Source: Acholoe squamosa (Eukaryota; Annelida; Polychaeta; Phyllodocida; Polynoidae). From it: a DNA stretch of 64,000 nt. Location of the stretch: the NCBI GenBank assembly GCA_949317995.1, contig OX439036.1:7792356-7856355 (forward strand), read 5' to 3'. Position 1 is the first letter of the stretch. Each line of letters opens with the position of its first letter. The notes under the pieces are model-generated. The model made no database searches and had not been told where the DNA came from. It saw nothing but the letters and a program-made list of their open reading frames with translations. The position numbers and the translations under genes are program-made. Shown here in pieces: positions 1-64,000 of this stretch.

Positions 1-2
1 AC

Positions 3-353
3 GCTGATTACTGGAGAGACAGAATCGGATCAGCAGTTTCTAGGTGGAGAGCAGCCTATGAAAACGGTGTAGGCAGGGTTTCCAATAACGACTCTGGACA
101 CCCGGTAGGAGACAATCCAAACTTCTCACTCAACATTAATAGACTATTGGACGAGTGGCTCGACCCTACCGTTACCCAGCCAAACCGATACCAATCCACT
201 TCTGAAGAGGAGGACCTGTACCCCCCACCTGTGTACACACCTACACAGCCACTTAGAACCAGGTCAGTGGACTCACCACCAAGACAAGGCTCTAGATTTA
301 GAAGGAGGGCCCAATCAAGTTCACCTCTTAGAAGAAGAACCCCCACTGGTTAA
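3..353 (+). CDS. Unrecognised ORF upstream of gag, 5' end outside the window
   Basis: The frame beginning at base 3 is open from the left edge to TAA at 351-353, at least 116 codons, so the start lies outside the window. I do not recognise the protein. Its C-terminal half is rich in Pro, Ser and Arg, with an acidic EEED run, then PPVY (bases 225-236), which fits the PPxY late-domain motif that retroviral Gag proteins use to recruit NEDD4-type ligases, and an Arg-rich end. After the TAA the same frame stays open to 557 and overlaps the start of gag, which is in the -1 frame relative to it. It may be a separate protein ahead of gag, as in plant Ogre elements, or the matrix-like N-terminus of Gag cut off by a stop and a frame change. 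The LTR-element context is clear; the role is inference. Confidence 0.55.
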   Translation, partial: ADYWRDRIGSAVSRWRAAYENGVGRVSNNDSGHPVGDNPNFSLNINRLLDEWLDPTVTQPNRYQSTSEEEDLYPPPVYTPTQPLRTRSVDSPPRQGSRFRRRAQSSSPLRRRTPTG

Positions 354-508
354 AGACTACTGAGAAGTGTGGACGGAGCTACAAGCAGGTCTCACCTCGT
401 AGCTACAACCCCGCTACTCAACAGAGGCAATAGGACGCCTTACAACTCACCTCTGCTCATCAATTCACCTGGAGAAGATACTGAAGTGACCTTGCCCGCC
501 GACCCAAC

Positions 509-2371
509 ATGGCAATGTCCAGAGGTCACCCCCCTCAGTATGACCAGGAGGACATGAGAAGAAGTCTTGTCAGAGACTGTACAAGCGCCGTCAGCGAATC
601 TCTCTCTGAGCTACTGGCCAAGCACGTGGGCACCCTATCCACTGAGATTAAAAATCATGGACAGGAACACTCAGACCAATTGGCCAGAGTACACCTCAGG
701 TTAGATGACATGGAACGTTGGAAGGAGCATATGGAAAGCAACACCGCCCACAATTTCAGGCAGGCAGAGCAGAGCAATATGGAAGTTCTCAGAAGATCCG
801 AGGATTTCACATATCAAATGACTGACCAGCTCAGCAAAAATATGGACTCAATGAGGCTTGACCTGATGAGAGCCATTCAAAACCATTCGAACGGCGCCGA
901 CGCCACCAACTCCAACCAAACCGCCACCAGCGCCCAAGGTAATTCAGGGCAGGTACAATCCACTCCTCCTTACCCCACGGCACCTGACTACAGTACCAGC
1001 CACAATGACATGACAGGAGCAGGTATGAGCCCACCACATGCCTTCAAAGACAATCAATACACAGCATCACATGCACTGCACCAATCTCCTACAAATGGTG
1101 CACCGAACACCCACCAGGGGGCGACAACGCCTTGTAACACAGCGCCTAATCCAAACCAACACGGTGGCCATGTGGTTAATGGTGTTTACAGTCCCCAAGG
1201 ACAAACAAGCAACCACTCTGGACTACCATATCCTCCTAGGTATGATCATATAGCACACTCCACACCGGTAGTGCACCAGGGAGGATACCATGGCGCTGAG
1301 TATACCAGATTTCCCCCTAGTAGAATTGACAGCGACAAGCTCACATCTGCCCAGCTAGGATCATTCAATAAACCTGAACCCTTTGACAAGCCAACGCCCT
1401 ACAGGTCTGCAGCAAAATTTCTGACTGAATTTAAATTCTTCATAAGGAATGTGCACGCCAAGAGGCCCGACCTACATGCAACTTGCCTGTACACCTTTCT
1501 CAAAGGAAGGGCAGCTCAGTGGTTTTTCAGCAATATAATGGACAAGCCCATCATGCAAAACAATGACGCCGTCTATGATGCTTTCTTGGCGAGGTTTGGC
1601 ACTCCCGACCTCAGCACCATCCTCAAAGGATATAGAGCCAGGAAACAAAAGCCAAACGAAACCACTGAGGACTACCTAGCAGACATGACCATGTTGTTGT
1701 CCAACAGCAGCCTGGACGAGGCCTCACAAGTGGACTACCTTGTAAATGGCCTCAGACCCGAGCTGAAAAATGTTGTTGTAGCCAAATCTCCCAAGACCTT
1801 GCTGGAAGCTGAACAATTGGCCATAAATCAAGAACTAAATCTCGAGGCCATAAAAATTACTCAGAACAGCTCAGCAGAGTTATGTGCTGTAGGCTACAAC
1901 AAGAACGACGACAGATCCAGAAAGGATAAATATCAGCGAGACCACAAGAAAGAAGACAGACTGCCCAGTAGTAATTACAACAAACAGTATGAAAATAAAT
2001 TCAAAAACAGCTACAGAGGAAGGTCCAAATCTTCAGACAGATCCAATCCTAAGGACTACAGATCTAATTCCAAAAATAGATCCGACTATAAGTCCTCAGG
2101 AAGAGATAGGTCAAAAGATAGATCAGAGCAAAGATCAAGATCCTCTGATAGCAACAAAAGTTTCGTCTTCATACCAGTTGCTGGACAGCCAAACAACAAT
2201 AAAAACGTCTCCTTCATGGTCCCAGCTGACTTCACCATCCCAGACAATTGGGTACAACAGTCATTAAAGAAGTCCAGAGATCCAACCCCAGGCAGGAATT
2301 ACTCCAGGAGCCATTCAGGATCTCAGTCTGAGGCAGACAATGACAGCCCCAACAACACACAAGATGAATAG
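509..2371 (+). CDS. gag: Gag polyprotein of a Ty3/gypsy-type element
   Basis: Structural protein of 620 residues; the ATG at 509 has A at -3 and G at +4. Residues 8-11 are PPQY, a PPxY late-domain motif. Residues about 20-125 look like a coiled coil, 125-275 are a low-complexity Gln/Asn/His/Pro/Thr linker, and about 285-445 match the retrotransposon gag capsid fold (aromatic-rich helices with the AAQWF and YLVNGLRPEL stretches). The tail, about 465-550, is dense in Arg, Ser, Lys and Asp, with repeated RS and RD pairs. No CCHC zinc knuckle is present: the few cysteines are scattered. The Arg/Ser tail presumably binds RNA instead, by analogy with spumavirus Gag (inference). The frame ends at UAG 2369-2371, and the same frame continues open into the protease. 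Confidence 0.9.
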   Translation: MAMSRGHPPQYDQEDMRRSLVRDCTSAVSESLSELLAKHVGTLSTEIKNHGQEHSDQLARVHLRLDDMERWKEHMESNTAHNFRQAEQSNMEVLRRSEDFTYQMTDQLSKNMDSMRLDLMRAIQNHSNGADATNSNQTATSAQGNSGQVQSTPPYPTAPDYSTSHNDMTGAGMSPPHAFKDNQYTASHALHQSPTNGAPNTHQGATTPCNTAPNPNQHGGHVVNGVYSPQGQTSNHSGLPYPPRYDHIAHSTPVVHQGGYHGAEYTRFPPSRIDSDKLTSAQLGSFNKPEPFDKPTPYRSAAKFLTEFKFFIRNVHAKRPDLHATCLYTFLKGRAAQWFFSNIMDKPIMQNNDAVYDAFLARFGTPDLSTILKGYRARKQKPNETTEDYLADMTMLLSNSSLDEASQVDYLVNGLRPELKNVVVAKSPKTLLEAEQLAINQELNLEAIKITQNSSAELCAVGYNKNDDRSRKDKYQRDHKKEDRLPSSNYNKQYENKFKNSYRGRSKSSDRSNPKDYRSNSKNRSDYKSSGRDRSKDRSEQRSRSSDSNKSFVFIPVAGQPNNNKNVSFMVPADFTIPDNWVQQSLKKSRDPTPGRNYSRSHSGSQSEADNDSPNNTQDE

Positions 2372-2440
2372 GGATCAGGGGAAGGCACTCAAGCACCTAG
2401 TGACCCCGACCCCAACCGGACCACGACCATCGAATTATCC
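2369..2440 (+). promoter_or_regulatory. Candidate UAG readthrough signal between gag and protease
   Basis: Gag ends in UAG followed directly by GGATCAGGGGAAGG. The frame after the stop is open for 33 codons to the first ATG (2471) and on through the protease. A single in-frame UAG with a G/A-rich 3' context between gag and pro is the arrangement of gammaretroviruses, where a downstream pseudoknot drives suppression. Here GGGG at about 2378-2381 could pair with CCCC near 2403-2413, but I could not fold the region. A point mutation creating the stop is the alternative. Confidence 0.45.
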
Positions 2441-3073
2441 AAGGACACTTCTCGAGATGCTGATGCACAAATGAATTCAGTAGACTCCCAATCATCCAGT
2501 TCGGATTATACCAACTTCTTGAACACCAATGAAACTTCAGACTCCAGTGATGACGAGGATGAGTACGAGGACCAGAGCCAAAGGACCTCAATCCTGAAAC
2601 TGAGGATCAAATCTGAGCAGTATGGGCAGCAAGGTAAGGCCATTTACGTTGATACAGAATTAACCAAAGGTGCAGTCTCTGTAGACATAAATAACCACTT
2701 GTATAGAGCTCTTGTTGACTCAGGCGCCTCACTTTCTTTTATTAGCCAAAAAATGGCTGACAAAATCGCGAACACACCAAATTTTAGACACGGTAGACGC
2801 GCGCGACTGACAGTTTTATTGGCTGATAAAACCCCCATCCAAGTAAATCACTCCATGACTGTAACTTTCCTGATTGGTGGCCATGAATTCAGATCCAGAT
2901 TCCATGTGGTACCTGAACTGAACCATCCCCTAATCTTAGGAGTAAATTTCATGACCAAATACAAAGCCAAAATTTCCTTTGGACCAACTCCCCCATCGCC
3001 CAATTACATCAGGGCAAACAAAAATGTTTATATTCCACCAAACATAGCAACATTGTGGGAAAAACTGGATTGA
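2372..3073 (+). CDS. pro: Aspartic protease domain (pro), in frame with gag
   Basis: Retroviral-type aspartic protease that would cut the Gag and Pol polyproteins. The frame runs from directly after the gag UAG to TGA 3071-3073; its first ATG is at 2471. The catalytic motif is DSGA, with the Asp codon at 2717-2719, preceded by ALV and followed by a beta-rich region ending in ILGVNF (about 2933-2950), equivalent to the family's ILG flap-closing strand. The first part (2372-2620) is acidic and Ser/Asp-rich and probably a linker. Expression would need readthrough of the UAG, since ATG 2471 lies far inside a genomic transcript. The end overlaps pol, which is in the -1 frame. Confidence 0.88.
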   Translation, partial: GSGEGTQAPSDPDPNRTTTIELSKDTSRDADAQMNSVDSQSSSSDYTNFLNTNETSDSSDDEDEYEDQSQRTSILKLRIKSEQYGQQGKAIYVDTELTKGAVSVDINNHLYRALVDSGASLSFISQKMADKIANTPNFRHGRRARLTVLLADKTPIQVNHSMTVTFLIGGHEFRSRFHVVPELNHPLILGVNFMTKYKAKISFGPTPPSPNYIRANKNVYIPPNIATLWEKLD

Positions 3074-6000
3074 CTGAGAACTCAGGTTCTACCCTACCGG
3101 TACTTATTAAGTGCGCCATAGTTAAACCTAGATCAGACCTTAAGATAGTACCAGTAACGGTAGCTAACCCAAACGACTTCCCCATCAAGATAAAAAGACA
3201 CATGAACCTCGGTGTATTTAAACTTTTCAATATCAAAAAGGCCATACCCATTGGTGCACTCAATGGCGCCCATTCACTCAACAGTGTAACAACAGAAAAG
3301 GACTTATTCCCAATCAATTGTGGAGAGGATCCTATGGACCAACTCCCCAAAGGGAACGAACCTTTGAAGTACAAAATCTGTGAAAAACTCTCTGAAATTC
3401 AAAGACAACAGATCAAAAACATTGTTGAGGCCAATAGGCAAGCCTTTGTCCTAAATGAAAGCGCCATAGGTCTCAATGTAGAAAATGAAGTCAAGCTGGA
3501 ATTAAAGCCAGACTTCAAACCCTGCAACAGACCGTCGTATAGGATGTCCCCTCACAAAGAAATTTTTCAAAGGGAACTCCTGAAAAAACATTTAGAACAG
3601 GGGATAATAGAAGAGTGTACCAAACCCTGTGAGTGGAACTCACCCGCCTTTTTAGTGCCAAAACCACAAGGTGACAGGTCAGTAGCCTCTGGTTGGAGAA
3701 TTGTAGTTGACTACAGATGGGTAAATGAGAATTTAAAAACTTTCTCTTACTCATTCCCCAGAGCTGACGACCTCATGCAGCAGATAGGCAGAACGGGCGC
3801 CAAGTATTTTTCCAAATTGGATGTCTACAACGCCTACCACCAGATTCCCCTAGCAGAAGAATCTAGGCCACTTACCACCTTCTCTGCCAATGGCACGAGA
3901 TACATGGCAAAAGTTCTCCCTATGGGACTCAAAACTTCAGGCCTATCCTTCATGAATGTAATGGAGCAACTTCTCATGAAATGCAAGTATAAGAATGCTG
4001 TAGCATATGTAGATGATGTAGCCATTTACAGCCCCACGTGGGAAAGGCACTTACAAGATCTAGACGAGGTTTTAAAACTTTTTATCAGAGGTAACATCAA
4101 ACTGAAATCAGAAAAGTGCGAATTTGGAACTACCAAAATGGAATTTTTGGGTTTCAATGTAGACCAGCATGGCTTGTCACCATCCCCGGACAAAATAGGA
4201 CCTGTCAAAACTTTCCCCCCACCCAGAAACATCCATGATCTTAGATGTTTCAATGGTATGGCGCAGTTTTACAAAAGGTTCATCAGAGGTTTTGCTCATG
4301 TCATGAAGCCCCTTTATGAGGCGACAAAAAGCACCTTCAAATGGACCACTGAGTGTCAGAGAGCCTTTGAGAAAATTAAAACTGCTATCTGTACTGAAGC
4401 TGTGCTGAAATTCCCGGACTATAATAGACCTTTTGTCATTTTTACTGACTCGAGCAACTACAGCCTAGGAGCTGTTATCACTCAAGTAGACGACTACGGT
4501 TTCTATAGACCGATTGAATTTGCAGGGAGAGGCTTGACACCTCAAGAGTCTAGGTATGGGATAACTGACAAAGAACTGTTAGGAATAGTTTTTGCAGTCA
4601 AAAAGTTCCACCATTATGTGGATGGAACTCACTTCAAAGTATACTCGGACCACACCGCCCTGGTTTCCCTTTTCAACAAAAAGGAAAACATAACCAATGG
4701 AAGGTTAGCCAGGTGGGTCGACACAGTCATGTCCTACGACTTTGAAGTCAGATACCTGCAAGGCAGAGCTAATATTGTGGCAGACTTCCTTTCCAGAAGG
4801 AAATACCCGCCCAGCTCTGATGACCCAATTCCCATCAGGTCTCAAGGTAGAATAATACTCCCTCCTAAATCAGTCAGATTCTCCGACATTACCATGACCA
4901 AAGTCTTCAAATTAAACGACCCAATTCCCAAAAATCCAGTCCTCATGGGACCACCTAGGTCCATACTAAAAGGAGGACAGATTTGGGGTAGCACTTCCAA
5001 GAAGCCAAAGGGTGTGATTGCCAAGAAAGGTAGCTCTGAAAGAGAAAAACTCAGCTCCAATCAAACTGTGCCTGAGCTGTGCATTCTAACTCGATCTAAA
5101 GCCAAGCTACCAAACCCAGTCACACCCCCTCAGCCCAGCAAATCAACCAGAAGTAAACAGACCCGCCCCCCTAAGGTCAAGGACACCAAGACCAAATCAA
5201 GGGGCAGACCACCTAAATCTAGGTCACCCAGAGTATCAGTGAAATTAGCTAATACCAGAAGGGCTAAGTTATCACACAAAGTGCTACCCATGGCTGAACT
5301 AGCGATAAGCCAGCTATGCAAACACCACTCCCTAACACCATCCAGGGAGACACTGATACAGGCGCAGCACGAGGATGTTTTCTCAAACTCCATGCTGTCA
5401 TACATCAATAAGGGTGAATTACCAGAGGACCCAAGCCTTAGTAAACAGATACTGCTAAACCATGACCAGTTCATGATTTTAGACGAAGTTTTATTCAGAA
5501 TCACCAAATCAACCTATGGAGACAGTTTGGAGCCTACACTACAAATAGTGATGCCAGAAAAATGGGCAGAATCGCTAATTGAGGCCACACACTGCTCACC
5601 ATTAGGAGGACACCTTGGTCTTACTAAAACGTACGCAGCAATCAGATCCAGGTATTATTGGCGCTCCATGTTCAAACATGTTTTTGACTACTGTGGCACT
5701 TGCCACACATGTCTCACAACAAAGAAAAGACCAAAACACCTGAGAACCCCAATGACCCTGAGAGACCCTGTTTTAACAGCCTACACTCACCTCACCATGG
5801 ACACCATCGGTCCTTTCACACCTGCTGTGGATGGATCCTCATTTATCCATGTTGTCACAGATCATGCTACCAGGCACATCACTGTTTGGTCCACAAAAGA
5901 TAACACCAGCGCCGAAGTAGCGCTAGGATTTTTCCAAAGGGTTATCTGTGTTTTTGGAACCCCGTCAGTCCTGAACACAGATAACGCAAAACAGTATGTG

Positions 6001-6480
6001 TCCAAATATTTCACATCTTTTTGTGATAAATTCGGCATCAAACATGTGACAGGGAGTGCACATTGGTCAAAATCACAAGGTCTATGTGAGCGTCAACATC
6101 AAACAATAGAATCTTCACTCAGAGCCTTTGTCTCCAAATCACAGAAACATTGGTCAACCTTCCTACAGGCTATAGCTTTCAGCATAAACAACGCCGTATG
6201 CAGCGTGTTAGGATACTCACCCAATCTTTTGGTGTTTGGAAAGCAAACACATCTCCCAACTGAGTCCTCCCTGTCATTGGTCAAACAAACTGAAGAGATC
6301 AAAGACAGGGAAAAATTGGTCACCGCCTTACTCAGCTTAAGAGATGACATCCAACTTAAGGCAGCTGAGAGCATGGTCAAACACCATAAAAAGATGAAAG
6401 CCAGATTTGACGCCACTGCTTCCCCATGCACCTACAACACAGGCCAGCTTGTGTACTTCACATACCTAACCTGTTGGTAA
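3055..6480 (+). CDS. pol: Pol: reverse transcriptase, RNase H and integrase
   Basis: Replication polyprotein; numbering is from 3055, which is a GTG, so this is not a real start: the frame is open from 2917 and is probably entered by frameshift. The RT lies at about 170-345, with YVDD at 318-321 (4006-4017) and the upstream FSKLDVYNAYHQI block. RNase H follows, with D465, E507, D532 and D577. A long basic, Pro-rich spacer (about 586-780) carries RGRP at 716-719, an AT-hook core. The integrase has an HHCC finger (H846, H853, C883, C886) and the catalytic triad D916, D976, E1012, i.e. D-x59-D-x35-E. The domain order RT-RH-IN and the FLGFNVDQHGL region place it in Ty3/gypsy (Metaviridae). The frame stops at TAA 6478-6480, before the integrase C-terminal domain is complete. 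Confidence 0.96.
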   Translation: MGKTGLTENSGSTLPVLIKCAIVKPRSDLKIVPVTVANPNDFPIKIKRHMNLGVFKLFNIKKAIPIGALNGAHSLNSVTTEKDLFPINCGEDPMDQLPKGNEPLKYKICEKLSEIQRQQIKNIVEANRQAFVLNESAIGLNVENEVKLELKPDFKPCNRPSYRMSPHKEIFQRELLKKHLEQGIIEECTKPCEWNSPAFLVPKPQGDRSVASGWRIVVDYRWVNENLKTFSYSFPRADDLMQQIGRTGAKYFSKLDVYNAYHQIPLAEESRPLTTFSANGTRYMAKVLPMGLKTSGLSFMNVMEQLLMKCKYKNAVAYVDDVAIYSPTWERHLQDLDEVLKLFIRGNIKLKSEKCEFGTTKMEFLGFNVDQHGLSPSPDKIGPVKTFPPPRNIHDLRCFNGMAQFYKRFIRGFAHVMKPLYEATKSTFKWTTECQRAFEKIKTAICTEAVLKFPDYNRPFVIFTDSSNYSLGAVITQVDDYGFYRPIEFAGRGLTPQESRYGITDKELLGIVFAVKKFHHYVDGTHFKVYSDHTALVSLFNKKENITNGRLARWVDTVMSYDFEVRYLQGRANIVADFLSRRKYPPSSDDPIPIRSQGRIILPPKSVRFSDITMTKVFKLNDPIPKNPVLMGPPRSILKGGQIWGSTSKKPKGVIAKKGSSEREKLSSNQTVPELCILTRSKAKLPNPVTPPQPSKSTRSKQTRPPKVKDTKTKSRGRPPKSRSPRVSVKLANTRRAKLSHKVLPMAELAISQLCKHHSLTPSRETLIQAQHEDVFSNSMLSYINKGELPEDPSLSKQILLNHDQFMILDEVLFRITKSTYGDSLEPTLQIVMPEKWAESLIEATHCSPLGGHLGLTKTYAAIRSRYYWRSMFKHVFDYCGTCHTCLTTKKRPKHLRTPMTLRDPVLTAYTHLTMDTIGPFTPAVDGSSFIHVVTDHATRHITVWSTKDNTSAEVALGFFQRVICVFGTPSVLNTDNAKQYVSKYFTSFCDKFGIKHVTGSAHWSKSQGLCERQHQTIESSLRAFVSKSQKHWSTFLQAIAFSINNAVCSVLGYSPNLLVFGKQTHLPTESSLSLVKQTEEIKDREKLVTALLSLRDDIQLKAAESMVKHHKKMKARFDATASPCTYNTGQLVYFTYLTCW
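3056..3073 (+). other. Protease-pol frame junction (-1)
   Basis: Protease is in the frame of bases 2 mod 3, pol in 1 mod 3, so pol must be reached by a -1 shift. The protease frame reads conserved-looking residues up to about 3045 and pol-like residues begin near 3085, so the natural shift point is probably in the GGGAAAAAC run (3057-3065), where A-site slippage on AAA is possible but no perfectly phased X XXY YYZ heptamer exists. A phased AAATTTC heptamer does exist at 2944-2950 but would cut the protease short. A one-base mutation is also possible. Confidence 0.4.
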
Positions 6481-6839
6481 AACAAACGAGCAAAAATCTG
6501 CAGCCCACCTATAGTGGACCATACATCATAATGAAAATGACTTCACCAGCAACTGCAAAATTAAAAAGGCTCCAAGACGGTAAAGTATTAAAGAAATCAA
6601 TACATGTATCCAGATTAAGGAGACCAATCACCAAGGCTAGTGCCAAGGCTGTGATCAAAAGACTGCAGTCTGGGCCAATCAACACCTTGTATGACCCTGA
6701 TCTGGATTCCACCCATATTGGTGAACCAGAATCCCCCGCAGTCAAAAAGAAAAGAGGACGACCTGCAAAGAAAGGACTTGTCACCTTTGCCCCTTCCCCA
6801 AAGAAGAAAACAAAGAAAAAGTCCACGAAAAAGAAATAG
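6426..6839 (+). CDS. Integrase C-terminal domain in a shifted frame, with AT-hook tail
   Basis: The integrase reading frame ends prematurely at 6480, while this frame (0 mod 3) continues with a stretch of the kind that follows QLVYF in Ty3/gypsy integrases: an SH3-like piece with YSGPYII, then VSRLRRP. So the C-terminal domain is split by a frame change between about 6450 and 6475, equal to loss of one base or a -1 shift. The last part is very basic, with RGRP (6753-6764, an AT-hook core) and KKK-rich runs ending at TAG 6837-6839; this would suit chromatin tethering or nuclear import. Probably a disabling indel in this copy; programmed recoding is less likely this far from a domain boundary. 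The ATG at 6426 is unlikely to be used. Confidence 0.7.
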   Translation: MHLQHRPACVLHIPNLLVKQTSKNLQPTYSGPYIIMKMTSPATAKLKRLQDGKVLKKSIHVSRLRRPITKASAKAVIKRLQSGPINTLYDPDLDSTHIGEPESPAVKKKRGRPAKKGLVTFAPSPKKKTKKKSTKKK

Positions 6840-7737
6840 ATTTTCAGAAAACACGCAATTTTTTTTTTCCCTCCTTTTTCACCCCACAACACCCACCACA
6901 ACCCCCCCCACATTTATACATACCCCTCTACCTTCACCCAAACCGGTGGCAATTTTGGCCACGTGTTATTTCATGCAGTGATGTTTTTCCCCCCACAATT
7001 TTTTTTTATTTCATCTTATTATCCAAACCGCATACCAACTACCTTCAACGTCACAATTTCTACACAATACCCCAAAAGCCTTCTGGCTTACTTCTACTGA
7101 TGGGACATTGTCAAGAATTTTATCTAGGATTTGAGACTCAGACAGTCATATAATGATTGATTAAGGTTGGCACGCCACATAAATTACCCAAGGTCACAGC
7201 CTATTCTTGGTTCGTGAATCCTAATTTTAGGAACACGCATGCGCCGGTTTGTTACAAGCTCAGGGCTCCTCTATACCTTAAAGTATTACCACCTATTGTA
7301 GGAGAGCAGCACCTAGACATCCTGATCCGTGTTTATGCCCCTGTTTACCATCGGTACTGGAATGTTTGGTGAGACACTTAATCAAATAATTCAGCACAGT
7401 TCCCTGCTGTGTTATCATAACAGGAACAAGTGCACCCCCACAAGCTGACTAATCTCAGCTCCACAACCATCAACCCCCCCATTATAACTACAATATTCAG
7501 ATCACCCAATGATCATCCGCGCCCCCCTAGAAGGCCCATCAAATTTGCATATCACAATGTACAAGTGTATGCAAACCAACCAATAGCTAGGCCCCGTGCC
7601 ATATATGGGTGAGACATACCTCATCGGGAGGCAGGTAATGAGGAATTAGCCAACCTCATGAAATGCTTATAAGCCTCACACCACCCCCATCTTATCCACT
7701 TCCAAAACAATAACCAAACTCACCACATCCAGCCACC
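6840..7737 (+). other. Noncoding stretch between pol and the accessory/env region
   Basis: No convincing coding sequence. It starts with T-rich and C-rich tracts (about 6858-6915), possible splice-acceptor material, and contains two short open frames (7157-7372 and 7430-7612) without good starts. A possible acceptor (ATAACAG, ending 7423) and a GTGAGA donor-like site at 7608 could frame a small extra exon, but nothing else supports it. The right third holds the promoter-like block listed separately. Confidence 0.5.
7580..7673 (+). promoter_or_regulatory. Candidate internal promoter (CCAAT, CArG box, TATA)
   Basis: CCAAT at 7580-7584, a perfect CC(A/T)6GG CArG box at 7599-7608 (CCATATATGG, the serum response factor site), and TTATAA inside CTTATAAG at 7666-7673. 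A start about 25-30 bases after the TATA (near 7700) would leave a leader of roughly 40 bases before the strong ATG at 7738. Spumaviruses are known to have an internal promoter for accessory genes; that this is one is inference from motifs and spacing. Confidence 0.4.
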
Positions 7738-7799
7738 ATGGAGCAAGCATCCGGAGACCACAGGACCCAAGTGTCGGGACTGCCATGCAACAAGCCCAG
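7738..7799 (+). CDS. Short shared first coding exon with splice donor
   Basis: The ATG at 7738 sits in CCACCATGG, a full Kozak match. The frame is open for 20 codons plus two bases (AG) and then meets CCCAG|GTAGGA, a good splice donor with GT at 7800-7801. The peptide is short and polar and looks like a leader rather than a domain. The two leftover bases need one base from the next exon. The acceptors ending at 8097, 8960 and 12,991 each open an exon whose long frame needs exactly two preceding bases, so this exon could supply the start codon to the 8098 accessory frame, env and the 3' accessory frame. Env has no ATG ahead of its signal peptide, which makes such an exon necessary. The protein products are inferred; no RNA evidence is available here. 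Confidence 0.6.
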
Positions 7800-8097
7800 G
7801 TAGGATCGGTCTTATGTGTCCATTAGTAGCGTCATCAATCGTTCTAGCATGACAATGATGGAATCTACCATCATGTTGCCCAGATACCCATTACATGCCA
7901 ATGGTAGTGTGCGCCCAGAGTGCTTTGTAAAATGCAATAGTTGAATTTGCAGTCCTTTTTCAAAACCATGTATGGCAGTCTGACTTTTCACAACCTTATT
8001 TATCAACCTCTTGACAAAACCCCCCACCAGCCCATTCATCTATCTTAGTCTAACAACGAACCTACCAAATTTTTTTTTCTCTCATTATTCACAACAG
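7800..8097 (+). other. Short intron (7800-8097), nested in longer alternative introns
   Basis: The donor is GTAGGA at 7800. The first acceptor is an uninterrupted T/C tract (8069-8093) ending in CAACAG at 8097. The same donor could pair with the acceptor ending at 8960 (CTATTTTTAG) or at 12,991 (CTCTTCCCTACAG). No coding sequence seen inside. Confidence 0.5.
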
Positions 8098-8683
8098 CCT
8101 TAGAGCCCCAGAGATTAGACATGGAGCCAACTCAGGGTGGACCATCCACAGTCTTTTAGGCCCAAACGGCATCAAAAGTAAGGCCATGGATCTGTTCGAG
8201 ATCAGAATAACTATTATGGAGCACAAAGACATGATCAAACGTATATCCAGCGACGACTTAGGTGTATACCTAAACAACAAAACAGTTCAAAAAGAGCTCA
8301 CCCTACAAGACCCAATTGTATTGTCGGCCACCAAGGCCATGATATTCGATCTATGCAAAGATTTCCCCACAGTCCCATTGTGGGACAGATTCAGTGAGGA
8401 AACATCAAGCTATATAGCACTCCTATGTGCCAGGACTATGATTACCACAGAGAAACCACTTAAAGAGCTACCAAGATATGAAACAGGTATCGGCAGATAC
8501 AATGTCATTATCCAATCAACAAAGCGTTTGAGATGGCTAGATACTCCCACTTATACAGTTAAACCTATCAACCCTGAATTGACCCATTCTACCCCCCCCC
8601 CCTTTACACATTTACGACGTGAAAAATCAATTACTCCCCTTCAATTCATTTCCCCTTTCAATTCTCACGACCTTTTTACATGA
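8098..8683 (+). CDS. Unrecognised accessory protein exon
   Basis: The frame is open from the acceptor at 8097/8098 to TGA 8681-8683; the first internal ATG is at 8186. Joined in phase to the 7738 exon it would give about 215 residues. I do not recognise it: no signal peptide or membrane segment, helical and moderately charged in the middle, with a Pro/Thr run near the end (around 8590-8605). The frame is closed by TAA (8051-8053) just upstream of the acceptor tract. It sits where complex retroviruses keep regulatory genes, between pol and env, and could be regulatory, but nothing in the sequence proves it. Initiation at ATG 8186 without splicing is the alternative. Confidence 0.5.
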
Positions 8684-8960
8684 CTAAGATGGAGACATCC
8701 TGCTAGTTAAGGCATCAGCCTAGCAAACTGATAACCTTTTAAACAAACACGTCCAAAAGCGCCACATTCACACTACACTTAACCAAGAACACACCCAAAC
8801 ACATATAGGACGACCACCGCCCAATCTACACAAACATACCTCACACAAAGCCAACCCCCCCCCAACCCACCCTTAGAACACCCAACTCACCCCAGACAAC
8901 AGTCCTATCTCAGTCTCTATGATCAATCTCTCACAAGCTTATCTAAATTTCTATTTTTAG
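8684..8960 (+). other. Spacer before env, ending in a splice acceptor
   Basis: C- and A-rich noncoding sequence. It ends in TCTATTTTTAG at 8960, directly before the env frame, which is closed by an in-frame TAA at 8944-8946 just upstream. That stop plus the acceptor indicates that env is read from a spliced RNA. Confidence 0.55.
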
Positions 8961-11667
8961 GACAGCAGCCTCCTTGGCAGCACTCCTCCTAATTTTGTGC
9001 GCCCAGACCCACCAGTCAGGAGCACAGGATTTTGTAACCAATGAAAAAACCATCTTCAGGCCAAACTATGGTGTTTTATTCACTAAAATACCCCAGAAAA
9101 TGATCTCAGGATATATGGATTACCCATTAGTTTTCACTTTAGACCTATCCTTCAATCAATCCTTGCAGCGACCGGACAAATTAACCTCCCTAATCAGCAA
9201 AAATGCCCCAAACTTTATCTTGGAAACCGCCCAAACTTTAGACCTAATTTTGGCAAATCTCTACCAAAAATCTCAAAAATCTTTAGCCCTATTAATAAAA
9301 TTTTTGGAACATCCCCAAACTAGGTCACCCAGAGGCGCCCCAGGACAAATCATAGGTGATATTTTAAGAGCATCAATTGGCTTGAGCACGCAACCTGAAG
9401 TAGACTTGTTGAATTCCGAAATGTCCGACTTAGAGAAAACTCTAGCCACCAAAATGCACGTGGTAGAATTAGCCACACATTTTCTCTTGAACATTTCTGA
9501 ATTTCATTATCAATCTTTGAGTATTTTCTCCAGCATGCAGAATGATACGGACGACGCCCTGGCTCTGCTCAGCTCCAACCTCCAACTGTTGACTAAGAAT
9601 GTATCAAACATCTTATTCAACCTGGAACAACAGAGCAGACAGGACACCTATCATTCGATGTTATTTACCGCTGCTAACTCTCAAATTGAAGCGCTAATGA
9701 ATCTGCAAAATGATTTAGACACCCTACTGGACTCACTAACCACTCTAATGGAAGGCGAGCTACCTCCAAAATTAATTCCACATAAAGTCATGGAAGATGG
9801 ACTTAATAATCTATCAAGCTCCTTGTATGAATCCAACAATGGTATCAAAATTCTAAACGTACCCACCGGTTTCTACTACCAAAGGAGAGTGCATGTGCAC
9901 TGGCATGACCAAAACAAACTTTACATCACGGTGCCTATACCCATAGGACTGGGAGACAATATCTACTCCATATATAGAGCGGAGGCCTTCCCAGTCCCAT
10001 TTGATACCACCAATGTAAACACTACTGGGTTTACACGAGTACAGCCATTGCCTAATTATATAGCCATGTCTGCGTCCCAGTCACACTACATTGAACTGGA
10101 TCACTCTGACTTAGATCTCTGTGATGTAAATGTTTTCATAACATGCAACCTGCCCCTGCCCATGTTATCTCCTAGGCACCCCACCTGCAGCTTATCCTTA
10201 TTTTTAGACCTACCTAACGCTGTACATAACACCTGCAATTTTCGGGTCCACATGACAGCACAAATTCCCAACATTGCTAAGCCCATCTCCCAGAGCTCCT
10301 ACTTGCTCATCACTAGCTTTCCACCTTCAATAATGCAATGCTCAAACTCAGGCCAAATTGAGATAAAAAATGCAGCCTACTCTATTATTTCAGTACCATG
10401 CCTCTGCTCACTTAAAAACAGAGGCATGATAATGATTAATTCAGACCTGTCCTGCGCCCAAAACTTTACTTTAGAACCTATCGCCAAAGTGCCCTTCAAC
10501 TTACCTCTATGGCAGCATTTTGGTAACCCGCCAAACAACATATCAGGAGTAACCATAGCAACCACTCCGACCCACCTAGACCTACCAAATTTTCAGCGCC
10601 TAAAGCGCCTTCACAACCAAAAATTCCTACCCCTATTCAAGGACATTTTAGACTTAAAAGGCGCTGCCACCAAAATTCATGACAAATCATCCATCCTGAG
10701 CACCAACTCACTCATACATCTAGGATATCACCTGGAGTTTTCCCCTTGGTTACACCTGTTGTCGCCAGCCATCGCCATCTTGTGCTGCCTGATCACGTGT
10801 CGCATACACATGCGCGTGGTATACTTAGCCCAATTAGTGACCATTCACAGTCGAGCAACGATGGCTGACGCAGCATCTTGGAATAAGCTTAAAGAGATGA
10901 TCAAAAATACCAACCAAAATTGGCCCACACGGACCACACCCCAGGAGATCACTACACCTGACTGGATTCAGATGCCAGGAAGGTATGATTCCATGATTGC
11001 CTTCCTAGGCATCATCCTCAGCCTGTTATTCATCAAGGCGGCGGGAAGATGCTGTCTTAGGCATTGGCCCTACGGCAGACAGGACCCCGCCCCCGGAACA
11101 CCAAGATTCGTGCTGAAGGTACACTCTGGAGGGCACACATATGCCTTTCCAGTGGGATTAATGGTGTATGGAAGGAACCTTTGGCCAGCATCCATCTTGT
11201 CACCCAAACTAGCACCACCCAGGTTAACTTTCCCCCTAGCCCGTAATCTTGATGCGCATTGGAAGTCGGACGTCGGAATGATCATTGGTGGAAGACTAAG
11301 GACGGTGAGGCTGGAGAGATACCCCAGTTGCCCTTTGCTCTGGCGGATCCCCCTCACAATCATCCTCAGATCGAGACCCCACACGGTCACCCTGGCCATT
11401 GTACAGGAAAACCAGCCCGATTTCCAACTCACACCAAGTGAATATGAACTGTCAGCCAGCTGCAAACCAGTGCCACCTCTGACACGGAGAAAAGACCTAA
11501 GCAGGCGGGAAGCCCCTAAAGCCTCCACCAGTGGGACAACTCTGGCAGAGATGGCCCTGCTACAACTCAGGGAAACCCAACCACCCAAGGATCTATACCT
11601 ATTCGACCCTACACTGGCTGAGAGGGCCATTAACACCATAGATGGTAGGTTTTCTTTAAAACTTTAA
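8961..11667 (+). CDS. env: Envelope glycoprotein, F-type (errantivirus/baculovirus F) like
   Basis: About 900 residues; numbering from the TTG at 8974. The exon opens with a hydrophobic signal peptide (1-18) that has no in-frame ATG ahead of it (the first is at 9100, residue 43), so the start must come from an upstream exon. RSPR at 117-120 is a furin-like site followed by a Gly/Ala-rich, fusion-peptide-like segment; 140-260 is a heptad-rich coiled coil; VPIPIG and FPVPF blocks near 320-345 resemble the IPxP region of F proteins; Cys-rich pairs follow. A transmembrane segment lies at about 590-611. Unusually, a second hydrophobic segment (671-690) and a further tail of about 207 residues follow. 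Family errantivirus Env proteins are usually much shorter. No frame break is seen. Assignment to the F-type fold rests on motif order, not on alignment. Confidence 0.8.
11642..11650 (+). other. Candidate splice donor near the end of env
   Basis: ATG|GTAGGT, with GT at 11,645-11,646, lies eight codons before the env stop. It leaves one base of a codon. Joined to the acceptor at 12,991/12,992 it would put the reader in the 1 mod 3 frame, which is open to TAA at 13,204-13,206, giving Env an alternative, longer polar C-terminus. Motif-level evidence only. Confidence 0.3.
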
Positions 11668-12022
11668 ACCATTAGTTTCGGCTGATGTGGGGATCGTTGG
11701 GTACGCTCAGCGTCCTCATCGACCTCCACCGGCCACCCCCCGAGGTTCCTCCCATAATGGACTGTCCCCAGCGCCCACAGGCCCGGTGACAACACTGGAC
11801 GGTACCACCACCCTTATGTGGGGATGGCAGGTGCTGAACAGCGCTACATAGCAGACCGGATAGCCCTGAGACGCTGATGTGGGGATCCCCCTCCTATCCG
11901 GCGAGATCCCCCCGAGACCCCCCAAGGACCCCCCCATAGGGCCCCCATCCCAACCATACATAACCATACCCACAAATCGCAATATCCCGCCATTGCTTCA
12001 CTTTGCACATCACTGGATCTTA
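11668..12022 (+). other. Noncoding region after env
   Basis: C-rich sequence with no good frame. GCTGATGTGGGGATC occurs twice, at 11,681-11,695 and 11,873-11,887, and ATTAGTTTCGG at 11,671 recurs near 12,147, so parts were duplicated. No promoter or RNA structure recognised. Confidence 0.5.
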
Positions 12023-12842
12023 TCAATGACGACGCAAGGCCGTTCCACAAACCACAAACGCAGTCATAACGTCTGCACCAAATTTTCGCGCCAGTCGCGA
12101 CCCGGCGTCGCCATTTTTAAAGAGCTTCGTGATATGCAAATGTCCATTAGTTTCGGTCACATGATCGTCGTGACTCGATACATAGACTGAAAACAACAAC
12201 ATCAACACGTGCAAACAACCTAGCTTCATGATAAAAGGGATTACTTACGTCTTTCCTAAAAGCCGTTCACTGCCGGCACCTGAGGCGCCAGCAGTAGGTA
12301 GGTGACCTGATGTATCCTACAAAAACAAATCCAAAATTGAAATTACCAAAAAGCCCGTAACAAATTCCTGATTCAAAATTTTCCAAAACAAATTCACCCA
12401 ACCACCAATTCAGAATTACTTACGTCCCGTCCTCGTTGATGAACACTGTGATCAACAGGGCGCGACCGTCCGGGAAATGGAGAACGCCTTGGACGATCTC
12501 CATCTTGCGTAACTACTGATAAGATAGCCGGCACCCATATCTTATATAGGACCAAGGCTATAGGCATCAAAACTCAAAATTTATTTCAAATCCGCGACCC
12601 CCACCCTCAAATTCAGTTAACATACCGTATAACAGAATGCCACAACTCGAAATTTTCCAAGACCTTTTTCAACCACCTTCATAAAACTTTAGGCCACTAT
12701 TCGAAATATTTTTCAGGATTTTTATCTGAATAATCAGGTTCAGCACGGTGAAGCGACAGCTCGGTACCGCCACCCAGTGTGATACAAATTAACCAACTAA
12801 GCTTGCTTAGTTACACTTACCGCTTTCTATTCTTGCAATCAT
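12023..12842 (-). CDS. Candidate spliced antisense gene inside the element
   Basis: On the minus strand three strong donors (GTAAGT or GTAAGTAA) and three acceptors define exons ending at 12,821; 12,515-12,424; 12,316-12,249; and from 12,186 down. Introns would be 305, 107 and 62 bases. Two readings cross them. From ATG 12,503 (aagATGG) the frame stays in phase through three exons to TGA 12,023-12,025, 103 codons, but has a TAG at codon 47, seven bases before the second donor. From ATG 12,842 in the first exon, four exons read without a stop to TAA at 12,147-12,149, about 73 residues, Arg/Ser/Gly/Pro-rich. The first reading looks more protein-like; the second is unbroken. Neither is recognised. 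The position between env and the 3' end recalls antisense genes of deltaretroviruses (analogy only). Confidence 0.42.
12541..12548 (-). promoter_or_regulatory. TATA-like box upstream of the antisense ATG 12,503
   Basis: On the minus strand TATATAAG lies 38 bases before the ATG at 12,503. It could start a short-leader antisense RNA inside what would otherwise be the first antisense intron. Motif and spacing only. Confidence 0.3.
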
Positions 12843-12991
12843 ATTGAGCTCTGTCAAGTTAATATTATGTGTCAAACAGCTGAAATTCATAGCACCTATT
12901 GGTTATCCTGTATTGACAAGGCCACCAGCTGACCCAAGCAGGATTTCACACCTCTGTTAATGGTTTGTTTTCACGGCTCTCTTCCCTACAG

Positions 12992-13691
12992 ACCCCTCCT
13001 CTGGAGACCTGGCAGCCCTACCATCCGTCGGCCCTCCAGCCCTGGAGAAAGACGAGCCGGGGCTATCATCGTCAAGGAAGGCGACAGGAAGAAGAAGCAG
13101 CATGGAAGAGGTCAAGCCAAATCCAACCCCACCAGCCGCGGACCCCGAGCCCCAGCAGCAACTTCCACCAGCCAGTGGAGGGAGCCAGCTAGGAAGCCCC
13201 ATCTAACACCCAGGGGAACCTATGTGTCGGCAGCTTGTAGGCCTGGGACACCCATGCCCCCAACCTACAGGCACGCCAATAATTACTGCCGCCACATCAA
13301 TGGACAGGTATCCGCTGCCAAACTCTGTATACCGTGTTACCATCAGCCAAATGGGTTCCTGTGCCCTTGCGCTTATGACAATAAACCTAAGCCAGGCGGC
13401 AACAGGCAACAGTTCCCACCCAGAACCATGTGGAAGCCCATGCCAGCTCGACCTAGCCCCACCACAGAGACAGACACAACCTCAGAGGACGGATCAGATG
13501 TGGCCACTGCTGGTGACTTAGCATCAGTATACCTAGACTTTTCGGACATTACCATCTCAAAATTCAGACCCATCAGATCCAGGAACCATCGTAAAGCTGA
13601 AGGCAGGTTTAAGAACTTCAACATCAAAGAACACCAAAACCTACCTCCAAATAGCATACACCCTAATCGACATTTCAGAACACACAAATAG
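12992..13691 (+). CDS. Cys-rich, basic 3' accessory exon
   Basis: The acceptor CTCTTCCCTACAG ends at 12,991; the 0 mod 3 frame then runs to TAG 13,689-13,691, about 233 residues after the acceptor. The frame also holds an ATG at 12,960 ahead of the acceptor, usable only in unspliced RNA. The exon needs two bases from the preceding exon, which matches the donor at 7799. The N-terminal part is Pro/Arg/Lys-rich with a KKK-containing basic patch; the middle has six cysteines and several His in a pattern including CIPC and CPC, suggestive of metal binding; the C-terminal third is acidic then basic. Not recognised. A basic plus Cys-rich small protein near the 3' end would suit a regulatory factor, but this is inference. 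All three frames are open between 12,994 and about 13,190. Confidence 0.5.
12994..13206 (+). CDS. Overlapping alternative frame, possible alternative Env tail
   Basis: The 1 mod 3 frame is open from the acceptor to TAA 13,204-13,206, about 70 codons, Pro/Ser/Glu-rich and without membrane segments. It is the frame entered if the donor at 11,645 is joined here. The third frame is also open, to 13,192. High GC can keep frames open by chance, so this is weakly supported. Confidence 0.25.
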   Translation, partial: PSSGDLAALPSVGPPALEKDEPGLSSSRKATGRRSSMEEVKPNPTPPAADPEPQQQLPPASGGSQLGSPI

Positions 13692-14544
13692 ACATTTCAC
13701 AGAATCAATTCTTGTACTACCCAACCATTGAGATACGATTGTAAACAACCCCCGTGCCTATACGTATCATTTGTTTTCTGTGAATGTAAAAGTTTTTTTT
13801 TTTTTTTTCTCTACCAAGTATGTCAAATCCTTTTCACTGGATTCTTCAAAAAGCCTGTTCTGTTTAGGCCAAATGTATATATTAGCTTAAGATTTCTCTC
13901 CTTTGATGAACATTATGAGACTAAAAACCAAAATGGCCTCCTGGTTTAACTCTAGGCGCTATAAAGTTCATCACCTTTACCATTGTTTTTCAAGCTCAAC
14001 CATGAAATGTATTTATGAGTTTTAGTCACCCCATTCATTTACCCCTTTCATATATATTTGATGAATATTTTGCGTCCCTGTTATACACTACTCCACCTTA
14101 ATTTTCACCTTGTAACTAACTTTGCAAGATAAACTTGGTAGTGTGGAGCCAAAAATTCATCACCCTTATGCTGATCTTTGACCCCACAGTACCAAGAATT
14201 ACCGACCCCAGTTAATTCTCACATGGACAAGTTCTGGCATATCAATGCGCCAAACAGAACTTGCCACCAGACCAAGAAAATTCCCATCTTTTCAAAATAA
14301 CAGGCATACGCACACATTATAAGCATATAACATGTAACCTTTATAACCTGTACATAGATTAAGTCACTTGATCCACGCGAACCGTATTCTTGTAAACCCA
14401 GAAAGAAGCGTTTTTATTATACCGCATGTTATGTAAACTCGTCAGATTTTCACAAAAACCTTGTATATGTACCATAATACCCATAATTGTCAATGGACTT
14501 GGCAAAGCCTTATTTTTCTGCTTATTTTTCTCCCTTTACACTCG
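13692..14544 (+). other. 3' noncoding region before the LTR
   Basis: AT-rich sequence without a convincing frame. It contains a T-run (13,793-13,808) and an inverted match between about 14,475-14,490 (ATAATACCCATAAT) and GGGTATTATAATT inside the LTR near 14,590. No gene seen. Confidence 0.55.
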
Positions 14545-14572
14545 TGCAGAGACGAGTAGGAATGTGGGGATT
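14545..14572 (+). other. Polypurine tract for plus-strand priming
   Basis: A purine-rich run with GAGACGAGTAGGAATGTGGGGA ending at 14,570, then TT and the LTR start TGTCAATGG. Location directly before the LTR and the G-run at its end are as expected for a polypurine tract, though it has several pyrimidine interruptions. Confidence 0.5.
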
Positions 14573-14968
14573 TGTCAATGGACCATTCTGGGTATTATAA
14601 TTATTTTTCATATTTACTAAATTCTTCGCCATATAAAAACCTGAGCTCTGCCCATGATCTACACTCAATAACATCCTGCATTCCCCAACAGGAACCAGGA
14701 CCCATTACTCACCACAAACACACTTCCTCGATGACACTCTGTGACATAAGGCACAAGGATGTAATAACATTCCAACCTTATCTACGCATACACAGTGTAA
14801 CTGGAGGAAGTGCGATCCACCTGTGGTGCCATATTTGGAATGGGAGAATATTTCACAATCTCCTCTCAATCCTCATCAACATGACTAACACACAGGTGGC
14901 AATCTCTCCCTATGACACGTGTCCCTATTTCATTGAGCCACGTGTATAGAATATTTCACAACACTGTG

Positions 14969-15009
14969 AGCTGCTCAAGTCTTTTATATAAAAGGCAGCT
15001 TGAGCAGCT
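14969..15009 (+). promoter_or_regulatory. LTR core promoter with TATA box in a hairpin
   Basis: TATATAAA at 14,985-14,992 sits in the self-complementary CTTTTATATAAAAG (14,981-14,994). It is flanked by 11-bp inverted arms AGCTGCTCAAG (14,969-14,979) and CTTGAGCAGCT (14,999-15,009). Transcription would start near 15,015-15,020, just past the right arm. Confidence 0.65.
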
Positions 15010-15151
15010 TCCAGTCATCTCTCCCAACTTACACCTTACACCTATACCTAGAATCTATGACAGGTTGAGCTATAGGATCAGAGGCAGAGCTTAGATCTTG
15101 GCGAGTGTTATCATTGTTACCACCTTTATGAAACACTCATGTCAGCTATGC

Positions 15152-15157
15152 AATAAA
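15152..15157 (+). terminator. LTR polyadenylation signal AATAAA
   Basis: AATAAA followed after about 20 bases by a GT-containing stretch (CCGTGTAC, 15,184-15,191). Order TATA then AATAAA inside one LTR supports a normal U3-R-U5 layout. Confidence 0.65.
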
Positions 15158-15291
15158 AGGATCAACTGAACTTCCCTGGATTCCGTGTACATTCACTTCA
15201 CCACATGTAACCGTCCGTTGACAATATGCTATAGAAGGGTGGGAAACTAAAGCGAACAGTGCTGCCCTCTGGTGCCTTTATTTGCTATGCA

Positions 15292-15360
15292 CAGACCTTG
15301 ATTACGGGGGTGAGTGGTGACTTTGCCAAAGTAACCCCTCACCTCCGTAATCAAGGTCTG
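15292..15360. repeat. Near-perfect 69-bp hairpin beside the LTR
   Basis: Arms of 34 bases starting CAGACCTTGATTACGG, with three mismatches and a one-base centre, extended by TATGC/GCATA with one bulge. It lies 69 bases after the LTR end. It could be a tiny fold-back transposon or a structured RNA; there is no evidence of transcription. Confidence 0.7.
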
Positions 15361-15561
15361 GCATATGGATAACACCTACACAGACTAAACCTGGTAACCA
15401 GTCCACACCCATGATTTTAGCGAACTTGTTGCAATAATGCACCAGGATGCGAGTTCATTTTCACACAATGTATGAAGTAAAGTAGGTTATATGGGGATTT
15501 ATTCTATTCATATAGAGTAGGCTTGTAGAACACATTCAGCCCAGCATTTAAAGATTGCTTA

Positions 15562-15650
15562 GGGAATAATGCACGGGGAATGGCTGTGGGAGTGCTCTAG
15601 ACTGTATTGAGACATCAAGGGGCCTTATAGACCACAGCCATTATTCCCGT
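15562..15650. repeat. Imperfect inverted repeat
   Basis: GGGAATAATG and ATGGCTGTGG on the left (15,562-15,590) are matched in inverse by CCACAGCCATTATTCCCGT (15,632-15,650), the left arm carrying an extra eight-base piece. A second small palindrome, TGCATTATC/GATAATGCA, is near 15,748-15,771. Confidence 0.5.
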
Positions 15651-15792
15651 TACAACACAGAAAAATCACCCATCAGCCACCTGACAACACATGAATATCA
15701 ATTGTGCAGTCTAAAGGTGAGATGAAGTTAACCCACTTTTCCAGGAGTGCATTATCCATCTAGATAATGCATGGTCAATCAGCCAATCAGAA

Positions 15793-17307
15793 CGCAGCAT
15801 TCAGGATGATGCACTCTGACTTCGCCCAGTAGTGATATAAAGACGAATATAGCAATCAGCCAAAATATCCCACAAGAGAAAGATTAGTTTCTTTCCCCTT
15901 GTTGAGGGGCTCACTTCAAGGGACACTGATGCAGGAGTGCATCGTGCCAGGTGATCATGATGCACTAATGAAGTACAGGAGTGCATCGTGCAAGGTCATC
16001 ATGATGCACTAATGAAGTGTAGGAGTGCATCATGCCAGGTCATCATGATGCACTAATGAAGTGTAGCGTGCATCATGCCAGGTCATCATGATGCACTAAT
16101 GAAGTGTAGGAGTGCATCGTGCCAGGTCATCATGATGCACTAATGAAGTGTAGGAGTGCATCGTGCCAGGTCATCATGAGGCACTAATGAAGTGTAGGAG
16201 TGCATCGTGCCAGGTCATCATGATGCACTAATGAAGTGTAGGAGTGCATCGTGCCCGGTCATCATGATGCACTAATGAAGTGCAGGAGTGCATCGTGCCA
16301 GGTCATCATGATGCACTAATGAAGTGTAGGAGTGCATCGTGCCAGGTCATCATGATGCACTAATGAAGTGTAGGAGTGCATCGTGCCAGGTCATCATGAT
16401 GCACTAATGAAGTGTAGGAGTGCATCGTGCCAGGTCATTATGATGCACTAATGAAGTGCAGGAGTGCATCGTGCCAGGTCATCATGATGTACTAATGAAG
16501 TGCAGGAGTGCATCGTGCCAGGTCATCATGATGCACTAATGAAGTGCAGGAGTGCATCGTGCCAGGTCATCATGATGCACTAATGAAGTGCAGGAGTGCA
16601 TCGTGCCAGGTCATCATGATGCACTAATGAAGTGCAGGAGTGCAACGTGCCAGGTCATCATGATGCACTAATGAAGTGCAGGAGTGCATCGTGCCAGGTC
16701 ATCATGATGCACTAATGAAGTGTAGGAGTGCATCGTGCCAGGTCATCATGATGCACTAATGAAGTGTAGGAGTGCATCGTGCCAGGTCATCATGATGCAC
16801 TAATGAAGTGTAGGAGTGCATCGTGCCAGGTCATCATGATGCACTAATGAAGTGCATCCAGGTCTGCTCTGGAGCACTTCATGGGAGCACCATGCCGACC
16901 CCATGCCGACGCAGCATTCAGGATGATGCACTCTGACTTCGCCCAGTAGTGATATAAAGACGAATATAGCAATCAGCCAAAATATCCCACAAGAGAAAGA
17001 TTAGTTTCTTTCCCATTGTTGAGGGGCTCACTTCAAGGGACATCGTGCATCGTGCCAGGTCATCATGATACACTTATGAAGTGTAGGAGTACATTGTGCC
17101 AGGTCATCATGATGCACTAATGAAGTGCAGGAGTGCATCATGCCAGGTCATCATGATGCACTAATGAAGTGTAGGAGTGCATCGTGCCAGGTCATCATGA
17201 TGCACTAATGAAGTGTAGGAGTGCATCGTGCCAGGTCATCATGATGCACTAATGAAGTGCATCCAGGTCTGCTCTGGAGCACTTCATGGGAGCACCATGC
17301 CGACCCC
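15793..17307. repeat. 44-bp satellite in two blocks with duplicated flanks
   Basis: About 21 copies of a 44-bp unit (15,931-16,854) and five more (17,041-17,260). Each unit contains AGTGCATCGTG and CATGATGCACT, an 11-bp inverted pair with one mismatch around a 9-base loop. Each block is preceded by the same 133-bp sequence (15,793-15,925 and 16,910-17,042) and followed by the same 49-bp sequence (16,854-16,902 and 17,259-17,307). So the whole cassette was duplicated and the arrays then changed length. No CRISPR character: there are no unique spacers. The 133-bp flank has a GATATAAAG TATA-like word. Confidence 0.9.
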
Positions 17308-18995
17308 GTCTTCATGCATCGAACCTGTAAGGTCCGCATGATGGCTGAATGCGGTGTTAGCGAGTTACTCAGCATGATTCATGGATCATGGCAGGCAATG
17401 ACTATAAAGCATTAATGCATCAGCAGCCCTTAAATGTTTAATATTGAGTTAATTATATGACATGTGTGTCAATGTGTGCACTCAAATGTAATATGACAAT
17501 CCTAGTGTCTTACTACTAACACCAAAGTGCCAAGTACACCATTTGTGTTAGCATTACACTATATTACGTCACAGCTGCTGAACCCATTACACCCTGTCTA
17601 AGTAGAGGTGATAAAAGCCTCCCGGCACAGATCAAAGGAACCACCATCAGGGCGTCTTTAATCATGGAGTAATAGGAACATGGAGGGGGGCGGGTGGATG
17701 TTGGATAATTTGGGACGGGGTGAGGCATTGTGAGGGGATGAGACCCTGAGTGGGGGCTGGATATGGTAGTGGTGGCTTAAGAGATGTGACATCAGCATGC
17801 AAACTGCCCCCCCCCCCTTCTCTGATATGTAGCTACTTGGTTGGTATAATATTCTTGTCCCACACTCTAATTGAAAATAACTTTGCAATATACCAGGCAA
17901 CTTTGTGGCAAGAACTTCTATAAACGTCCAGTCAGGACTACTCTATATCCTACTCCAATTTGAGAGGAGGGGCCAGTCCAATCCTTAACAAAATTCCCTT
18001 GTCTAGGATCTATGCCCCAGTTTCCTGTTCCTCATGTCTAAGGTCATTAAGCCTAAGGAGCTAACATCCACCTCATCTTCGAAGTAAAGATAGCCTCTAG
18101 CTTTACAGTAAGGTAATTGATCAACATCATTCATCTAGAAAGTAAGGGGGGAAAGGTTAGGAAATTAACACCCTAAGCAAAAATCTAATGCAGCTTTATT
18201 GGTTCTACAATTTACATTTGGTAATATGATATAGTATGGACTTATCCCTGGAATTATCCATCATTCTCTCCTTTTCTATTTGAGGTCAGTTTTCTGTTAC
18301 TACCATGATGGCATGCCCTGTAATACTCGAATATTGTCCTGTATAGACGTGGCCTGCGCTAATCAATACCCACTTGTGTACCTATCCTATGTTTGCCAAC
18401 ACTCTAGCATACCTCCTATACAGGGGCCGGCCCTGAGGGACTCTAGTGGAGCATATGGATAGGCAGGAACACTACGGTTTACATACAACCAGTAGAGAGA
18501 GGAACCCAGTGTATACACCTAATCTTAATGTAGCAGACAGGGCATAGAAAAGAAATCATCAAGGGTTATGTAGCAGTCACAAATCCAGTTTGCCAGTGAT
18601 GACTTGTTGATCAAGACTGACCAGTGGCAAAGAGTTATTTCATGCTTGGTGGGATGGTGCAGAGACATATCATGATTGTTCTTGAAGGCACTACCCTATC
18701 TGAGCAAGTTTGGCTTAAATTCCAATATCACGAATTCCAGTATCACATATTGTGAGCAGGAGACGACTGAGAGTTAGCTAATGGGACATCATCCTTATGA
18801 TCAACCCCCGATCTCTACACTCTCAGCTTAGGTGGTAACTGTGTGAGCCTCCACATTCCCCCAGGATGTAGACATCTGATCAGACATCCAATCAGAGGCC
18901 ATGTCTCTTTGGATTAAGTAGAGATATGGTAGAATCAATAAGAACAATCAGGCAGTACTGATGTACTATGTATACCACTAGAACACGCCCCTCAG

Positions 18996-19256
18996 GAGGC
19001 CATTTCTTAAACCACCACGACTGCATACAGCTACTACGACTTCACAACCTGAAAGTTAGTACCCGTGATCGTAGTGAATGCACTACGACTGCTCAGTATG
19101 ATCACTCCTTATGTAGTAATCACATAGCATTTGGTAGGGCAGTCATAGTGCTGCAGGCATTACATGGCCAATACTATTGGGCTGTAATGTCACTAAATTA
19201 AGGGCTACCACTACGACTTGAAAGTAAGCAGTCATAGCCTGTTAAGAAATGGCCTC
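18996..19256. mobile_element. MITE family A, copy 1, with CAG target duplication
   Basis: Ends GAGGCCATTTCTTAA and TTAAGAAATGGCCTC form terminal inverted repeats. The element interrupts one of the 2-3 kb units: the uninterrupted relative at about 21,665 reads CCCTCAGATTCC, here it reads CCCTCAG-element-CAGATTCC, so the target duplication is CAG. The interior is full of ACTACGACT-type words. Non-autonomous; the superfamily is uncertain (3-bp target duplications occur in Harbinger, Zator and some CACTA). Confidence 0.8.
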
Positions 19257-20250
19257 CAGATTCCACTGAGAATTCACTATGGAATGCATAGTTCTCTTGT
19301 TACTTTTCTCTGTACCTGTTATACACTTCAGGTATAGATGGCACCTAGTCCCCTCTCATGCAAGTATGCAAACATTGTCATGTACTGCACATTCCCCATG
19401 CCATAGCAAGAGAGGCAATCACTGCCCTTTGCTCCTGAGGGACTTAATTGGGGGGGGGTAGGCTGATTGGGTAACGTCACATCTGTAGACTTGCAGTACT
19501 TTTAGGAACTGTTTACAATGTCATGAAAGTGAACAAAGGGAATATGTTCATAAAGAAAGGCGTACAAATGAAAGAAACAAGAAGAACCAACATATATTCA
19601 TAAATGAAGAAATCTTGACAGAAGCACGACACACAATCATGCATTTTACCAATGTGACAACTATTCTCATAGTGATTGTATTATTATATACCACTTTCAC
19701 AGCTGCTGCCATCCACTACAACCTGTCTAAGTAGAAGTGATAAAGGCCTCCCATCACATATCAAAGAAAGCACCATAAGGGCGTCTTTAATCAAGGAACA
19801 ATTGGAACATGAAGAGGGGCGTTTGGTAGTATGACAGTTAGGGAGGGGGCGTACAGCGGTTGTCTGAGACAGTGGAGAAGTGTACAGAGATGGGACCATG
19901 ACATAGAAAGTGACCACTATAGGTTGATATTATAATACATCAGCTTAGATTGTTTCTAAACTCTGTCCTACACAATCACAATTCAGAGCAGGCAGATAGC
20001 TACCACTTGCCATTATGCTTTTCTTTGCTTGGTACAAGCTGAGCCCCACTCTATTCTACTCCAAGTTGAGAGGCAGGCCCAGCCAAATCCCTTTGGTCAG
20101 CTCATGTGGCTTTGTCGAGGCTACTTCTACATCAGTTTGGCGGCATGTCATGTCCGAGGCCATTATTGTGCACCTCATCCTAGAAGTAGACTTTAGCCTC
20201 AGGCTACACACGAAGGTGATTTTTTGCAACATCGCTTAAGTTAGGGCGCC

Positions 20251-20421
20251 AAATAAATAGGCAAATGTTCACGAGTTGGGAGAATTTTTGAGGGTTATCT
20301 CAGGCGCCGATCAGGTGCCGCATCGCACGACGCCCGCAGGGCGAAGTGCGATGCGGCACCTGATCGGCAAGTGAGATAACCCTCAAAAATTCTCCCCACG
20401 AGTGTTCATTTGCATTTATTT
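20251..20421. repeat. 171-bp near-perfect fold-back sequence, GC-rich core
   Basis: Arms run from AAATAAATAGGCAAATG on the left to CATTTGCATTTATTT on the right, including GAGAATTTTTGAGGGTTATC and GATCAGGTGCCGCATCGCAC and their complements, around a short centre near 20,336. AT-rich outer and GC-rich inner arms differ strongly from the surroundings. A second piece with similar words (GGGTTATCGCAC, GTGCGATACGG) lies at 20,565-20,595. Confidence 0.8.
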
Positions 20422-22213
20422 CATGTTATTTTGATCTAAAACTGCTGAATTACAATAGAATTTACCAGAATGACTCCCAGTGCGCATTGTTTACATCGCC
20501 ATCTTGGAGCTATGACGTCACTAAATGGTCACGTGACCTCGGCGTGTGATATTTTGCGGGTTATCGCACGGGGGGTGTGCGATACGGCCGATCGAGTGCT
20601 AGAGCTATGGGCTGTCAGTATCTCCGGCATATCAACATGAAATAAAGAGCTATAGCTCAACCATTAATCAAGTTGCACAGTTTGTAAAAATACTGTCCCT
20701 AATTAGATATCATAGTAAATATATTTGACTAACAAAACAGGAAATGCCCTTTATGCCTTTTAAGCCCTGTGTCCAAAGGGTGAAATAATCTATAGTGGCA
20801 TACAATTTCTATCGGCAGCCATTTCCAACGTTCATTTCCGAAAAATATTAATTACACATTATATAATCCTGTGGACACACCACTATAGCAGGTTCCTCAT
20901 GCTTTGTATTCTTAAATGAGAACGGACATAGCCAATCCCCCACCCAGTATGCTCCAAAAGCAGTGGACCAAACTAATCAATATCTAACTACACTTGTGTG
21001 ACTATACTGGGTTTACCTCCAGTACTATAGTGTGCCTCTCATCCAGGGGTCTGCCCTGAGGGACTCTAGGAGAGGCTGGAGCATATAGAATGACGGAAAG
21101 TCTACTGTATATATGCATAGACAGTAAAGAGAAGAGCAGTAAAGAGTTTTAGCTACAGAATAAACTCTGAAAGTAATGGAAAAGATCCTATTCAGCTAGA
21201 AGTGGAGTATGGACATTAGCCTATCTAGAGGGGTTTTGATTTTGGTGCAAAGCTGCAGATAGAAGTAATTTCAGTGTCTTTTTCTCCACTGTTTTCTTTT
21301 TTCTTTCAGATAATGCATCTCTCATCCTCACTATAGAATTTATCTGAAGTTCTAATTTATCTAAAGTGAACCAATGAGGGTCTATGTGCAAGGGAAGTAT
21401 GTACATCTTGTAATACAATTTCAAATTTTGAATAAGGACCCCACTCTTATCACCGTCCCTAATCAATTGCTCTCAACATTGAATCCTGGGTTTGAGCCAG
21501 TGTCTTCCTCCTATTGCCCTTATATGGCACGTGCCAATGGGATTTAGACATCTTATCAGACAACCAATCAGAGACCATGTCTCATGGGGTAAAGTAGAGA
21601 TATGGCAGAATCAATAAGAGCAATCAGGTGGAACTGATGAATTATTTATGCCACCAGATCACGTCCCTCAGATTCCGCTAAAAATTCCCCATGGAGTGCA
21701 TAGTTCTCTTCATCTGTTATACACTTCAGGTATAAATTGCACCTAATACCTAAGCACAGGTATGCAGAAATAGCCATTTATTATATGGCTAATATCGATG
21801 ACACTATAGATTAGTACTGCTTATGCTGTATTCAATGGGGGGGTGGAATACAATCCTCGCATATTCCGCGGTGCCATTTTGAAATTTATACAGAGCTAAT
21901 TAGTTTGGTATTTAGGTATGGTTATTAGAAGTTTTACACACAAAAAATGATTGAACTAGTTAAATAATATGTATGAATTGTTTAAGGTATATCTATGTAT
22001 TAGCGCCATGTTAAAAAAGAAGATATTGTCCTGCGCAAGGAACATTTATATCGAAACTAAAAGTAGTGGCTAGCTCCGTATCACGTGACCAATTTCGTCG
22101 AGCAAGGTGTCATGGGGGATCAAAACAAATCAAGACAACACAAAGGCTTCAAAATCAGTTTAAATTGTTGAAATCCCTTATTTAAAAGCAATTTAAACCC
22201 GTGAGCCATATAA

Positions 22214-22372
22214 TAAATGCAAATGTCAACTCACAGTGAATAATTTAGGCTCGTATTCCCCTCGGTGCTTCTGCCCGCATTCAACTCGGCCTATAAGGCC
22301 TCGTTGAATACGGGCAGAAGCACCTCTGGGAATACGAGCCTAAATTATTCACTGATCGTTGACATTTGCTTA
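22214..22372. repeat. 159-bp fold-back sequence
   Basis: Left arm from AAATGCAAATGTCAAC, right arm ending GTTGACATTTGC, with GTGAATAATTTAGGCTCGTA and CTTCTGCCCG and their complements inside, around a GGCCTATAAGGCC centre. It shares layout and outer GCAAATG words with the 20,251 fold-back. A shorter, more decayed relative (TTCTGCCCG...GGCCGATAGGCC...GGGCAGGAA) is at about 37,018-37,070. Confidence 0.8.
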
Positions 22373-24820
22373 TGTACTGAATATGCCCCATGCCATAGCA
22401 GGAGAGGCAATCAGTATATTTTGTTTGGGGGGAAGGTGGATTAGGCTGATTGGGTAATGTCATATCTGCAGATTTGCATTACTTTCAGGAACTGTTTACA
22501 AAGCCATGACAGTCAGCAAAGGGAATATATTCCTAAAAAGATTGATAATTGAAAGAAACAAGACAATGCGACATATATTTATAAAGAAATCTTGACAGAA
22601 GCACAACACAAGATCATGCATCATAAAAATGTGACAACTATACCCAAAGCAAGTATCGTTATTGTATTATAATATACCACTTTGACAGCTGCTGTCATCC
22701 ATACAACCTGTCTAAGTGGGTGTGATGAAAGCCTCCTGACACAGATCAAAGGAAGTACAATCAGGCCATCTTTAATCATGGAGTAATAGCAACATAAGGA
22801 GGGGGTGTTGAGTGGGTGTCTGAGACAGTAGTGAAGTCTGAGGAGATGGGACCATAACATGCAAAATGGCCACTGGCTTGATATTATATCATACCATCTT
22901 TGGCATCAAATCCAATTCCAAATTGCAATCATAATTCAAAGGTGGCAGATTGTGAATGGCTGCACTTCTAGCCCTCATCTATTCTACTGCAAGTTGAGAG
23001 GCTGGCCCCCGCCAAATCCCCTTGGCCAGCTCTTGTCCGGCGGTTTTGTCCAGGCATTTTCAGTTTGGTGCTATGTCATGTCTGAGGCCATTTAGGACTA
23101 TTGTCCACCTCATCTTAGAATTGGAGTAAGCCTCTAGCTAGACATGCATGTCATTTTTAGCATTGCCTATGTTAGGGCACCAAATAAACATTACAGCTCA
23201 ACCACATACATTATCAAGCTGCATAGTTGTCAACACTCTCCCTGATTGGATATCATGGTGAGTACACTTTACTAGCAAAACATGATGTGTGCTTCATGCC
23301 TTAAAGCAGGTTTCTCATGCTTTATAATCTAAAATAAAAACCCACACCCCCCTCCCAGTATGTCCTAGTAGAAGTTGAATGACTTAAGCACACAAACAGT
23401 AGAGAGCAGTGAAGAGCTCTGGCTACAGAATGATCAGCTAGAACTGAAGATGGACAGTGGACTATTTAAGGACTTTTTTTTATTATTGTCATTCTGTTTC
23501 TTCTTTTTCAAATATTTCTTCTTACTCTCACAATATAATTGATCTGAGGTTACCACGTTATCTATAGTTGAACAATGAGGATAAAGTGTGAATGACTACA
23601 TGTGGATCAACATATGGTAAAAGGTACGCCCGTGCACCCCCTCGCGGGAGTAGCTTATACCTTGTTGATCTACATATATCTTTCACTTGAAGTGAGTGCC
23701 ACTCTAATAATCAGCCGCAATCTCTACCCATCAGGCTTCAATCCTGGGTCATAGTCACTGCTTTCCCTCCTATAAGCCCTCTGTATAAAACTACTGTGAA
23801 CTACTGGACATCTACCCAGACAACCAATCAGAGGCCATGTCTCATGGGGGTTAAGTAGAGATACGTCAAGATCAATAAGAGCAATCAGGTAATACTAATG
23901 AATTATGTATGGCACTAGAACACGCCCCTCCGATCTCAACAAAAATTCCCTATGGGATGCATCATTCTCTTGATACTTTCCCTTTTGTGTCTGCTATACT
24001 TTACAAAGATAAATTTAAGTAACCTCATGTATTTGGTCAGTTGTTCTATCATAGGATGCACTGGATAAGCATATCCCCTCACCATGAATTAATGATATTA
24101 TGAATGCAAAACTCTTTTTAATCAATACGTCTCTTTTTAACAGACTTCAATGACATATTCAGTCTCCTATTCATAGTTGCTTCTCAGACGGTCACCTCAG
24201 CTTCACCAAAAGTGACATTGACGTATAACTATAGAAGTAATCTTCAAGTTAACTCTACTTCAAAGATGAGGTGGGCTCTAGCCTTTAATGACTCTTGACT
24301 TGAGATACAACCAAATTGAGGTAGCTTTAACAGGCTTCCCAGACAGTGACTGTACATAGGAGGTTTGATGCGGCCCTCTTCTCTACTTGGTGTAGTATAT
24401 AGACAAAGGCTTAAATTGAAGGTCCAGGCAAAAATACCAAGGCACCAAGGTCATGTGGGTCCTGGAGGTGATTGTGAGGAGGTGGATGCTGTGGGGTTAT
24501 TGCCTGAGGTGTTTTTGCAAAGGGAGTACAAGAGTAGATGTAAGAAGAAGGCAGTGTTTATAGACTGAACACTAAATCCCATTGAAGTGGAAAATTGAAG
24601 GAAATTGACTTTGTCTACTTGAATGTTTGTTTGTGCATGGCTTCCCAGTCATTTCCCAAGCTGCCATTATGATAATTTCCCCAATAAAGAACAAAATAGG
24701 TATTAGATGCACAGGCTTACCATTATAGGCACAATACCTCAAAACAAATATGTGCAATATGGTCATTCAAAGATATCCAAGCACCCATAACCTCTGTTAA
24801 AATAAACCAGTAGATCCCAC

Positions 24821-25066
24821 GCACAGAAAACATGCCGCCACCTAAAACTCGTCAATACAGACAAGTTTAGGGTAGTCAAGGTCAAATGACCACCTAAACT
24901 CGTCAAACTGACAATAGAAAGTCGTCATACTGACGACTAAGGTGGTCAGGATGACGCCCTAAAGTCTTCACTTTGACGACCTAAAGCTGTAGTTTTAGGT
25001 ATCGTCAACCTGAGGACCTAAAGTCGTCTGCACTGACTACTTTCATGCCTCTCAGTTTTTCAGTGC
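24821..25066. mobile_element. Inverted-repeat element with CACTGAAAA-type ends, copy 1
   Basis: Ends GCACAGAAAA and TTTTCAGTGC; the interior has repeated CTCGTCA, GTCGTC and GACGACCTAAAG words. A second, longer element with the same ends and interior words is at 37,245-37,718. No target duplication recognised. Confidence 0.5.
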
Positions 25067-25298
25067 GGCCAACTAAAACCACAGACCAGTGGGCAGTTAA
25101 CATGTTCGGGTCCCATTTATTTACACACAACCTGTTTTCCTATCTGTACTCCACACACATAACACGCCCTCTAGCCACCTCATATATCCCATCACAAACA
25201 TACTCTACATGCCCAATGATCAAAGCTGAACTAGTGGTACATTCTTTGTTCTTGTTCTTCTGCTTTTATTGCATCCATTAAGATCAAACGTCAATACC

Positions 25299-25480
25299 AG
25301 GCTTCCTTAGCCCACTTAAAAGGGTCTATATCTCCTTTTTCCTATCCCCTCGGATGTGTGTGGTGCACATATGCATGGGCACTGACACATTCCTCTGTGA
25401 AATTGTGTAATTTAGTTCTCGCCATGAATATGACCTTTGCTGTCGAAATGGCGTTAAACATCTATTACTCACTCACTCAC
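25299..25480 (+). mobile_element. SINE (or short LINE 3' end) with 15-bp target duplication
   Basis: TCAAACGTCAATACC occurs at 25,284-25,298 and again at 25,481-25,495, exactly flanking the insert. The 3' part reads GAAATGGCGTTAAACATC followed by an (ACTC)n tail, a 3' end common in mollusc SINEs as I know them. The 5' part shows no clear tRNA A and B boxes, so the copy is 5'-truncated or of another head type. Length 182 bp. Confidence 0.8.
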
Positions 25481-26768
25481 TCAAACGTCAATACCTGTTA
25501 CAGTGGTCAAAGTGATGCAATATTGACAGCTAGTGGTGCTTCGTAGCATCTACTGCCAAAAAAAATTTTTAATTTTCACTGCTTATTACCTTCTTAGAAC
25601 ATTATACACAATGATCACCTAAATTGACTTCAAACACATGGTTTGGTAAAGGAATGTACTTTTCCTCCCAGTGTATAACACCAAGTCAGGGAGATTCTGA
25701 GTATAGCCCACCCTAAACAATTGATAGCCAGAAATGTATCCTGCCAGAATATGATGTTCCTTCACGTGCAACTCTACAATTTATGTTGAGTGTATTACAT
25801 ACAGCCATGGTGAGTAACTGACCCGGAGGTTAATTCAAAAGGCCCTGCCATCGCTACCCCGGTGATTTTTCTGCCTTATTCCTTTCAGCGGTAAGGTGAG
25901 ACTCCCTTCCTTTCTCATAGCCAGCCCTATCTTTCCAGTGGTGTTAGCCTCAGCCCTGCATACACTATTCCAAGCAGAACACACTATGCACAGGGGCAAG
26001 AGACCCACAGTGAAAGGATAGCAGTGAAAACACTCCTTCTCACAAGAGTGATTACACAAGCATTCCTCTTCCCCATATGAGCTACTTATAGAGTGTAGGG
26101 TGCAGTTAACCCTGTACAGTATTCAAATGCAGTTAATACATGAGTAGCCTCAAGACCCCACAAGGACTCTCAGCAGGCACATTCATCCTTGAGAGGATGA
26201 GTGTCCCCCACTGTGCACTTGCACTTAGAGGAAAGCACTTTTCCATTCTTTTGGTAACATCAGGTGAGAGTAAGGCTGGAACAGGAAGTGTGAATGACTG
26301 TACAGGACTTGCTATGCCTGACTGGGCTACCACCACTATAAAATTTCGGGAAACTGAATAGGTCTTATAAGATTTGCCTACACTACCATCACGGGGTAGC
26401 GATGGCAGGACCTTTTGAATTAACCTCCAGGATGTCATGCAGGCCCCATGATAGAAGATGGCCAGAATCCTCAACACACTGTGTATCCATAAAAGGACCG
26501 AGGATGCGTAGTAACCTGCTCATGCTGGTATTAGGTAATAAAACTTCATCACTATTCGTTATAGGTTCCAGCCTTACCGGGGTTAGAGTAATAAATTCAA
26601 TTACCCCACACAGCTGACGTGTTGGGTTAGAGGTGATTAATAATGGCTGAGATGAGTCCCTGGTGATACCACCTTGAGGGGGTAGGTATCACTAAACCTG
26701 GACAGTCAGCACTTTATTGCTTCTTCTTTCATATTACCCTCTTAGACTGGCACCACACAAACACCTAT

Positions 26769-26988
26769 GAGTTTGAGTTTGAGTTTAACAGTTTTATTGG
26801 CAGAAAACATCATACAAGTAAGCTTTTCAGGTCAGCCAAGTGTAAAAAAGGGAAGACAAACATAATTAGAAAAGTATTCTCATGGGTAGCAAATCTTATA
26901 CAGATCATTCACAGGTCCTGTTCAGTAGTTATAAATTGTATAGTCAGTCTATCTAAATATCTCATATCACATTTTGGTAGATGCACAA
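26769..26988 (-). mobile_element. LINE 3' end fragment, minus orientation
   Basis: Read on the minus strand it ends CCAATAAAACTGTTAAACTCAAACTCAAACTC, that is, a polyadenylation-type signal and an (ACTCAA)n tail. Comparison with the related, uninterrupted sequence at about 33,990-34,030 (reverse) shows the insert lies between CACCTATG and TCACGACAC. About 220 bp, no coding part left. A GAGTTTGAGTTT motif also flanks the element at 30,923. Confidence 0.55.
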
Positions 26989-27009
26989 TCACGACACAAT
27001 ATGGTCAGG

Positions 27010-27378
27010 AGGCTGTTGCTCCTATAGTAAAAGGAAGAGCTGGCTAAAAATGCCCTCGTTTCCAGTCCTTTCTTTTCATGTAGCTATAACTTGTCCCTTT
27101 TGTTGCTCACAAGTGGTCATTCAAGTACGGTGCTCAAAAAGGGGGATTTGAGTAGGTACCTAGTTGGGAGAAGTCAGTCAGTACTATAAACTATAAATAA
27201 ACTATAGAGCATGTGACATGAGTAGGTACCTGGTAGTGCAGCTCTATCTATTTTAAACAAGGCAGTTGACTTTTCAAACTAATGTGGTGAGTGCAAGTAC
27301 TTAGGTGAAGCAGTGCACGACTTGTTTAGAAAAGAGGGCACATACTCACAGCTCTTTTTACAATAGGAGCAACAGCCT
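27010..27378 (+). mobile_element. MITE family B, copy 1
   Basis: Terminal inverted repeats AGGCTGTTGCTCCTATAGTA and ACAATAGGAGCAACAGCCT. The interior has two GAGTAGGTACCT words and TTGTTTAGAAAAGAGGGCAC. About 365 bp, no open frame with coding character, hence non-autonomous. Confidence 0.85.
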
Positions 27379-27411
27379 ACAGATCTATTTGAGGTTAAAC
27401 CAGGAGCATGT

Positions 27412-27759
27412 TGCTCCTATGGTAAAAAGAGCTGTCAGTAAGTGCCCTCTTTTCAAAAGAAGTCACACTCTGCTTCACCATTCAACTTGCACTCACCACT
27501 CTGAAAAGTCACCTGCCTTGTTTAAAACAGAGAGAGCTGCACTATCAGGTACCTACTAATGTCACACACTCTATAGTATATTACACTGACTGACTTCTCC
27601 AAACTAGGTACCTACTCAAATCTCCTCTTTTTAGCACCATACTTGAATGACCACTTGTGAGCAACAAAAGGGACAAGTTATAGCTACATGAAAAGAAAGG
27701 ACTGGAAATGAGGGCATTTTTAGCCAGCTCTTCCTTTTACTATAGGAGCAACACCATCC
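27412..27759 (-). mobile_element. MITE family B, copy 2 (reverse)
   Basis: Same element in reverse orientation, 33 bases after copy 1, with ends TGTTGCTCCTATGGTAAAA and TTTTACTATAGGAGCAACA. Confidence 0.85.
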
Positions 27760-27891
27760 AGACTACTTGTCTGTTGGTACTGATCCTGGTCATACACTGC
27801 ATATATCGCAATGGTTATTATTCAGATAAATCCATAAAGGTGGCATGCAGACTCAGGGGCAGTTGATGCTGGCCAAAATGAGTCCATCCCT

Positions 27892-28253
27892 GGAGGGTGT
27901 TGCTCCTATTGTAAAAAGAGCTGTGAGTATGTGCTCTCTTTTCTGAACAAGTCGTGCACTGCTTTAACATTCAACTTGCACTCACCACATTAGACTGAAA
28001 AGTCACCCGCCTTGTTTAAAATAGAGAGAGCTGCACTACCAGGTACCTACTCATGTCACACGCTCTATAGTTTATTATACTGACTGACTTCTCCCAACTA
28101 GGTACCTACTCAAATCCCCCTTTTTTAGCACCGTACTGGAATGACCACATGTGAGCAACAAAAGGGACAAGTTATAGCTAGAGGAAAAGAAAGGACTGGA
28201 AATGAGGGCATTTTTAGACAGCTCTTCCTTTTACTATAGGAGCAACAACCTCC
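27892..28253 (-). mobile_element. MITE family B, copy 3 (reverse)
   Basis: Reverse copy with ends GGAGGGTGTTGCTCCTATTG and CTATAGGAGCAACAACCTCC, which define the outer terminal repeat GGAGGGTGTTGCTCC best. Confidence 0.85.
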
Positions 28254-28682
28254 CAACACCACTCCGATCAGGTGGTTCACTAAAAATGCACATTCAGCAC
28301 TTTTTTGGTTCTTCTTGTTTTACCCTCTTAGTAAGGCACTCTGCACCTCTTATGTAAAAGAGAAAATTGTTTAACATATACACCATTTGAGATATCTACA
28401 AATTGTCTAGACTAAAAGCTTTAGACATTTTAACACGTGAATTAAGTATTGTTAAATTGATATAAATAGCAATACTGCACTAATGTGAACAAACGCCAAA
28501 AGGATGAGGAAACCATACCTTTTAGGTTGTCAGCCTTACTACAAATGGAAAAGAGAAAAAAGCTGCAGAGTATTATGTGACTCCTAATGGAATAATGGCT
28601 GATGTTTAACCAGAAGTTAATAATAAACAAATACCACATTTATTAAGAGTATGTTCACTAATGCGAAAGCCTCCTTAGATAC

Positions 28683-29782
28683 CTGGATCGTGTTTCAATA
28701 GTTTCCACGACTGGACACCCTCAAATCGTAGTAGGAGGTGTAAGAAATGACTCCATACCAGTGACTACATAGTGAGCTCCAGTAGAGGCCTCAAAATAGC
28801 AGCTGCTATTTATTCAATTACTGGCTCAATACACACCACTATGAAGTCATAGCACCCAGTCGTAGGGGCCACTATTGGCTACATAGTGACCAGTCATACC
28901 TCCTTCATGGTCTAGTATGCACTCCTGTGTTCAAATAAGCATAGGGCTGCAGTAACTACCGTAATGTCTCATATAGGAGCCGTGCCTTGAATAGCAGCCT
29001 CCCTTGAATAGGGGCTGGGGTAGGAGGGCTGTCAAATCAATAGGGGCCAGGCCTTGAATAGGGGCCTGGTGGGCCAGTTTTAGGTGGGTTTAGGAAGACA
29101 ACCAAGACCCCCCAGGCCAAATGATGTATAATTGTTTTAGATAATTCCCTTTCAAATCACATATGATAGATCTATATCTAATGACCTAATTGTATCAAAA
29201 AAGCTCTGTTATTCTTTCTTAATAGTAGGGCTGAGGTGTCAGCTAAGTGTGATATCCTTTGTAATTTTATTAGAAAGCCATGGTGGGTGAGGGTTGGGTA
29301 TGACAGGCATGACAGCTTTGTAAGGCCTAGTGCTCTATCTACACCACTGCATACTAGTAACTACATAGTTGGCCCATGTGTGGACATAATGCTCAATTCT
29401 TAGGTGAAACACCACACTTTTCCAAATGATATTTTATTCTTTAGGAAAAAAAACTGCCATTCCAGAGCCAAAGGCGCTGGCCACAGGGTTTTAGGTAGTA
29501 GTGTAAAGAGCACAGATTGGGTACATTTGAGCAAAGGAGTGCAGAGGGCAGCAGCTAAGGCTACCCACTAATTATTCACATGCAGGGTTGTCATACCAGG
29601 ATCCCCTATTGAGTCACTGCTGTGGTGGCTATTTAGCCAGCAGGCAGTACGATCACCCAGTAATGTAGCCAGCTATTTAGTCACCAAGGCCAAAATCCTA
29701 AGATCACCTGCTAAGATCTGACCCATCTCCAGTCGTAGCTGGCTGAACCTGTCGTGGAAACTATTGAAACACGATCCTGAAC
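28683..29782. mobile_element. 1.1-kb inverted-repeat DNA transposon relic, copy 1
   Basis: Starts GGATCGTGTTTCAATAGTTT and ends with its complement AAACTATTGAAACACGATCC, terminal inverted repeats of about 28 bp. No transposase frame. The interior has many ACTACATAGT and CAGTCGTAG words. Nearly the same sequence follows at 29,924, 142 bases on. Confidence 0.8.
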
Positions 29783-29923
29783 TGTAGAGTTCATAAAATA
29801 ACAGAACACATGTTTAGGTTATTAGGTACCGATAGCATACTAACTCCCCCATTATGAACAGCTGGGGGATGCTTTTATTTTTAAAAATGTTTATATAGAG
29901 ACTCTCTCAGAGTTATAAGACAA

Positions 29924-30923
29924 TTCAGGATCGTGTTTCTATAGTTTCCACAACTAGACACCCTCAAATCGTAGTGGGAGGTGTAAGAAATGACTCCATA
30001 CCAGTGACTACATAGTTAGCTCCAGTAGAGGCCTCAAAATAACTGCTGCTATTTATTCAACTACTGGCTCAATACACACCACTATGAAGTCATAGCACCC
30101 AGTCGTAGGGGCCACTATTGGCTACATAGTGACCAGTCATACCTCTTTCATGGTCTAGTATGCACTCCTGTGTTCAAATGAGCATAGGACCGCAGTAACT
30201 ACCGTAATGTCTCATATAGGAGCCGGACCTTTAAAAGAAACCTCCCTTGAATAGGGGTCGGGGTTAGAGGGCTGTCAAATCAATAGGGGCCGGGCCTTGA
30301 ATAGGGGCCTGGTGGGGCCAGTTTTTGGGGGTTTTATGAAGACAACTGAGACCCCCCAGCCCAAATGATGTATGCTCTGTTATTCTTTCTTAATAGTAGG
30401 GCTGAGGTGTGATATCCTTTGTAATTTTATTAGAAAGCCATGGTGGGTGAGGAGGGTTGGGTATGACAGGCATGACTGATTTGTAAGGCCTAGTTCTCTA
30501 TCTACACCACTGCATACTAGTAACTACATAGTGTGGCCGTTATGCTCAATTAGGTGAAACACCACACTTTTCCAAATTTGAAGAAAAAAACTTCCATCCC
30601 AGAGCCAAAGGCGCTGGCCAGAGGGTTTTAGGTAGTAGTGTAAAGAGCTCAGATTGGGTACATTTGAGCAAAGGAGTGCAGAGGGCTGCAGCTAAGGCTA
30701 CGCACTAATTATTCACATGGAGGGTTGTCATACCAGGATCCCTTATTGAGTCACTGCTGTGGTGGCAGGTGGATTTAGCCAGCAGGCAGTATGATCACCC
30801 AGTAATGTAGCCAGCTATTTAGTCACCAAGGCCAAAATCCTAAGATCACCTGATAAGATTTGACCCATCTCCAGTCGTAGCTGGCTGAACCTGTCGTGGA
30901 AACTATTGAAACACGATCCTGAA
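29924..30923. mobile_element. 1.0-kb inverted-repeat DNA transposon relic, copy 2
   Basis: Second copy of the preceding element in the same orientation, with ends TTCAGGATCGTGTTTC and GAAACACGATCCTGAA. It differs by substitutions and small deletions (for example about 80 bases missing around 30,370). No target duplication seen. Confidence 0.8.
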
Positions 30924-33900
30924 GTTTGAGTTTGAGTTTATAATTATACGAGACTTACCTCGTTCATTAGTTGAAGTAGAATTGCAGTTATTCTGAGGGA
31001 ACCCGTGGGGCTCAGATGAATGCACATTTATATTCAGTAATTGAGAGAGGACACTGGCAGACATGGGAAGTGGTCAAAGTCTTAAATTCACCTTTCTTGC
31101 TGGCTCCACTCATATTAGACCTACTCACAGGCCTTCTCAAAAACTTTCATGATTTAGGCTGGTCTTAACCCTCTATAAAAAAAACCTCTATAGCTTTGAT
31201 TCATGATGACCAATATTTTCAACAAGTAGGTCTACTAGAAGAAGGCCCTAAGACTTTCTCGAGACTCTACAGTTGGCCAATACTCCTCCCAACTGGTCCA
31301 TTTTTACCAGCCGTCACTCAAATTCCTACTCCCTGTACTTTATGCCTATCTCTAGCTGTCTTGAGGACCAGAAAGATATAGGTTGTGCTCTCAGAACCAA
31401 TATCTGCTATATTGCTACAAAGGTAATGCTGGCCTATAGAAGAAATTAGTTTAAGGTTTCAATCTTCTAAGATGATATAAGATAGGCACTATTCCTTGAT
31501 GTTTCTGGGTATGAGCAAACAGCATTAGATCTAACAAGCTTCTAAGGCAGTAGCCAGACAGGGTATTGGGCTCTACCTTCCTCTCTACTTGGTGTCAAGT
31601 AAAAGGACTAGTTAACAAACATCCAAACACTAACATGGTTCATAGAAAAAGGTGCCTTAAATTTGTAATATACAGTATCAGTAGCAATGTAGCTCTCCAC
31701 TGAGTCAATATGCTTAGCCTTGAAGCATAGATGGACAACAAAGTCAGCTCCCATAGGGAAACTGCAATATGATGAGGCCCTAAAAGGAGCACGGGAAATT
31801 TGGCATTAAGAGCATACCCCATATCCCTCTGGACACATAGAGATAGGCAGAAAGTGAGGGGAGTATAAATCGGATTGACAGGTGGTAGAAATGGAGCTTT
31901 TCTGAGAATGTTGGCGAACTGTATAGTTGGTCAATGAGACCTTGTCCTTATCATTGCCAATCGATCTCACTGCCTTAGCTTCAGGTTTATACCCTCAACC
32001 TACCCTAAGGCGGCACACACCCAAATCAACCTAGATATGGAAGGGGATCAGACAGTTGCTGACACTTCAGGTTTTAGCAAAGGCCCAGAAGGACGGGGAG
32101 GGAGCTGCTAGACTTACTCAAATTTATAGTCCACCAGGTGAAGATGTTATCTTCCTATGGATCTTCTTAGAAAATGATTAACATGCGTCAAGGAAATACA
32201 GGCTTCACATATATGTGTGTTGGAAGTAGGAAATTTCAAAAGACAATTAAAAGATTAGCAGCTCACAATTATATACCATTCCTCTAACAGTCCTGCAGAC
32301 AGTCTTAAATTAAAAGGCACTACTTCAGCCACCTGCTTCTGACAGTTTCCTATCTCACCAATGATAGATAAATATATTTCTGTCTCTTTTGGCTCAGTGC
32401 ACCTGCTCCTCATAGGGGTCATCTTTGAAACTACATTACCGGTACACCAGCTGCACCACCTGAACCTGGCATGGATAATGCTAGCCACTCGCCAAATCGC
32501 CAATGGCAAACCCAAGCTCAATTTGGCTAATGCCAGGCCCTCAAAATTCGCCAAATTGGCTAATAGCGATGCCAACCTGAGTGACTCTTAAGATTGCAAT
32601 TGTTAGAATTTTTCAGATCCAAAGTTGCGACAATTTTTGTTCAATGGATTCGTAACAATACAAATCTAGCTAGTATAACAGTTCATGAATCACCTTGGTT
32701 AGCCTGAGCTAACCATGGCAAGGACAGATTTCTAAACAATAAGTACTTTTTTTTACCCAACTCATTGGAATATCGGGAATAAAATGTTGAGCTATCTATA
32801 TCAGACGTCTAATTCATTAGTTGCAAAAGTTATTTGGGTAATCGATTCTGCATTTGGCTAAATAAAATATGGACAAAATCGCCAAATAGGCTAATAGAAT
32901 ATGAGTCCTAACATTATCCCAGTGCCTGGCATTTGATAAACGAGAGGGAGCAGTGTAGAGAGGGCTGGACTGTAAAAAGAAATGTCATCAAATAACGAAG
33001 CATTTCTCGTCCCAAAGTTGCTAGAGATCCATCGTTATATTCAAAAAGATGTCGCGATTTTCACAGAGATTATATCTACCAGCGCACTGCCACCTGGAGT
33101 TTCTTGTAAAACTACAGTGGCTGCCTATGGTATAATTACGATGGTTCTCTGTTCAGTTTTATGAGAATCCCTGGTAGATTCAACAGTCGTTTTTTTACAG
33201 GTTGGGTAGGTAGATGGAGGGGGCTCTCTTATAGATAGGTAAGGTGAGTCAAGTATTGGGGCAGGTTCACTTTGGGTTTACTTCCTCCCATATGACAACC
33301 TTTTCCTATTTGCCATTACAAACCTAAAGGCAACTGGAAACTTTCCAACAGGAACACAGATTATTGCCATAGAATGCTTGCTAATTGGCAAACTCTAGGT
33401 TGGAATCTTTTTATCATCATCCCAACGATCATCAATTGCTACTGCCAGAAAATATCTTATAATTTCGACTTTTGTTCTGTTTCTAAACTCTAAAATTCAG
33501 GCATGTAAAGAGGCTTTTACATTAGTAAGTGGGCTCTTAGTCAATGGTTTTACTGGAGTATTAGATTAAACCTCGGCCATTGGTCCATTAGAAGTCACCT
33601 AATGCCTCATCACTTTTGTTTTTGTTTTTACTATTTCTAACAAGGTTAAGTACCTAATAGGCATTGCTTTATCATCCAGATACGTCAGGGCTCTCCTGGC
33701 ATTATTATCATATAAGCCATGCTTAATTCATGTATCAAAATGCTGAAAGCCCATATCACACAGAATCAACAGATAGCATTTAAAGCATCAATTGATATAT
33801 GAGACAGCTTTAGAAGTTTGCAGATTGTCTGACCAGGAGGGTAGTAAAACAAAACCTAATGAAGTATTGGCCCTGCATGTGTAGATGTTTAAAGGATAGA

Positions 33901-36900
33901 ACATGCTATTTCGGTTAAGTGTGTTGCATAGATGCATATTGGTCATCGAGATATATTATGAAGAAAGCCCTGGTAGGATACTCACAATGGAGGTGCAAAA
34001 TATATGATAGTGACCATACTGTGTTGTGACATAGGTGTTTGTATGGTGTCAGTCTTAGAGGGTGATATAAGAAGCAATAAAGTGCTGACTGTGCAGGTTT
34101 AGTGATACCCCCCACTCAGGGTGGTATCATCAGAGACTCATATCAGCCATTATGGTGCCTATACATGGGTAAAAAGTGACGGTCGTGACGCTTGTGGCGG
34201 AGGGGTTTTAAAAAGTGATGGCTGTGATGCAGAGGTTTTAGAAGATGATGGACAGCCGTAATTTCAGAGGTTCCGAGTACATTGTCATATACATAAAAAG
34301 TGATGGAGTGAAGCTCCATCCTTCCAAAAAAGTGTCGGTGTGACATCCTGAAAATTTTGAGCACCCATGTATAGGCACATTATGAATCACCTAGGTATTA
34401 AGGGTAATTGAATTTATTAACTTATCCCAAAAGGTTTTATTACCTAATACCAGTCTGGCCAGTTTACTATGCACCTTATATGACTACAGAGTGTACTGAT
34501 GAGTGGTGGTCATTTTCTATCAAAATCCATACATGACCTGTTACTCACCATGGCTGTATATAAAATGCAGTTAATATATAGGGTTGTGGTGCACAAATAC
34601 ACTAATGTCAGTTTATTCTAGCAGGAGATATTATTTAACATTAATTGATTTAGATTTTCTTTCTCAAAATCTCTTAGCGTTTGTGGTGAAGCAATTTTTC
34701 TTAGCACTGTTTCACTGAAATAAGAAAATATTGATAGGAAAAAAATAAATTTAAACTTCATTACCTAAAGTATCATCAATGATACATGTCCTATTCATTA
34801 TGGCAGTCTTTATCTTATGTCAATAACTTCTTCCCGTAGAGATAGCATTGCGGGACTGATCGCCCCACCCCCAGTGGTGTAACGTGTGCCGATCCACCAC
34901 AGTGGCCGATCCGGTACCGTAGCCTCGTTCCGGGTGCATGTAAACATTCAAAATGGCGGACCGGCGCTCGTACTGATCCACCCCTCGGGGGTGTCAGTGG
35001 AGACATCCCCCTCGTGGTGGATCGGCCACCCTGTACACCATGGTCGTTTAGTTCTCTCTATTTATGTCACAATGAAATAACACTAGTTTCAGTATTGCAT
35101 CACTCTGTCCACTCTAATACATAGCAAATGGATGCAAATACAAATACCTTGAGAGCAAGATCAGAGTGGTTACAATCCATTTACCTTGATCATCCAGTAC
35201 ATAAGGTGTGATGGTGCAGGGATGTTTTTGGTGGCTTGAGGGTCTGTTAGGTGAATGGAGGATAGATAGGTTAACAAGAGACGGGATCTTAACACGCTAG
35301 CTGGCCATTGGGATCTGGCATTGTTATGTGGTTACAGTAGGTTGTGGTTACTGTCTGGTGCAAAGATGTATGTCGGGGATCTACTGGTTAAGTAACCAAT
35401 GCCATTGGATATTTGGGAAACTATTCAATGAACATTCATGTGACACATAATTATTTGCTTTACATGATGTGTCTATGATCGAAAGCCTACAAATCCAATA
35501 CATTTCCTTCTTTATTAGGGATTAATGATTAATGCCACTTGAAATAAAGAAGCGGGGACCCTCGAGCAAACAAACATTCAAGTAGAAAAAGAACAGTAAC
35601 CCATTGTACCACTCATGAAAGGGAATAATGACTAGATTCACTTTTTCACCTCAATAGAGTATAGTAATGAGGTTTTACTACCTAATATCAGCTCAAGCAT
35701 CCATCCCCTCACAATCACCTCTCGGTCCAAGGAGACTTTGGTGCCTTGACCTTTCACTTGAGCATTTGTCTATATTCCACACCAGGTAGAGAGGAGGGGC
35801 TATTAAAATCCCCCATGTACATCTACTGTCTAGAAGACCTGTTAGAGCTACTTCAGTTTGGCTGTATCTCATTTCAAGAGTCATTAATGACTAGCGCCCG
35901 CCTCATTTCTGAACTAAACTTAGTCTTGAGCTGAATTCTCATTCTATACATTGGAGTTTTCTAGCAGTGTAGGAAATCTAGGTATTGTGAACATATATCC
36001 TATACATGTCCTGGGTACCTACAGATAAGCAGAAAGTGAGGAGAGTAGAAATTGGAGTGACGGCTAGTGGTAATAGACCTATTGGGGTAAAGTTGGCCAA
36101 CTGCTGTAGTCTCCTGAGAGTCAGTCAATAGGACCTTGTCCTTTATCATCGACTCCAATCTCTATCTTACTGCCTCCCACAGGGCTTACAGCCCAGATAC
36201 CCCTAACCCACCCAGACATCCTGCTCACTTGGATAACCAAGGATATGGAATGGGAATCAGACAGGAGCTCACAGTTTATGATAAAGCAATTCAGGGTGGA
36301 GACAGTTTGAATGTTTTTTTGTTCTCTTTATAGTTATGTAAGGTCAGTCCCGTTTATGGCCAAATACACCAGACACTTCCTTGCTATATGACAACTTCCT
36401 TATTTGCCATTGGAGGCCGACAGCTTATTGAGAATCCTCTAACAGTGACAAGATTACTTTCAGAGATTAATAATAGTATGCCAATTTATTAAACTCCACC
36501 TTCCTAATTGAAATACCTCTTTAGCAGTGCATTATTCTATGGCAGGCCAGTTTTATAAGCATAACATTTGTTTGTGTCATGGAATTTACCGTTTGCAGCA
36601 TCTAAATAAGCTTTCAAATATATAATGATTGCACTCTTAGTTTCTACATGGATGAGTATCAAATTGAACCTGAGCCACTAGTCCATTAGGAGTCAAATAC
36701 TGCCCCATAGTTTTTGTTTCTTTAACCTTTGTAGCAAGGCTGAGTATCTGATTTTAACCATCCACAGACTTTCAGTTGTTCCTGACAATAGTGCATTATT
36801 GCCATACAAGCAATGCTCAATTTATGTATTACATCTAGATGCTGAAAGTTCACAAAATCAGAAGATGCCCAATTAAACATAGATTGACATATGAGACAGT

Positions 36901-37244
36901 TGTAGAAGAGAAGGTTAAATTGTGCACAGGGCCTGACTAAGAGGATAGTAAAAGCGGATGCAATAATGGTAAAGGTGAACGATGAGCAGTTTGAGCTGAC
37001 CGTTTCTTCACGAGCGCTTTCTGCCCGTTCCACATGAGGCCGATAGGCCGAGTGCGGAGTGGGCAGGAATTATTGGTTCTCAGGCTGGTGAATATCCTTC
37101 ACTGAATCACCCCATTTATGTCAAGGTGTTTGGGTTGATATATATGATTTACTGTGTATGCCCATTTCTCATCACAATAAATACAGAAAGCTACGGTGGG
37201 TTACTCACTTTGGCTGTACAAAATGTATGACATAAACCATATTG

Positions 37245-37718
37245 CACTGAAAACCCTTCTGATTTTTAAACTCGTCAGATTGAGGACCTATAGTCGTCCG
37301 AAGAGGTATACGCAGGGGGCAGCACCTTACAGGGAGTGAAATCCCTTAGTCTACCTCTCCCCAGTATGAGTATATGGCATTATGTTGACAATATGTAACA
37401 AACTCACAAGGTGGCAGGTATTTGCCACTCATGTTTGGTGATCAGGCCTTCAATTTTCAACTGAAGGTCTTCCCCGCTGAGGGCTTTAGGTGCTCAAGTT
37501 GATGATACCCAAATCTACTGCTTTGGGTAGTCAGATTGAGGACCCAAGGTAGTCAGCAAAAACGTTGCCACTTTAACAACCTTATGTAATCAGTTTGACT
37601 ACATTGGTTGAGTATGTTGACCTAAACCCATCATGTTGACTACCCTGTGTGCTCAATCTCATGACCTAAGGTTGTAGATTTGGGTATCGTCAGTCTGACG
37701 ACCTTAGGGCTTTCAGTG
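37245..37718. mobile_element. Inverted-repeat element with CACTGAAAA-type ends, copy 2
   Basis: Ends CACTGAAAACC and GGCTTTCAGTG. The interior has CTCGTCAGATTGAGGACC, GTAGTCAG and GACGACCTTAGG words like the copy at 24,821. No protein. Confidence 0.55.
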
Positions 37719-39798
37719 TGGCTTTTAACTGACAGGTGTGTGTGGTGTCAGTCTAAGAGGGTAATAATATAAGTATTATAAGAGGAAGCTATGAATTGCT
37801 GACTGTAAAAGTTTAGTGATCCCCCCCACTCAGGTTGGTATCATCTCAACCAGTTAATCACCTATCACCTCATATGTCAGCTGTGTGGGGTAATTGAATT
37901 TATTACTCTACCCCCAATAGGGTTATAGCCTTACATTATATAGTGATATCGTTTTATTACCTAATATCGGCGTGAGCAGGTTACAACACACCTTTAACCT
38001 GTTTTATGAATGCGCAGTGCATTGATAAAAGAAGGCAATTTTCCATCATGGAGCATGTTTGGTGTCATGGTGAATAACTAACCATGAATGTTGTATACTG
38101 ACCACATATGTTTACAACAAGAGGGACTGTGGCACGTAAAGACACTAGTGACCACTTATTCTAGCTGATGATGCCCTTGGCTATTGAAAGGTATGGGGAG
38201 GTCTAGATACTGGGAAGCTCTCAGGCTTGGTGGAGAGGTGCTCAAATTTCCTCAGGCACTAAAATAAGGATATATGTATGAACATTTGATCTCAATTAAA
38301 GTGATCATTGTTTAGACATTCATAGCAGTGGGATGCACATGTAAAGATGTACACTCTCAGCCCCCAACTGTTGATCGATGCTAACTACCCCTGTAAGTAG
38401 GCAGTCGAACCACAGGTAACTATATTGCAATATACATCCAGTATAGGCCTTCATGCCTGTACAAGGTAATACTGTAAGGCACAATACAAAGTGAGCGGGC
38501 TGACAGTGTATGTAAAATTTTAGAATTTAGAAGTATTTTCTTTATTCTGGGAGTCTTTACACTAATATCTACAGTGAGAGAATACTAGTTGTCAATATTG
38601 TATCACTTTGTTCACCGTCCATTCACCTTTGATCATGGGCACATAGAGTGTCTGTGCCATTTAGAGGGTATGTTAGGTGTGTGTAGGACAGATAGACAAA
38701 CTAGCAATTTAGATGAACCTTGAACATGCCAACTGTCCAATGGTCTGTGGTTACAGTTGGCTCTAGGTGCCATCTGCTGCAAAAGTGTTTACTGAAGATC
38801 TACTCGTTTATTTACCAGACGCCTTTAATTCTACATTTTGGAAGCCATTGAATGACCATTCCTAGATGACACATATTTGTTTTGAATGATATGCCTATTA
38901 TTGTAAGCCTGTAAATCTCATATAAAGTTTAGTCTTTATTAGTAATAGGGGAATACTCATTTGGCAGCTTGAAATAAAGGGGAGGGAACCCTTGAACAAA
39001 CAAACATTCAAGTAGACAACATCAATTACCCATTGTATCTCTCAATAAAGAGACTGATGTGTTTTTGTGTTCATCTTTTCTGTGCATAATTTATTAGGTA
39101 GTATTGAGCCTATAACCACTGCCTTCTTCTTATATCTACTCCTTTACTTCCTCTCCACAAACACCTCAGGCAATAACTCAACACCATCCACCTCCTCACA
39201 ATCACCTCGGGTCCAAACGGACTTTTGTGTCTGCACCTTCCATTGAGGCCTTCGTATAATTCCACAGCAAGTAGAGAGGGGGGCTGTGCCAAATTCCCCA
39301 TGTATGGCCACTGTTTGAGAGGACTGTTAAAGGTACTTCAGTTTGGCTGTACATATCTCATGTCAAGAGTCAACTAGTGCCCACCTCATTTTTGAAGTAA
39401 GTCTTGAGCAGAATTTTTCTTCTACACATTGGAGTTAAACTTTCTAACAATGTGGGAATCTGGGTATTGGGAACATATCCTATACATTTCCTGGGTACTT
39501 ACAGATAGGCAAAAAGTGAGGGGATCAGAGTGACGGCTAGTAGAAATAGACCTATGGGGCAAGTCAGCCAACTGAAGTCTCTCGAGAGTTAGTCGATAGA
39601 ACCTTGTCCTTATCATTGACTCCAATCTCTATCTCATTGCCTTCCCTCCAGGCTTACGACCCTGATACCCCTAAACCTACCGAGATATTGTGCTCACTTA
39701 GATAACCAAGGATATGGTATTGGAATAAGACAGGAACTCACAGTTTACGATTCAGCAAAAAGTCTGGAGGAGGGCGCTGCTAGTACGGATTTATCTAC

Positions 39799-39850
39799 TT
39801 AGGTGACCTGGTGAAATTAGTTTATAAACTAATTTCACCAGGTCACCTAA
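39799..39850. repeat. Perfect 52-bp palindrome without spacer
   Basis: TTAGGTGACCTGGTGAAATT... is followed directly by its exact complement; 26-base arms, centre between 39,824 and 39,825, no mismatch. It stands alone in AT-rich DNA. Perfect spacerless palindromes are usually recent. Confidence 0.9.
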
Positions 39851-42394
39851 ATATAAATATAAATATTGGTTAATAAATTCATTTTAATCTTTGTGCATGT
39901 TTCTTCATCGGTCTCTACTCCCTGAATGCTCCTGAAAAAAAGAATTCCTGCAGATCTCCTTAAAAATGAGGATTATCTTGTGTCAAAGAAATACAGTGTA
40001 TTTTTGTGTACAGAGTGTTGGAAGTTTTAAAAGTCAATTGAAAAGTGGAGCTACTCACGATTTCAAATGGTGTTACTATTTCTCCAACAGTACTTTCAGA
40101 CAGGCTTAGATTAAGAGGCAGTGCTTCAAACACCTGGCTCTTATCACTGGTGGGCAAATATATTATTGTGAATTTTCACCATACATCATTTTTATATAAG
40201 GGTCATCTTTGGTACTATTGTACAGATTGCGTGTATGAGGGGGGGGCAGAAGGGAGTCTGAAGGGAGATAGTTTGTATGTTGTCTTCTTTATTATAGATA
40301 TGTTAGGTCAATCTTATATAGGGACAGATTTTCTATATGGCTACTTCTTTTATTATCCATTGCAAACTCGAAGCCAACCGAAAATCTTCCAACATAATGC
40401 TTTTAGACAATAATAGTATGCACATTTGTTGAAGTCAACCTTCCCAGCCTTCCTAATTACAAAATGTTTTCGCATCATCCAACCATTCATCCAATAGTAA
40501 CTAACTCCCTATCTAAAGTTAGTTCCGTGCTATTAACTCTTTTGCTAATGGAACTCAGGAGGTTTTTAAGTGATTAAGGACTTTATTGGTTCATGATTAA
40601 TTCGCAGATTGAACCTCAGCCATTAGTCCATCAGGAATCACATTATGCCCTTTAGCTTCTTTTTCTTTACTATTTAATGCAAGGTTATGGAACTAATAGG
40701 CATTGCTACATCGAGTGGATATTTATGACCTTAGCTAACATTAAAGAAATATGGCCATATCATTCAAGCAATATAATTGTGTATCAGAATACAAAATCAG
40801 TAGATGGTCAATAATGCGTTAATATCTAAGAGAGTTTTTGCAGAGTAGGTAAAATATGCCAGGAGCAAGACTGAGAGGCCTGTACGTTTATAACTATTAA
40901 GTGTTGACTTTGCATGATTAAGGGAAAACGTCAGGGGGCATCCATCTGAACTTGCATCATCTTCCGCTGAGTTTAGGGTTTAATTAAATCTACTTTCCTT
41001 GCAAACACCACCACACATGTATTGTATGACCAGTGTAAGTACAAATGGCTAGTTAGACCTTCAATAGAACTGCAGACAGCCCATAATGGTCACTTTGATA
41101 TTTAGAAAGCAGAGGCGATTTACTCACGTTGTCTCTACAACATATATAACATTGACCAGGTATGTATGGTGCCTGTGTAAGAGGATAAATTAGGAAGAAG
41201 CAATAAGGTGCTGACTGCTCAGGGTGGTATCATCAGGGACCCATCTGAACCAGCCTTTATTAAACACCTCAGACCCCACACTTCAGTTATCTAGGGTAAT
41301 TTAATTTATTACTCCAGTAGGGTGAAGGCCTCGTAGTGTACAGTAATGAGGTTTTACTACCTGATATCAGCATGAGCAGGTTACTTAGTATCTTTTAACC
41401 TTTTATAAATACACATTTTCTTATCATGGAGGATGCATGTGTACAGTCCCAGTGTGTCACTCACTTTGGCTGCACAGCTGTAGGACACACGCCTCAGTTG
41501 GTTATAATTGAAAGGACTGTACTGTAATAGTGGCAGCTTAATCTGGCAGACAGGCACATTACTGGCCATTAATTGGTTTAGAGTGGTGAATGCTCAGAGG
41601 AGAGCTGCATTTCCCCATGCACTGTTTTGATTCTAAAATGAGAAAACATGTATAAAGAATACAGAATTTTAATTCTATTCAATATAAATCTTTCTATACA
41701 GGCCAATCTCGCCTGGTCAGCATTCTAGGGAATAATTCTCTTGTATGTCCCAATTTAGTGGGGAATATTACTATGCAGAGTACCGGCCGACATTCTACCA
41801 CTACAGCAACTAGTGACATTCTACCACTACAGCAACTAGTGCCAGTGACGAGTCACCCTACTAGTCGAGATGGGGCCAGCTTGAGTCCAGGCACTAAGCT
41901 AAATACATGTGGTCCTCAAGAATGCAATGCAATGATACTAGTTCTCAATATTGCATCGTTTTGTCCTGAGCAAAAGATAGTGAAACATTATCATATTGGA
42001 TGCAAGACAAACCTAGAGCATGAGATCAAAGTGGGTACCAGTCATTTGATCATTGGGGACGTAGAGTGTGTGGGGCGTGTGTGGAGGACAGATAGATAAA
42101 CATGTCTGTGGTTACAGTTTGCTGTTGGTGCTGTCTGCTGCTACAATATCGTGTAATAACCCTCAGTCCTCAATTCTCGTGCACCTTTGTTTATTTCCAA
42201 CCTTGTAAAACCCTCTTACTTAATCAAATTGAATTGTGTGGCCAAACAATGGCTCCGCAACGTCCCAATCCTAGCACCAGGTGCAGTATTAAGCCGAGCG
42301 ATTAAGCAACCTGACTTAACAATCACTTCTTTATGTACAATGATACCGTATATGTTGGGAGATATTGATTTTGTGTTATTTTTTCTCTTTGCAG

Positions 42395-43051
42395 ATGATA
42401 TGACCTATAACCAAAAAAACATGAAGCATCATCAACCTAACAACCAACACCACATACCCAGAACCATGGCTCCCTGTACAACCCCTGGATTATTACCCTC
42501 AGCTAGGATTTACCTACCTTATCTGTTACTACTGGTACTACTCTACATCCCTACCTTCACCCTAAGTCAGACTACTAATTCAACTACTACTACTACTCCT
42601 ACTACTACTACTACTACTACTACTATTGATACCACTACTACTAATGCCCCTAGTACCACTACATCTACCACTGCAACATCTACCAAGGTCCTGGAGCCTA
42701 TTTACCCTGCTACTACACCCCAGCCACCCTTGTACCACAATCTTAACCCTCTGGAGGATCTACCCCCTACCAGCACCAAACCTGAGATATCCATGGAGGA
42801 CACTTATTCCTTCCTACAACCTGGGATGTCCTATGTTGAGTATAGACCTCAATGGGAGGTACCCCTGGAGAGATGGGGGCTGGAGTTTAGTTTCCGGACA
42901 CATAAGACAAGTACATTTTTGCTGCATTCTTCATTTGTGAGGGGAAGTATGGAGGGGTACAGCGCTAATCTGTGGGTGACGCTGAAAAAGGGGGTGCTGC
43001 ATGTGACACATATGTACCATGATGAGAGCTACACCCTCAAACTGGGCAAAG
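42395..43051 (+). CDS. Host gene exon: signal peptide, Thr-rich stretch, start of LamG domain
   Basis: A textbook acceptor (TTTTTTCTCTTTGCAG) ends at 42,394 and a GTGAGT donor starts at 43,052. In-frame ATGs are at 42,400 and 42,466; the second (aaccATGG) has the better context and lies directly ahead of a hydrophobic signal peptide. From it 195 codons plus one base are read (phase 1 donor). A run of Thr from ACT repeats (about 42,575-42,670) forms a mucin-like stalk. The last 85 residues resemble the first half of a laminin-G/neurexin (LNS) domain: an aromatic-rich strand, EFSFRTH, LWVTLKKGVLHV. A secreted or membrane adhesion protein of neurexin type is likely, but the specific gene is not certain. 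The remaining exons are not found to the right in this window, so the following intron would be over 20 kb. Confidence 0.65.
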
Positions 43052-46000
43052 GTGAGTGGAAAAGAAGATGTTTATTTTTGTCATGATTTATTTGTGTGTG
43101 TTCCCAATATACTATCTTCATTCCAGAGATCAATTGCTTAATATCCAAAACTATTCAAATGTAGACCTGATTCTATAGCAAGGTTGGATTTGCACTTTAT
43201 CAACACATATAAAAAAGATGGAGGTGTCATATATCAAAGACAAAGACTATCTCCTTGAACAAGTGTAAATATCAATGATTATTACTCTGTAGTGCAACAC
43301 CCAAGTATGATGTCACTAAAAGTGTGACTGAAACACTATGCCGCTCCTTATGGCTTTAGAAATTCATGAATTAGTCTCTGCATCAACACCTTCAGTTATA
43401 ATGGCACCATGTTTTCAGTCAGATCTAATTGAACGAAAGGGAACAGCCTGAGAATAAACCTTGAAATAACATCCTTTAAATCAACTTGAAATGAAATTCG
43501 CTATTTTGTTTCTAGAGGGAGTTATTCTTGTTACATCATTAGTCACTTGAATAATCTAGGTTCCCTCAGAATCTCGCTCGGCGCTGAGCTTTTCCCGAAA
43601 ACTGTAATTGGATTTCACACGGATTTAACCAATGCAGGGTCACATGGCATTTATGCATCATGCCAGCCCTACCATGCCAGCTAAGCCCTGATGCACCATA
43701 CACATTGACATGTTGCACTGATAAAGATCCGAATAGTTACTCATTAAGACTTCATTGGTACATCATGACTACTAGCAAATTATCAAAGAAGATTCAGGCA
43801 TCATGAGTCAATCGAGCTGTGATTAGAAGAGTCACTTTCTCAGTATCCTTAATGCATTAGTCCACCATACACATTGCTTGGCATTATGCAATAATACAGA
43901 CTTGGTGAGTTACTTTCCAAGGCTACATTTATGCATCATGCAGACCACATGGGGCCTATACACTCCAAGAGGTTCAGTATGATACACCAATGAAATTCTG
44001 GCAAACAATCTTGCCAATACTTTATTGAAGCATCATGCCAGAAAATGATGCAGTCGTACATGGTGCCGTCCTGTACTACCTCTTTTTCAAGGGAAAGGTT
44101 AGAATGATGCATTAATAAAGAAAGGATTCACCAGCAATTCATTGGCAAGTCATGCAGAGTGACATTGTGTTAAGGCTCCCTGCTGTCTTTAAAGTTTAAG
44201 GAGTCCCAGATCCTCAACCACCCCCTCCCTTGCTGCAGCTTTCTTACTGCCTCAAGGATTAAGTGTCCACAATCCAGCTACCATAATTGCACGGGTTGTC
44301 TGTCTGCTGTGCAAATTGCTTCCTTAACTCTGAGCCAGAGTCTGTCTCCATCCAATATTAAATAATTATCAATCGGGACACATCACAGCATTTTCAGCAG
44401 TCAAATTGATTGGGCATGGGCCTGGAAAGGTGTTTGCTTTGTTCAGATGATAAAGTATTTCTCCTACAATAAAAGTGCTAAAGACGAAAAAGCATTTTTA
44501 GTACTGGGTGGTAAATGTGGTTCGAGCCACAAAAGCTTTAGTTTGGTAATCCAACTTGTGGTGAATGTCAGTATTATTTTGTCGGCTCAAAGTTTGTTTC
44601 TCTTCATAGTTTCCTGGGCAACAGCAAGTAAACAATATGGCATGATAAATTCAGTAAGTTGCATGTAATTATTTGCAACATGACCAAATGTTTCTCCCGT
44701 TGTGAAGAAATTGTCGCGTTTTATCATTATGAATTCTGGTAGCTGGTAGCTACCTGGAATACAAAACCTACTGGTCTGTATTTTCTTCTTTTTTTTTGCA
44801 ATTTGACCATTTGTTCCTAGATAGCATTCATAGTATAATACTATTGGTATATACAAAAACGTTTTTCCTTCGCAGGCCTATCTGTCCAGCAGATTTCATC
44901 ATTCTGTATGCCTGGATTGATCTTGGCGGGACCAAACACCTTAAGATTAGTATTTTCAGGAAAGATAACAAGAATTGACTTATTGTTGTAATCATTCGAC
45001 TCTTCAAACCTTAACACATAGTAATGCCTTTTATTTTAGGCTGTAAAAACCTAAATAATGGCCAAATTTGCAATTTACATTCTGGCGATTTCTGCGGGCA
45101 TGGCAGCTTTTTTGCTGGCAAAAGCCGGTGTCCAGCGAGTTTTCATATTGAGTCATCTACAGCATGGGTTGGTAATTCATAGCCATGGCTTTTTTTGTGG
45201 TTGCTAAGAGTTATGCTTTCTGGAAATTGAACTTCATGAAGGTTCTGTACTTATCAAGGCTTTCCTAGCTCAGTGAATCCATTCTGGCTCACTCTTAGGC
45301 AACCCTCCTCCAGTTAGCAGGTGGTTTGAATTGGACAGAGCATCATTCAATTTGCAGGCGGCTCTGATCCTAAGAATACAACCCTGGCTCAATGTTTGGC
45401 CTAAGCAAAACCTCACCTTATGAATGTCATGTATGACCAAAGGCACCCACAAGGTGGTCGGAGGCAGTAGGCAGTGAACTGAAAACATTGGTACAGAAGG
45501 CTGATTTATGTTGTACACACTAATTGGAAGAATGCACTGAAGCAGCGACTAGACATATTCAACAATTGCCAAACCAGGTTTGCACCCCCTTCAACATGCA
45601 AGACAATGTTTAAGTTTTCCCTGTTGAATGTATGTTACCATGTTTGATATATCAAGAGCTGTAAGCATCCCTTCTCTAGTTAGTAGGTGGTCTGATTAGG
45701 CCTAGCATAATTCAATTTAGAGGCAGCCCTGGTCTTGAGACAACCCTAACACTAGGTTTACTCTCAGCAAAGACTCGGCTTCGGAATGTCATGTATCACC
45801 AATGGCACTCACAACGTCTGAAGCAGAGTTCAAGGAACTGAGAGGCTGATTATGTTGTATGCACTCACTGGAAGAACTCACTGAAGTAGAAAAGAGACAC
45901 ATTCAGCAATTGCTAGCCAGGCCAAGCCTACTGCTCACTCCCACTTCAGCATAAAAGGTCATGTCATGTTTTCCCTTGTAGCTTATGTTCCCATTTTTCA

Positions 46001-47173
46001 TATATCAAACAGGGCTAAATAAAGGTTATATTTAATTGTTGATTTGTTCTGTGGCGAGTCTATATTGACTGTCACATGCCATAATGTGTAGTACAGGCTT
46101 TTAAAGCAGGGCAACCTGATACATCACCCTAGAATGATGGATGCGTTGATGTCAAATGCAGTATGAGGTGGGAGTAGTGTGCAGTCAGTGCGAACATTGG
46201 TACAGAAGGTTGATCTATGACAGCAAGATCTGCCACACGCACATTGAGGGAGTGGAGTCAGGGAGCAGTTACTTTCCCCCATTCAATAGCTGCAACCTCG
46301 TTTATTTCTTCCACTAACCAAAAGGTTTCTATGGCATCAGCTTCATCACTGCATCTATTTATAGCATGATTGGTCCATTGTGAACACTTTATAATGATAT
46401 TGTCATGAAATTACAATCCTTCCAGCACTTCTATAACAATAAACCACCTTGTTGACTATTCAGTTTACCTCTAACCTTTAGTTTCAAACAGCATTACATG
46501 GTCTGCTATTGGTGAGAGGCAAGCTAAACATCAATGCTTTGACACCACGTTCACCCTCCCACCTATTAATTAGATGAGTCATTATTCACAAGACTATTGA
46601 GTGATCTAAATGTCATAAAGAAGTTCTATTGAGCAGGCAGCAAAATGGTCAACAATGATGTCATGTTTTAGGGGAATTCAGTGCAAAAAAGACTGCAACA
46701 ATATTGTAAAACGTAATTTCTTTATTTCTTAATATATTGAAAAGCCCATTTAGCAAGATCTTAATGTGTTAAGGTTAAATTTCATTAGTGTTTTTTTCCA
46801 CATTCATCAGTTGGTCGTATACCCATTGAAAAGACAATTACAGAGACGACACAACTCCTGACTACTCATAGAGCTCTTGAACCAAATGGTCATGACTACA
46901 TTTTATTGTAACCTGCTCCTCAAAACCATGTCACATTGCCTTTTTTGAGAAGGAAATGAGGGTAGGGAGACCTTTAACTGTCATCCTGTAACTTACAGCC
47001 ATGGCCTTTTCCTGTGTGTTGACATTTTCTGTTTTGAAAAAAAAAAGAAGACTCTTGGAATCGCTCTGTGAATACATCTCTGGTCCTGAGAATACAACCA
47101 TAGCTTTGGGTTTAGCCCTCAGCTAGTACTTGGCTAAGAAATGTCAGAGATTACCAAGCCGCAAGGTGGTCTT

Positions 47174-47295
47174 GAGGTCATTTCTTAAGGTACTATGATC
47201 ACACACAGCACTACGACTTGAAATGTTAATGTCATTCCCATGGGAATTTTGGTATGACTTGTAGGGTGAAGTCGTAGCCTGTTAAGAATAGCCTC
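47174..47295. mobile_element. MITE family A, short copy 2
   Basis: Ends GAGGTCATTTCTTAAGG and TTAAGAATAGCCTC, interior with CACTACGACTTGAAATG. It interrupts the repeated GGTGGTCT-GAGGCAG segment, after CTT and before CTG. Confidence 0.7.
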
Positions 47296-50217
47296 CTGTA
47301 GTAAACTAAGAACATTGGTACAGAAGGCTGTATTATGCGCACTCAGTGGAAAAAAGCATTGAAGCAGCAACAAGATGCATTCTACAATAGCCTTGTCCCC
47401 TAGAGCAAGGTTGGGTCATGGAGTGTCTTCTTTCTTTTGACATGTATATAAATAGGGCTAAGTATTTTCTTTTAATATATAACTGCATGCATTTAGATAT
47501 TGATGGTTCTGTCATGACCAAACTAATTATGTGCTCTAAATAACAACCTCCCACCTTTACAGCAACAGGACATGGTATTCCCTTTTCACTTTACTAAACA
47601 CAATCCTGTGAGCACCGTATCTAAAATGGCAATGCTCTGAAACCAAGTGAACCTTCCCACCTATTGATTAGACTATTCCCAATTTTAATGACTATTGAGT
47701 GATCTAAATGTCATGGGGAAATACATAGAGTCATCGGCAAAATGATCACCAATTTGACTATAGTTGATATATATGACTGTAGTTGATGTGCTGAGGGGAA
47801 TCCAGCTCTAAAAGGGTACAACCAATTTTGGCAAAATTAAACATCTTAAATTGGAGAGACATTGCCTTGTTATGGATTAAGGGATCTCCATGAAAAATTG
47901 CAGCACCAAAAGAACCTGTGAAAAGTCAAATGCCAACTGGAAACCAAAATTTCAAACCCAAGTAGAATTCAAAGCGGAGAGGAAAGTGTTTTTTGTCTTG
48001 GAGTTAAGGAGACTCTGTCTTGGAGATTCCCTGGCTCAGTGAATGTATCCTGGATCAGCTGCAGGGAACCCTGCTTTAGTTAGCAGGTGGTCTTATAAGA
48101 CCTAGCCTTATTCAATTTAGAGGCACCTCATTCTCAGGATAAAACCCTAGCTGTAGGCTTACCCTCAGCACAGCCTCGGCTCAGGAATGTCCGAGATGAC
48201 CAATGGCACCCACAATGTGGTCTGAAGCAGAGGGCAGTGAACTGAGAATGCTGGTACAGAAGGTTGATTTATGTCGTACCAACTCACCGGATGAATGAAG
48301 TGAACGGGGTAGAGGGTATTATTTTACCTTGCATACAGGGTGTGCCTCCCACATAAGGTGCACCCAAAGTTGAATGACATGATACTTTAGGTTCACCTTA
48401 GGGTTGATCTTGATTTGATTCTATTCTGATGTTTATTTAATATTTATAAGATGCCCCAGGAATTCATTTTGATGAGAAATCTTGCCTTGAATATCAGGTT
48501 CTAAATCATTTTATTTATGCTTCATGCAATTGTAGATGTTGAAAGCAGCTTATCGGCAAACATAATTATGATAAACTGTACATCTCATTGGTGCGGGATG
48601 GCATGTGTACTTTATACATTACTTCATTTAATTCAAGCTTGGATGGTCCACTTCAATAAGAATTAGGGATCAGTGAATATCATCAAGACCTACAAAGAGG
48701 AGCCTAGATCATATTTGGACTAAAAAAAAGTATTACATTTGTCCAGATGAAGTATAACCTGAATAAAAAATGCTTTAAAGATTTCAACTCAATTTAATGG
48801 CAATTTGGCCAAAACAGCATTTTGTGTTTTACAAATATAACAGAGTTTGAACTAATACCTCAAGAATTCAATTGGATGTCTTACAGGAAAGTCTCCCAAA
48901 TGAATAGTCCAGTCACATGTTGAAGGGAGGGGGCATGCTACAGTTGTTTGGGATGACAAATGTTTCCCATATCTAATGCAGCATGGTGTATACAGAAATA
49001 ATGTGCAGTCAGTGAAAACATTGGTACAGAAGGTTGATCTATGCCGCCAAGACCCCGCCACCCACAATGTGACTTGGTTACTGAATAGTATCAGTCTCAT
49101 ATATTGGCTTCTTTCACTCGCTGGCAACCAGCAACTTATTTCCCTACCAGCTGCATCAGTGCACCTATTGATAGGATGGCGAGTGAATCAGTTATTGAAT
49201 CTAAAACACCATCCTACCGAATAAAATGCAGCAATAAAACTACTCGTCCAGCTGTTCTGTTTATCTTCAACCTTTAGAAAGATCAAGCAAGATACATTGT
49301 GGTTGCTTTGTAATAGTAAAGTTGTAAATCAATGTTTGACTCCTGGCACACTTCGATCTATCAATTCGGTGATCCATTAGATGCTATAGCAGCCATGCAA
49401 ATGCCATAGAGAATTTATATTGCAACTTATTAATCAGCTCTATAATGAGATTAATTAAAGTCGACAGCTCTTACAGCTGTGTATGTGTCGCTATTGAAAA
49501 AAAAAATCATTTATAACAGCCAGTAAAATGCCAGAGGAGGGCATATTTACATTGCTAAGTATAACTATGTGAGATAAGAGCACCACAACAAAAACCTTAA
49601 TAAAAGGTCTGAACACATAATTGTCAGAGGGAAAGTAGGATTATGTCTTACTTATTTCCCCCACCAGCAATTTAGGGCTAAGCGTTCCCAGCTAGCACAA
49701 CTCGTGTGATTTACGTCATTCTTATGTGAAAACTCATGTTATTTATGTAAAAAAGACATCATTTGGATGAGTAGTGCTAGCAGGGTTTATTGTCTGCTTG
49801 TCATTTACACTGGTGGCTTTTTTACCAATAACTAAGGTGGTCATTTTTCTTCTATAATTCAGACTTTTTGTTCAGTCAATGTAATTGAGAAGATCCTTCA
49901 GCCTCAGTGATTTAACATTTTAAGGCCCATGATGCAATCATGCACCATTCCCATTTCTTCCTCAATCCTTTATTATTTATCGCGCCTAATATAAGGGAGG
50001 AGTTCATTGGTCCAAATGCAGCTTGTCTTTTACTGTCTGGTTTGTATCAAAGCCAATCGGAGTAGCTCGCATATGTACAACTCAAAAGGATACTTAGGTG
50101 TAGGCAGACTAAGAAGGAGCCAAACTTTAAATGAGTCCCATATCAGGTGGAGGAGTCTATTTCAACATGGGTTGCTCACCTTCTCCTGCCTGACAGTATC
50201 TGGTTAGTGTTAGACCT

Positions 50218-50580
50218 GGAGGGTGTTGCTCCTATAGTAAAAGAAGAGCTGGCTAAAAATGCCCTTGTTTCCAGTCCTTTCTTTTCATGTAGCTATAACT
50301 TGTCCCTTTTGTTGCTCACAAGTGGTCATTCAAGTACGTAGCTAAAAAGGGGGATTTGAGTAGGTACCTAGTTGGGAGAAGTCAGTCAGTATAAAAAAAC
50401 TATAGAGCGTGTGACATGAGTAGGTACCTGGTAGTGCAGCTCTCTCTATTTTAAACAAGGCCGGTGACTTTTCAGAGTAATGTGGGGATGGTAAGTACTT
50501 AGGTGAAGACCAGTGCACGACTTGTTTAGAAAAGAGGGCACATACTCACAGCTCTTTTTACAATAGGAGCAACACCCTCC
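50218..50580 (+). mobile_element. MITE family B, copy 4
   Basis: Ends GGAGGGTGTTGCTCCTATAG and CAATAGGAGCAACACCCTCC, 363 bp, same orientation as copy 1 and closely similar through the interior. Confidence 0.88.
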
Positions 50581-53500
50581 TGACAAGAGTAGCTAAGCTT
50601 TGCTTAGGTCACTTGATACTAGTGTACAGGTAGGCTGATAGACAATGGGATTATATGGTGATACTTTATATCATAAACTCAACCTCCTATTTCCAAGATA
50701 TTTGGGGGCATTACAGCCTCTCATAAGCGATGAGTGGCAATATCACCGATTATTTACTCTGTAGTACAATAATGAAGTATCATGGTATCGAGAGGGAATT
50801 GAAATGCTATGCTGCTCCTTATGGCCTTAGAAATGGAAAATTCAGTATCTGCTTGAATGCCTTTGGTCATAATGGCATTATGTTTTTCAGTCAAATCTAA
50901 TTGAACGAAAGGGAACTGCCTGAGGATTTACCCTTGAAATCACATACTTTAAATAAACCTAAAATGAAGTTTGCTATTTTGTCTCAAGAGGGAGTTATTC
51001 TCATTACATCATTAGTCAATTGAGTAATCTAGGTTTTCCTCACAATCTTGCTCGGCGCAGAGCTTTTCCCAAAAACTGTTATTGGATTTCACATGGATTT
51101 AACCCATGCAGGGTTGCATGGCATTTATGCATCATGCCAGCCCTACCATGCCAGCCCAGCCCTGATGCACCATACACAATGACATGTTGCACTGATAAAT
51201 ATCCGAATAGTTACTCATTAAGACTTCATTGGTACATCATAACTACTAGCAAATTATCAAAGAGGATTAAGGCATCATGAGTTGATCAAGCTGTGATTAG
51301 AAGAGTCACTTTCTCGGTATCCCTAATGCATTAGTCCACCATACACATTGCTCGGGATTATGCAATAATACAGACTTGGTGAGTTACTTTCCAGGGCTAC
51401 ATTTATGCATCATGCAGACCACATGGGGCCTATTCACTCCAAGAGGTTCAGCATGATACACCAATGAAATTCTGGCAAACAATCTTGCCAATACTTTATT
51501 GAAGCATCATGCCAAAAAATGATGCAGTCGTACATGGTGCCATCCTGTACTACCTCTTTTTCAAGGGAAAGGTCAGAATGATGCATTAATAAAGAGAGGA
51601 TTCACCAGCGATTCATTGGCAAGTCATGCAGAGTGACATTGTGTTAAGGCTCCCTTCTGTCTTTAAAGTTTAAGGAGCCCCAGATCCTCCACCACCCCCT
51701 CCCTTGCTGCAGCTCGCTTACTGCCTCAAGGATTAAGTGTCCACAATCCAGCTGCGGTAATTGCATGGGTTGTCTGATGGCTGTGCAAATTGCTTCCTTA
51801 ACTCTGAGCCGGAGTCTGTCTTCATGCAATAAGAAATAGTCATCAATCGTGGCATATCACAGCATTTTCAGTAGAAAAAATTGATTGGGCGTGGCCCCAA
51901 AAGGTGTTTGCTTTGGATAGATGATAAAGCATTTCTCCTGCAATAAAGTACTAAAGGTGATAAAGCATTTTAAGTGCAGGCTGTTGAATTTGGTTCGATA
52001 TGCAGATGCGTTTGTTTGGTAATCCAACTGGTGCTGGTTTTCAGTATAACTTTGTCAGCCTAATGCTTGTTTCTGTTCCTAGTTTGCTGGGCAATGACAA
52101 TTAAAAATATAGCATTGTGAATTCAGTAGGTTGCATATAATTATTTGCAATGTGACAACTGTTTCTCCTGTTGTGAAGAAATTGTCGCACTCTAGGATAA
52201 TTATTTGTCCCCACGGAATTGGACCCCGTGGTTTCTGTATGAAGGCATATCCAATATAGCTAATGAGGAGGGAGGCCTACTACTCTGCTTCGGGATGACA
52301 AATGTTTTACACAGCTAATGCAGCATGGTTTGGGAGCGGTGTGCATTCACTGAAAACTTGGGTATAGAAGGCTGATCTATGCCACCAAGACTCGCCACCC
52401 GTGCACTGACCGGGGGAATTCAGCAAAGCAGCTACTTGCCCCATTCGATAGCTACAACCCACTCTGCTTTTCTGGCAACTAAAAGATTTATGTTGCTTCA
52501 GCTAAATCAGTGCATCTATTTTAATACATTTAGTTGTCTGTTGCAAATAGGGTTATATAATTCTCCAAAATTAATACAATCCTGCAAGCACTCCCATAGC
52601 AACTAAGCAGCATGTTAAACTGTTCAGTATACCTCTAACCTTTAGTAAACATGGTCCAATCAGCAAAACATGGCCTGCTATTGGTGAGAGGCAAGCTGGA
52701 AATCGATGATTTGACAGTGTGTGCACCCTCACATCTATTGATTGGAACATTCCCTATTCAAAAGACTATTGAGCAATCTAAATGTCATAAGGGAATTGTG
52801 TTAAGCAAGCAGCAAAATGATCAACATTGTGTTTTGAATGTGGTCATTATTTTGAAGGGAAGTCAATTCAAAAAGATTGTAAAGCCATCTAGGCAGAACT
52901 AAGTATATCCCAACTTTTTATCTTATTCCCTTGTATTAATTATATTTTAAGGGGGAGGCTTCAGGAGCTAGACACATCTTTTGGTACAAAAACTAAATAA
53001 ACTGTTGGCCAACTGACGGCATAGGGACAGTAGCCTTAGGGTCATCAGCTTTCTAGTTCTATTAGATCTTGGAGTGTCTTATATATCGGTTCCTAATTCA
53101 GCCCAAATCTTTTAAATTCCCTTATCACTGCACACGAACAGCTGATGCGAAACTGATGGGCAGCTGCCATCATTGTGTGTGATGTTGTAACCTGTTGATT
53201 TGTTTCAATGTTATTTGACAATGTATGGAAGTCAAATGCCCGTTGTGATTTGTCTAGACCCTGAAGCCTCCCAACTAACGAAAAATCTCATAGTGTTAAG
53301 GAAGGAATTTCAAGGCATTGTGGAGGCTTGAATCATGTGACAACTGTTTATGGGGCTATTTATTTAGATTTCTTCTGAGGCGAGTACTGACAATCACATG
53401 CCTTAACATAGAGTACAGGCTTGTCTAGCAGGGTGACCCGATACATTGTCCTAGAATGACGGATGCTTCCAGGTCTAGTGCAGTCAGTGAGAACATTGGT

Positions 53501-54223
53501 ACAGAAGGTTGATCTATGCTGGAAATACCTACCACCCACACGTTGAGCGTGTGGAGTAAGGGAGCAGTTATCTTCTCCATTCAATAGCTGCAACCCACTC
53601 TCTTTCTTCCACTAACCAAAAGGTTTCTATAGCATCAGCTTCATTACTGCAATTTTTATCGCATGATTGGCCCATTGTGAACAATTTATAATGATATTGT
53701 GCTGAAAATACAATCGTTAAACACTTCTATAACAAAAAAAAAAACCAGCTTGTTAACCTGTTCAGTTTACCTCTGACATTTAGAAAACATGTTTCAGTCA
53801 GCATTACATGGTCTGCTTTTGGCGAGAGGCAAGCTGAAAATCAATGCTTTGAATGCCAAATGCACCCCCCCCCCACCTATTAACTAGACTAGTCACAGTC
53901 ACAAGATTATTGAGTGATCTAAATGTCATAAGGAAGTTCTATTGATCAGGCAGCAAAATGATCAACAATGTGGTCAACGTTTTTGGGGGAAATTCAGTGC
54001 AAAAATGATTGCACCAATATTGTAGAACATAATTTCTTTATAAGTTAAAAAGCCGATTAATTATGATCTTTAGATGTTATGGTTAGATTTCAGTTGTGTT
54101 TTTTCTTCATTCATTGATTACATCAACTTCTAAAATAGAACATTGAAACGTATCAATTGGCTGGGCTTATTACCCACTGGAAGGAAAATGACAGAGAGGA
54201 CCAACTCCTGACTACTCCTTCAG

Positions 54224-54471
54224 GAGGCCATTTCTTAACACACTACGACTGCTGTCCTTTAAATCATACTGATAACCTAACAATTTGGCCTTAACAATAC
54301 CATGCACTATTAGTCCCCAATGTCTGCACCAGTACAACCTTACGTAATTACTGCATAGCTGCTGATCGTAGTGAGCAGTCGTAGGGCAGTTCCTACGATA
54401 GCCTGGCTTATTCATTGAATTTTTAAATCGGAGTTGCTGTGTGTAGTCGTAGTACATTGAGAAATGGCCTC
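54224..54471. mobile_element. MITE family A, copy 3, CAG target duplication
   Basis: GAGGCCATTTCTTAA...GAAATGGCCTC flanked by CAG on both sides. The related uninterrupted sequence at about 46,860-46,880 (ACTCCTGACTACTC) lacks it. Confidence 0.78.
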
Positions 54472-54834
54472 CAGATGTTGATGTGTCATGACTACAGTTT
54501 ACTATAAAGTGCTCCTCAAAACCATGCCACATTGCCTTTTATGATTTAGCTGTCATCCTGTAATTTATAGCCATGGCGTTTTCCTGTGTGTTGACATTTT
54601 CTCTCAAAAATAAAAACCCTCAAATTGGAGAAGCCTTCCTGGCTCCGTGAATTAATCCTGGCTCAGCTGTAGGCAGCCCTCCTCCAGTTAGCAGGTGGTC
54701 TTACCAGAGCTAGCTTTATTCAATTTGGAGACACCTCTCGTCCTGAGAAGACGACCCTGGCCCTGGGTTTAGCCCTCAGCTAGTACTTGGCTTAGGAATG
54801 TCAGAGAGGACCAATGGCAGCCACAAGGTTGTCT

Positions 54835-54953
54835 TGAGGTCATTTCTCAAGGTACTACGATTACACCAAGCACTATGACTTGAAATCGCAATGCCATTCC
54901 TATGGGAATTTTGGTATGACTTGTAGGTTGCAGTCGTAAAAGGAAATGGCCTC
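54835..54953. mobile_element. MITE family A, short copy 4
   Basis: GAGGTCATTTCTCAAGG...GGAAATGGCCTC, at the same place in the repeated unit as the copy at 47,174, so it was probably copied with the unit rather than inserted again. Confidence 0.7.
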
Positions 54954-57900
54954 TGAGGCTGAGAGCAGTGAACTGAGAATATTGCTACAAAAGGCTGAAT
55001 TATGTTGTGTACATTCAGTGGAAGAAGGTACTAAACTAAACTTTATACCTGCCTCAAGGAAAACATAACATCCCAGGCTAAGGCAGCCTTCTATCGGTTA
55101 GCAGGTGGTCTTATCAGGTCTTGCATTATTCAATTTAGAGGCACCTCTGGTCTTGAGAATACAACCCTGGCTCTGGGTTTACCCTCAGCAAAGAGTCGGC
55201 TTAGGGATGTCAGAGATGACCAATGGCACCCACAAGGTTGTCTGAGACAACTGACAACCCCAAGCAACTGTCCCCAAACGCTCCACCATGCATGGTTTTC
55301 TTGTAGCTCATGTGTCACATGTAAGGTGATCTGTCCCAGGTAGTCACATTACACACAAATAGAAGAACCACCATATTGTTTAGATAGTACCAATTTTTTT
55401 CTTTTGTGTTTCCTTAATAAATTAAGGGCGTTGAGAGCTCCAAATGTGACAAATTAATATTGTTTCTATCTCATTAGTTAAATATAGGGGTTCATATATA
55501 TGTCATGTATGATCAACGGCACCCAAAAGTTGGTCTACGCCACAGGACGGTGAACTTCGAATGTTACGGCAACTTATTGTATTGTGCTCAACAAAAGAAA
55601 TGCCCATTTTATTTCTTTTGAAGGAAATGTTTGCCATCAAAGATTACAGCTCCACAGGACGCCTGCTAAAAAGTGAGAACATTAATGCCAAGATGATATG
55701 TAAAAGCCCCTAAGAATTCAAAGCGGAAAGCTGCTGTTATCTCAGCTCATAAATGAGCTGAAGACAACCCTTCTCCAACTAGCAGGTGGTCTTATCAGGC
55801 CCAGCCTTATTCAATTTAGAGGCACCTCTGGTCCTGAGAACACAACCCTGGCTCTAGGTTTACCCTCAGCAATTACTTAGCTTGCGAAGGTCATGTATGA
55901 CCAATGGCACCCACAACGTGGTCTTAGGCAGGGGGTGGTGAACTGAGAAGGCTGATTTATGTTGTACCCACTCACTGGACGAATGCACTGAAGCAGCAGC
56001 AAGACACATTCAATGACTGCCAACCATGCACAGCCTACTGCTCACTCTCACTTCAGCATGCAGGACTATGTTACAGTGCTGCTGAATATATGTTACCATG
56101 TCTTGGTCCTTTTTCCCTTTTTGCAACTATTATTCAGATTGATTGGGATTATTTGACGATTATATGGTTATTATTTTCAAATCTCATGATTCTTCTTTTA
56201 GAAGCCATTTCTAAAGGGAAAATCATTAGATTTTCTCAGAGGAACATTGAAACCAAATCTCACGATTTTCCTTTTACTTATGCCTTGTGGTGGAGGTTTG
56301 AAGATACTCATCAGATAATCTTCAAATAATCCCAATAAATCCAAATATTGCCTGTTTTATGATGATTAGCATATACTCTCAAGTGTTCAAAAGGGTAAAA
56401 ACATGTAAAGAAATCGAAATCTTTCAAACTCATAATATTATCATCAAATCCACTTTTGAAATGATTTGGTCTTTCAGTTTGGAGATTATTAGGAGATTTT
56501 CCACATTATCAATATAACGATTATAAATAATCCCCATCTTGATACGATAATCAAAATAGAAAAACCTTTTCTTTGCAATAATGCTGACAATAATCGTGTT
56601 CAAAACAGAAAAAAAAACAGATATACTAACGGGGTAGAAGGTGTTGTTTTACCTCAAATATGTGGTGCAGTCAAGGTTGGATGAAATGGTACAGAAGGTT
56701 CACTTTGGGCGTGATCCTGAGACAGTCTGATTCTTAGATTCTATTATCATGTACATTTAAAATTTATAAGACAGCAAAGTCGCCAGTCTCCCCTGCGTTT
56801 ACACAACCCACCCAATCCACATTGCTACTTTGAATATGCATTATCCCTAGGTATCCAACATCTGACCATGGCACTCTTACTAGGTGATAGGGCACACTTA
56901 ATGATTGGTTCTGTATAGGTCAATTCAGGCAAACAATCCAATTAACTACATTGCCCTCTGGGTATATGTTGGGTAAGGTGACAATATCTCACTCTCTTGC
57001 TTTTCATATACACATGATAAATAGGATCATAAGGCCTATTTTTTTAAACACAGGGTAGGCCGGGGACTTTACTGACTGTCGGACCCTGTCTATACTACTA
57101 GAGAGGACTACACTGAGCATGTGGTTGAGACTAGTTCTTCACCGATGTACTTGATACATTACTTCGTTCAGTAAGAATTAGGCATCAATGAATATCAAGA
57201 CCTACAAGGAGGAAGTATTACTTTTGTCCAGATTAATGATACCCCGAATAAAACATGTTTTAGAGATTTCAATTCAATTTCATGGCAATTTGGCCAAAAC
57301 AGCCTTTTATATTTTTTCGAATATAATAGAAATTGAGCTAATAACTCAATAATTCAATAGAATGTCTGACAGGAAAGTCTCCCAAATGAACAGGCCAGTC
57401 ACCGGCTGTGGGGAGGGAGGCCTGCTACAAAGGTTTGGGATGACAAATGTTTCCCATATCCAATGCAGCATGGTGTATACAGAAATAATGTGCAGTCAGT
57501 GAAAACATTGGTACAGAAGGTTGATCTATGCCACCAAGACCCTGCCACCCACAAGGTGACTTGGTTACTGAATAGTATCAGTCTCATATATTGGCATTCT
57601 TCCACTCGCTGGAAACCAGCAACTTAGTTCACCACCAGCTGCATCAATGCGCCTATTTATAGGATGGCAAGTGAATCAGTTATCCCACATCATATACCAT
57701 CCTACTAGTCATTGTTCAGCTATAAAACAAGTTATTCGGCTGTTCAGTTTACCTCTAAACTTTAGAAAGCACAACTGAACGTAATGAGCTGCGGTTGCCT
57801 ATTTTGTGATAGAAGTTGTAAATCAATGTTTGTCTCCTAGCACACACCCCCCCATCTCTCAAGTCAGCCAGGGATCCACGTAAAACTGAACAGAGAACCA

Positions 57901-58200
57901 CCATAATTGCATTGCAGTGAACCAATGTGGCAGTAAGAAATCTATGTGAAAATACTGATGGATCTCCGGCAACACTTAGACATTTTGACCCAAAGGGGGT
58001 TAAAAAAATTCCCTCACCCTTGGAACAATGGGAGGAAGGATATTTAAAGAAAAATGGATTTGTTTTATGATACTGTAGGGAAACATGAATCCCCATGTGT
58101 GCTTGGCTGACCCGCAGGGGTGGGTCACTGGGCAATCACATGTCCCCTATCAGTATCTCACCAATCCAGGCATAGGTGGAAGGTAGGAAAAAGCAAGTCT

Positions 58201-58275
58201 GGGGATGTAGTTCAGTGGTAGAGCACTCGCTTGCAAGTTGAGAGGTCCCGGGTTTGAAACCCCGTTGTATTTCCA
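58201..58275 (+). other. tRNA-like sequence, SINE head or tRNA pseudogene
   Basis: Cloverleaf-like: acceptor GGGGATG, D arm GTTC-AGTGGTA-GAGC (A box), loop TTGCAAG giving anticodon GCA after T33 (Cys-like, while the 5' half is Ala-like), T arm with TTTGAAA (B box). The anticodon stem is weak, the T stem has a C-C mismatch, and three extra bases (TTG) precede the 3' acceptor strand TATTTCC. So it is not a working tRNA; a tRNA-derived SINE head is more likely. The downstream text TAACCTCTAATRTAA.CAGCAAC.GAGGAC recurs near 63,270. Confidence 0.5.
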
Positions 58276-59236
58276 AGTATGTTCTCGCAGACCTCCACAA
58301 TAATGTAACCTCTAATATAACCAGCAACGGAGGACTTGTGCTGATGGTTTATATATACTTAAGGTTTATGGGTGTTAGTTATTCATGTAATCATGACCAG
58401 TTTCTATTACATCAGCATTACAGTAAATAACAGTCCTATGATCAATTTTCGCAGACAAAAATAATGTAGTGATATAAATGTTGACAGCTCTTATAGCTGT
58501 CTATGTGTTGTAATCTAGCAAAGGATAAATGTGTGAGATGAGAGCAACACAACAAGAAACCCTGAATACAAAGGGGATACACATAAATGTCAGAGGGAAA
58601 CTAAAAATATATCTTACTTATTCCCCACCAGAAATTTAGGATTTAGCTTTATTGCCTGCTTGTCATTCAGACTGGTGGTTGTTTTTATATGTACCAATAA
58701 TTATGGTGGTCATTTCTCTTTTAAAGTTGTGATTATTATGAGGAGATTAGTGATTTGACACTTTGAGGGCTGCAGATCCATTAATGATGAATTCTCATTG
58801 GTTGTCATAATGCATAATTGCAGCCCTGGTGGAGGGCTACATTTAACCAGGGGGTTTAAAACTCCAGGTTGGTTGGCATGATGAGGTGTGTGTGAACAGC
58901 CTCACCAGCAGTTATGACAGGCAGAGTATGATACAGTGTTCCTGCAGAGAGCTTTATTAGCCATGGATGTCCTAAAAATAAGAGGCTACCTACGAGTTTA
59001 CCATCAGCAAAAGGGAGGCTTAGGAATTACAGAGATGACCAATTACACTGTGATATCAGATCATCTCAAATGATAAACCATTTTGAAGTCATGTAAGTGG
59101 ACAATATAAAGCTGTCCCCTACACAATGAGCTGCAATCCAACATCGTCTGATTTGTTTCAAGATTGACGGCAAAAGCTTACCTATGTATTGAGAATACCC
59201 ATACCATTCTATACAATGCAAACCCACTTTTAGAGC

Positions 59237-59445
59237 AGGGCTCAACAAATCTCTGTGTCCAGTGCCTGGGACACAAATATATATATTTCTGGACACAACT
59301 TCTTTTCTGATGTTGTGCCTAGTGGACACAAGTTCTACATCTAGAGTTAAAGGGCTAGAACACAGGATGTACCCACTGGACACAACTTTGTTTGGCCTTT
59401 GTGCCCAGCAGACACACTCAATCCTATTATGATTTATCGAGCCCT
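59237..59445. mobile_element. Small inverted-repeat element, hAT-like ends
   Basis: Ends AGGGCTCAACAAATC and GATTTATCGAGCCCT, 209 bp. The interior has several GGACACAA words in both directions. CAGGG-type ends suggest hAT, but no 8-bp target duplication is visible. Confidence 0.5.
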
Positions 59446-62400
59446 ATGCAGTCCAAAATAGGAGAGAAGTTCATTAGTTGAAATGTAGCTTCCACTGTCT
59501 GATGGTGTCTGGTTTGTGTCCAAGCCAATAGGAGTTGCTCAGGTATGTACAAGTCAACATGATACTCGGGTGTAGGTAGACTGACAAGGAGCCAAGCTTA
59601 TCCCTTTAAAGGCCACTGATGCAGGAGTGCATCATGCCCATCAGTCATCGTGATGAACCAATGAAGTGCTGCTGAGACTACTCACCAGCACTTCACTAGA
59701 GCATCATGCCAACCCTACTGGGTTGATCCATAAACTCCCGGAGGGTCAGCATCATTTAAATGAAAAAAAAAAAAATCATTTAAATGAGTCTAAGATGAAG
59801 TTCAATATTTTATCTCAAGAGGGAATTATTCTCATTACATCATTAGTCACTTGAGTAATCTAGGTTTCACAGAGAAACCGTCATTTGTTTCCCTCACACT
59901 CTCACTTCAAGCTGCGCTTTTCTCCGAAAATTCCGGATTTAACCCATTCAGGGTCACATGGCATTTATAGTTTATGCCGGCCCTACCATGCTATCCCATT
60001 CCTGATGTATCATGTATACACAATGGTATGCTGCACTGATGAAGAGCTGAAGAGTTACTCATTAAGACTGCTGGTGCATCATGACTACTTGCAAATTATC
60101 AAAGAAGATTGAGGCATCATAAGCGGATAAAGCTGTGCTTAGAAGAGTCACCAAAGAAATTAGGGCAAGCAATCTTGCAAAAACTTTATTGAAGCATCAT
60201 GCCAAAAAATGATGCAGTCGTACATGGTACAGTCCTGTACTACCTCTTGTTCAAGGGAAAGGTCAGAATGATGCATTAATAAAGAAAGGATTCACCAGCG
60301 ATTCATTGGCAAGTCATGCAGAGTGACATTGTGTTAAGGCTCTCTGCTGTCTTTAAAAGTTTAAGCAGCCCCAGATCCTCAACCACCCCCTCGCTTGCTG
60401 CAGCTCTCTTTCTGCCTCAAGGATTAAGTGTCCACAATCCAGCTGCCGTAATTGCACGGGTTTTCTGCCGGCTGTGCAAATTGCTTGCTTAACTCTGGGC
60501 CGGAGTCTGTCTTCATCCAGAAAGAAATAGTCATCAATCATGGCACATTACAGAATTTTCAGTTGGAAAATTGATTGGGCGTGGGCCCCAAAAGGTATTT
60601 GCTTTAGACAGATAAAGCATTTCTCCTGCAATAAAAGTGCCATTTTAAGTGTTGGCTGGTGAATTTGGTTCGATAAGCAGAAGCTTTAGTTTGGTAATCA
60701 AACTGGTGCTCGTTGTTAGTATTACTTTGGCAGCCAAAGCTTGTTACTGTTCGTAGTTTCCTTGGCAATGGTAAATAAGCAACACTTTTAACTGTTTACC
60801 TTTAACCTAAATATGAATTCAGGTAAATGCATATAATTTCAATATTCATAATTAATTCGGCTAACCATGTGAAAACATTGTCTAACTGTATCAAAATGTA
60901 TGCCTTCCTTTTGGGACGCTATTTGGCATAGGACCCAAACAGCTTTCATCTTTCTGCAAGTAGGGCTGAAGTAGGGACCTGTCACTAGTAAATGGGTATC
61001 TGTCTGATTGTTCCAGGATTGTATGCACACTGATATAGACCTTAACCTAGACCCTTTACACTCTCAGCCCGATTGTAAATGGGCTATACATACCGCTGTA
61101 GTACATATACCAGGATCCAAATCAGGTCATCGGGTTAGTACTAACAGCAACTATCCTCTAGTCCGAATAATAAGCAATCCACTTTAAAACTGGTACGCTG
61201 GGCTGACAGTGTGACGCAGGGGGAGAGTCAACCGCTACCTGCCACCAGGTGTCAAATTAAAGAACTGCCCTATCTATCCAGAGTTAGCCAGTGTGTTACT
61301 AACAGCAGCTACCCTATAGTCAGAATAAGAAGCAATCCACTGTGAAGCCCTTGTGCTTGGCTGACAGTGTATATAAAGCTTAGAGGAAGGTCACCTCACA
61401 TGATTTCGCAAGTCAGACGTCTCCTATTTTGTCTATTCCTATTTTGGAAGTAGTGTGCAGTCAGTGAGAACATTAGTTGATTTATGCCAGCAAGATCATA
61501 TTGAGCGGGTGGAGTCAGGGAGCAGTTACTTCCCCCATTCAATAGCTGCAACCTGCTCTTCCACTAGACAAAACATTTATATAGCACCATCTGTATCACT
61601 GCACCTATTTATAGCATGATGGGTCCATTGTGAACAATTTATCATGATATCGTGCTGAAAATACAATCGTTCCAGCACTTATATAACAATAAACCACCTT
61701 GTTAACTGTTTACCTTTAACCTTTAGTGAAAATGTTTCAATCAGCATTACATGGTTTGCTTGTGGTGAGAATCAAGCTGAAAACCACTGCTTTGATGCTA
61801 AATGCACCCTCTCATCCATCTATTAGACTAGTCGCTATTCACGGGATCATTGAGCGATCTAAATGTCACAAGGAAGTTCTATTAAGCAGGCAGCAAAATG
61901 ATCAACAATGTCATCAATATTTTGAGGGGAATTTGGTGCAAAAATGATTGTGACAATATTGTAGAACATAATTTCTTTATCATAACAAGTTGAAAAGCCA
62001 ATTTATTATGATCTTATAGGGTGTTATGGTTGAATTTCTGTTGTGTGGTCTTTCCAAATTTATTGATTACATCAACTTCTAAAACATAACATCAAAAGGT
62101 ACCACTTGGCTGGGCCTGTTGTAATTTGAAAAGACAATGACAGAGAGGACAAAAGGTCATCACTACAGTCTATTGTAAGGTGCTCCTCAAAACCATGCGA
62201 CATTGTCTTTTTTTTTAAGGAAATGAGGGTACCCTGATAAAAAAGTGAGAACATCAATATAACTTGCACATCCTTCAGGGACAACATTCAAGGGGTGGAA
62301 GGGTAGGTAGAGCTTAAACTGTCATCCTGTAATTTACAGCCATGGCGTTTTCTTATGTGTTGACATTTTCTGTCTTGAAAATAAACACCCTTTATTTGGA

Positions 62401-62536
62401 GAAGCCTTCCTGACTCGGTGAATGCTTCCTGGCTTAGCTCCTGGCAACCCTCCTCCAGGTAGCAGGTGGTCTTATCAGGCCTAGCTTTATTCAATTTAGA
62501 GACATCTCTGGTCCTGAGAATAGAAACATAGCTCTG

Positions 62537-62717
62537 GAGGCCATTTCTCAATGTACTACGACTTCACGCAGCTACTATGATTTAAAAATGCCAAGAATAA
62601 GCCAGGCTATCGCAGGAACTGCCCTACGACTGCTCACTACGATTAGCAGCTATGCAGTAGTTACATAATAGGGCAGTGGTACTGGACAGCAGTCGTAGTG
62701 TGTTAAGAAATGGCCTC
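62537..62717. mobile_element. MITE family A, copy 5
   Basis: GAGGCCATTTCTCAA...TTAAGAAATGGCCTC, 181 bp, between CTG and CTA in the repeated GCTCTGGGTTTA segment (uninterrupted at about 54,755 and 55,170). Confidence 0.72.
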
Positions 62718-63315
62718 CTAAGTTTAGCCCTCAGCAAATACTTGGCTTGGGAATGTCAGAGATGATCCATGGCACACACAAGGTGGTCTGAGGCAAGGGG
62801 CGGTGAACCAAGAACATTGGTACAGAAGGCTGATTTATGTGGTAAACACTCACTGGAAGAATGCACTGAAGCAGGAACAAGACGTATTCAACAACTGCCA
62901 ACCCAAGTCTACTGCCTCCACCCCTTCAGCATGCAAAGTCATGTCATGGGTTTCCTTGTGGTTTATGTTACCGTCTCTGTTATCCAGGAAAGTATTTACT
63001 AGATCTCTAATATTCTTTTAGATAATTATACATTATATTCAACTTTCTAGCCACGTCATAGATTTTCTTATGACATGTATACATTGACATGTTTGCTACA
63101 TTGGACAGGGTATTTTCTTTCATAAGAACTGCATGAATTTAAAGGGTTATGTATTGTACTGTTCCAAATACCATCCTCCTACTCCTACAGCAGCAAAACA
63201 TGGTATTCACCTGTTCACTTGTCCTCTGACCTTTGGTCAACATGATCCTATAAACATGATCCTATCCGATACTGTAACCTCTAATGTAAACAGCAACAGA
63301 GGACATGCATTCCTA

Positions 63316-63618
63316 CACTGGAAATAAAGTGTTTAAAAATACACACCAGATTTTCTCAACACCTCCATTCAAACACCTTAACATTTGAAGTGTTTACAAG
63401 TTTAGCTTTTAAACACTTATTTTCAAACCCCTAAACACTGAAGTGTTTAATTGTTTAGCATTTAAACACTTGGTTAAACACTTCCTTGTTAAACGCTTTT
63501 AAAACTCAACATGTTTAGCACTTAAGAAACGTTGAGAAAAGTGGGTCAAATAAGTGTTTAACCAAGTGTTTAAGTTCTAAACACTAGTGTTTAATCCCTA
63601 ACCACTGTTTTTGCAGTG
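63316..63618. mobile_element. MITE with CACTG ends and TA target site
   Basis: TA-CACTGGAAATAAAGTG at the left and TTTTTGCAGTG-TA at the right. The interior is a dense series of AAGTGTTTAA and TTAAACACTT words. TA on both sides fits a Tc1/mariner-type target duplication. About 303 bp. Confidence 0.6.
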
Positions 63619-64000
63619 TATCGTTAGTATGTCTATTCAGGATCGGTATTCTGATATTTATCAGAAAGACAATGCTCTCCCATATACATTTCCACATTTT
63701 AAGCGAATGATTTCCATGAAATGTTAATTTCAAGGGTGCTGCCATTTTTTTTTCTACTATATAACCTAACAGTTGAATAAGAAAATTCTGGTGCCAATCA
63801 TGGTAGTTACACTTGAGGCTAGACCAATTAACAAACTGTGCGAACATTGTCTGGGGGAGGTGAAATGAACAAGTGGGCAAGTATCACTGTGTCTAAACCT
63901 ACTTACTACATGGGTTAAATATATATAGCCAGGAGGGTCTTGCCAAAAAGGAAACCTGAACCCCAAAAGAAAATGTGCTACATTTTTGTATTGCTAAAAG

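What the first reader, a model, noticed from the sequence alone, without database searches (positions are those of the whole stretch)
1..15223. A giant env-bearing Ty3/gypsy element built like a complex retrovirus
Seen: gag, protease, RT, RNase H, DD35E integrase, env and a 3' LTR in one orientation over more than 15.2 kb, with about 3 kb of extra coding-like sequence (upstream ORF, 8098 exon, 3' Cys-rich exon, antisense exons). Known: most gypsy elements with env are 7-9 kb and carry only gag, pol and env. Inference: an unusual lineage with regulatory accessory genes acquired independently of vertebrate complex retroviruses.
Basis: partly seen in the sequence, partly recalled or inferred. Interest (0 to 1): 0.9.

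Follow-up and report, generated by a model that had tools for sequence, protein, structure and literature searches.

The report
Large env-bearing gypsy element, two extra genes
This is a young, 16.5-kilobase virus-like jumping gene with an envelope gene; its family also keeps two small extra genes that look preserved by natural selection, so its layout resembles a complex retrovirus, although what the extra genes do is unknown.

Summary
The window holds the 3' 15.2 kb of a 16,511-bp Ty3/gypsy provirus; its 5' LTR lies just left of base 1, 99.4% identical to the 3' LTR, with ATAT target duplications. Gag, protease, RT, RNase H, DD35E integrase and an uninterrupted baculovirus-F-type Env are present; this copy's gag and pol are broken. 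Two capped lists each show 39 other copies with the regions called accessory.

Two of four 'accessory' claims hold. A 131-aa ORF between pol and env is intact in 34 of 38 mapped copies (39 examined; shared-variant pN/pS 0.23, P 0.017). A 145-aa Cys-rich ORF after env is intact in 42 of 49 (pN/pS 0.19, P 1e-6). Two fail: the 'upstream ORF' is the N-terminal part of a roughly 985-aa Gag, and antisense ORFs are near chance length. Extra coding is about 0.9 kb, not 3 kb.

Best reading: an errantivirus-like metavirus with spliced env and accessory mRNAs (inferred); the Cys-rich protein is plausibly a nuclear regulator, like CERV of Cer1. Function untested. New variant of a known kind.

The parts
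3..353 (+).
   Evidence: 6 of 9 mapped copies read through it into gag in one open frame; 1 of 9 is open to the end of its piece; 2 of 9 are interrupted; a tenth piece did not map
485..2371 (+). Main gag ORF (628 aa, Ty3 capsid-like), ending in TAG; protease follows in the same frame
2372..3073 (+). Protease ORF (DSGA)
2917..6480 (+). RT, RNase H, integrase zinc and DD35E core; homology to relatives starts at about 3043-3061
6456..6839 (+). Integrase C-terminus, in another frame in this copy
   Evidence: 29 of 29 other copies have a longer open frame over this piece; shared pN/pS 0.16
7664..7675 (+). TATA-like sequence, possible internal promoter (speculative)
   Evidence: identical in 29 of 29 copies, which were chosen for similarity over 7700-8700
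7738..7799 (+). Proposed leader exon: ATG in a Kozak-like setting, donor CAG|GTAGGA
   Evidence: 62 nt, ATG and GT kept in 29 of 29 copies; donor 5th of 569 GT sites; in phase with the acceptors at 8098, 8961, 12992 and 13241
8186..8683 (+). Accessory ORF 1: 131 aa in the family; this copy lacks 19 nt at about 8522 and so reads 165 codons
8961..11667 (+). Env exon: F-type envelope with an R-x-x-R site, two hydrophobic stretches and a long tail
   Evidence: Baculo_F; PDB 'fusion protein' 9w4d E 0.003; acceptor 2nd of 994 AG sites; shared pN/pS 0.06 over 8962-10179; features
12992..13206 (+). First part of the 3' exon; strongest acceptor of the element; a 70-codon frame reachable from a donor at the end of env (11644), significance of that frame not shown
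   Evidence: acceptor 1st of 994; AG kept in 47 of 49 copies; frame selection P 0.11
13254..13691 (+). Accessory ORF 2: 145-aa protein, Cys/His-rich N-terminus and basic C-terminus
   Evidence: intact in 42 of 49 copies; shared variants 12 N: 25 S over 13209-13691, pN/pS 0.19, P 1e-6
14573..15223 (+). 3' LTR (651 bp); the 5' LTR is outside the window at L012:1713-2362
15224..15227 (.). Right copy of the ATAT target site duplication

Best explanation
This is one recently inserted, now defective copy of a multicopy, env-bearing Ty3/gypsy (Metaviridae, errantivirus-like) provirus family. Shown: LTRs, target duplication, gag-pol-env order, an F-type Env, and two extra small ORFs that recur in other copies and carry the mark of purifying selection (strong for the 145-aa ORF, modest for the 131-aa ORF). 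Inferred: full-length RNA makes a roughly 985-aa Gag and Pol; a short leader exon (7738-7799) is spliced to the acceptor at 8961 and supplies Env's start codon; other spliced RNAs make the 131-aa protein and, through the acceptor at 12992 or 13241, the 145-aa Cys-rich protein. Most likely (about 0.35) the Cys-rich, basic-tailed protein acts in the nucleus on the element's own RNA, helping expression or export of the intron-containing genomic RNA. The role of the 131-aa protein is open; a helper of Gag or Env, or an antagonist of host defence, are guesses.
For: Domains and order; LTR pair and ATAT duplication; 39 other copies in each capped list over both regions; ORF 1 intact in 34 of 38 mapped copies, shared 4 N: 7 S, P 0.017; ORF 2 intact in 42 of 49, shared 12 N: 25 S, P 1e-6, 25 of 37 at third positions; positive controls env 0.06 and integrase C-terminus 0.16, untranslated stretches 0.75-2.1; the two best acceptors of 994 sit at env and at the 3' exon, exon-1 donor 5th of 569; phases agree; Cys 12, 28, 37, 39 and His 7, 14, 30 unchanged in 45 indel-free copies, Cys 25 changed in 1. 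Precedent for a spliced regulator in a Ty3/gypsy element: CERV of Cer1.
Against: No RNA or protein data. Neither small protein matches anything known (Pfam; PDB, best E 0.7-1.5; protein search for ORF 1). The ORF 1 signal rests on 11 shared variants, all of them already seen among 7 of the copies, and 29 close copies alone showed none. The acceptor at 8098 is weak (177th of 994). Copies L015-L043 and L045-L073 were chosen by similarity to the very regions tested. Low indel density is not confined to ORF 2: 0.36 per kb just upstream and 0.33 in part of the LTR. Negative stretches sometimes gave low P by chance (LTR singletons P 0.003; intron singletons P 0.03).
Confidence: 0.7

Rival explanations
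1. The small ORFs are modules of Env or Gag products (an alternative spliced Env tail, or a leader peptide) rather than separate accessory genes.
For: A good donor lies at the end of env (11644, 6th of 569; GT kept in 28 of 28 mapped copies) and joins 12992 in a frame that stays open for 70 codons, with a coding-like codon score (z 2.5). Exon 1 is in phase with Env and with both ORFs.
Against: The env-donor frame ends at 13206, before the constrained 145-aa frame, and its own selection signal is not significant (10 N: 9 S shared, P 0.11). ORF 2 has its own ATG, kept in 48 of 49 copies.
Confidence: 0.13
2. An ordinary env-bearing gypsy element whose extra ORFs are captured or leftover sequence without function; the conservation reflects recent common descent of the copies.
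For: Copies are close to each other (95-98% and 98-100% in the capped lists) and were in part picked by similarity; no homologues or known domains.
Against: Common descent does not favour third-position changes in one frame: ORF 2 pN/pS 0.19 against 2.65 and 1.93 in the other frames, close to the integrase and env controls and unlike untranslated stretches.
Confidence: 0.12
3. The ORFs are genes captured from the host in this lineage, for a host-directed use (for example against host defence), not regulators of the element's RNA.
For: [quoted passage not shown]
Against: No Pfam match for either protein; I did not search the host genome for donor genes.
Confidence: 0.25

Closest known systems
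Errantiviruses / env-bearing gypsy elements of insects and other animals
   Same: Ty3/gypsy pol, Baculo_F-type Env with an R-x-x-R site, 4-bp target duplication, Gag without a CCHC knuckle in the part read. Env-bearing gypsy elements are stated to be widespread in animals outside insects (PMC13172572 passages).
   Different: 16.5 kb; roughly 985-aa Gag; 131-aa and 145-aa extra ORFs; long Env tail.
Cer1 of Caenorhabditis elegans (Ty3/gypsy) with CERV
   Same: [quoted passage not shown] CERV is needed for export of unspliced genomic RNA (PMC10309623, abstract and passages).
   Different: Cer1 has no clear Env and has CCHC knuckles in Gag (same passages); the window element has an F-type Env and two small ORFs. 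Sequence relation to CERV was not tested.
Burro of planarians
   Same: Giant gypsy-like element with Env homology and extra domains (PMC6431247 passages).
   Different: Burro exceeds 30 kb and has its env and extra domains inside one large ORF between gag and pol; here env is a separate 3' gene.
Complex retroviruses of vertebrates (recalled)
   Same: Env plus small ORFs between pol and env and after env, probably from alternatively spliced RNAs; a possible internal promoter recalls foamy viruses.
   Different: Pol is Ty3/gypsy and Env is F-type; no sequence relation of the small ORFs to known regulators was found, and no function was tested.

Membership tests
Ty3/gypsy (Metaviridae) | PR-RT-RNase H-IN order with Ty3/gypsy-type domains | tested here: met
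   nearest proteins are gypsy-type Gag-Pol
Ty3/gypsy (Metaviridae) | LTR pair with TG...CA ends and 4-6 bp target duplication | tested here: met
Errantivirus-like env-bearing gypsy | Baculovirus-F-type Env downstream of pol | tested here: met
   Baculo_F E 2.2e-10; PDB fusion protein E 0.003
Errantivirus (genus) | Placement of RT within the named errantivirus clade | tested here: inconclusive
   113-row tree groups the window with unnamed P0001-P0007; no named errantivirus reference was in it
Complex retrovirus-like expression | Accessory ORFs under purifying selection, recurring in other copies | tested here: met
   ORF 2 strong; ORF 1 modest
Complex retrovirus-like expression | Alternatively spliced accessory mRNAs | not tested
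   splice sites and phases only; no RNA data
Complex retrovirus-like expression | Accessory protein that regulates viral RNA | not testable with these tools
   structure prediction was off; no homologue found
Troyka | CG...CG ends, 3-bp duplication, no Env (PMC12440569, parts 1-2 of 5 read) | tested here: not met
   TG...CA ends, ATAT duplication, Env present

The most novel reading that the evidence does not exclude
An errantivirus-like metavirus lineage has independently evolved a complex-retrovirus strategy: one shared leader exon feeds alternatively spliced Env, a 131-aa accessory protein and a Cys-rich nuclear regulator of its own unspliced RNA, possibly from an internal promoter.
Probability: 0.3. 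Interest if true: 0.82.

Novelty: new variant of a known kind. Interest (0 to 1): 0.6.

Why it matters
Regulatory accessory genes are usually discussed for vertebrate retroviruses (recalled), with CERV of Cer1 a Ty3/gypsy case (PMC10309623). An F-type env-bearing metavirus with two selected extra genes, between pol and env and after env, would make it testable whether accessory genes arise repeatedly once an LTR element becomes infectious and splices its RNA. One genome holds many copies (526, 617 and 1358 first-look candidates for three queries, fragments probably included), so much can be learned by comparison alone.

Tried and rejected
Rejected readings. (1) Upstream ORF as an accessory gene: it is Gag N-terminus. 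(2) Antisense exons: two of three stretches have ordinary minus-strand lengths; the third (23 of 500 shuffles) is antisense to Gag coding sequence. (3) Troyka: ends, duplication and Env differ. (4) Exon 1 joined to 12992 as one long Cys-rich protein: the part before 13254 shows no constraint in that frame (ratios 0.96 and 1.79), and the long frame is intact in 37 of 49 copies against 42 of 49 for the ORF from ATG 13254. (5) The LTR ORF 14560-14949: codon score below shuffles (z -1.3).

Led nowhere: viral-contig scans with Env, pol and the pol alignment (no relative); the genome-contig scan (3 distant loci, 29-31%, all in one MAG, not used further); protein search with Env (none of 8000 scored) and with ORF 1; Pfam and PDB for both small proteins; Rfam and tRNA scans of the window (none); the first selection test of ORF 1 on 29 close copies (one shared variant). 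In one search two rows were given in the wrong phase (ORF8098 core, env post TM); I read them from the column of the right frame. Planned but did not complete: the 145-aa protein, P0006 and LTR searches of the own genome.

Limits of the counts. L015-L043 were listed by similarity to 7700-8700 and L045-L073 by similarity to 12950-13720, so conservation there is biased upward. L084-L103 (from the 14000-14400 list) and L104-L113 (ORF 1 pieces of ten of those copies) are less biased. L083 and L108 did not map and were dropped. The ORF 1 N/S count used only the 34 intact copies. The env control used 26 of 29 copies. Eight of 121 rows were left out of the tree for short alignments.
Full report
What is there. 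Window 1-15223 is the 3' 92% of one LTR provirus. Pfam finds a Ty3 capsid-like Gag and an integrase C-terminal SH3-like module (both below their curated cut-offs), and aspartyl protease, RT, RNase H, integrase zinc and core domains and a Baculo_F Env above theirs, all on the + strand. Integrase spacing is D-35-E; YVDD and DSGA are present. The first bases of the element lie left of the window. In the held own genome (1.48 Gb, 63 contigs, unnamed) I fetched 3 kb to the left: a 650-bp LTR matches the window's 651-bp 3' LTR at 99.4% (3 substitutions, 1 indel). ATAT stands on both outer sides. The element is therefore 16,511 bp and young.

State of this copy. Relatives P0001, P0002, P0004, P0005 and P0006 carry protease to integrase C-terminus in one ORF (P0003 too, as far as its truncated integrase), whereas the window needs three frames. 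All 29 other copies examined have a longer open frame over the integrase C-terminal piece (149-227 aa, 24 of 29 at 202 or more, against 142 aa in the window). A stop and a frame change also break the N-terminal part of its Gag. Env is uninterrupted. I describe the breaks only.

The upstream ORF. Ten pieces of other copies were fetched over the leader. By arithmetic (379 plus 606 codons, from different pieces) Gag is about 985 aa. This is not an accessory gene.

Accessory ORF 1. The list for 7700-8700 is capped at 40 and holds the window and 39 other copies at 95-98%. In 29 of 29 fetched other copies exon 1 is 62 nt with ATG and donor GT; the env acceptor AG is kept in 28 of 29. From ATG 8186 the frame is 131 aa in 27 of those 29. 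The window copy lacks 19 nt present in all 29. Adding ten pieces from less biased copies gave 34 of 38 mapped copies with the 131-aa ORF (39 examined, L108 unmapped). Variants shared by at least two of the 34 intact copies were 4 nonsynonymous and 7 synonymous (ratio 0.23, P 0.017); the other frames gave 0.92 and 3.4, and singletons were neutral at 1.16. All 11 shared variants are already seen among the 7 intact less biased copies. With the 29 close copies alone there was a single shared variant.

Accessory ORF 2. The list for 12950-13720, also capped at 40, holds the window and 39 other copies at 98-100%. In 49 other copies the 145-aa ORF from ATG 13254 is intact in 42. Over 13209-13691 shared variants are 12 N and 25 S in its frame (ratio 0.19, P 1e-6), with 25 of 37 at third positions; the other two frames give 2.65 and 1.93. 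Indels there are 0.00 per kb per copy, against 4.94 and 8.76 in the next two bins, but 0.36 just upstream and 0.33 in part of the LTR (a set chosen by similarity in this region), so indel scarcity alone is weak evidence. Cys 12, 28, 37 and 39 and His 7, 14 and 30 are unchanged in 45 indel-free copies, and Cys 25 is changed in one. Upstream, 12993-13253, no frame shows significant constraint among shared variants; the 70-codon frame reached from the env donor has 10 N: 9 S (P 0.11).

Controls. The same method gives 0.06 for env 8962-10179 (26 copies, P 1e-12), 0.16 for the integrase C-terminus (29 copies, P 4e-5), and 0.75-2.1 for untranslated stretches after env and before the LTR (28 and 29 copies). 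One LTR frame gave a singleton P of 0.003 and one intron frame 0.03 among many tests, so single P values near 0.01, including that for ORF 1, should be read with care.

Splicing. With generic recalled splice weights, the two best of 994 AG sites in the element are 12992 and 8961, at the 3' exon and at env; the exon-1 donor is 5th of 569 GT sites and a donor at the end of env is 6th. The AG before 12992 is kept in 47 of 49 copies. Env's signal-peptide-like start directly follows its acceptor, and exon 1 supplies an in-frame ATG; exon 1 is also in phase with ORF 1 (through 8098, a weak acceptor, 177th) and with ORF 2 (through 12992 or 13241). Three matching phases have a chance of 1 in 27, so this is supportive only. 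A TATA-like box about 70 nt upstream of exon 1 is identical in 29 of 29 copies, but those were chosen for similarity close by. No RNA was seen.

Place among relatives. The nearest proteins (P0001-P0008, 39-69% identical, unnamed) group with the window: in a 113-row RT/RNase H tree the window and P0001-P0007 form a set with SH-aLRT 100, apart from the named plant and insect rows. No named errantivirus was in it. The own genome holds other F-type env genes: 72 matches to PF12259 (0 of 14 control genomes), with recurrent open-frame lengths of 664, 713 and 727 aa. Only 191 first-look candidates were taken, and the window's own env is not among the matches listed.

Literature. Held library only, eight answered searches. 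[quoted passage not shown] Cer1 carries CERV, a spliced regulator of genomic RNA export (PMC10309623, abstract and passages). Env-bearing gypsy elements are stated to be widespread in animals (PMC13172572, passages; the primary paper, Chary and Hayashi 2025, is not held). In these searches I saw no description of an F-type env-bearing gypsy element with two selected extra ORFs; that is no proof that none is in print.

Verdict. The size and anatomy claim is right and understated in length. The accessory claim is right for two of the ORFs, strongly for the 145-aa one and modestly for the 131-aa one, and wrong for the upstream ORF and the antisense exons. The regulatory, complex-retrovirus reading is a fair hypothesis, not a result.

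Noticed in passing
15933-17259: A 44-bp tandem repeat array (about 30 copies) stands some 700 bases right of the element.
   Followed up: no
42160-43083: A 308-aa open frame with a hydrophobic stretch and a Thr-rich run may be a host gene exon; no PDB match at E 0.1.
   Followed up: partly
2369-2374: Gag and protease are separated by an in-frame TAG followed by GGA, which recalls readthrough suppression in some retroviruses (recalled); could equally be a mutation of this copy.
   Followed up: partly
485-2371 and 3-353: Gag has no CCHC knuckle but PPxY (PPQY, PPRY; PPVY in the N-terminal part) and PTAP strings like retroviral late-budding motifs (names recalled; strings).
   Followed up: no
G000, PF12259 matches: The genome holds several other F-type env families by open-frame length (664, 713, 727 aa) and one match in a 1783-aa open frame (C18:51740368-51741504).
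   Followed up: no
L095 and L096 (G000:C3:34633691-34634591 and 34639406-34640306): Two copies in opposite orientation a few kb apart share a changed 12992 acceptor (AC), suggesting an inverted duplication of one insertion.
   Followed up: no
27004-27763: A 760-bp stretch matches its own reverse complement at 84% (an inverted repeat), with related copies near 27890 and 50218.
   Followed up: no
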